Below are positions 1-36,171 of a DNA stretch of 36,171 nucleotides, piece after piece. The DNA is from Gemmobacter lutimaris. GTDB taxonomy: Bacteria > Pseudomonadota > Alphaproteobacteria > Rhodobacterales > Rhodobacteraceae. Position 1 is the stretch's first letter. Each line of letters opens with the position of its first letter. Below the pieces are notes generated by a model that had not been told where the DNA came from, did no database searches, and saw only the letters and a list, made by a program, of their open reading frames with translations. The position numbers and the translations under genes were made by a program. The stretch lies in contig NZ_QXXQ01000024.1 of the NCBI RefSeq assembly GCF_003570715.1, forward strand, positions 1 to 36,171, given 5' to 3'.

Positions 1-127
1 CGCACCGGCCCACGAACCCACCACCACCATCCGCCATACAAGACCTCCATCTGCTCACGAAGGCCTTCTCGCAGGCGGGTCACGCGTCAGGAATATATCA
101 AATCAATGGGCCCGAACCGCCGCATAC
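1..127. mobile_element. End of an IS66-like insertion element inside hsdR
   Basis: These bases separate the 3' part of hsdR from the window edge. Read on the minus strand from 127, the end begins GTATGCGGCGG and continues to CCCATTGATTT. It matches the element end at 36046 at 21 of the first 28 positions. IS66-family elements are known to start with GTAAGCG-like repeats and to make 8-bp target duplications, and both are seen here. No transposase could be recognised in these 127 bases. Either the rest of the element lies outside the window, or the two ends join directly into a 253-bp non-autonomous copy. Confidence 0.75.
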
Positions 128-135
128 TTTGTTTC
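128..135. repeat. Target-site duplication of the IS66-like element (left copy)
   Basis: TTTGTTTC abuts the element end at 127 and is repeated exactly at 36038-36045 next to the other end. Removing the element and one copy restores an open hsdR frame reading Gly-Asn-Ile-Val-Cys-Phe-Arg-Asp-Leu-Lys. Confidence 0.85.
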
Positions 136-1020
136 CGGGACCTGAAGGAAAACACGGACGAGGCGATCGCCCTTTTCGCGAACCGGGACGCGGCGGAGGT
201 GGTCCTGATCGGCTCCTACGAAGAGCACCTCAAGAAGTACGAGGAGGCGCTGGACGCGCTACACGCGATCACCCCGACCCCGGACGACGTGGACGCCCTG
301 CCGGACGAGGAGGCGCAGGCCGCCTTCGCCAAGGCGTTCCGGGAGCTGATGCGGGTCCGGAACGTGCTGGGTTCCTTCTCCGAATTCAACCCGGCCGACC
401 TGGCCTCCGACCCGCAGGAGTACGAGGACTTCAAGAGCAAGTATTTGGACCTCGCCCAGAAGGGGGACGGTGAGGGGGAAGGGGAGGGGCCTGATCCGCT
501 CGCCGGGCTGGACTTCGAGCTGGAGCTCTTGCGCCGGGACGAGATCAACGTGGCCTACATCCTGGCCCTGCTCTTGTCCCTGAAGGCGACGGAGACGGCG
601 GAGGGGCGGACGTCCCGGAAGGCGCAGACGCAGCGCCAGCGGGTCGTGGACCTGATCGCCTCCGAGATCGGTCTCCGGAACAAGCGGCCCTATCTCGAGG
701 AGTTCCTGAACAAGGTGATGCCGAACCTGCCCCCGGACGCGGACCTCCGGAAGGAGTTCGACAGCTTCTGGGCCGGGAAACGTGCCGGCGCCTTCGCGGA
801 GTTCTGCGCGGCGGAGAAGCTTGACCCGGACGGGCTCCAGAAGCTGATCGCGGAGACCCTGTTCACCGGGAAGCGCCCCCTTCAGGACCGGGTGCTGTCG
901 ATCATGGTCGAGAAGCCCGGGATCCTGCGGCGCCGGTCTGCGGTTGAGCGGGTCGTCGAGGGAATGGAGCGGCTGGTCAGCACCTTCGACGAGGGCGTCG
1001 ATGAGGTCGGGGAGGACTGA
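136..1020 (+). pseudogene. hsdR: 3' part of type I restriction endonuclease subunit R, split by an IS66-like element
   Basis: This is the C-terminal third (294 residues) of the HsdR motor and nuclease subunit, the part that follows the helicase core and helps hold the HsdM/HsdS complex. The text RDLKENTDEAIALF after the insertion point continues the sequence that stops at 36045. An open frame with an ATG at 106 runs from the element end into this part, so a short fragment could be made, but it lacks the nuclease and ATPase motifs. The joined gene would encode about 968 residues, normal for HsdR. The restriction activity is probably lost while the methylase genes remain intact. Confidence 0.88.
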
Positions 1021-1140
1021 ACCGCCTGATTGACGATCCACCGACATGAGTGCGGGGCGATAGACCCAGACTATGAGGTGTGAACCGGCTCGGTCGATAG
1101 GTATACCACTCGACGGTGTTCTTCAGTTGCCGTTGTCCCG

Positions 1141-1662
1141 CTACTTAACCTGTTGTTTCGCGTATTCGAAGAGCTCGCCGTCAGTGGTGTTGTCAGGGTA
1201 GTGGATTTTGATCAGGTTGCCGTTCAGGCTCCGGACCCTCTCCGACAGGTGCAGAAGGTCGTCCCTATCGTAGGTGTGGACGATTCCGATATCCCACCGG
1301 GCTGCCGATGCCAGATGAACCGCATCTTGGTACTTGTTTAAGCCATCCGTCTTACGCCATAGGGCCCGGGCAGTGGTTGCGATATCGACTGCCATGGGTA
1401 TTGGTTTGATGAAGGGCTGTTTGAATATATCACTGATCTTTGCATCGTTTCCGTCGGAAAGCGGTTTTTCAGCGAACTTCTCATCCTTCAATCGACGGCA
1501 TTCGATCATAGAAAGTGTAGAGGTCCAGATCTCGACTTTTCCGGCTCTTGCGAAGCCATAAACGATTTCAAGTTCGCGCTTCTTGTCCGGTTCGCCGTTC
1601 AGCAAACCGATGAAGGCGCATGTATCCCAATATATCCGAACTGGCTTACCCAACCTCTTCAC
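1141..1662 (-). CDS. PIN-domain ribonuclease, VapC-like
   Basis: A 173-residue single-domain protein with the PIN acidic set: Asp13 (YWDTCAFIGLL), Glu54 (IECRR), Asp113 (DAVHLASA) and Asp132/Asp134 (TYDRDD). PIN proteins are Mg-dependent RNases and often toxins. The start is a GTG at 1662 inside the end of the upstream gene (17-nt overlap), so the two are translationally coupled; no ATG lies nearby. The partner is much longer than a usual VapB, so a classical VapBC pair is not proven. The family is clear, but the toxin role is inferred from the coupling. Confidence 0.75.
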   Translation of the reverse strand: MKRLGKPVRIYWDTCAFIGLLNGEPDKKRELEIVYGFARAGKVEIWTSTLSMIECRRLKDEKFAEKPLSDGNDAKISDIFKQPFIKPIPMAVDIATTARALWRKTDGLNKYQDAVHLASAARWDIGIVHTYDRDDLLHLSERVRSLNGNLIKIHYPDNTTDGELFEYAKQQVK

Positions 1663-2500
1663 CCCGTAACAGGTCCAGGTGCTCTTTCAGCGTACGCCCA
1701 TCCAGAACATCAAGGTTTTTCAAGTCCGCTATTCTCACATCCGTCCAAGGAACTTCTTCAAAATTTTCGATATCCGCTCGTTTTAGATCGCCGTCTGAGT
1801 TGTATTGCAAGGCGCCGGTCAAATGAACCCTTCGGCCCTCCCACACCTCGGCCCAGTTGTGTTGGGGACCCAAGCGCTCCGAGAGCTCGTTCGACAAGAC
1901 GCAGGTGAAGTCCTTTTCGGAAAGGCGCTCCACCACCACTAGGGCCGGTTTGCCGTTCCACTTCGTCAACCCTACGATCTCACCTTCCACGGTTCCATAT
2001 TCGGTGCGCTTCCAATCAGGGGCGGCTTCACGCTGCGCTATCTCGACACGCTCGATCGCGGCTTGGGCAACTCTGGCGTTGTGAGGCGAGATGTTAAACG
2101 CTTCGGCGCCGTCGATGACTACTTCGGTTCTCTGGATGTTTGTGGTGTTCCGGGCGATGATCCGTTTGATTGTGGGGATCGCGTCGAATACTACCCCCTC
2201 CACACGACCTTCCAGAAGGTTTTTCACATCACCGGCCAAGACACCGGTGACCCGATTTGCTTCCAGAACGACTGATAGATCAGGCTTACACGGATACGCC
2301 TCCGCCACTAGGGTGAAGGGAGGTGAGTTGGTATGGGCCTTCGTTAGTCGCCAAACAATCTTTCGCTCACCTTGGTTCGGCGACTCCGCCCGTTCCAAGG
2401 CGTCTATCATATCAAGAATCTGGTTCAGAGCGTCGGAAACGGTTAGGTATTCCCCTGCTAAGGGGTCCGGATAGACGGTTATGGAAAACGATTTGGTCAT
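1646..2500 (-). CDS. Unrecognised 284-aa protein coupled to the PIN ribonuclease
   Basis: The start is chosen at the ATG at 2500, with GGGAAGAG about 6 nt upstream; a GTG at 2506 is the alternative. The protein is soluble, with no signal peptide or membrane segment. It has an N-terminal part (about 1-75), a middle part rich in beta-like segments, and a C-terminal part (about 165-284) containing EGEIVGLTKWNGKPALVVVE and a closing segment LDGRTLKEHLDLLRGEE. The last 17 nt overlap the PIN gene. By position it could be the antitoxin or a regulator of the PIN protein. I do not recognise a DNA-binding motif, so this is a context inference only. Confidence 0.55.
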   Translation of the reverse strand: MTKSFSITVYPDPLAGEYLTVSDALNQILDMIDALERAESPNQGERKIVWRLTKAHTNSPPFTLVAEAYPCKPDLSVVLEANRVTGVLAGDVKNLLEGRVEGVVFDAIPTIKRIIARNTTNIQRTEVVIDGAEAFNISPHNARVAQAAIERVEIAQREAAPDWKRTEYGTVEGEIVGLTKWNGKPALVVVERLSEKDFTCVLSNELSERLGPQHNWAEVWEGRRVHLTGALQYNSDGDLKRADIENFEEVPWTDVRIADLKNLDVLDGRTLKEHLDLLRGEEVG

Positions 2501-2506
2501 AGACAC

Positions 2507-2787
2507 TCTTCCCGCTGTCCTGTCCGATCCGATTTAGATCAGGGCACGACACCGCTACCCGACACTCAACCGTAGCACTTCGATGCTACTGTGAGAATCC
2601 CCCTATCCATGAACCCTTTCGATCTAGTAGCGGAAGTCTGTGACGGGAAGCACCCGTCCGTGCGTTTCCGATAACGTGAAGAACAAGATGAAGCAGGCGC
2701 TGGCCGACGGGCTCGAGATGAACGTGGTCTGGAAGGCCTACAGGGCGAGGGAGTGGCGAAGATGCTGGTCGCCCCGTTGATCGCCTG
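2507..2787. other. Intergenic stretch, no supported gene
   Basis: About 280 bases separate the PIN operon from the nuclease gene. On the plus strand a short open run at about 2642-2780 (including VKNKMKQALADGLEMNVVWK) reads like the tail of a protein. It has no convincing start or ribosome binding site, so it is most likely a remnant. No clear terminator was seen. Confidence 0.3.
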
Positions 2788-3201
2788 ATGACCTGGAAAA
2801 TAGCCATCCTTGTTGCCGCGCTCACGTCGGGCCCGGCCTTTGCGGACCGGATGATCGAGGGCCGGGTCACGGTCGTGCGCGATGTGGACACGATCGTCGT
2901 GGCCGGAGTCCCGGTCCGCCTGAACGGGCTGGACGGGCCCGAGACGTCGACCCGGATCGGCCGGGAGGCGCGCGCCTTCATGAACAGGCTGGTGCGGGGC
3001 GAGACCGTGATCTGCCAGCTGAACGGGGAGCGCACCCATGACCGCTGGGTCGGGGTCTGTTTCCTGAACGGGCAGGACATCGGCGCGATCGCGGTGGCGA
3101 ACGGGCACGCGCTCGACTGCGCCCGCTACTCCGGTGGCCGGTACCGGGGGTTGGAAACCCCGGCGGCCAGATCCCGAATTGGGCGAGCGGGATACTGTTG
3201 A
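2788..3201 (+). CDS. Secreted or periplasmic thermonuclease-like (SNase-fold) protein
   Basis: The 137-residue product starts with a short cleavable signal peptide (MTWKIAILVAALTSGPAFA, cut near residue 19-20). A staphylococcal-nuclease-like domain follows: GRVTVVRDVDTIVV, then VRLNGLDGPE with the Arg and acidic residues of the active site, then ERTHDRWVGVCFLNGQDIG and VANGHALDCARYSGGRY. Small SNase proteins of this kind are common on proteobacterial plasmids and cleave DNA or RNA in the periplasm. The gene stands alone between divergent modules. Four cysteines in the mature part may form disulfides. The family call is good; the substrate and role are unknown. Confidence 0.78.
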   Translation: MTWKIAILVAALTSGPAFADRMIEGRVTVVRDVDTIVVAGVPVRLNGLDGPETSTRIGREARAFMNRLVRGETVICQLNGERTHDRWVGVCFLNGQDIGAIAVANGHALDCARYSGGRYRGLETPAARSRIGRAGYC

Positions 3202-3369
3202 GCATGTGACCCTAACTGACCAGATCCCCAAATAATCGAGTTGGGGTAAATGGAGAACGAATTACCGTCTATAGTGTTGTCGTGTGGTCAAATTTCACAT
3301 ATATTGTATCCGTTAGCGCGTTAGGTTGAGGGAGGCAATCGGACGAGCACCATAACGGAGGGCTTTCCG

Positions 3370-4611
3370 ATGCCACTGGACGACACCTCGCCGCACCTCG
3401 ATGCCTTGCTGCTCGGCACCGTTCTCGAGATGGAACTGAGTGATCGAGACCACCAAGTCGCCTCGAAACGCTACAACCTTATTCCGGATCACCTCCAGCG
3501 CCCGACCAGTCCGATCCGTCAGTATATGGAGAACGCGCTCGTCTACCCGCAGGGTTCGCGCGCCATCGGAGCCACCATCGTTCATGGCGCGGACGACGAC
3601 AGGTTTGATCTGGATGCCGTTCTCGAGTTCCAGACCCCGGTCGGATGGACGCCGCGACGGGTGCTGGACGAGCTTCATGCCGCCTTTGCGGGATTCCCCG
3701 ATGTGAAGAAGATCGAGCGGTGCACGCGGTGTATTCAGCTCCAGTTCGCGTTCATGCATCTCGATGTGACGCCGATGGATCCGGATCGTGACCCTCGGCC
3801 GGAGAGGGTTGGTGAAATCTACCACAGCCCTGATGACCGACTTGATCGCCGGTTCCGTGTGAACCCCTACGGTTTTGCGCAGCATTTCAGGTCCCGTATC
3901 ACGATGCCGACCCGGGGCTTTCAGGACAGTGTCCGTGATCTGCGTGCGAGGATGCAGATCAAGGATCGCCTGGTGGTCGGAAACGTCATGGCCGACGCTG
4001 ATATCGACGATCTTCCCGAACAGATCGATCCGATCCGGGACGCTCCGCAGGTCATCGCCCTCAAGCTCATGAAGCGATACCTCAACCTGCGTTATGCCAA
4101 ACGGGACGAAAAGCGCCCCGTTTCGATCTATCTCTCCAAGATCGCCGCTGAGGTCCCCCTTTCCCCATTCGGGATCTGCGCACAACTCGAGATCTACGCC
4201 GCGGAGCTTGACCGGCGTATGGCGAGTGCGCTCGCGAGCGGACGCCGACCGGAAGAGCGAAATCCCGCCCTGTGGGAAGAGAATTTCAACGACCGGTGGC
4301 CGACGCACGATCGCGAAATGACGCTGTTCCGGTCAGACCTGCGGCACCTCATCACGGAGCTCCAGCGCGCACGCTCCTCCAGCCTGGTGGATATCCGCAA
4401 GATCTTCGACGACCTGTTCGGCGAACGCGTCAGCGAGAAGACCGTCCGCGCGTATATCGATGGCCTATCCTCGACCACCGCAGCCTCTCACTACGAGCAC
4501 AACAGGGGTTTCGTCGCAAACCCCGCCCTTGTTGCGGTGGCGCCGCAAAGGGCTGCGCAAGTTTCGAGGGCGGCCCCTCACCATTTCCACCCCGGCATTC
4601 GTGGCGAATGA
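3370..4611 (+). CDS. CBASS CD-NTase (cyclic oligonucleotide synthase)
   Basis: First gene of a CBASS anti-phage operon; it would make a cyclic oligonucleotide signal after infection. The 413-residue protein has the nucleotidyltransferase signature: Gly62-Ser63 (YPQGSRAIGATI), the metal-binding pair Asp80 and Asp82 (DRFDLDAVLEF), and a third Asp132 (MHLDVTP). A helical C-terminal half follows. The length and layout fit bacterial CD-NTases. The stop codon overlaps the start of the E2-like gene (ATGA), giving tight coupling. The clade and nucleotide product cannot be assigned by eye. It is not an MNT toxin-antitoxin enzyme, because it is longer and its neighbours are typical CBASS partners. Confidence 0.87.
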   Translation: MPLDDTSPHLDALLLGTVLEMELSDRDHQVASKRYNLIPDHLQRPTSPIRQYMENALVYPQGSRAIGATIVHGADDDRFDLDAVLEFQTPVGWTPRRVLDELHAAFAGFPDVKKIERCTRCIQLQFAFMHLDVTPMDPDRDPRPERVGEIYHSPDDRLDRRFRVNPYGFAQHFRSRITMPTRGFQDSVRDLRARMQIKDRLVVGNVMADADIDDLPEQIDPIRDAPQVIALKLMKRYLNLRYAKRDEKRPVSIYLSKIAAEVPLSPFGICAQLEIYAAELDRRMASALASGRRPEERNPALWEENFNDRWPTHDREMTLFRSDLRHLITELQRARSSSLVDIRKIFDDLFGERVSEKTVRAYIDGLSSTTAASHYEHNRGFVANPALVAVAPQRAAQVSRAAPHHFHPGIRGE

Positions 4612-5108
4612 AGGCGAAGCCCAAGAAGCCTCGGTCGGTTCAGGTGCAGCTTAAGCGCATGGAGTTCCGCTGGCCCGATCTTGTCCCGAAGCTCATCAGT
4701 GGGAACAGGCACATCGCCTGGATCGGGCCGCTTCGCGGTTTCCAGATGAAATACAAGGTCGCGGTGATCTGGGAGTGGCAGAACCCGCGCGCGACCCCCC
4801 TGGTCCACGTCCTGGACCCGCCCATCGCCCCACGACCGGGAACCGATTTCATCGATCTGCCGCACCTCAACTACGACCATCAGGCGCCGGAGGATTCCGC
4901 CCTCTGCCTGTTCGACCCCGATGCGGGTGAATGGGACAACACGATGTTGATCGCTGACCGGATCGTCCCCTGGGCGTCCGAGTGGCTACACTACTACGAG
5001 ATCTGGCATCTCGACGGTGTTTGGCGCGGCTCTAACGCGCCCGGGCCGATCTCCGTGGGCGAAATTCTCAGACAGCGGCAGGAGAACGCAGATGGCACGG
5101 GGATCTAG
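4608..5108 (+). CDS. Stand-alone E2-like protein of short type II CBASS
   Basis: This 166-residue protein resembles a ubiquitin-conjugating E2 domain. Cys100 (DSALCLFDPDAGEW) is the expected catalytic residue. The C-terminal segment PWASEWLHYYEIWHLDGVWRG is the Trp-rich signature seen in CBASS E2 domains. In full type II systems the E2 is fused to an E1 and works with a JAB protease (Cap2/Cap3). Here there is neither, which matches the known short type II class, in which a lone E2 is joined to the CD-NTase and controls its activity. It overlaps the CD-NTase stop by 4 nt and the nuclease start by 17 nt, so the three proteins are probably made in balance. Confidence 0.82.
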   Translation: MKAKPKKPRSVQVQLKRMEFRWPDLVPKLISGNRHIAWIGPLRGFQMKYKVAVIWEWQNPRATPLVHVLDPPIAPRPGTDFIDLPHLNYDHQAPEDSALCLFDPDAGEWDNTMLIADRIVPWASEWLHYYEIWHLDGVWRGSNAPGPISVGEILRQRQENADGTGI

Positions 5109-6237
5109 TCCAGGGCAGAAGGAGAGAATTCTCGTCTGGGGGCGAGCCGCCGGTCGCTGCCAGTATCATGGGTGTGGAAAGCGCCTCGACGGTGATCTGG
5201 TGACCGGAGACCTGTCCAAGAACAACGCTTACGTGGCGCACATCATCGCTTCCGATCCGGGGGGTGTGCGCGGTGATCCGATCCTGTCGCACCAGCTTTC
5301 GAACGATCCGGAAAACCTGATGTTGATGTGTGACCCCCATCACCGCGAGATCGACGATCCGGCCAAGATCGCCCGCTACACCGTGGCAGTCCTGCGGGAG
5401 ATGAAACGGACACATGAGGAACGCGTGGAGCGGCTCCTTGCGAACCCCAGCGCGATACCGGCACATATCCTTCGGATCGCCGCGTCCATAGGGGACAACG
5501 AGACGGCGATTCCGGTCCGGGACTGCATCGAGGCCATGACGCCGGATTTCACCCTCGCGGATCGGCGACCGATCGATATCAAGGTGCGCGACATCGCCCA
5601 GAAGGACAGCGATCCGCGCTATTACCCCATCGTCATCGACGCCCTCCGCGCGAAGTTTCAGCGGGAGATCAAGGGCAGGTTCGCGGAGGGAGACCTCGAA
5701 CACCTTGCGGTGTTCGGTTTCGCGCCCATACCCGTTCTCATGGAACTCGGGGTCCTCTTGTCTGATCTGTCGGCGGTTTCGGTCTATGGGAGACATCGAG
5801 AGCCGAAACCCGGATGGGCTTGGCCGGATGATCGCGAGCCTCTTGAGTTTACTTGTGTTCCCGGGGCGCGGGGCCCCAAGAAAGTGGTCCTGAAACTCTC
5901 CGTGACAGCGGGGATTACCGATGATCGTATCGCCCGTGCACTACCGGATGAGCCGGTTTCTATCTGGGAAATCCGGAGCAGTCGGCTGGGCGCGAGCGAA
6001 CTTCGAAACAAGGACGATCTCTCACGGTTCCGTGAACTCGTCGGCAAGACCTTTGACGCCATCAAGGATCAACACGGGATGGAGGTGGAGTTGTCGGTTT
6101 TTCCGGCGGTCCCCGTCCCGTGTGCGGTTGAATTTGGTCGCACGTGGCAGCCCAAAGCCCACCCCCCGTTCCGGATCTACGACCAGGTTCCGGATCGGGG
6201 GTTTGTGCTGCGTCACCGCATCATGCGAACAGTCTAG
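5092..6237 (+). CDS. cap5: CBASS effector, HNH-SAVED nuclease (Cap5-like)
   Basis: The 381-residue effector joins an N-terminal HNH nuclease to a C-terminal SAVED sensor. The HNH part shows Cys pairs (CQYHGC), His50 (VAHIIASDPGG), Asn75 (NDPENLMLMC) and His83/His84 (DPHHREIDD). The SAVED part runs from about residue 150 to the end and would bind the cyclic nucleotide. Known Cap5 proteins then assemble and degrade double-stranded DNA, causing abortive infection. The start is the ATG at 5092, inside the end of the E2 gene. The 3' end overlaps the convergent gene at 6234 by 4 nt. Confidence 0.87.
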   Translation: MARGSSPGQKERILVWGRAAGRCQYHGCGKRLDGDLVTGDLSKNNAYVAHIIASDPGGVRGDPILSHQLSNDPENLMLMCDPHHREIDDPAKIARYTVAVLREMKRTHEERVERLLANPSAIPAHILRIAASIGDNETAIPVRDCIEAMTPDFTLADRRPIDIKVRDIAQKDSDPRYYPIVIDALRAKFQREIKGRFAEGDLEHLAVFGFAPIPVLMELGVLLSDLSAVSVYGRHREPKPGWAWPDDREPLEFTCVPGARGPKKVVLKLSVTAGITDDRIARALPDEPVSIWEIRSSRLGASELRNKDDLSRFRELVGKTFDAIKDQHGMEVELSVFPAVPVPCAVEFGRTWQPKAHPPFRIYDQVPDRGFVLRHRIMRTV

Positions 6238-6992
6238 GAATCTTCGTCAAAGTCGTGTGCGTACCCCCTGAGCTCGCGAACCTTGCTCGCGAGAATTTTT
6301 ATTTCTTCCTGATATTCCCTGACCTTGTTGCGTAGGTCATCAAGCTCCGGCTCGCGCTGTGCTGTTGCGGCATCCCAGCCTGCCTTCCATGCCTGATGGA
6401 ATAACGTTGAGACCTTCTTTTGGAGAGCTTGAGGTGGTCCTGATGTTTCATCCTGCCCTGACGCGTTGTCTCTAGGCTGTTCTGGGGCTTCGGCCGCGAC
6501 ATCATCCGGAGCTTTGGGTGATCCGGAACTTTTTCTTCGCGTCTCCCAGGCCACCTGCCGAGGGCTCTTCATCTCAGGGCGGTTTTCGAGAGCTTTGTCG
6601 TATCGTTTCTTCAGATCCACATAGGGGACCGGGGTTGGTCCTACAGCGTCTGCTAGGGCCTTCAGACCTTCCTGCACGTCAATTCGATACAGTCGTTCTG
6701 CAACCTCGACTGAAGAGATTTTCGGCGCTTCTGCCTCGCCCTGCACGAAGTCTCCCGGAGCATGTGCATGTAGGAACGCATATGCGCGCCTGACTTTGTA
6801 GAGGTGTCCCGCCGAGATGGGCGCACCAAGCTCCGTCAGCTTATCCCGGAGCACATCTTGCCAGGGCCGCCCGGATGCATCGCCCCGGGAGTGAGCTTCC
6901 AGCTCAAACAAGAGTCGCCCGATTGTCACCCAGTTCTCGGCCTGCTCCTGAGTTAAGTCACGAAGGGAGTGCTCCGGCGGCGCTGGCAGCAT
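6234..6992 (-). CDS. Unrecognised DNA-binding-like protein with C-terminal coiled coil
   Basis: The 252-residue product begins at an ATG with GAGGA 7 nt upstream. The N-terminal half is helical and includes ISAGHLYKVRRAYAFLH, which could be a helix-turn-helix. A low-complexity linker (about 155-190, rich in Pro, Ala, Asp and Glu) follows. The last 40 residues (LDDLRNKVREYQEEIKILAS) form a likely coiled coil. This layout recalls KfrA-type plasmid proteins, but I cannot name a family. Two similar partial palindromes upstream (7010 and 7148) would suit autoregulation. It is convergent with the CBASS nuclease and may be plasmid backbone rather than defence. Confidence 0.6.
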   Translation of the reverse strand: MLPAPPEHSLRDLTQEQAENWVTIGRLLFELEAHSRGDASGRPWQDVLRDKLTELGAPISAGHLYKVRRAYAFLHAHAPGDFVQGEAEAPKISSVEVAERLYRIDVQEGLKALADAVGPTPVPYVDLKKRYDKALENRPEMKSPRQVAWETRRKSSGSPKAPDDVAAEAPEQPRDNASGQDETSGPPQALQKKVSTLFHQAWKAGWDAATAQREPELDDLRNKVREYQEEIKILASKVRELRGYAHDFDEDS

Positions 6993-7009
6993 AGCGCAGT
7001 CCTCATTTT

Positions 7010-7160
7010 GGATGAGTTATCCATTTACAGCTTCGGTGACGCGCCGACAACAAAAACCTTTTGGCGCGCGTTGTTTGCGGGCTCGAGTGGTGAAGAAAAG
7101 TGAGATGAGGGCAGAATGGATACTTGATCTAACGTCAAAAAAATATTAGATGAGTCATCC
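7010..7160. promoter_or_regulatory. Twin operator-like sites in an intergenic region
   Basis: GGATGAGTTATCC at 7010-7022 and AGATGAGTCATCC at 7148-7160 match at 11 of 13 positions. Each is a short imperfect palindrome around GATGA-TCATC. They lie in the gap of about 250 bases between divergent genes (6992 minus, 7240 plus), where a repressor could control both directions. No experiment is implied. Confidence 0.4.
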
Positions 7161-7239
7161 AGGATTAGCTTGGAGAGCCCGCTGGCGCCCTGCTACGTCG
7201 CTGTGATGCAGCCACCTAGACTCAAGAAGGAGAAGGCCT

Positions 7240-7551
7240 TTGAACGTTATCGCCGACAGCATGGCTGTCATCACCCGTCGTCGTCGGTTCTACGCGCTTG
7301 AACAGTACCAGCCGGGCTATTCGACTACGCTCAATGGCCAGCGGGTCGACAAGTTGCACGTTTTCGACAGCAAAGCCGAGCGCGACGCGTTTCTCGCCCC
7401 CGATGCTGGCCATCACGCCGTTAGCGCGGCGGAAGCCCGCCAGCTTTCCAAGGAGCTTTACGGTGTCCCTCTCGAGCGTTGCTGCTCGGAGACGGAGTAT
7501 GGCAGCGGATACATCGTCTCCCGGCTCATGCGTGATCCCTCCCAGGGGTGA
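7240..7551 (+). CDS. Hypothetical 103-aa protein
   Basis: The start is a TTG at 7240, well placed behind AAGGAGAAGG; the in-frame ATG at 7261 has no such site. The product is a small soluble protein without a signal peptide, with the segments RRRRFYALEQYQPGYSTTL and DKLHVFDSKAERDAFLA. The second looks like a surface loop preceding a helix. I do not recognise the family. It is followed after 85 nt by another small gene with a good ribosome binding site, and both may be co-transcribed. Confidence 0.6.
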   Translation: MNVIADSMAVITRRRRFYALEQYQPGYSTTLNGQRVDKLHVFDSKAERDAFLAPDAGHHAVSAAEARQLSKELYGVPLERCCSETEYGSGYIVSRLMRDPSQG

Positions 7552-7636
7552 GGTTTGACGCAGAGACCCTCTTCTCCGGCCTCACGCCGCTCCGCCCGAC
7601 GGGAAACCTAGGCCCGATATTCGAAAGGAAATCACC

Positions 7637-8008
7637 ATGTCACTCTTGAACAACAGCGTGACTAACCTCGCTGCCTTGCGCGCCGCAGTGGCCGAGGCGC
7701 GCACGACCGCAAACGAGTATTCCGACGAATATGACTGGAAGGGTTTGTCCGCGACCCGCCAGGTCTTTGGGGCCGGGGAATTCGCGTGGCATGTCAGTTT
7801 CCGCCTCGCCGACTTCATGACTCATATCACCCATAGTGACGTGCGGGATAGGTCGGATGACGAACTCGCCGATGAAATCTGGTCCTGCTGGGACACCGAC
7901 TGGGACGATCTGCAAATCGAAGCTCCCGTCGGTGACTTCCGTGTTGGTTCTTCCGATTTCAAGCAGCGCGACAGCGAATACTGGGGATCGTCAGGGCCAA
8001 CAGAATAA
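7637..8008 (+). CDS. Hypothetical acidic 123-aa protein
   Basis: The ATG is preceded by GAAAGGAAATCACC, a good ribosome binding site. The 123-residue product is acidic and rich in Asp and Trp, with DRSDDELADEIWSCWDTDWDD in the second half. It has no signal peptide or membrane segment. The acidity recalls DNA mimics or anti-restriction proteins, but no family motif supports that. It follows the gene at 7240 on the same strand. Confidence 0.6.
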   Translation: MSLLNNSVTNLAALRAAVAEARTTANEYSDEYDWKGLSATRQVFGAGEFAWHVSFRLADFMTHITHSDVRDRSDDELADEIWSCWDTDWDDLQIEAPVGDFRVGSSDFKQRDSEYWGSSGPTE

Positions 8009-8221
8009 CTTCTTCTCCCGTCACTGGCCAAACGGTCGTCCCCGCGAAGAGCCTCGAGAACGACCAGGCGGCCTGACAGCTCACGGGTTGGGGAGGACCC
8101 TACTGCGAATTTGAGAAAAACTATTTCCTAACAGATACTTGTATGTGGAAAACCTCGGCTCCGATGATGATTTTTTCGCCTGCCGAGACTACTGTGAAGG
8201 AAGGACACACGGAGTAGGACC

Positions 8222-8446
8222 ATGGCTGAATATCACAACATCGACGCGATCGCGGACCGCTTCCAGCGCAACCCTCGGACGGTCAGGGACTGGATCACCC
8301 GGGGCTGCAAAACCCCGGATGGTACGATCCGGCTTCAGGCTGCGAAGCTGGGAAAGAGCTGGGTCGTGAAGAAGGAGTGGCTGGACTTCTTCGAATTCCA
8401 GATCAAGCCGCGCCCGGTGCTGGAAGAGTTGGACCTTGATGAATAA
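8222..8446 (+). CDS. Small helix-turn-helix protein, excisionase-like, upstream of tandem recombinases
   Basis: A 74-residue protein carrying a winged HTH of the MerR/excisionase type: IDAIADRFQRNPRTVRDWI, then GTIRLQAAKLGKSWVVKKEWLDFF. Its stop lies inside the start of the first recombinase (overlap 8439-8446), so the three genes at 8222-11733 form one translational unit. Small HTH proteins beside tyrosine recombinases usually bend DNA to set recombination direction or repress the operon. That role is inferred here from position. Confidence 0.72.
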   Translation: MAEYHNIDAIADRFQRNPRTVRDWITRGCKTPDGTIRLQAAKLGKSWVVKKEWLDFFEFQIKPRPVLEELDLDE

Positions 8447-10364
8447 GCGCGTTGTGGCCACCTCTCAGGAGACCTATCAGGCCGTCGCGAACCGCCTGAC
8501 CACGGCGTGGTCCGAGGGTACTCCGGAGGCCAAGAAGGGCGCGCGGATCGCCCGCCGTCTTTTCTGGATGTGCCGACAGGCGAACTGGGCTCCTGAGACG
8601 ACTGTGGCCTCGCGCCAGGCGGTCACGACGTTTTTCGACACGCACACGCCGGCCACGTTCGGCGTGACACCCGGCACCTACGCGGTTTACCGCTCCGAGG
8701 TCCTCTCTGTCCTGAAACCTGACCCGGTGCGGAAGCGTCGGTACATCCTCCAGATGGAAGGGGTATACCGGGAGGTTCACGATCGGACTGTGGATTCCGA
8801 GATGCCCGAGGCGTTCCGGTGGCGCTGCTCGCCCCTGCTCTGGTATCTGCATGAGCGTGCGATCGCCCCGCCTGATATCTCCGTTGACACGCTGATGCAG
8901 TATTATCAGTTCAGCCTCGACGAGGAACAGCTGCCAGAAGAGCGCGCCCGGCGGCAGGCCAAGGATGCTGCCCGGTATATTTCGCATTTAGCGGGCGATC
9001 CGGACTTCGCGGAGTTTGGGTTCTCCCCGGTCGAGATTACGTTTCCCAACAGATCGATCAAGTACGATGTCCCGCGTGGTATCGCCGACGCCCTCCTTCA
9101 GGAGTTCGACAACCGCGTGGTCCCCTGGGCGCGGGGTGGGGTTTCCAACCGGGGGGAGACGTGGGCGGAGCACATCGCCCGGCTCGATGCAGCCGAGGCC
9201 CCAGCCTCGACCTCTGACAAGAAGCGGGCCTGGAAGGCCAGTCAGGCATACCAGAGCACGATCGCGAAGGGAGAGCAGGTTTCCCGGGGACCGGCGCATG
9301 GATTCATGCCGGAGAGCCGCAGATGGAAGCCTGCGACGGTCCGGAGCCGCCGTGATCTATGCGCAACCTGCGCCAAGGTCATGTACGAGGTGGGTGAGTT
9401 CCACATCGAAACCGTCGAAGAACTGACGGATCCCGAAATCGTCGAAGCGATCGCGAAACGGCTGGATGCGCGCCGGTCCGAGGATAACCCGCAGTCCTCC
9501 TATACCAGCGGTATCCTCACGATGATTGCGACCCTGGCGAAGGATTTCGTGCAGCGCCCCCCGGACGATCTGGAGAAGATCGGGAAGATCAAAGAGAAAT
9601 ACGGAAAGAAGCACGAAGGCATCGCTCCCAATAACAAGGAAACACTCAGGAAATTCACGAATGAGCGGATCCAGGCACTGATCGACATGCCGGATCGGAT
9701 CACGGTGGAGGTGAACCGGGAGGTGGTGCGCCGCCGCGAAGCGTACCGGCAGGAGCATGGGGCGCTCCCTCCTCCCGCTGTGGTGTTCGACCAGTTTCTG
9801 ATCAAGCAGGTCATGCTGGCGCTTGCAGCGCACCTCATGCTGACCCGGGCGCCACGGCGCTCGAACCTGGCGGGTCTGCGTCTCGAGTGGATTCGGTGGC
9901 GGGAAGGGCTCGCGACCGTGGAAATCCCGCCGTCGTTCGTCAAGTCACGGAAGCAGCAGGATCCCCCTTTGATCATTCCCCTCGATATCAAGGTGAGTAA
10001 ACTTCTGGACCAGTACCTGAAGAGCTTGAGGCCCAAGATGCTCCACCCGGACGACGACCGGAACTCGTACCTCTTCCCCTCGCCGCCTCACGCCGGAAAA
10101 CAGCGGATCGGTGGGTTCTATGACGGCTTGCCGGATCGCCTCGTGGATCAGGTCCATGAACGCGTCGGTGTGCGCATCCACCCACATCTCTGGCGTCACC
10201 TGCTTGGGTGGATCTGGCTGAAAGAGGATCCGGACAAGTTGCCCGCCGTGCAGAAGCTTCTTGGGCACAAGAGCATCGAGACAACGATACGGTATTACGC
10301 GGACATCGATGAGTCCGTGGCTCTGAAGGAGTGGATCGGATACCTCGATGGCAAGAAAACGTAA
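8439..10364 (+). CDS. Large tyrosine recombinase, first of a tandem pair
   Basis: The 641-residue protein has a long N-terminal DNA-binding region and a C-terminal catalytic domain. Recognisable residues are the first Arg (TRAPRRSNLAGLRL, about 472), the H-x-x-R box (HPHLWRHLLGW, about 580), the second His (LLGHKSIETT, about 608) and the nucleophile Tyr (IRYYADID, about 618). It is nearly twice the size of phage integrases, as in multi-recombinase elements such as Tn554 or RIT types. The start is the ATG at 8439 rather than the TTG at 8436. The 3' end overlaps the next recombinase by 17 nt. Confidence 0.82.
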   Translation: MNKRVVATSQETYQAVANRLTTAWSEGTPEAKKGARIARRLFWMCRQANWAPETTVASRQAVTTFFDTHTPATFGVTPGTYAVYRSEVLSVLKPDPVRKRRYILQMEGVYREVHDRTVDSEMPEAFRWRCSPLLWYLHERAIAPPDISVDTLMQYYQFSLDEEQLPEERARRQAKDAARYISHLAGDPDFAEFGFSPVEITFPNRSIKYDVPRGIADALLQEFDNRVVPWARGGVSNRGETWAEHIARLDAAEAPASTSDKKRAWKASQAYQSTIAKGEQVSRGPAHGFMPESRRWKPATVRSRRDLCATCAKVMYEVGEFHIETVEELTDPEIVEAIAKRLDARRSEDNPQSSYTSGILTMIATLAKDFVQRPPDDLEKIGKIKEKYGKKHEGIAPNNKETLRKFTNERIQALIDMPDRITVEVNREVVRRREAYRQEHGALPPPAVVFDQFLIKQVMLALAAHLMLTRAPRRSNLAGLRLEWIRWREGLATVEIPPSFVKSRKQQDPPLIIPLDIKVSKLLDQYLKSLRPKMLHPDDDRNSYLFPSPPHAGKQRIGGFYDGLPDRLVDQVHERVGVRIHPHLWRHLLGWIWLKEDPDKLPAVQKLLGHKSIETTIRYYADIDESVALKEWIGYLDGKKT

Positions 10365-11733
10365 GTTCGACCCCGAGACCGCGCGGCTCTGGGATCGGCT
10401 GAGCGAGTGCCATCCGGGCTATCCAGAGGCTCGAAAGGTCTCGATCGTCTCCGCCTATCGCGGATACCGTGAAGAATTCGGGAGCCGCCTTGCCTCAGAC
10501 GCAGCCCTGAAGGGGTATCTGGAGCGGCTTTTTGAAGAGAAGGGGGCGAAGCGAGGCTATGCCATCGCGATGCACCTGCGCGATGCGCTGAGCAGCCTCT
10601 GGGGGGATGACGCTGGGGCAATCGTGACCCGTCATGTCCGTGATATTCAGCTCCGGGTCGAGGTGACGCTGAAATCCGAGTGGGACGCCGTCCGGGGGGC
10701 TGTGGCCCATCTGCCCGCCGCGTGGCGTGTTCCGTTCGATGATTTCGTCACACGGTGTGAAACCGATCCACCCGACGATGTCCTGAGCCCCTTCACGCTT
10801 AAAGGCATGGCGGAGGCGCTTTCCGGTTGGGCCCACTTCCGGCACGGCGATACCTCCCGCCCCCTGACAGGAGCCGAGCTGAATGACTATGCGGTGCACC
10901 TGGCAGAATCTGGGGTCTGGGTGTCGGCCGTCCGCTCCGCGGTCACGAAGGTCTATATGTGCTACACGCACATCCTCACCCCCGGGTTTCGGTCTGGTGC
11001 CTGCCAGGCCGTTCTGCGGGACCTGAAGGGACGGGCAGAAACCGCTGGCCCCTGCCGGAAAAACCCCGCGCAGATCGTTCCTGCGACCCTGCTCTACAAG
11101 ACGGGTCAGGAGATGATGGACGAGGCGCAGGCCGGATCGAGCCACGACATGCAGGCGGCCACCCTGTACCGGAACGGGCTTCTGCTGACGGTTGCTGCGG
11201 CGCTCCCTTTGCGCCGCCGCGCCTTGGCGAGCCTGGACCTCGCCACGAGTTTTCGTCTTGAAGAGCGACCCGTTATCCGGGTGGACATATCTGGCCACTA
11301 TCTGAAAGTCCGGCATTCCGAGAAGGACTACCGTCGCTACCGGGCGCAGCTCACCAGTCCGGTCGTGTGGGACGCTGTGGATGTCTGGCGACAGCGGTTC
11401 CGCCCCATGTTCGATGACGGCACGGCCCTGTGGCCGAGTATGCGGGTCCGGGGCGAGGCCCTGGTCGCTGACGTTCTAGGGCAGGTTTTCGGGGAGACGA
11501 CGTCCGAGCGCATCGGGGTCCAGGTTCCGATCCACCGGATCCGGGACTGCGTGGCGACCGAGTGTATTGAGGAGCTGGAACATGGGGCGGGCTGGGCGCA
11601 GCACCTGTTGAATCATCGTTCCGCGCAGACGGCCACCCAGTTCTATGATCACTCGACCGGCATTGCCGTCAGCCGTGAATTCGGGCAGCTTGTGGCGGCG
11701 CGCAGGTCCGATCCGGTGGACCTGCTCCTGTGA
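10348..11733 (+). CDS. Second tyrosine recombinase of the tandem pair
   Basis: The 461-residue product is a divergent tyrosine recombinase. The catalytic Arg sits in LPLRRRALASLDL (about 286), the H-x-x-R box in PIHRIRDCVATE (about 396), the second His in LLNHRSAQTATQFYDH (about 421), and the Tyr at about 432. It overlaps the preceding recombinase by 17 nt, so both are probably produced together and may form a heteromeric complex. Tn554 TnpA/TnpB give a precedent for paired recombinases, but there the small third gene is downstream, while here the HTH gene is upstream. Confidence 0.8.
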   Translation: MARKRKFDPETARLWDRLSECHPGYPEARKVSIVSAYRGYREEFGSRLASDAALKGYLERLFEEKGAKRGYAIAMHLRDALSSLWGDDAGAIVTRHVRDIQLRVEVTLKSEWDAVRGAVAHLPAAWRVPFDDFVTRCETDPPDDVLSPFTLKGMAEALSGWAHFRHGDTSRPLTGAELNDYAVHLAESGVWVSAVRSAVTKVYMCYTHILTPGFRSGACQAVLRDLKGRAETAGPCRKNPAQIVPATLLYKTGQEMMDEAQAGSSHDMQAATLYRNGLLLTVAAALPLRRRALASLDLATSFRLEERPVIRVDISGHYLKVRHSEKDYRRYRAQLTSPVVWDAVDVWRQRFRPMFDDGTALWPSMRVRGEALVADVLGQVFGETTSERIGVQVPIHRIRDCVATECIEELEHGAGWAQHLLNHRSAQTATQFYDHSTGIAVSREFGQLVAARRSDPVDLLL

Positions 11734-11969
11734 TCTGGACGCGCTTCCGCTCACCGCCGCAACTGTCTGCAATCGTTCATATTCGTAAGAATGGTTAAGA
11801 ACGGTATAAGACACACCGACGGAGACTGTCCCTAACCGTTCTTAACTTTTTCCGTATCTGAACGCATCCGCCGTTAACCGCCCCGGATCAGACCGGATAC
11901 CCCTTAACCATTCCGTTTTTCGCAAAATTCCTGCAGATCTTCTAGGGTGCAAGGTGTCGGACATGCGCT
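11734..11969. repeat. Inverted-repeat cluster downstream of the tandem recombinases
   Basis: This gene-free stretch holds nested inverted repeats. GTTAAGAACGGT at 11794-11805 is matched by ACCGTTCTTAAC at 11835-11846. AATGGTTAAG at 11790-11799 is matched by CTTAACCATT at 11903-11912. A further GTTAACCG lies at about 11873. The left copy pairs with two separate right copies, which is more than a simple terminator needs. A recombination (att-like) site for the adjacent recombinases is the favoured reading; a bidirectional regulatory site is the alternative. Confidence 0.5.
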
Positions 11970-12185
11970 ATGTTAGTCATTGAGTCCCTCGAGCCGACGG
12001 CCCCACAGATGACGAGAGCCCACCCGAATACCCCACAGGAGCCGCCCTCGCAGAAAGAGGCGAGCGCACTTCGGGATCAATGGCTGAACGAGAACGCCGC
12101 CGCGTTTGCGGCGCAAGCCGCTTGGCACGGAGAGCACAGGCATCCCCTCACCGACATAATTTCCGGCCCCCTGACCCCTCTGTGA
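11970..12185 (+). CDS. CcdA-like antitoxin C-terminal tail, orphan
   Basis: The 71-residue product ends in SALRDQWLNENAAAFAAQAA followed by WHGEHRHPL. This resembles the CcdB-binding tail of CcdA antitoxins (a Trp-x-x-Glu-Asn helix followed by an acidic or Pro-Leu end). The N-terminal ribbon-helix-helix expected of CcdA is not visible, and no ccdB-like gene follows; the next gene is a convergent hydrolase. It may be a remnant or an anti-addiction tail. The ribosome binding site is weak, and an internal ATG at 12009 is possible. Confidence 0.4.
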   Translation: MLVIESLEPTAPQMTRAHPNTPQEPPSQKEASALRDQWLNENAAAFAAQAAWHGEHRHPLTDIISGPLTPL

Positions 12186-12234
12186 CAAGCCGTCTCGTGT
12201 AGGTGGTCAAGGGCGGCTCTTGGGTGACGGTCCC

Positions 12235-12927
12235 TCAGCTTTCGATGTCCAGATCGGTCGATATCGTGCCGCGGGCGGCACGGAACGCGGTTGGGAAATC
12301 GTCCCGCCGTTCACGGTGCGGGCGCATGTCCTGATCCGCGTTTCCACTAACGAACAACACCAACATCTTGTCGATATGCATCGCGCGCATCCCAGCCCGG
12401 GTCGGCCCATCGATATCAGCGGCGCGGGTATCGCCCACGAAAAGGATGCGGCTCGCGGGTACGCCAGCCGCCTGGATGACGTGGTCATAGATCGCCTGGT
12501 CCGGTTTCATGCAGCCCACATGACATGACAGGATTTGGAACAGCGGCTGGATTTCTGGGAACCGTGCCAGCGCGGGCACGTAGTCCACGCTCAGGTTGCT
12601 GCACAGCCCGTAAGGTACCTGTAGGCCCGCAAGCATTTCCCGGATCCCGGCCCTGAGGACGGTCGAGGCGACTTCACGGGCGATAGCGGCTTGCGCTACG
12701 ACCAAGTCGGCGACTGTAGCCCCGCCCTTGATTACTGCATCAAGGTCTGCGAGCGTCAGCTCGGTCGTCATTGCCATGCGGCGAAGCTGGGCGACCTTCT
12801 GGGAAGACATCTTCCTGGTCAGTGGTGCGAAAGGGCGATGTCGGCGTGTGATCTCGATCAGCGTGCCGAAAAGGTCGAACACGATAATATCGATACCGTT
12901 CAGAACGCCAGTTTGCGTCTCAGTCAT
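12235..12927 (-). CDS. HAD-superfamily hydrolase
   Basis: The 230-residue protein has all four HAD motifs: the nucleophile Asp18 (IVFDLFGTLIE), Ser110 (LCSNLS), Lys141 (CMKPDQAIY) and the acidic motif at Asp166/Asp171 (VGDTRAADIDG). The cap domain is helical (about 25-95). HAD enzymes of this layout dephosphorylate small phosphorylated metabolites or nucleotides. It starts 15 nt after the ParA-like gene, behind GGGAG, and is the last gene of a five-gene minus-strand unit. The substrate is unknown; the phosphoesterase and nucleotidyltransferase neighbours hint at nucleotide chemistry. Confidence 0.8.
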   Translation of the reverse strand: MTETQTGVLNGIDIIVFDLFGTLIEITRRHRPFAPLTRKMSSQKVAQLRRMAMTTELTLADLDAVIKGGATVADLVVAQAAIAREVASTVLRAGIREMLAGLQVPYGLCSNLSVDYVPALARFPEIQPLFQILSCHVGCMKPDQAIYDHVIQAAGVPASRILFVGDTRAADIDGPTRAGMRAMHIDKMLVLFVSGNADQDMRPHRERRDDFPTAFRAARGTISTDLDIES

Positions 12928-12942
12928 GCGGTTCTCCCGAAT

Positions 12943-14163
12943 TCAGGACCTAGCTGTTCTTCCCCACACCTGAAATATTTCTGCTTCGATCTCCGCCGTG
13001 ATTTGGCGGATCGACTCGATCGCCCGGTCATAGGTCTTCCGATTGGTCCCGCGGGGCTCCACCTCTAACAGGGTCTGCTTAGCGGCGGTCGCGTCCATGA
13101 TCGCGGTCGACTCGACAAACTCGGTCGTCATGACGGAGTCCCCAAGCGCGGTCCGCAGGAAGCCGGCCGCCTGAACCTGGGGCTTGTCCGTCGCCTTGTA
13201 ACGGGTGATGAGGTGCTTCACGAAATCGAACCCGTGCTCCGGCGCGTGCCCCTCGACCACCTCCATCAGGTTCCCAGCCATGGACAGGAAGCTGGTGAGC
13301 GACATCACATCCAGCATGGACGCGTTGAGCGGGATTAGGACTCCGCGTGAAGCGAAGAGGGCCGCGGCCACTACAAGGCCGAGCTGCGGCGGGGCGTCGA
13401 AGATGATGACATCATAGTCCGGCAGGATCGGCTCGAGCGCGTTCGCGATCCGGGTGTGGAATGCGCCGGCCGTGCTCGGGGTCCGGGAGGAGAGGGCTGT
13501 CTCGTATTCGAACTCCATGAGGCTCATCGAGGCAGGGATCAGGTCGAGGTTCGGGAAAAAGGTCTTCTGGATCACGTCCCGGGCCGGCACCGGCTCCATA
13601 TGCCGGATCACGTCATAGGCGGTCGGCATGTCCGGGTCGAGTTCAGGCGTGACCCCGAACATGTTCGTGATGCTCGCTTGGGGATCGAGGTCGCCAAAGA
13701 GTACCCGGTACCCCAACAGGGACAGGTTGGCCGCGACGTGGGCAGACAGGACGGACGTGCCGGAGCCCTTTCGGACGGTAAGGAAGGTTATCGCCACGCA
13801 GGGTTCGTCTCTCCGCCGTCGCGGGTGGACTTTCGGGTCGATCTTCTTCGCCTCGAACAGGCCCCGCTGGATCTCGTGGACCTCCTCGGCGGTGAAGTAG
13901 CGCCGGTTGTTCTTATCCATCTCCCCGGTCGGGAGCCTATCCCGCAGGGTGGAGATGTAGTGCCGGAACGTGTTCTGGTTGATCCGCAGGAAGTCGGCCG
14001 CCTCGCGCATCGCGAACTTGCGCAGGGTCTTGCGCGTGTGCGGCAGTGGGATCTCAACGCCATGCCCCTTAAGCTGACCGACCACCCGATCCGAGACCGC
14101 CTGAAAATTTCGGCACCCTTTGCGGGCGCGCATCCGAGTTTTATTGTCAATCCTGCCTGTCAT
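12943..14163 (-). CDS. ParA/RepA-like protein with an altered P-loop
   Basis: The 406-residue protein has an N-terminal HTH region (LRKFAMREAADFLRINQNTF, about 47-66) like RepA/ParA proteins of repABC plasmids, followed by a ParA-type ATPase fold. The usual KGGxGKTT loop reads RKGSGTSV (131-138), so the ATP-gripping lysine is replaced by Thr136. The later motifs are preserved: DLDPQAS (158-164) and the Walker B text IIFDAPPQLG. No repB or repC follows. It overlaps the preceding gene by ATGA. It may bind nucleotide without hydrolysing it, or act as a regulator. The plasmid's working ParA is more likely the one at 28105. Confidence 0.75.
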   Translation of the reverse strand: MTGRIDNKTRMRARKGCRNFQAVSDRVVGQLKGHGVEIPLPHTRKTLRKFAMREAADFLRINQNTFRHYISTLRDRLPTGEMDKNNRRYFTAEEVHEIQRGLFEAKKIDPKVHPRRRRDEPCVAITFLTVRKGSGTSVLSAHVAANLSLLGYRVLFGDLDPQASITNMFGVTPELDPDMPTAYDVIRHMEPVPARDVIQKTFFPNLDLIPASMSLMEFEYETALSSRTPSTAGAFHTRIANALEPILPDYDVIIFDAPPQLGLVVAAALFASRGVLIPLNASMLDVMSLTSFLSMAGNLMEVVEGHAPEHGFDFVKHLITRYKATDKPQVQAAGFLRTALGDSVMTTEFVESTAIMDATAAKQTLLEVEPRGTNRKTYDRAIESIRQITAEIEAEIFQVWGRTARS

Positions 14164-14690
14164 CAGTGCAGCCGATCATCGAACCGGATCGGCTCGACCG
14201 CCGGCGAGACAACTCCGTCGGCCTGCATTTTGTACAGGGTCTCCGGCGCATGCTCGCTGAGCAAATAGTAGCGATTCCATGTCCTGGCCCAGGTGAGATC
14301 AGGAGATAGCTGCATAAGGACCGAGGTGCGTGTTCTGGCGCCCCACCTCAGCAGCGGATGCCCGGTTGATTGTCCGAGCAAAAAGGGTGTTGTGTGCAGC
14401 CTCACGGCGCACCACTGGTGCAGGACCGGTGCCCGGTCCAGCTCTTCCTGCGAGGGCGCCGTGGAACTCAGGTTCCCCACACGGTTCAGGAAACGGCGCA
14501 CCTTGCCCGCCAGATCCTCCGGATGGTCATCTGCGTAGAGGTCGTCCCGGTCGTCGTCGTACAAATTTTTGAAAACGGATGTGAACTGCGCGATGGTCTG
14601 TTCCGGGTGTGCCGGATCAAAGAGCGCGCGCAGGACTTCGAGCTCGTCCCACAGTGGCCGGTAGGGATCTAGGAAATCATCAAAATCCAT
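14163..14690 (-). CDS. Unrecognised 175-aa protein in the nucleotidyltransferase-ParA operon
   Basis: The start is set at the ATG at 14690, 10 nt after the upstream gene ends. The protein is acidic in its first half (LYDDDRDDLYADDHPEDLAG) and Trp/Arg rich in its second half (LLRWGARTRTSVLM, LTWARTWNRYYLLSEHA). It has no signal peptide or membrane segment and no family I can name. Its stop overlaps the ParA-like start (ATGA). Tight coupling on both sides suggests it acts in the same complex or pathway as the HEPN-nucleotidyltransferase and ParA-like proteins. Confidence 0.6.
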   Translation of the reverse strand: MDFDDFLDPYRPLWDELEVLRALFDPAHPEQTIAQFTSVFKNLYDDDRDDLYADDHPEDLAGKVRRFLNRVGNLSSTAPSQEELDRAPVLHQWCAVRLHTTPFLLGQSTGHPLLRWGARTRTSVLMQLSPDLTWARTWNRYYLLSEHAPETLYKMQADGVVSPAVEPIRFDDRLH

Positions 14691-14700
14691 CGGGCATCTC

Positions 14701-15606
14701 TCAATCTTCGTGGGTTTTCGGGTTTCTGGTGGCCGCGATGAGGTCGCGCAGCGGCACAATCTGGCCGTCCCGGATCATCTTGAGGCGGTCTAGAAAGTCA
14801 CCGCTGTAGAGGTCCGGAAAGTGCAGATCGACCTCGACCCCCTCTTCCCGCGCGATCTCCTCGGCTGCGTCCCATAGCTCCCGCTGCACCTCGCGTGACA
14901 CCTCTCCCGGTACGAGCAGGTCAAGGTCAGATCTTGGATGGACCCGGTTTTCCACGAGGGAGCCGAACGGAACGACTGTGTGCCCTCGGTCGTGGAAGGC
15001 CTCCTCGATGCCGCTTAGCGCGCGCTGGAGGGCTCGTTCCCGGGCCCTGGCGCGCTCCATCCGACCCGCATGCTGCGCAGCGAACGCCGGGTCGGGTGCT
15101 TGCCCGTTTCTGAGGGTCCCGCCGGTGATCCAGACGTCGAGCGCTGTAAGAGCGTCGATCAGCAGCGGCGCAACCCTAAGAGCTGCCGCATGACGCCGCC
15201 GCTGAACCTCAAGGTTCTCGTCCAGTTCAAAGATCGGATCGAAGTCCGGATCTGCCGCGACTTCTCTCAGCAAGTCGGCCAGATCTGGCGGCAGGACCGG
15301 TCTCCGGCCCGAACCGGACCCGGTGAGCTGGCGCAGGGCATCCTCGTACCAGCCGTCATCATGGTCCGGCACGCTTCCGTCTATGACCAGACATAGCGTC
15401 GTTACGATCGCCTCGCAGTTGCGCAGCACGCCGTTCAAACCCCTGAACAGGGCGACACGTGCGAGGCGTTGTTGTATGTTCTCGGACAGCCCACTGGGGA
15501 CCTCTGCTAGAGTTCGGTCCAGATGCGCCAAGCGTTCGGAGAGGCCGTCTAAGCGGAGCTGGATGGGTTGGAGAAGGTCGGACCTGAGGCGGCATTTCGT
15601 TTCCAT
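14701..15606 (-). CDS. Nucleotidyltransferase with a probable N-terminal HEPN-like domain
   Basis: The C-terminal third is an MNT-type nucleotidyltransferase: Gly215-Ser216, ten residues, then Asp227-x-Asp229 (FGSLVENRVHPRSDLDLLV), and a third Asp260 (VEVDLHF). The helical N-terminal part includes RNCEAIVTTLCLVIDG and DDGWYEDALRQL (about 62-94), which resembles HepT-like HEPN proteins, where a GxxWH segment is usual; here it reads GWY. HEPN toxin and MNT antitoxin are normally separate genes (HepT/MntA), with MNT adding AMP to the toxin. A fusion is my inference. The nucleotidyltransferase call is strong, the HEPN call moderate. Confidence 0.7.
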   Translation of the reverse strand: METKCRLRSDLLQPIQLRLDGLSERLAHLDRTLAEVPSGLSENIQQRLARVALFRGLNGVLRNCEAIVTTLCLVIDGSVPDHDDGWYEDALRQLTGSGSGRRPVLPPDLADLLREVAADPDFDPIFELDENLEVQRRRHAAALRVAPLLIDALTALDVWITGGTLRNGQAPDPAFAAQHAGRMERARARERALQRALSGIEEAFHDRGHTVVPFGSLVENRVHPRSDLDLLVPGEVSREVQRELWDAAEEIAREEGVEVDLHFPDLYSGDFLDRLKMIRDGQIVPLRDLIAATRNPKTHED

Positions 15607-15612
15607 CTCAAC

Positions 15613-16458
15613 TCAGTCCGTCTCAAAAAACATGAGCGGCCCCAGTTCCAGGGCATGGGTCCCTAGCTCTTCAGGATATCCCAAGGACACGTTTTTGATC
15701 ACGGTCCGGCCTACGTGCGCACCACACCGCCGGTGCGAGTGCCCGAAAAACCAGGCATCGGGCTGCGTCTCTCGGATCAGGCCATCAAGATTTGAGTGGA
15801 AGGACGGCGTGAGGGCATCAATCACGCCGACCGCAGTCGCCGGACTCGGACCGTGATGAGACACGACCACAGTCCTGCCCTCGTGGCCGGAAAAATGAGG
15901 TTCCCGCAGAGCCGCGGCCAGCCAAGCGCGATGGTCTAGATGTAGCGCCAGCGTGTCTCGTGGTGTGATGGGGCGCGTGTCCTGCCGGTCGTAGGGTAGA
16001 CCAGGCGCAGTCCCGATCCTGATCCGCCTGTAGTCATTCATCACACGCCCGGCCGTTTCCACTGCTTGCCGGACATCACAGGTCAGCAAAAAGTCGGTCC
16101 AGAGCGTGCAACACAGGAGCCGCGTATTCCCGATCCGGACCTCGTCTTTTTGGGCGAAACGTGCGCCGGCGTCCGAGCACAGCTCTCGTAGTACATGATC
16201 ACCGTCGAGCCGGTGCCCGTAATAGCAGTGGTTGCCAGGGATGATGACGATTTTTGCGGGATTGATGAGCCGGCCCAAGCGTTCGAGGATCCCCGGCCAG
16301 TTCCGGACCGGATCATTGGCGAGGTCTCCCGCGATCACCAGCAGATCCGGCCGCCGCTTATGGATGACGATATCCAGCCCAGTGGCCGTCAGAGGATCAA
16401 CGGCCCACCGGGTCCAGCTGTCAAAATGTAGGTCGGATAGCACGGCAATCAGGGGCAT
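15613..16458 (-). CDS. Calcineurin-like metallophosphoesterase
   Basis: The 281-residue protein has the full metal-binding set: Asp9/His11 (LSDLHFDSW), Asp45 (VIAGDLAND), Asn76-His77 (PGNHCYYG), a His pair (VVVSHHGPS) and GHSHRR near residue 233. Enzymes of this family cleave phosphodiesters or phosphomonoesters, including cyclic nucleotides and nucleic acids. The start is the ATG at 16458, with AGGGAG 7 nt upstream. It is the first intact gene of the minus-strand unit, with 6 nt to the next gene. The promoter at 16778-16806 probably drives the unit. Confidence 0.82.
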   Translation of the reverse strand: MPLIAVLSDLHFDSWTRWAVDPLTATGLDIVIHKRRPDLLVIAGDLANDPVRNWPGILERLGRLINPAKIVIIPGNHCYYGHRLDGDHVLRELCSDAGARFAQKDEVRIGNTRLLCCTLWTDFLLTCDVRQAVETAGRVMNDYRRIRIGTAPGLPYDRQDTRPITPRDTLALHLDHRAWLAAALREPHFSGHEGRTVVVSHHGPSPATAVGVIDALTPSFHSNLDGLIRETQPDAWFFGHSHRRCGAHVGRTVIKNVSLGYPEELGTHALELGPLMFFETD

Positions 16459-16472
16459 ACGGGTTCTCCCTG

Positions 16473-16690
16473 TCAGTGCAGAATCTGGGGATCGGCCGCC
16501 CCGAGCCGCTCGAGGATGCGCCGGATCTGTCGCAAGCTGACATGCCCCCGCCCGGCGTCGTCGATGACCGCCTTCCGGGCCAGGCGCATGTGTCCTCGTC
16601 GACTTCCGCGTCGCACTCGCGCAGATAGGACCAGGTACGTCGGGGGAGCCATCTTGCCGTCTTCTCCGCAGGCACGAAGAACCGGCGCAC
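16473..16690 (-). pseudogene. Possible frameshifted small gene ahead of the phosphoesterase operon
   Basis: From a GTG at 16690, one frame reads VRRFFVPAEKTARWLPRR and continues to about 16590. A second frame, offset by one base, continues with ARKAVIDDAGRGHVSLRQIR and ends at a TGA at 16473. Together they would make a basic protein of about 72 residues with a helical end. The join near 16586 needs a one-base shift. Alternatively the ATG at about 16584 starts a 38-residue peptide on its own. No family is recognised; the call rests on the two well-formed frames meeting. Confidence 0.3.
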
Positions 16691-16777
16691 AACATAAGCT
16701 GTGCGGCGTCCAGCGCCGATCTTGATTTATTGAATATCCTCGCTTCAGTGAGGCGTCTGGGCCGTCAGACTGACCGA

Positions 16778-16806
16778 ACCATATCGAGAACAGGCCAGCC
16801 TGTCAA
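16778..16806 (-). promoter_or_regulatory. Sigma-70-type promoter for the phosphoesterase-HAD operon
   Basis: On the minus strand, TTGACA (16801-16806) is followed after exactly 17 bases by TATGGT (16778-16783). This is close to consensus and points toward the operon at 16458-12235. The spacer holds the partial palindrome GGCTGGCC. Confidence 0.6.
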
Positions 16807-16835
16807 CGTGTGATGTAACTTAAGTCATTGAATTT

Positions 16836-16859
16836 ATTTGTATTTTGCAAAATACAAAT
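16836..16859. promoter_or_regulatory. Perfect 24-bp palindrome, operator-like
   Basis: ATTTGTATTTTG is followed directly by its exact reverse complement. It lies about 30 bp upstream of the -35 box at 16801, a position for an activator or a repressor of this promoter. It could also be a hairpin. The rest of the gap to 17038 contains no gene with a convincing start. Confidence 0.5.
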
Positions 16860-17038
16860 AACTCGCTACAGATCTGGAAACGGGGTCAGCGTCGTGGCTG
16901 GCAGCGTTTCCCTCCGCCCTGTTCAAGGGGGCGCCGGTCGCTGACCTGTCCGGATCCGACTATGAGATCCGGGGCGCTCTCGACATGGTCTTTTCCGGCT
17001 TCTGGACATCTGGAAGCGCAAGACAGGAAAAGAGAGGG

Positions 17039-17434
17039 TCAAGGTGCCGGGAGGTCCAGCTCGCTAAAGCTCGGAAACCTTACCTCGCCGCACATCTTCT
17101 CGAAGTTCAGGACAACGTCGATCTCATCGCAGAACGCCTCGATCGCTTCCTCCCCCGGGACTCCCCGTAGCCGGTACCGGTCCGTATCGGTCAGCCGGTC
17201 GGCGATCCCGGCGAGCAGCTCCGGGCTCATGTCGTTATTAACCGTCGTAATGAACCTCTGCAGGTTCGCGCTACACAGCCCACTTATCCCGTCCAGGGAA
17301 TACGTGGCTGGGCGCCCCTCCTCCAGCACGATCCCCGCATGGGCGAGAAGCGGGTGCATCGCCGGATCGTGCCCGGCCGGAATACGGACCATCCGCAACG
17401 GTTCGGTCAGCGTGTAAAAGACCCTGATTGACAT
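17039..17434 (-). CDS. Unrecognised 131-aa protein, paralogue of the upstream gene
   Basis: The start is placed at the ATG at 17434, behind AGAGGAAAAC. The product shares order and spacing with the gene at 17484: HPLLAHAGIVLEEG and LQRFITTVNNDMSPELLAGI line up with EPLLSHAGLACELGG and IRQFLTTVGNDLTREALTAL. It also has a unique acidic C-terminal part (EAIEAFCDEIDVVLNFEKMC). No signal peptide, membrane segment or known motif was seen. The tandem arrangement points to a local duplication followed by divergence; both genes likely share one transcript. Confidence 0.6.
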   Translation of the reverse strand: MSIRVFYTLTEPLRMVRIPAGHDPAMHPLLAHAGIVLEEGRPATYSLDGISGLCSANLQRFITTVNNDMSPELLAGIADRLTDTDRYRLRGVPGEEAIEAFCDEIDVVLNFEKMCGEVRFPSFSELDLPAP

Positions 17435-17483
17435 GTTTTCCTCTCTTTGCATCGCTAACTCCTCAGAGCGATAAACGGTTCGC

Positions 17484-17858
17484 TCAGGGTTCTGGCGTGT
17501 CAGAAGGGTCCGATTCCGGGACATCATCGAAGTCAGTCCGGATCTGGTCGATCCGGGTCCGCATCGCCGGCGGGACCCCGAAGCGGCGGGCCGGGCTGTT
17601 CAGCTCCTTGGCGAGCGCGGTCAGGGCCTCGCGGGTCAGGTCGTTGCCGACCGTGGTCAGGAACTGCCGGATCAGCTCGGAGGTGCCGGTGATCCCGGTC
17701 ATCGCCACCTCCACCTTGCCGCCCAGCTCGCAGGCGAGGCCCGCATGCGACAGGAGCGGCTCCTCGGCCGCGTTCACCCCGGGGCCGATCTGGATAAGGC
17801 GGATCTCTGAATCGACCGGGGTGACGACGATCAGCGGGAACTCGGGACGGGCAGGCAT
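17484..17858 (-). CDS. Unrecognised 124-aa protein, first of a duplicated pair
   Basis: The ATG at 17858 has AAGGAGATGCGTC upstream, the best ribosome binding site in this area. The product has a beta-rich first half (LIVVTPVDSEIRLIQIGPGV), a middle with LLSHAGLACELGG, and a helix (ELIRQFLTTVGNDLTREALT), then a Pro/Asp/Glu-rich tail. It is clearly related to the protein at 17039. I cannot name the family. A 16-bp palindrome lies just upstream and may be its operator. Confidence 0.62.
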   Translation of the reverse strand: MPARPEFPLIVVTPVDSEIRLIQIGPGVNAAEEPLLSHAGLACELGGKVEVAMTGITGTSELIRQFLTTVGNDLTREALTALAKELNSPARRFGVPPAMRTRIDQIRTDFDDVPESDPSDTPEP

Positions 17859-17874
17859 GACGCATCTCCTTTTC

Positions 17875-17890
17875 TGTTGTGGCCACAACA
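17875..17890. promoter_or_regulatory. 16-bp palindrome upstream of the duplicated gene pair
   Basis: TGTTGTGGCCACAACA is a perfect palindrome 17 bp upstream of the ATG at 17858, close to where a repressor would block the promoter of the pair. Confidence 0.45.
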
Positions 17891-18105
17891 AGAAAATCCG
17901 CCGGGCACGTGAAAAACCGAAACGGAATCTACAGAACTCACCCATAAATCTTTGATGAGAAATGTTTTTTCGAAACCAGTGCGCGTCCGCGTCAGAGCGA
18001 CATGCATGGCGCGCGACCTCAGGGCTGGGTCGGTTACTCTTGGCTTGAGAACTGAACGAGGGCATGTCCGGTCCAGCCAAGCTAGCGACCGGTCCCTCCT
18101 TTCTT

Positions 18106-18363
18106 GTAACGCCCTTCGGGTCCGTAACGGGAAAAACTCAAAAAAATCAACCGTGTAACAGATTACAGGAAAATCCAGGGATAAATGGGTTGTGGGCGTG
18201 CGCCTATGTGCGCCTGCGTGTGCCTGTATGGGCGTGTGCGCGTGTACTTATATATTTATCTATGTAACACCCATAGATAGAGATAGAAACATTCCTTTCC
18301 TTTCAATGATTTAGGTCTGTTACAAGGCCCCGTAACAGGGCCGTAACGGAGCGTTACTGTAAC
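18106..18363. repeat. Cluster of nine GTAAC/GTTAC boxes in a gene-free region
   Basis: GTAAC occurs at 18106, 18124, 18155, 18264, 18332, 18343 and 18359, and its complement GTTAC at 18319 and 18353. About 0.5 copies would be expected by chance in 258 bp. Several are paired head to head: TGTTAC with GTAACA at 18318-18337, and GTTAC-T-GTAAC at 18353-18363. Between 18185 and 18250 lies an alternating GT/GC-rich run followed by an AT-rich run. The cluster precedes the HTH-PIN operon, so it may be an array of operators for the HTH protein. A secondary origin-like site is less likely. Confidence 0.5.
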
Positions 18364-18498
18364 ATGTCGTAGGCTATGACGGCTCCTTGTGGACCGGCCC
18401 AGGATCACATCATTTACACTTATTTCGATTGTTTCGACTATTCCTGTTGCGTCATGTCTCATGGCGCTCCATATCTGATAAAAACCGGAGGGAGACCC

Positions 18499-18951
18499 AT
18501 GTCCAAGATCGACCATGGTGGGCTGATGGAGCGACCGCCCACGGCAGATGAAATCGACAGTGCAGCCCACGCGGCCACCGCCATCGCAGTGGCGATGGAG
18601 CTGGATGGTGGGCTGCGGATCTCTGGGGAAAACGGATCACCGGTGCGGATCGCTCCGGCCGTGGGCCATCTGATCATCGAGCTGCTAGGACACGTCGCCA
18701 GCGGCAACATGGTCACGCTCGTACCTGTCGGGACAATGCTGACGACCCAGCAGGCGGCCGACATGCTGAACGTTTCCCGGCCGCATCTGACGAAGCTGCT
18801 CAAGGAGGGTGAGATCGACTTCGAGGAGGTCGGGAAACACAGACGCGTCCCGCTCGACGCCCTGATGGCGTATCGGGACCGCAAGAGGCGCCGCCGCGAA
18901 GATGTTCTCGACGACCTCGCCCGTCTCGGGCAGGAATTCGATCAGGGATGA
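18499..18951 (+). CDS. HTH antitoxin/regulator paired with a PIN toxin
   Basis: The start is the ATG at 18499, with GGAGGGAGACCC in front; an earlier in-frame start at 18376 lacks a site. The 150-residue protein has an N-terminal helical part (1-75) and a C-terminal excisionase-type HTH (MLTTQQAADMLNVSRPHLTK, then LLKEGEIDFEEVGKHRRVPL). It ends in an Arg-rich and acidic helix. HTH proteins of this form are known partners of PIN toxins: they bind the operator and neutralise the toxin. It overlaps the PIN gene by 4 nt (ATGA). Confidence 0.78.
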   Translation: MSKIDHGGLMERPPTADEIDSAAHAATAIAVAMELDGGLRISGENGSPVRIAPAVGHLIIELLGHVASGNMVTLVPVGTMLTTQQAADMLNVSRPHLTKLLKEGEIDFEEVGKHRRVPLDALMAYRDRKRRRREDVLDDLARLGQEFDQG

Positions 18952-19526
18952 GCATTGTTGCGAACCCCTTCGTGGTGCTCCTGGATGCGAACGTCCTGTT
19001 TCCCTTCCGGGTCCGGGACGTGCTTCTGACCTTTGCGCATGAAGGGCTTTTTCGGGCCCGTTTCACAGACGACATCCTCGATGAATGGACCCGGAACCTC
19101 ATCCGCCTGAAACCGCACCTAGAAACCAGCGTGCGTCAGCAAGAGGCGATGATACGAGAGGTTTTCGACGAGTGCTTCGTGACCGGTTACGGGCCGATCA
19201 TCCCCAGCCTCGATCTTCCAGATCCCGGGGATCGCCATGTTCTGGCCGCCGCGATCCGGGCCTCGGCGCAGGTCATCGTCACGGAGAACCGGCGCGATTT
19301 CCCCGCCGCCGTCTTGGACGAATACGGGATCGAGACGCTCGGAGCGGATGACATGCTGGTCAGTACCTACGAGCTGTTCCCGTCTGAGGCTGCGCGGGCG
19401 CTCTCCCGGGTCCGAAAGAGATACCGGACCCCGCCGATGACGGCTTCGGAGTTCCTGTTTGATCTGACGAAGTCGGGGTTGCCCAAGCTGGCTGCGACCC
19501 TGAGGCGTGACATCGAGGCTCTATGA
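18948..19526 (+). CDS. PIN-domain toxin, partner of the HTH antitoxin
   Basis: The 192-residue protein carries the PIN acidic residues Asp13 (VVLLDANVLFP), Glu46 (DILDEWTRNL) and Asp95 (LPDPGDRHVLAAA), followed by VTENRRDFP. Proteins of this subgroup are longer than VapC, with a C-terminal extension (about 140-192, RKRYRTPPMTASEFLFDL). They are expected to cut RNA. The ATG overlaps the antitoxin stop, the usual order of antitoxin first. With the module at 1.1-2.5 kb, the plasmid carries two unrelated PIN systems, which would favour its maintenance. Confidence 0.8.
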   Translation: MSIVANPFVVLLDANVLFPFRVRDVLLTFAHEGLFRARFTDDILDEWTRNLIRLKPHLETSVRQQEAMIREVFDECFVTGYGPIIPSLDLPDPGDRHVLAAAIRASAQVIVTENRRDFPAAVLDEYGIETLGADDMLVSTYELFPSEAARALSRVRKRYRTPPMTASEFLFDLTKSGLPKLAATLRRDIEAL

Positions 19527-19661
19527 GACCCTCTTGCGACATAACCCAAGCGGTAGGCTGCTTGGCTGGTGCCTGTTGTACAACCTTCGTCATGTTCTGG
19601 AAGGCGCTCGGGTCGCCTTCACAGGGCTGAACCCAAACCCATGACAGCAGGGAGAATCTGG

Positions 19662-20363
19662 ATGGACGATACGGTGGGCACCCTGTCGACGGATTTCGGC
19701 ACGGCCGCGCTTACGGGGGGCAGGCTTCTTTGTATCGGCGATCTGGACGATGCGGCAACGGCGCTGCACCTGTTCGGAGAGGTGGTCCAAACCCTCCACC
19801 TGCTCACTGGGCCGCTCAAGCAGGATGGGAACCTCGGCCCCTCCAGCCCGTGCGACCCGGAGTTGACCCAGCAGTTGGAGCGGTCTGGCTGGATGCGGCT
19901 GGACCCGGGCATCGCCGTCGGCACGGGTGCCGAGGGGGCGCTCGTAGCGGAAAGTGCATGGCAGCGGAATGGGCTGGACCATAACCTGCGGGTTGTCATG
20001 GACCAACGTGACCTAGGCGCGGCACTAGACGGGACGGGCGGGCCGCTTGCGGTCTTCGTCGGTGGTCCCGACAGGTGGCGGGACGAGACCTGGTCGCGCT
20101 GGCCCGGTTTCTACCGCGTGCTGGATCGCCTGATGGACGGCGGGTTGCTTGTCATCCGCGGTGCGGGGACAGCACCGCGCAGCGGAAGGGTCTACCGACG
20201 CCATCGTCCGCTGTTCGACGCGAAGGATTATGCAGCGCTGCATGGGTGGAACGGGTTGATCGGTGTCGAGTTCCGGAACGTCCTCGGGCTGCGCTTCCGC
20301 TGCGTCGACTGCGTGGGGGAGGCGGACAAGCGGCACGTGATCTGGCAGGTGCGCCGGACATGA
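19662..20363 (+). CDS. Unrecognised 233-aa protein coupled to an ADP-ribosylglycohydrolase
   Basis: The start is the ATG at 19662 behind CAGGGAG; the ATG at 19641 has no site. The protein looks like an alpha/beta fold: GGRLLCIGDLDDAATALHLF near the start and FYRVLDRLMDGGLLVIRGAG (about 153-172) later, which recalls the end of a Rossmann-type methyltransferase but lacks a clear cofactor loop. The Cys pair FRCVDC is near the end. Its stop overlaps the next start (ATGA). The coupling suggests a joint function, perhaps an ADP-ribose-related enzyme or target. No family is named. Confidence 0.55.
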   Translation: MDDTVGTLSTDFGTAALTGGRLLCIGDLDDAATALHLFGEVVQTLHLLTGPLKQDGNLGPSSPCDPELTQQLERSGWMRLDPGIAVGTGAEGALVAESAWQRNGLDHNLRVVMDQRDLGAALDGTGGPLAVFVGGPDRWRDETWSRWPGFYRVLDRLMDGGLLVIRGAGTAPRSGRVYRRHRPLFDAKDYAALHGWNGLIGVEFRNVLGLRFRCVDCVGEADKRHVIWQVRRT

Positions 20364-21727
20364 CGCACCCCGACATCGTGTTGTCTGTCGCCTCCGGCGT
20401 CCTGCGAGTTGTCGCGCCCAGCGGGAATGACGGCGCGGCAGCGAACGTATCTACGCTCCGCGTCGCCCTCCGAACCGCCGGTGACGCCAAGGGAGAGAGC
20501 CGGGAGGTCCTGGCCTTGCCTAGATCGCCCACCGAAGACACCTGGGGTTCGGTCGGCCCCCGGGTTCACCGTTGGCTGGAGCAAGGTGGTATCGTCGAGA
20601 TCGAACGGGGGTCCGACCCGAAGGACGCCGTAACCTACGCGGGGCGCGTGCTGCGTGAGCGCGGGCAGAGCCTCGAAGGCCTTGCCTCGGCTGGCGGCGA
20701 CGTGCCCCCATTGCCGGACCCGACCCCACGGGCAGAACGTCTTCGCGCGATGCTTGCTGCTGGGGCTCTCGGCGATGCGATGGGCGCGGAGATCGAGTTC
20801 CTCGACCTTGCGTCGTTGAGGCGACGCCACCCGGACGGCATCCGCCACCTGCCCGCGCACCGGGGCACGACCGGAGCGATCACCGACGATACGCAGATGA
20901 CGCTCTTCACGGCGGAAGGATTGATCCGGTCCGCAGTTCGGCAGGCGCAGCGAGGCATCTGCCATCCCGCGTCAATCATCCATCACGCCTACCTCCGGTG
21001 GCTGGTCACCCAAGGCGTCGCCCCACGGATCGCCATCGATGCGGACGAGATCGGTCTGTTCCGCGACCCGCGGCTACAGGCCCGTCGCGCGCCCGGAAAA
21101 ACCTGCCTGTCCGCCCTCGCCACCGCGCGCAGTTTCGGTATGGCTGCGCGTAACGACAGTAAGGGGTGCGGCGGCGTTATGCGGCTTGCGCCGATGGTTC
21201 TGCTGCCGGGGCGCGCGGTCGAGGTCTCCGGTCTTACGCACGGACACCCTGTCGCAGCCTTGGCGGCGCAAGTCTGGATCGAGCTTCTGTCGGCGGCGTG
21301 GAACGGCACTGACCTGCGGGCAGCGGCCGAGCGCCTGGCCACAGATCAGGACAACCCGGCGACCCGGGCCATCGCCGCCGCCCTTGCGCTGCCGGGGGAC
21401 CGGCAACCCGAAACGGTGGAGCGGCTGGGCGGCGGCTGGGTGGCGGAGGAGGCGGTCGCCATCGCGCTCTACGCCGCGCTCCACGCGAGGGATCTGGACG
21501 AGGGCCTTCAGACGGCGCTGCTGCACTCGGGCGACAGTGACAGCACGGCGGCGATGGCGGGTAACCTGCTGGGGCTGCTGTTCCCTGACCAAGTGTTCAC
21601 GCATCCGCTTCAGGCGATGGTCGAATGCACGGACCTGATCGACCGGCTCGCGCGGGATCTGGATGCAGCCTTTACGGCAGAGGGCGTGGCGGACCCGGCG
21701 CTGTTCCGGCGCTATCCCGGGGTGTAA
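20360..21727 (+). CDS. ADP-ribosylglycohydrolase (DraG-type) with a 125-aa N-terminal extension
   Basis: The 455-residue product contains the DraG/ARH fold from about residue 125. LAAGALGDAMGAEIEF and ITDDTQMTL (174-182) form the first metal site, and HSGDSDSTAAMAGNLLG (389-405) the second. These enzymes remove ADP-ribose from modified proteins or nucleic acids using two metals. The N-terminal 125 residues are not part of the enzyme and match nothing I know. It overlaps the preceding gene by 4 nt. Reversal of an ADP-ribosyl modification, for example in a toxin or anti-phage system, is plausible but inferred. Confidence 0.85.
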   Translation: MTHPDIVLSVASGVLRVVAPSGNDGAAANVSTLRVALRTAGDAKGESREVLALPRSPTEDTWGSVGPRVHRWLEQGGIVEIERGSDPKDAVTYAGRVLRERGQSLEGLASAGGDVPPLPDPTPRAERLRAMLAAGALGDAMGAEIEFLDLASLRRRHPDGIRHLPAHRGTTGAITDDTQMTLFTAEGLIRSAVRQAQRGICHPASIIHHAYLRWLVTQGVAPRIAIDADEIGLFRDPRLQARRAPGKTCLSALATARSFGMAARNDSKGCGGVMRLAPMVLLPGRAVEVSGLTHGHPVAALAAQVWIELLSAAWNGTDLRAAAERLATDQDNPATRAIAAALALPGDRQPETVERLGGGWVAEEAVAIALYAALHARDLDEGLQTALLHSGDSDSTAAMAGNLLGLLFPDQVFTHPLQAMVECTDLIDRLARDLDAAFTAEGVADPALFRRYPGV

Positions 21728-21797
21728 AGCACTTGTGCCGGCCGTGTCAGGTGCGAAGGAAATGCGCTATTCTGGCGCTGAGATTCAGGAAAGAAAC

Positions 21798-22025
21798 ATG
21801 GAACACAAGGATTTCGAACTGACCGACCTGGAGCTGGCGAAGATCAATCAGATCCTCCGGGGGATCGCGCGGAGCGACTACGCTTCTGAGGGTGAGCCCG
21901 TCAGCGACCTGACCGTCACCTTCGCGTTCGCAGTCCCGCTGGGCCGCATGATCTCGGTTTCCGTCTCGGGCTCGCCCGCCGTTGATCTGGACGATGTGGT
22001 GCTCGACCCCGCGGAACCCGGCTGA
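21798..22025 (+). CDS. Hypothetical 75-aa protein
   Basis: The ATG at 21798 has AGGAAAGAAAC just upstream. The product has a helical start (FELTDLELAKINQILRGIAR) and a beta-like second half (LTVTFAFAVPLGRMISVSVS). It has no known motif. It ends 40 nt before a convergent small gene and lies 70 nt after the ADP-ribosylglycohydrolase gene, possibly on the same transcript. Confidence 0.55.
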   Translation: MEHKDFELTDLELAKINQILRGIARSDYASEGEPVSDLTVTFAFAVPLGRMISVSVSGSPAVDLDDVVLDPAEPG

Positions 22026-22065
22026 CAAGCCGTCGGGATCCGCGGTGGTTCAGGAACTGGTCAGG

Positions 22066-22314
22066 TCAGGCTGGGTCGCGGCGCAGATCGAGGCGGGCCC
22101 GCCCCTGCGCGAAGTCGATTGTCATCTTCGTGACGACGCAGGGATGCTCGTCGACCGTCAGCATCCGGTCACCACGCACCACAACGCCCAGAAGGTATTC
22201 CAGTGAGACCTGACGCACCTGGACGGCGGGTACCCCTGCAAGTCGGACGGACAGCAGCACATTTTCCGCGGGATCGAGTGATGCCGGAAGAAGAAGATAC
22301 TCTGGTACGTTCAT
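22066..22314 (-). CDS. Hypothetical 82-aa protein
   Basis: The start is chosen at the ATG at 22314, because AAAGGAG lies 6 nt upstream; a GTG two codons earlier is too close to that site. The product is mostly beta-like (EYLLLPASLDPAENVLLSVR, QVSLEYLLGVVVRGDRML) with an acidic/basic end. No family or motif is recognised. It is convergent with the gene at 21798. Confidence 0.5.
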   Translation of the reverse strand: MNVPEYLLLPASLDPAENVLLSVRLAGVPAVQVRQVSLEYLLGVVVRGDRMLTVDEHPCVVTKMTIDFAQGRARLDLRRDPA

Positions 22315-22511
22315 TTCCACTCCTTTGTGTCGAAACTCTATCTTACGGATAGACCTGCTGGTCCTTTTGGAAATTCGGGAATTGGCGCTTGTTTTCCGGA
22401 TCTTACGCGGCTTGATTGATTACCGAAATTCTAGGCGAACGACACACGAATTATTTTTCGCCGGAGGCGGCGGCAAGTTCCTGTGATGGGAATGGGCGGA
22501 TCGAGGGGACC

Positions 22512-23237
22512 ATGGCAGTATCTGCGCATCTTCGGGGACACGGCACCCCGATCAATGTCGAGAACTGGCGCCGCTACGCCACGTCTCCCGCGTTCCAGGC
22601 CACCTTCCCGATGATACTCGAGGTTGCCTACCGCCCAGGGTGTAACCCGCGTTCGGACCACGTCCTCACCCGGGGCGACGTCGAAGCATTCTTCCGCCGC
22701 TCCCACGCCGCCGGGATCCATGCGACGATGGTCTGGGGCTATCCCCGCGGGCGGTTTCCCGGCGGGCGGGGGTTCGCGCGGATTTTCGACCGAGCGGAAG
22801 CGATTGGTATTCTGCTGGAAACGGCGCGCGCTGAAAGGCTTCCCGCGGACCGGATCTGCGAGATGTTTTCCTCTCTGGCGGATGCCGAAGGCCAGCCGAT
22901 CGGCATGGGGCCATCCACCTTCACGAAGCTGCTCTACTTCGCGGGCGTCACAGCCGAGGAGGGTAGCTGCCTGATCTACGACCAGCGCGTCATGCGGGCG
23001 ATCACAGGCGGCTCCGTGCCGCTTCCTGATGACATCTGGACCGAAACCCGTCGGCTGCTCGGCCCGCCGGTCCGGCACGTACCGCAAGGCCGACACTGCG
23101 CCAGCTACGGTCCCTTCCTCAAGGCCGCGGAGGACCACGGGAGCCGCCACGGCAAGACCGCCGACGACGTGGAGTTGTGGCTGTTCGAGAATGCTCCCGG
23201 CGCCAGGCCCAGCTATACCATAATTGACGACGTATGA
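22512..23237 (+). CDS. OGG-fold protein related to 8-oxoguanine DNA glycosylase
   Basis: The start is set at the ATG at 22512 behind GAGGGGACC; the open frame extends further upstream without a site. The 241-residue protein has the segments FTKLLYFAGVT (Lys139) and LIYDQRVMRAI, which resemble the region around the catalytic Lys and Asp in OGG-fold proteins found in actinobacteria and proteobacteria. Its activity as a glycosylase is unproven; this subgroup is usually annotated only by fold. It stands alone, with about 200 bp of gene-free DNA on each side, so a DNA repair or defence role is open. Confidence 0.6.
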   Translation: MAVSAHLRGHGTPINVENWRRYATSPAFQATFPMILEVAYRPGCNPRSDHVLTRGDVEAFFRRSHAAGIHATMVWGYPRGRFPGGRGFARIFDRAEAIGILLETARAERLPADRICEMFSSLADAEGQPIGMGPSTFTKLLYFAGVTAEEGSCLIYDQRVMRAITGGSVPLPDDIWTETRRLLGPPVRHVPQGRHCASYGPFLKAAEDHGSRHGKTADDVELWLFENAPGARPSYTIIDDV

Positions 23238-23458
23238 AGGGTCGGCACGCCGGAACGCGGTGGTCGCAGGGTACGGCGGGCGGTGGAACGTCAGTATAGC
23301 TGGTGGTCAGTCACGACAAAACTTCTGGTTACTATCAGCCGGTCAAAAATGGTCGTTTCTGACCGGACCGCCCTGCCCTACCGGATTTCAACAGGTTGAC
23401 CGGGACAGAAACCCAATGACGAAACCAGTTGGGTTTACAGACACGCAAGCGTCATGAA

Positions 23459-24778
23459 TCACACACCCCGGTTGGCAGCGTTCCTCTCTCGGATATCCAC
23501 CTCCGTGACCCCGTACAGGAAGGCGGAGGCGGGAGAGGCCCGATCCGCCGTATCGGTGAGGATCTCGGCCATCTTGTCCCTGTCAGCTTCGTTCAGGTCC
23601 CCAAAAACCTCATCGACCAAGCCTGGGATCCCCGCGTCCGGTGTCCTGTCGCGAAACAGCCGCCCCAACGCCTCCGCGATACGGCCCCGTTCACGCAGCT
23701 CCAACCCATGCGGAACCCGCTGGACGGTCACCGCCTGGATGTAGTCCGGCGCCGTCATCTCATAGGACCCGGCGATCGCCTCCCCGAGAAGACCGGTCGC
23801 GCCGACCTCATAGAACTCGATCAGCCCGAGGATGTAGGGGGTCTTGTCGATCCCGATGAAGGAGAGCGGGGGCAGACCCGCCCGGAGCAGCGGCTCGTTC
23901 GAGAGGAGCCGACCCATCCGCTTGTTCCCGTCCCCGAAGGCTTGCAGGTAGGAGAGGCCCGCGAGCAGGAGGAACGACGCCTCGAACGGGTCCTCGACCT
24001 GACCGGCCTTGGCGAGAAGGTCGCTGAGGCCGGCCGTGAGCAGAACATAGTCTGAGGAGGGGCGGTAGCTGGTCGCAGAGATCTGCACCGCGCCCCTGCG
24101 GACGCTGCCGAGGTCGGCCGGGTCCAGCAGATCCCGCATCATGAGGACGTGTCGGCGCTGAACGGACCCGGCGTCCGGGAATGCGCCATCGAGTCCCTCC
24201 ATCATCAGGGAGATGGCCGCCTTGTGGTTGAGGATCATCGCCGTCTCCAACCGGTCCCGGCCGGAGGCGCTTTCACCGTACTTGATCAGCATCTCCGTCG
24301 AGAGATGATCATAGGTGTTCCCCTCCAGGTTCGAGGACGCCCACGATAGGTCGATCAGAAATCTCTCCGCGATCGCCCTGCTGTATGTGGAGGCATCAAG
24401 TCGCTGTCCCCCGGCCTGTTCCACGGCGTCCCGCATCCGGGCGGCTGCCTCCTCAGGGAGCCAACGTGTCTGGTTCGGCACATAGCCGCCGATCCGGCCG
24501 GGGTCGTAGGGGATCGGAGTGCGCCGCCTGGGATCCGTCGCCACGCGTCGCGCGTCCTGCGTGAGCGAGAAGCGGGCACCCCGGGTCTCCCCCTCCTTGA
24601 GGAGAAGGCCCCGGTTGATCAGCCCGGACATCACCCGGGACATCGTCGCCTGACTGGGGGCGTCGCGCATGCGGGACATCAGCTCGCGCTGGCTGACCGG
24701 GCCAGCGGCACGTAGCAGGGCTTCGATAACCGCACGCTCCTGCGGGGTCAGATCTCGGATCTCGAGGATGGCATGCAT
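23459..24778 (-). CDS. Fic-domain protein with N-terminal winged helix; Gln replaces the catalytic His
   Basis: The 439-residue protein begins with a winged-helix region (about 1-70, including RELMSRMRDAPSQATMSRVM). An inhibitory-helix motif of the S-x-x-x-E-G type (SSNLEG, near 149) precedes the Fic core, as in class II Fic proteins. The core motif reads QAFGDGNKRMGR instead of HxFxxGNGR, so Gln279 sits where the AMP-transferring His is expected. Fic proteins with Gln here are known in bacteria and may not AMPylate. The ATG is followed upstream by an AT-rich promoter-like region (24785-24815). It is a single gene. Confidence 0.8.
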   Translation of the reverse strand: MHAILEIRDLTPQERAVIEALLRAAGPVSQRELMSRMRDAPSQATMSRVMSGLINRGLLLKEGETRGARFSLTQDARRVATDPRRRTPIPYDPGRIGGYVPNQTRWLPEEAAARMRDAVEQAGGQRLDASTYSRAIAERFLIDLSWASSNLEGNTYDHLSTEMLIKYGESASGRDRLETAMILNHKAAISLMMEGLDGAFPDAGSVQRRHVLMMRDLLDPADLGSVRRGAVQISATSYRPSSDYVLLTAGLSDLLAKAGQVEDPFEASFLLLAGLSYLQAFGDGNKRMGRLLSNEPLLRAGLPPLSFIGIDKTPYILGLIEFYEVGATGLLGEAIAGSYEMTAPDYIQAVTVQRVPHGLELRERGRIAEALGRLFRDRTPDAGIPGLVDEVFGDLNEADRDKMAEILTDTADRASPASAFLYGVTEVDIRERNAANRGV

Positions 24779-24972
24779 GGGGCTAACTCATATATTCATT
24801 ATTTATTCATGTAGCGCGGTTCCGGCATCCATACAAGGTCCGTGAAACAATCACATCTCTCAAGACACTGTAATACAAACATACTTCTCGAAATACCCGT
24901 TCCTGAATGAATGAAGGATAAATTCAGGAGAGCGTAGATCAACGCAGTCCCGAACAGCCGGCCCGGCCCCGG

Positions 24973-25188
24973 CTACTCGTAGCCCCGCTTCGCCTTCTTC
25001 ATGAGGATGTCGAACCGGGCGTCCTTCGCGGCGGCCTCGGTGTCGTACCAGTCGACCCGGACCTGCCCGGGCTGGCCGATCCGGCCCCATTCCCGGATCA
25101 GGGACCATTCCCCGAAGAGGCCCGGCATGATCTCCATACGGTAGAACCGGTGGACGTTGTTCGGTGGGTCGATCCGGGTCAGGTCCAT
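24973..25188 (-). CDS. Small WGR-domain protein
   Basis: The 71-residue product is almost entirely a WGR domain: FYRMEIMPGLFGEWSLIRE leads into EWGRIGQPGQVRVDWYDTEA, with the Trp-Gly-Arg core. WGR domains bind nucleic acids and occur in PARP proteins and in bacterial regulators. The ATG is 2 nt after the stop of the short recombinase, so the two genes are coupled. That pairing suggests a DNA-binding accessory role in recombination or plasmid resolution. Confidence 0.78.
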   Translation of the reverse strand: MDLTRIDPPNNVHRFYRMEIMPGLFGEWSLIREWGRIGQPGQVRVDWYDTEAAAKDARFDILMKKAKRGYE

Positions 25189-25190
25189 CC

Positions 25191-25796
25191 CTACCCCCAC
25201 ATCCGCGTCGCGATGTGCTGTTCTTCCTTCCCGACCGCGTCCGCATAGACCGCGGTGGTGCTGAGCTGCGCGTGCCCCATCCATTTCTGGACCATGTGGA
25301 GCGGCACCCCGTTCACCGTCGCGTTGATCCCGAACCCATGACGCAGACCCTTCGGGCTGCGGTTAGGCCCATCCGGGATCCCCGCCTCCTCCATCACGCG
25401 CGTGACGATCTGCCAAGTCCGGACGCGGGAGATATCCCAAATCGGGGTGACAGCCCTCTTCCTGGACTTCTGGGCCTCCCGGATCGCATGAGCGATGTCG
25501 AGAGTATCGAGGAACTCGGGCGGTACCGGGACAGACCGGAACACGACCTTCTGCTGACCCGAAGCGTCCTTGCGTTTCTTGAGGCTGCGGATCGTGATGG
25601 TTCCACCGAAGAGGTCGACCCGGGCCGGGGTGATCTCCAAGGCCTCCGAGGGGCGGCACCCGGTCCAGTGCAGGACCTCACACAGGGTCCGGTCCCGGGC
25701 GGTCTGGCGGCGGGCCGCGGCGAGGAAGGAGTCGCGCTCTTCCGCGTTGAGGTAGAGGCGTCGGCCGGTGGTATCGTGGAGGCGCATTTCGGACAT
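25191..25796 (-). CDS. Short tyrosine recombinase (plasmid resolvase-like)
   Basis: At 201 residues this is close to a bare catalytic domain. It shows the first Arg (TGCRPSEALEI, about 47), the Lys region (RSLKKRKD), the box KGLRHGFGINA (about 150), then WMGHAQLSTTAVYADAVG with the second His and nucleophile Tyr. The N-terminal core-binding domain of integrases is missing or very short. Such proteins often resolve plasmid multimers. Two palindromic sites lie just upstream (25801 and 25896), which suits a resolvase acting at its own promoter region. The WGR gene follows. Confidence 0.8.
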   Translation of the reverse strand: MSEMRLHDTTGRRLYLNAEERDSFLAAARRQTARDRTLCEVLHWTGCRPSEALEITPARVDLFGGTITIRSLKKRKDASGQQKVVFRSVPVPPEFLDTLDIAHAIREAQKSRKRAVTPIWDISRVRTWQIVTRVMEEAGIPDGPNRSPKGLRHGFGINATVNGVPLHMVQKWMGHAQLSTTAVYADAVGKEEQHIATRMWG

Positions 25797-25800
25797 AGTG

Positions 25801-25822
25801 AACAGTTTACCCGAATACTGTT
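25801..25822. repeat. Inverted repeat at the start of the short recombinase gene
   Basis: AACAGT (25801-25806) faces ACTGTT (25817-25822) across a 10-bp gap, directly upstream of the recombinase start. It may be a recombinase core site or operator. Confidence 0.4.
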
Positions 25823-25895
25823 AAACAAGGAATCCCGAAACACCCCCCTGCCCCGCTGATCCGGCGGTCCGGGCGGCCGGGTGAGGGGCGGGCGG

Positions 25896-25920
25896 TTAAC
25901 ACTATTAGTAATAGTGTTAA
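25896..25920. repeat. Perfect 25-bp palindrome, candidate resolution site or operator
   Basis: TTAACACTATTA, one central G, then the exact reverse complement TAATAGTGTTAA. It lies 100 bp upstream of the short recombinase and 37 bp from the end of the gene at 25957. The arm length is like tyrosine-recombinase binding arms, but a 1-bp centre is shorter than the usual 6-8 bp crossover region, so an operator is equally possible. Confidence 0.5.
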
Positions 25921-25956
25921 ATCGAGTCTGAAACGGCCCCCCATGGCGTGAGAGGG

Positions 25957-26166
25957 TCACGCCGCCTTCGGGTTCCGTTTCGCAAACAGGGCCTGCCACC
26001 CAGCGACGCTCGCCTCATCCAGATAAAGAAGACCCGCCACGTCTTCCGTACTCAGCCCCTCCGCCAGCAGGAGCAGCGCATTCGCCATCCGCGCCTGAAT
26101 GAGAGCTGGATCCTTGGCGTTCAGGGTTTTCAGCAGGGTTTCGCGGTCATGTTCAGAAAGGTGCAT
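25957..26166 (-). CDS. Small HTH protein like the N-terminus of IS630 transposases, probable remnant
   Basis: The 69-residue product reads ARMANALLLLAEGLSTEDVA and YLDEASVAGWQALF, the helix-turn-helix found at the start of IS630-family transposases and related regulators. The DDE catalytic part is absent; the frame ends with RNPKAA and a stop. It may be a truncated transposase or a domesticated DNA-binding protein. No IS ends are visible around it. Confidence 0.5.
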   Translation of the reverse strand: MHLSEHDRETLLKTLNAKDPALIQARMANALLLLAEGLSTEDVAGLLYLDEASVAGWQALFAKRNPKAA

Positions 26167-26281
26167 CGGTGAACTTGGTCATGGTTGATGGGAAGGTCCC
26201 ACTGACACGCCCGTTTATGAGACGCAACGCACCCGCCGCACCTGCGGAACCGGTTCGCAGGTCAGTGCCGCGATGTTCTAG

Positions 26282-26487
26282 TCAGGTTTTCGGATCATCA
26301 AACACGAATTCAACGTGATCCGGCTTGTATTTCGGCTTGAGGCCGATGACGTCTTTCCGGAACCCGCGAAATACGAGGTTCTCCCGCTGGAGCTCGGACG
26401 GAGAGATCTCACCCTGGCGGAGCCGCTCTTCATCCCGCTCCCGGGCGCGGGCCTTCGCGGCTGCTCTGTTCGTGATGATCGCAGACA
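26282..26487 (-). CDS. Small basic hypothetical protein
   Basis: The start is taken at the ATG at 26487, with GGGAG about 8 nt upstream. The 68-residue product is rich in Arg and Lys at its start (NRAAAKARARERDEERLRQG), then ends in VEFVFDDPKT. It may bind nucleic acid through the basic helix. The family is unknown. It is divergent from the damaged Uma2 gene. Confidence 0.5.
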
Positions 26488-26559
26488 TCGCAGCGCTCCC
26501 GACTATACTGACAAACGATGCCCCAGGTGAGGCGTGTCCCGCAAGGAGAGGGTGCTGCC

Positions 26560-27055
26560 ATGCTGTCGAACCGCCGCCCCATGACCGAGCCTGAATTCGC
26601 CACCTTTCTCCAAGCACGCGAGAACCGGTGGGAACTGCTCAACGGCCAGCCGGTGATGATGGCCCCGACGACCCAACGACACGCGAACCTCGTCGCCAAC
26701 ATCCTCGCGTCTCTTCACAGACAGCTGCGCGGGACCGGATGTCGGCCGACCTGCGCGCGGACGGGTGTCGGCACCGGAGAAACGACGATCCGGTACCCGG
26801 ACCTGGTCGTGGACCGTGGGCCGCGAGTGGATCTGGCGATGTGCGCGACCTCCCCGACCCTCGTGATAGAGATCCTGTCACCTGCGCGCGATTATCCACC
26901 GGCGCGACGACCCCGGGTGGCGCGATCACATCTGCACCGGAACGGATCTGGTCGTGGAGATCTCGGAAATTGGGGCCGTGCTCGCTGTCGGCGACGTGTA
27001 TGCTGGGCTTGAGTTCAGTCATCGCGTCGACGGTATCAGGGGGAGCAGATGCTGA
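26560..27055 (+). pseudogene. Uma2-type (PD-(D/E)xK) endonuclease with internal deletion and frameshift
   Basis: The first frame gives the Uma2 N-terminus (TEPEFATFLQARENRWELLN, MAPTTQRHANLVANIL, TTIRYPDLVVDRG, LVIEILSPA). At about 26885-26905 it leaves the family pattern. A different frame, from DDPGWRDHICTGTDLVVEIS to VLAVGDVYAGLEF, gives the usual C-terminus and stops at 27053-27055. The roughly 45 residues normally between these parts are missing. Uma2 proteins are restriction-like nucleases common in large families. This copy has lost part of its core and is probably inactive. Confidence 0.78.
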
Positions 27056-27712
27056 CACCGGACCAGGCGACGGCTGTCGCCGAATATCTCGTGGCGAACA
27101 CGCCTGGCGCCTCCGGGGAGCTCGAGCATAGCCATATCTCCGCGTGGCAGATGTCCTGCGAAGCCCTCGAGGCGCTCGGGTATGCGACCGAGACGGCGCG
27201 CGGCGCCCTCCTCCGCCCTACCCCGGCGCTTCCCGCTGTTCTCCCCAAGTGGGACGATGCGGCGTGCGTGGTGCTCTCCGTTGCGGCGCAGACGGGCGGG
27301 AGCCGGCTCAGGCATCCCCGGTCCTAGCACGGCGGATCCGGAAACCGCTGCTCTTCTAGCCCTGCTCGGGCTGATCTCTGGCGGGGGATGGACGGACGCG
27401 GCGGTTCCGGTCCTGTGGCGCACGGAACCGGAGGAAGCCCCGCCCCCCGGTGAAGAGGCGTTTTCGGCGCAGGTGGACCGGGCAGTCGCCGACATCCCGG
27501 CTGCGATCCGAGACCAGATCCACGCCATTTATGCCGAACATAGTGACAGGTCCGTGCGTGACTACCTCGTCGACTGGATTTTCTTCGAAGCCTGGCGGTG
27601 GGGCGATGGATGGATGACAGACGAACGCAGCGGGGCGCGCCTGGGTGTTTTTCACGATCACCTGGCTCAAACAGTCAGAGCGGCAGTGGTCGAGCGAATG
27701 ATCGCGACGTAA
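27049..27712 (+). pseudogene. Hypothetical protein interrupted by a frameshift
   Basis: The first frame (start ATG 27049 behind GGGGAG, to about 27300) reads ISAWQMSCEALEALGYATE and PALPAVLPKWDDAACVVLSV. A second frame from about 27299 to 27712 continues with GPSTADPETAALLALLGLI and ends after VRAAVVERMIAT. The two halves look like one globular protein of about 220 residues; the switch at about 27299 needs one base gained or lost. The start overlaps the end of the Uma2 remnant. No family is recognised. A sequencing error is an alternative cause. Confidence 0.6.
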
Positions 27713-27740
27713 GGAGGTTTCCGAGAGAGTGTCAGGCCGA

Positions 27741-28103
27741 TCAACCGGTCCGGCCATAGCGTTCCTCAAGGAGCTCGACGGCCTTCTCCAGCGTCTCGCC
27801 CAGTCCCCAACCCATCCGATCCGCTAACGCGCAATAGGCCGCGATCGTCTCCGGCCGAGCTTTAAGGTTAAACTGGGCGTTCCGGCCCGTGCGGCGTCGA
27901 CGTTGCGTTGCCGTCTCCCCTGCCCCATCGGCGGGCTTCTCAGTCGTCCTCGGCTCACGGCTCCGAAAGCCTGCGGCTTCCGCGGCCCGACTAGTCTCTC
28001 CGGACGGCGAACGCGGCACCGGCGTCTTTCGAGGCTGGAACTCGCTCAGGTCGAGATCGTCCAAAGGGTCTCCGAAGCCCAAATCCACGCGATTACGGCC
28101 CAT
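27741..28103 (-). CDS. Small ParB-like partner of ParA (plasmid partition)
   Basis: The 120-residue product starts MGRNRVDLGFGDPLDDLDLS. It has a basic, Arg-rich linker (about 60-80), and ends in a helical segment (TIAAYCALADRMGWGLGETL, EKAVELLEERYG) like a ribbon-helix-helix or dimerisation unit. It lies 1 nt after parA on the same strand, the normal position of the small DNA-binding partner in type Ib partition modules. ParB identity is by context. The TAGCTGATAGCTA repeats at 28833-28892 are its likely binding sites. Confidence 0.68.
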   Translation of the reverse strand: MGRNRVDLGFGDPLDDLDLSEFQPRKTPVPRSPSGETSRAAEAAGFRSREPRTTEKPADGAGETATQRRRRTGRNAQFNLKARPETIAAYCALADRMGWGLGETLEKAVELLEERYGRTG

Positions 28104-28104
28104 C

Positions 28105-28791
28105 TTATTTCACCTCCGCCGACGCCTGAGCGGCCTTGAGGCGAGCGAGAACCTCCCTCGCGAAAGCCCTGGCGTTCTCAACCGCCTTGTCGAGATTGCT
28201 GACCTGGTCCCGGTCCAAGTCTTCAAGCAAACCGCCGTAGTCCAAGATGTCCCGATAAGCTGCCCGCTCAACGATCGACGTTTCAAAAACCGGGATACCC
28301 GCTTGGTCTAGCTGATCTCGCACGTTCCGGAGCGACCGGGACGCCACGGCTGCGCTGGTCCGGGTCAGGAGAACCGCATGCGCGATCTCCCGTCGTGCCA
28401 TGCGGGCCTGGTTCCGAATGAGGCGGATCGTCTTCGCAGCTCCCTTGGCGTCCATCGAGGCTCCCTGTGTGGGTATAATTACCAGATCGGACATGCCGAT
28501 CGCGTTAGCCACCATGAGACTCGCCGTCCCCTCCAGATCAACGACGACAAACTGAGCCTCGGCGGCGGCGGCCTCGATCTGATCGACGATCGAGTCCTCA
28601 GTCACATCACTGGTGATCGTGACGTTGGCTGGCCGGCCCGGAAGCGCGCCCCATTGCGAAATCCACTTCTCTGGATCCGCGTCAATGATCGCCACAGTTG
28701 CGCAGCGGGCGGCCAGCTCAGATGCAAGCAAGAGCGCAGAGGTGGTCTTGCCTGCGCCCCCTTTTGGAGTCGCGAAAACTATGACCGGCAT
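28105..28791 (-). CDS. parA: ParA-family partition ATPase
   Basis: The 228-residue protein has a standard deviant Walker A motif (PKGGAGKTT, 9-17), the second motif IIDADPEKWISQW and a Walker B region (QFVVVDLEGTAS). It is a short ParA without an N-terminal HTH, so autoregulation would fall to the small partner. The start is the ATG at 28791; GAGG lies 9 nt upstream. It moves plasmid copies apart by ATP-dependent binding to the nucleoid. Unlike the protein at 12943, its P-loop lysine is intact. Confidence 0.88.
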   Translation of the reverse strand: MPVIVFATPKGGAGKTTSALLLASELAARCATVAIIDADPEKWISQWGALPGRPANVTITSDVTEDSIVDQIEAAAAEAQFVVVDLEGTASLMVANAIGMSDLVIIPTQGASMDAKGAAKTIRLIRNQARMARREIAHAVLLTRTSAAVASRSLRNVRDQLDQAGIPVFETSIVERAAYRDILDYGGLLEDLDRDQVSNLDKAVENARAFAREVLARLKAAQASAEVK

Positions 28792-28832
28792 GAGCAATCC
28801 CTCTTCAAGAGTTCTGAATCCCCATCGTATAC

Positions 28833-28892
28833 TAGCTGATAGCTACCAGCTAGCTGTAATTTAGCTGATAGCTATCTAGTAGCTATCAGCTA
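28833..28892. repeat. Centromere-like or par-operator repeats
   Basis: TAGCTGATAGCTA occurs at 28833-28845 and 28862-28874, and inverted (TAGCTATCAGCTA) at 28880-28892; further TAGCT pieces fill the gaps. The cluster begins 42 bp upstream of the parA start, where partition sites and promoters of small ParA modules often lie. Confidence 0.6.
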
Positions 28893-28963
28893 CTACGCAA
28901 CAACACTTATACTACAACCTTTGATCGGCACATGAGCCACTCTGCGCTGAACGACTATCAAAA

Positions 28964-29117
28964 GTGAGGAATTCGGGGCGCGAGAAACAGGAACCCGATC
29001 AACGATCTAACGTGTTGATATAATTTATTTTCTGAGGCCTAAATCTCGCAAAAACACGTCACAAGTGTGAGGGATTCGGGGAAATGTGAACAGGATGAGC
29101 AAATATCCTTCACATTT
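28964..29117. repeat. Iteron-like repeats upstream of rep (inverted orientation)
   Basis: GTGAGGAATTCGGGG at 28964-28978 and GTGAGGGATTCGGGG at 29067-29081 are the reverse complement of the iteron core on the other side of rep (CCCCGAATCCTTCAC type). AAATGTGAA (29082-29090) and TTCACATTT (29109-29117) add an inverted pair just before rep. They could serve for Rep autorepression or origin handcuffing. Confidence 0.6.
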
Positions 29118-29146
29118 AGGCGGGTTACTATATCCTGCATCTTGTT

Positions 29147-30037
29147 ATGAAGCAGGATCAGGACACAACACTTAAGGTTTTTGACCTGAAACCGCGTCGG
29201 GATCAGGCGGTGAAGCCTGCTGAGCTGATCCAGATCACGGGCCACCAGGCGCTGACTCTCAACGCCCGCCGCTCAATCACTATCCTCTGGCACAACGCCC
29301 ACATGCAGGGGGTGGCGGAGGGGAGGGACTACACGATCGAGATCGACGATCTGAAACCCGACAATCACAAGGGTTATGAGCAGGTTGAAGAGGCGATCGA
29401 AGCGCTGATGACGAGCATCCTCAAGGTCCGTCTGCCTGACGGACGGACCCGCCGGGTGCAGTTTCTCGGGGGGAACGACCTGGATGACCCGGAGAGACCA
29501 GCTGGGGTCCTGAGCTACAGCTTCGACAAGCGGCTCGTCGAAATCCTTCGAGACTCTGCCATCTGGGGGAAGATATCCCTCCCGGTCTTGATGGCGTTCA
29601 GCTCAAAATACAGCGTCAGCCTCTATGAGCACATTAGCCAGTGGACCGGACTGAGCAGAAAAAGCTATCAGGATCTGACGCTTGAGGAGTTTCGGGACCT
29701 TTTGGGCGTAGAAGAAGGGAAGTACGCCGCGTTCGGCGCCCTGAACAAGCATGTCATCAAGCAGACGGTCATGGAGTTGAACGCGTTGGCGTCTTTCAGC
29801 GTGACGATCGTTCCGGTGAAGACGGGCAAGAGGGTCACACACATCAGGGTCGGATGGTGGCAGAAGGAGAAGGACGAGCTGGACGCAGCATGGCGTGAGG
29901 TCCACCGTTCGAAGGTCGGCAGAAAGGCCAGGATCGCAGGAACAGCGACCACAGTGACAGACCCATATCCAAGCCAGAACCGGCTCGCGCGGAAGGGCAG
30001 GGGGGAAGTCACTCAGCTGATCGACGAGAGCGAGTAA
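29147..30037 (+). CDS. Plasmid replication initiator, Rep_3 family
   Basis: The 296-residue protein has the two winged-helix halves typical of Rep_3 (RepA/RepB-type) initiators. ELIQITGHQALTLNARRSIT and LPDGRTRRVQFLG fall in the first half. LVEILRDSAIWGKISLPVLM, YSVSLYEHISQW and DLTLEEFRDLLGVEEGKYA fall in the second. It would bind the flanking iterons as a monomer to melt the origin. The leader before the ATG has only a weak ribosome binding site. The inverted repeats in front of the gene fit dimer-based autorepression. Confidence 0.88.
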   Translation: MKQDQDTTLKVFDLKPRRDQAVKPAELIQITGHQALTLNARRSITILWHNAHMQGVAEGRDYTIEIDDLKPDNHKGYEQVEEAIEALMTSILKVRLPDGRTRRVQFLGGNDLDDPERPAGVLSYSFDKRLVEILRDSAIWGKISLPVLMAFSSKYSVSLYEHISQWTGLSRKSYQDLTLEEFRDLLGVEEGKYAAFGALNKHVIKQTVMELNALASFSVTIVPVKTGKRVTHIRVGWWQKEKDELDAAWREVHRSKVGRKARIAGTATTVTDPYPSQNRLARKGRGEVTQLIDESE

Positions 30038-30050
30038 ACGCGTCCCGGCC

Positions 30051-30059
30051 TGTGGATAA
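30051..30059 (-). other. DnaA box at the replication origin
   Basis: TGTGGATAA is the exact complement of the consensus TTATCCACA. It sits between the rep stop and the iterons, as in many iteron plasmids. Confidence 0.7.
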
Positions 30060-30072
30060 CTTTGACCTCCTT

Positions 30073-30178
30073 CCCCGAAAACCTCATATTAACACCCCGG
30101 ATCCCTCATAGTACCCCCCGGAAACTTCACACTATCCCCCGAAAACCTCACCGGAGTCCCCGAATCCTTCACATTTAA
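30073..30178. repeat. Origin iterons, five copies at 21-22 bp spacing
   Basis: Units starting CCCCG at 30073, 30095, 30116, 30137 and 30158 share the pattern CCCCGRAnnCYTCAC. The spacing of two helical turns puts all sites on one face of the DNA for Rep binding. The last unit extends into CACATTT, as in the copies upstream of rep. Confidence 0.8.
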
Positions 30179-30180
30179 AC

Positions 30181-30411
30181 GCGTAACATTCTGATTAAAA
30201 AAACAAAATCGACCCTGAATCTTAGAATCTTGAATCTTGAATTAAAGAGAACAGTCCAGAACACGGGAAAGGGGAGGGGAGCGGCCACATAACGGACGCA
30301 AACAGATGTGGAGAACAGAACCTTCTCGCATGACAGGATACAGGCATGAGGTTACCTTGAAATAAAGAAATCCACCTAAGAATACAGCGTAGTGCATGCG
30401 GAGACCCAAAA
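30181..30411. other. AT-rich, repeat-bearing part of the origin (candidate unwinding region)
   Basis: After the iterons the DNA becomes AT-rich. It holds GAATCTT three times in close tandem (30217, 30225, 30232), preceded by a run of A. This fits a DNA-unwinding element. No gene is seen before the small gene at 30412. Confidence 0.5.
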
Positions 30412-30594
30412 ATGGCTGAGAAAAATCAGGACGAGGATCCGAAGCTCGATGAACTTGTAGCCCTGAACTTCAAGATAACCGAACGGGAACGGCGCGAGTT
30501 CAAGGTATGGTGCGCATCCAGAGGGCTGACCCAGACTGAAGCGTTCAAGATGGGGTTCAAGCTATTGAAATCAAAAGAAGATAAACTCGAATGA
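30412..30594 (+). CDS. Small ribbon-helix-helix-like protein leading the restriction operon
   Basis: The 60-residue product reads ALNFKITERERREFKVWCAS then TQTEAFKMGFKLL, a strand followed by two helices as in ribbon-helix-helix regulators. Its stop overlaps the hsdM start (ATGA). It could control the restriction operon or plasmid copy number; both are inferred from its position between the origin and hsdM. Confidence 0.68.
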   Translation: MAEKNQDEDPKLDELVALNFKITERERREFKVWCASRGLTQTEAFKMGFKLLKSKEDKLE

Positions 30595-32147
30595 CGGACG
30601 AGCAGAAACACAGTCTCGAGAAGGCCCTCTGGGGCATCGCGAATACCCTCCGCGGGAAGATGAACGCGGACGAGTTCCGGGACTACATCCTCGGGTTCAT
30701 CTTCTACAAATACCTGTCCGAGCGGCTCCATCTCTACGCGGACGAAGCGCTGAAGGAGGACGGGATCGTCTTCGCTGACATCGACGAGACCACCCCTGAG
30801 GGCCAGGAGCTCCTGGCCGCGGTCCAGGACGCCAGCACCGAGGCGCTCGGCTACTTCCTGAAGCCGTCCGAGCTGTTCAGCGCGGTCGCTGCGCGCAGCC
30901 GGAAACCCGGGGCCTTCGTACTTCCGGAGCTCGCGACGATCCTGGGGAACATCGAGCGGTCCACCATGGGCACCGCCTCGGAAGAGGACTTCGACCACCT
31001 GTTCGAAGATCTGGACCTCACCTCCACCAAGCTGGGCCGGACCGAGGAGGCGAAGAACGCGCTCATCTCGAAGGTCCTGACCCACCTGGACGGGATCGAC
31101 TTCCGGCTCGCGGACACGGATTCCGACGTGCTCGGGGACGCCTACGAGTACCTGATCGGCATGTTCGCCTCCGGGGCCGGGAAGAAGGCGGGGGAGTTCT
31201 ACACCCCTCAGGCGGTATCGACCGTCCTCGCCCGTATCGTCACGACCGGAAAGGAACGCCTGAGATCCGTCTATGACCCGACCTGCGGGTCCGGGTCGCT
31301 CCTCCTGCGCGTCGCGCGCGAGGTGCGCGAGGTGAGCGACTTCTACGGGCAGGAGATGAACCGGACCACCTACAACCTGGCCCGGATGAACATGATCCTG
31401 CACGGGGTCCACTACCGGAACTTCGACCTGCGCCAGGACGACACGCTCGAGAACCCGATGCACGAGGGGATGACCTTCGAGGCGATCGTGGCGAACCCGC
31501 CTTTCTCGGCGAACTGGTCCGCGAAGGACCTGTTCAAGACCGACGACCGGTTCGCCGATTACGGCCGGCTCCCGCCCGCCTCCAAGGCGGACTACGCCTT
31601 CGTCATGCACATGCTGCACCACCTTGATGACAAGGGGGTGATGGCGGTGGTCCTGCCGCACGGTGCCCTGTTCCGGGGCGGGGCGGAGGGGGTGATCCGG
31701 GAATACATCATCCGCGAGAAGAACTGGCTCGACGCGGTGATCGGGCTGCCCGCGAACATCTTCTACGGGACCGGCATCCCCACCTGCATCATGGTGTTCA
31801 AGAAGTGCCGTGAGACGGAGGAGGTCCTGTTTGTTGACGCTTCCACCGAGTTCGTGCGCGGGAAGAACCAGAACTGGCTCGATGAGCCGAACATCGACCG
31901 GATCGTGAACGGGTTCCGGGACCGGGTCGAGACCCCTCGGTTCAGCCACCTCACCACCCGCGAGGAGATCGCGGCGAACGACTACAACCTGAACATCCCG
32001 CGCTACGTGGACACTTATGAGGCCGAGCAGGCCGTGGACATGAAGGCGGTGACCAAAAACCTGACCGCACTCGATCAGGGCATGGCCGAGATTGACGCGA
32101 ATATCAGGAAGGTCTGCGCCCAGCTGGGGCTGGAGGCCCCCGTATGA
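30591..32147 (+). CDS. hsdM: Type I restriction-modification methylase subunit M
   Basis: The 518-residue protein has an N-terminal helical domain and an N6-adenine methyltransferase domain. EFYTPQAVSTVLARI is near 202. DPTCGSGSLLL (about 229-239) binds S-adenosylmethionine. NPPFSANWS (about 302-310) is the catalytic NPPF. It methylates adenines at the target chosen by HsdS and is intact. The start overlaps the small gene before it, and its end overlaps hsdS by 4 nt. Confidence 0.92.
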   Translation: MTDEQKHSLEKALWGIANTLRGKMNADEFRDYILGFIFYKYLSERLHLYADEALKEDGIVFADIDETTPEGQELLAAVQDASTEALGYFLKPSELFSAVAARSRKPGAFVLPELATILGNIERSTMGTASEEDFDHLFEDLDLTSTKLGRTEEAKNALISKVLTHLDGIDFRLADTDSDVLGDAYEYLIGMFASGAGKKAGEFYTPQAVSTVLARIVTTGKERLRSVYDPTCGSGSLLLRVAREVREVSDFYGQEMNRTTYNLARMNMILHGVHYRNFDLRQDDTLENPMHEGMTFEAIVANPPFSANWSAKDLFKTDDRFADYGRLPPASKADYAFVMHMLHHLDDKGVMAVVLPHGALFRGGAEGVIREYIIREKNWLDAVIGLPANIFYGTGIPTCIMVFKKCRETEEVLFVDASTEFVRGKNQNWLDEPNIDRIVNGFRDRVETPRFSHLTTREEIAANDYNLNIPRYVDTYEAEQAVDMKAVTKNLTALDQGMAEIDANIRKVCAQLGLEAPV

Positions 32148-33310
32148 GCGCGCCGGAGATCCGCTTTCCAGAGTTCAAGGAGCCTTGGCGGCCGACCGTC
32201 GCGGGGGCCGCGTTCAAGCACAGCCGCGCACGCGGCAAGGCGGGCCTTCCCATCTATTCCGTGACACTCGACCGGGGGATGGTCCCGCGCGACAGCCTCG
32301 ACCGTCACATGGAGTCGGACGCTGCGGACGGCCAGAACCTCCGGGCTCAGCCGGGTGATGTCGTCTACAACATGATGCGGATGTGGCAGGGGGCCGTCGG
32401 CGTGGCTCCTGAGGAGTGCATGGTCAGCCCGGCCTACGTCGTTCTCAGGCCCAACAAGGAGACGAACCCGCAGTTCTTCAACTACTGGTTCCAGACCTCG
32501 CGCATGCTGCACAAGCTGCGCTCCTACTCTCACGGCCTGACGATGGATCGTCTGCGCCTTTACCCGGACGATTTCGCGAAGATCCCGCTGCACCTTCCCA
32601 GCCGGGCGGAACAGGACAGGATTGCGGCGTTCTTCGAGGATATCGACGCCAAACTGGCCGCCCTGCGGGAGAAGGCGGACGGGCTGCGCCAGTTCAAGGC
32701 GGGCCTGATGCAGCGGCTTTTCTCGCTGCAGCTGCGGTTCACGCGCGAGGACGGGTCGGACTTTCCGGAATGGGAGGAAAAGAGGCTGGTGGATATCACC
32801 GCCGTGAATCCACCGAATGAGGTTTTCCCTGATGTTTTCTGGTACGTTGATTTGGAGAGTGTCAACGCCGGACGCTTGAGTGATCCCAAGAGAATGGAAC
32901 GAATAAATGCGCCTAGCCGAGCCCAACGGGTTTTGAAAGCAGGAGACGTGCTCTTCCAGCTTGTGCGACCGTATCAAAAGAACAACCTCCTGTTTCAGGA
33001 GGATGGTGATTACGTTGCCTCAACCGGCTATGCGCAACTTCGGGCCCGAAATAGTAATTCTTTTGTTTTTCACCTGCTGCATACTGAAAAGTTTGTCAGG
33101 GATGTGTTGGAACGATGTACGGGTACCGGGTACCCGGCAATTACTCCAGTAGAACTCGGGAAAATCACAGTCGCTGTTCCCTGCCCGGATGAGCAAGAAA
33201 GGATCGCCTCCGCCCTCGACGCCCTCGACGCCAAAATCGACGCCGTGGTGGACCAAATCGCCCACATGGAGACCTTCAAGAAGGGGCTCCTCCAAAAGAT
33301 GTTTGTGTAA
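32144..33310 (+). CDS. hsdS: Type I restriction-modification specificity subunit S
   Basis: The 388-residue protein has two target-recognition halves separated by conserved helices. The first helix segment is EQDRIAAFFEDIDAKLAALR (about 161-180) with a following FKAGLMQRLF. The matching second is EQERIASALDALDAKIDAVV near the end, followed by FKKGLLQKMFV. The second recognition domain (about 32800-33170) is clearly more AT-rich than the rest of the gene, as expected after domain exchange. It sets the DNA target of HsdM. The target sequence cannot be read from the protein. Confidence 0.9.
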   Translation: MSAPEIRFPEFKEPWRPTVAGAAFKHSRARGKAGLPIYSVTLDRGMVPRDSLDRHMESDAADGQNLRAQPGDVVYNMMRMWQGAVGVAPEECMVSPAYVVLRPNKETNPQFFNYWFQTSRMLHKLRSYSHGLTMDRLRLYPDDFAKIPLHLPSRAEQDRIAAFFEDIDAKLAALREKADGLRQFKAGLMQRLFSLQLRFTREDGSDFPEWEEKRLVDITAVNPPNEVFPDVFWYVDLESVNAGRLSDPKRMERINAPSRAQRVLKAGDVLFQLVRPYQKNNLLFQEDGDYVASTGYAQLRARNSNSFVFHLLHTEKFVRDVLERCTGTGYPAITPVELGKITVAVPCPDEQERIASALDALDAKIDAVVDQIAHMETFKKGLLQKMFV

Positions 33311-33313
33311 CCC

Positions 33314-34024
33314 ATGAAATTTACCGAAAACCAGCCCTCCCTCGAGCAGCTTCAGACCCGGATCGAAACCTGGATCGTTGAAACCTTCGACCGGCCCCCT
33401 GAAGCAACAGAGGTTGATATCGGGGTGGTTGATCATCCCGTCGAATTCGCGATCCGGATGCAGGCCTCCCCATCCGAGGCCTGTGATCTTTGGTCACGGC
33501 TGATCCGCCATGCCTGGATCCACCACTCCGTATGGGACGGGGAGGTTCTTCAACTGAAGGAAGTTGGGCGTGAATACCCTCAGGATTTCGACACTTTTAA
33601 TCCCGATGGGGGACCAAAGGCACGGGGGTCGATCTTTCTTCTCTGGCCCCGTTTCATGGGTCACAAGGTCCATCTTTGCCTGTTCGACGGGCTCAACCCG
33701 AGAGGCGGGTTCGTTCTTGAGCGTCCGGACCCCGAGGGGCAGGCCATTCTCGACCAGATCGGGCAAGCGTCCATTCACCGTATCCTCAGGTCCATCCGGC
33801 AGGGGGATCGGTCCTGGCCCAACCCCTGGCTTGAGGCGCTTTGCCATGAGGGACCGCTGACCGAAGAGCAGGCGTTTGAGATGAGGTCAACGATGCATCA
33901 CTCCGATGCGGAACGTCTCATCCGCATGATCCGGATGGTTGAAACGGGCTCGTGGGAGCGTGATCACATTGACCCGGATTACGTTCGGGAGAAGCTGAAG
34001 CTGCTTGATGAGTACCGCCCGTAA
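33314..34024 (+). CDS. Unrecognised gene between hsdS and hsdR
   Basis: The 236-residue product starts 4 nt after hsdS and its stop overlaps the hsdR start by 1 nt, so it is part of the restriction operon. It is soluble and rich in Trp (WSRLIRHAWIHHSVWDGEVL, SIFLLWPRFMGHKVHLCLFD), with a helical C-terminal half (DAERLIRMIRMVETGSWERD). I know of no common type I accessory gene like this. It might modulate the nuclease, protect the host, or be unrelated cargo. Confidence 0.6.
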   Translation: MKFTENQPSLEQLQTRIETWIVETFDRPPEATEVDIGVVDHPVEFAIRMQASPSEACDLWSRLIRHAWIHHSVWDGEVLQLKEVGREYPQDFDTFNPDGGPKARGSIFLLWPRFMGHKVHLCLFDGLNPRGGFVLERPDPEGQAILDQIGQASIHRILRSIRQGDRSWPNPWLEALCHEGPLTEEQAFEMRSTMHHSDAERLIRMIRMVETGSWERDHIDPDYVREKLKLLDEYRP

Positions 34025-36045
34025 TGTCCGTCCAGTCCGAAGCTCAGCTTGAAACCGAACTGGTGACCCGTCTCCAGGGGCTCGGCTGGGCCCCGGTCCG
34101 GCTCCCGGACGAGGGGTCCCTCACCGCCAACCTGCGCGCGCAGCTCGAGGCCCATAACGGCATCACCATGACGGACGCGGAGTTCGCACGGGTCCTGAAC
34201 CATCTTGACAAGGGGGGCGTGTTCGACCGGGCCGAGACCCTGCGGGGGAGGTTCCGGCTGGACCGGGACGAGGGGGATCCGGTCTGGATCGAGTTCCTGA
34301 ACACGGAGCATTGGTGCCGGAACCGGTACCAGGTGGCGACCCAGATCGGGATCGAGGGGCGCCGAAAGAACCGCTACGACGTGACCCTCCTGATCAACGG
34401 GATCCCGCTCTGTCAGGTGGAGCTGAAGCGCCGCGGGGTCGAGCTGAAGGCGGCGTTCCACCAGATCAACCGGTACCAGCGCGACAGCTTCCGGGCCGCA
34501 CGGGGCCTGTTCCAGTACGTCCAGGTCTTCGTGATCTCGAACGGGGTGAACACCCGGTACTACGCGAATAACCGACACCAGTCCTTCAAGCAGACCTTCA
34601 CCTGGGCGACCCCGGACAACACGCCGATGAACCGGCTGGGGGACTTCGCGGACGCGTTCCTGGAGAAGTGCCACCTCTCCAAGATGATCTCGAAATACGT
34701 GGTCCTGCACCAGAGCGACAAGCTCCTGATGGTGCTGCGCCCCTACCAGTATTACGCGGCCGAGCGGATCCAGGAGCGGGTCGAGCAGGGCAGGAAGAAC
34801 GGGTACATCTGGCACACGACCGGGTCCGGGAAGACCCTCACCTCCTTCAAGGCGGCGCAGAACCTGATCGCGCTGCCGAAGGTGGACAAGGTGGTCTTCG
34901 TCGTCGACCGGGCCGACCTCGACTACCAGACCACCAAGGAGTTCAACCATTTTCAGCCCGGCTCCGTGGACGGGACGGACAACACCCGCCAGCTGGTGAC
35001 TCAGCTCGCGGACCAGAACACCAAGCTGGTGATCACCACGATCCAGAAGCTGAACACGGCGATCTCCCGGGACCTCTACGGGCCCCGGCTCGAGCACCTG
35101 AGGCGGGGCCGGGCCGTCTTCATCTTCGACGAGTGCCACCGGTCCCAGTTCGGCGACACCCATCGCCGGATCCGGGCCTTCTTCGAACGCTGTCAGATGT
35201 TCGGATTCACCGGGACCCCGATCCTCAAGGAGAACGCGATCGGGAAGCGAACCACGAAGGACCTGTTCGACGAGCGGCTGCACGACTACGTCATCACGGA
35301 CGCGATCCGGGACGAGAACGTGCTGCGCTTCTCTGTCGAGTATCTCGGCCAGACCAGCGCCCCGGTCACGCCCACGGGCGACGAGAAGGCGGACCGGAAG
35401 GCGCAGGCGGAGCGGGACCGCGCGCTCGAGTCCCGCGCCTTCTACGATCACCCGGACCGGATGAGCCGGGTCGTGGACTGGATCATTGAGAACCATGACC
35501 GGAAGACCCGAGGCCGCCAGTTCGGGGCGGTCTTCGCGGTCAGCTCCGTGGACGCGCTCTGCGCCTATTACGACCTCCTGGAGGCGAAGCGGCTGGCCGG
35601 CCAGCATGACCTGAAGATCGCGACCATCTTCACCTACGCGGCGAACGAGGAGGACCCGGACGCGGACGGGCTGATCCCGGACACGGAGTTCCCCGCAGAT
35701 AACGGGGGCGGAGACAACCCGAAACGCGACAAGCTGACGGGCTACGTGGCGGACTATAATGCCCTCTACGGGGTCAACGAGTCCGTCCGGGACGGGAAGG
35801 GGTTCTATTCCTACTATCGGGCGCTCGCGAAGCGGATGAAGGCGCGGGACCGGAAGGATTTCACCCCGGACCAGGGGATCGATATCCTCTTGGTCGTGAA
35901 CATGTTCCTGACCGGGTTCGACGCAAAGACCCTGAACACCCTCTACGTGGACAAGAACCTCCGGTACCACGGGCTGATCCAGGCCTTCTCCCGGACCAAC
36001 CGGACCCTCGGCCAGGTGAAGTCCCAGGGGAATATCGTTTGTTTC
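34024..36045 (+). pseudogene. hsdR: 5' part of type I restriction endonuclease subunit R, interrupted at codon 674
   Basis: This part holds the nuclease and most of the motor. YDVTLLINGIPLCQVELKR (about 118-136) carries the PD-(D/E)xK-type residues. Walker A is TTGSGKT (265-271), and the DEAD-type box is DECH (369-372). Further helicase text includes GFTGTPI and, near the break, LIQAFSRTNRTLGQ. At 36045 an IS66-like end begins, and the frame continues open to the window edge, encoding unrelated residues. The remainder of the gene is at 136-1020. Loss of the C-terminal third should block assembly of the restriction complex. Confidence 0.9.
36038..36045. repeat. Target-site duplication of the IS66-like element (right copy)
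   Basis: TTTGTTTC is identical to 128-135 and directly precedes the element end at 36046. Eight bases is the duplication length known for IS66-family elements. Confidence 0.85.
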
Positions 36046-36171
36046 GTAAGCGACGGCCACGCCCCATTGATTTCGCGCTTGCGCGGTGGGGCGAGTGGAG
36101 AGAGCGGAGGTCGGTTGGTAGCTCGTCAGGGACTACGAGACGAGGTCCCTATGCACCCCGGCCCTGCTGGG
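36046..36171. mobile_element. Other end of the IS66-like insertion element
   Basis: The end begins GTAAGCGACGG and carries CCCATTGATTT at positions 18-28, matching the opposite end at 100-127 (21 of 28). GTAAGCG starts are characteristic of IS66-family elements. The 126 bases include the inverted pair CGCGCTTGCGCG region near 36073 but no recognisable transposase start. Whether a full tnpABC set lies beyond the window cannot be told. Confidence 0.75.

Follow-up and report, generated by a model that had tools for sequence, protein, structure and literature searches.

A copy of an insertion sequence (IS) of the IS66 family interrupts the hsdR gene of a type I restriction-modification (RM) system in Gemmobacter lutimaris, and the two parts of this gene are located at the opposite ends of a single contig. 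The window, i.e., the whole stretch of 36,171 nucleotides that was analyzed, is the entire contig C17 (G000:C17:1-36171) of a draft genome comprising 4,658,422 bases in 76 contigs. It is very likely that a full-length IS66-family element resides in hsdR of a circular Rep3-type plasmid and that this circle measures ~38.6 kb; restriction by the plasmid system is expected to be lost, which would leave a modification-only system. As an IS insertion the event is ordinary, as is the class of plasmid gene that it affects, and the understanding of IS66 elements and type I restriction is left unchanged; the contig is closed by the analysis as a likely plasmid, and its break is accounted for.

Sequence was readable for contigs of at least 3 kb, and shorter contigs were known by their length alone. 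Among the 86 readable contig ends, 17 end-to-end joins were found on the basis of exact overlaps of at least 20 bases, and in all 17 cases the overlap was exactly 127 bases. The assembly therefore represents a k=127 graph in which contigs end at repeats, and the window, too, terminates at a repeat.

Two parts of hsdR separated by an IS66-family element

The features at the two ends of the window are as follows.

34024-36045, plus strand: 5′ part of hsdR, 674 codons, with the HSDR_N nuclease, helicase domain 1, and most of helicase domain 2 (Pfam HSDR_N, SWI2_SNF2, T1R_D3-like)
36038-36045, no strand: left 8-bp target duplication TTTGTTTC, the final bases of the hsdR 5′ part
36046-36171, minus strand: IS66-family element, left end; tnpC is oriented toward 36046, with its stop at 36149-36151 (from translation)
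1-127, minus strand: IS66-family element, right end; tnpA begins at ~37 and runs beyond the start of the contig
128-135, no strand: right 8-bp target duplication TTTGTTTC
136-1020, plus strand: 3′ part of hsdR, 294 codons plus the stop codon TGA at 1018-1020, with the remainder of helicase domain 2 followed by the C-terminal helical/assembly domain (Pfam EcoR124_C, 1.8e-59)

Both hsdR halves adjoin the IS ends, and the gene is interrupted after codon 674. The sequence-only reading had described 674 N-terminal codons ending at 36045 and 294 C-terminal codons beginning at 136, with the same 8 bp on both sides followed by inverted ends matching at 21 of 28 positions, and the coordinates bear this out, TTTGTTTC being present at 36038-36045 and at 128-135. 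Its assignment of the split to an IS66-like element also held when the ends were matched to full-length relatives of the IS66 family. The span 36038-36171 given there comprises the left duplication together with the IS left end; the IS itself starts at 36046. In a simple composition model, the chance of the matching 8-mer TTTGTTTC is ~2e-5 and that of a 21/28 match of the inverted ends is ~1e-7.

The two hsdR halves were compared separately with plasmid records, of which 2331 and 346 matched, and the best 15 rows for each half were considered. In all 12 plasmid records common to both best-15 lists, the regions matching the N and C halves are adjacent and share exactly 6 bp, as an insertion with an 8-bp duplication requires. 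The overlap corresponds to two codons (Cys-Phe) that are repeated by the target duplication. These records come from S. meliloti, Sulfitobacter, Arcobacter (three, which are copies of one plasmid with the same coordinates), Thauera, Persicobacter (two), Wohlfahrtiimonas, and Pseudoalteromonas (three). Six rows present in one list only (H8, H9, H13, H23, H28, and H29) were left out of the count. Against the PADLOC profile REase_I (976 positions), the N half extends to position 666 and the C half begins at 665. In the alignment with HsdR of EcoR124I, the N half covers residues 29-705 and residue 2 of the C piece is placed at 705. HsdR with its C-terminal domain is encoded in interrupted form, the cut corresponding to residue 705 of EcoR124I. 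As a warning for annotation, a gene finder would call two partial HsdR genes at opposite ends of the contig.

Family and probable length of the element

Judged by the sequence of its ends, the element belongs to the IS66 family. It has imperfect terminal inverted repeats of the GTA.GCG type (21/28; the same kind is found in its relatives), a type of end that we take to be a mark of this family, and it is flanked by an 8-bp target duplication (TTTGTTTC on both sides). A search for the IS66 transposase domain PF03050 in the contigs of at least 3 kb of the same genome gave no match, a result that is uninformative about the shorter contigs.

Related ends were found in other genomes. The left end is an 83% match to a sequence in another genome of the genus (G006), where it is preceded by the final part of a transposase frame, and the right end is an 85% match to Roseovarius indicus plasmid pRIdsm_01, in a stretch where the start of a transposase is annotated. 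In the Roseovarius stretch (L010), only the right end was seen, and a Paracoccus stretch (L011) gave a left-end match. The right end was matched in 16 of 394 sampled genomes of the family (own genome included; E value of 0.001 or better), several of these matches being short. Six stretches were examined for full-length relatives, and both ends were paired in at least three of them (L162, L163, and L165); for L164, L166, and L167 the ends were not paired among the matches listed. The nearest full-length relative found, a 2719-bp element in G349, carries both ends, and the ends of the Gemmobacter element, which is known here from its ends alone, are 89% (right) and 81% (left) identical to them. 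Elements of 2708 bp in G393 and 2714 bp in G077 have the same kind of ends, with right ends that are 77% and 73% alike. All three full-length relatives have identical 8-bp flanks. The G349 element, the one relative of the three that was tested, encodes proteins with HTH_Tnp_1, TnpB_IS66, and DDE_Tnp_IS66 domains.

A report on Paracoccus describes the IS66 elements ISPpa7 and ISPpa5a, which have lengths of 2731 and 2829 bp and 8-bp repeats (PMC3281130). The Gemmobacter element resembles these Rhodobacterales elements and those of G349, G393, and G077 in its end motifs, its 8-bp duplication, and the location of the tnpA start and the tnpC stop close to the termini; for ISPpa7 and ISPpa5a, the likeness is one of description (length, repeats) and not of sequence.

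A full IS of ~2.7 kb in hsdR appears likelier than a remnant of 253 bp, because the visible ends hold the tnpA start and the tnpC stop; the interior would lie outside the contig. The alternative is a MITE-like derivative of ~253 bp in which the two ends are joined and the interior is lost. We consider it unlikely, although the IS is visible over just 253 bp, neither hsdR frame meets a stop codon within the IS ends (N frame up to 36171, C frame from position 1), and the assembly contains three contigs of 253 bp, known by length alone. A length of 253 is 2k-1 for k=127 and is frequent among contigs from such graphs. Besides the coding content of the ends, full-length relatives in three genomes argue against a remnant, as do contigs of 2500, 2501, 2743, and 2804 bp (lengths alone) that could contain the interior. 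Between the two sizes proposed previously, about 2.5 kb and 253 bp, the full IS is thus favored, with a predicted length of ~2.7 kb rather than 2.5 kb.

Assembly graph and plasmid backbone

The shared duplication and the exact gene halves indicate that the two flanks were neighbors when the IS landed. C17 most likely represents a circle irrespective of the IS length, and this reading is strongly supported, though not proven. The sequence-only reading had stated that the window is a circular replicon. The identical duplication, the single gene in exact halves, and the Rep3 and ParA genes make this the best reading, but "shows" was too strong a word, as the ends are shared with contigs C1 and C21. 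In addition, no direct overlap of the C17 ends with each other was detected over the 20-300 bp examined, unlike in C5 and C74, where the contig's own end overlaps its own start by 127 bp, as closed replicons look in this assembly.

An identical copy of the IS left end is present at C1:2-127 and an identical copy of the right end at C21:17197-17323, so that C17 (at its end) and C1 (at its start) have the left end in common, and C17 (at its start) and C21 (at its end) the right end. Since the IS ends also border C1 and C21, the graph has more than one solution, and a cointegrate or a mixed population would be possible from the assembly alone. C1 reaches one base deeper into the IS than C17. Such offsets occurred in all six visible groups of at least three converging contig ends, versus 2 of 20 visible pairs, and C1/C17 is one of these two pairs. 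The one-base offset hints at a further IS copy among the contigs below 3 kb.

In a cointegrate, recombination between the IS of the plasmid and an IS copy at another site would have produced the order C1-IS-C17-IS-C21 with C17 within a larger replicon. This arrangement is allowed by the graph (left end C17/C1, right end C17/C21), but we regard it as quite unlikely. With a simple resident copy or after replicative cointegrate formation, equal 8-mers would be expected beside the IS ends of C1 and C21, whereas the 8-mers are unequal, GTTCCACC at C1 and GGTTATCC at C21; the further hidden copy suggested by the C1/C17 offset also speaks against it. A matching 8-mer could have been lost by an adjacent deletion, and the 8-mer argument is therefore not conclusive. 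A pairing of C1 with C21 as flanks of a single ordinary IS copy found no support, as the flanking 8-mers differ. When the other side of the C1 insertion was sought within the genus, 11 of 11 genomes matched (own genome included), but the 10 others only from query position 594 on; the stretch beside the IS is therefore without a match in these genomes.

Genes for replication and partition of a plasmid are present in the window.

29147-30037, plus strand: Rep3 replication initiator (Rep3_N and Rep3_C)
28105-28797, minus strand: ParA/VirC1-type partition ATPase (VirC1, AAA_31)

The initiator is thus accompanied by a partition gene, as in Rep3 plasmids, and the best five plasmid records for the initiator (16-45 kb) were 60-77% identical over 92-97% of the query. 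The Rep3, ParA, and hsdMS genes are consistent with a plasmid of ~38.6 kb. The circular Rep3 plasmid p4 of Pukyongiella litopenaei (41,166 bp) has an initiator with 77% identity and, adjoining it, ParA and a stability gene. In contrast, only ~0.1 kb is common to both (megablast, window 12000-36171), and the 23 kb of p4 that were read carry other cargo. A sister plasmid for an analysis of synteny was not found by megablast of window 12000-36171 against plasmids, which returned pieces of ~0.1-0.2 kb in five records.

In the course of events that we propose for the circular plasmid with a full-length IS, an IS66-family element (tnpA-tnpB-tnpC, ~2.7 kb) would have transposed into hsdR of a ~35.9-kb Rep3-type plasmid with a type I RM system. 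The insertion would have duplicated 8 bp of the target and split HsdR behind residue 674, close to where helicase domain 2 ends. During short-read assembly, the circle would then have been broken at the repeated IS, leaving the two flanks of one insertion as contig ends. The molecule would be a circle of ~38.6 kb, made up of the 36171 bp of the contig and an IS interior of roughly 2.45 kb outside it.

Several other groups of genes were observed on C17. At 3370-6237, a CD-NTase (SMODS; PADLOC Cyclase) stands before a SAVED protein, for which PADLOC gave endonuclease/SAVED_HNH effectors as the best matches, and this CBASS-like pair is located on the same plasmid as hsdR. At 8436-11733, the gene of a 642-aa tyrosine recombinase overlaps that of a 461-aa protein without a Pfam match, possibly forming an integration module. 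Four consecutive minus-strand genes at 12943-16695 encode a ParA-like AAA_31 ATPase, a DUF6634 protein, a protein with a nucleotidyltransferase domain, and a calcineurin-like phosphoesterase. ADP-ribosylglycohydrolase, OGG-like glycosylase, and Fic/DOC-domain proteins are encoded in sequence at 20075-24778.

Expected consequences for restriction and modification

Upstream of the hsdR 5′ part, the following genes of the RM locus are found.

30591-32147, plus strand: hsdM, methyltransferase subunit, open frame (N6_Mtase 4.4e-105, HsdM_N)
32144-33310, plus strand: hsdS, specificity subunit, open frame (Methylase_S; PADLOC Specificity_I)
33314-34024, plus strand: 236-aa ORF between hsdS and hsdR

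The genes hsdM, hsdS, and hsdR of a type I RM system thus occur together, with hsdR in two pieces. The 236-aa ORF at 33314-34024 had no Pfam or PADLOC match at an E value of 0.001. On pSymA of S. meliloti, an "abortive infection family protein" is encoded directly before hsdR. The order hsdM-hsdS-hsdR and an EcoR124I-type HsdR are likewise present on another small Rhodobacterales plasmid, the circular plasmid unnamed2 of Sulfitobacter sp. S223 (25,673 bp), whose HsdR is 57% and 46% identical in the two parts; it differs from the Gemmobacter locus, in which hsdR is interrupted and separated from hsdS by the additional 236-aa ORF.

The N-terminal HsdR piece ends before the final portion of helicase domain 2, and the entire C-terminal domain is missing from it. 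In HsdR of EcoR124I, the C-terminal domain spans residues 729-1038 and presumably binds HsdS-HsdM (PMC2878639). The HsdR variants Y736A and D796A are restriction deficient, although the mutants still assemble (PMC5248579). Because these restriction-deficient point mutants still assembled, the role of the C-terminal domain in assembly is an assumption of the papers. The N-terminal piece encoded on C17 would retain the nuclease and most of the motor parts and would be without the domain thought to contact the methyltransferase. Loss of restriction by the plasmid system is expected from the absence of the C-terminal domain together with the EcoR124I data, and modification by HsdM and HsdS may continue, since both genes are open, which would leave a modification-only system. 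Such a plasmid would provide methylation without cutting, and incoming DNA would no longer be barred by that system.

It is very doubtful that the split HsdR, instead of being null, yields two polypeptides that reassemble as a weakened or switchable restriction subunit. Two polypeptides would be possible because the IS right end offers an in-frame ATG (position 106) from which the hsdR C-terminal part would be read (304 codons), and the frame of the N-terminal part continues open across the visible IS end. An origin of the two pieces from different hsdR copies, e.g., of a duplicated locus, with contig ends that are not neighbors, is highly improbable, since nothing beyond the fragmented assembly favors it, the pieces share the 8-bp duplication and fit a single gene exactly, and the contigs of at least 3 kb contain one other HSDR_N domain, which is 27% identical over 421 columns. 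This second, distant HsdR is encoded by an open frame of 1093 aa on C11; therefore, only the plasmid system would be affected by the loss of restriction, and the cell may still restrict otherwise.

A further group of defense-like genes was noted beside the copy of the IS right end on C21 (L087, 357-17323). The IS right end is located there ~336 bp upstream of four large genes in a run, whose best PADLOC matches are DrmD, a type IIG REase-MTase, DruE, and NERD+UvrD/GajB, so that a large defense-like operon lies beside the same IS.
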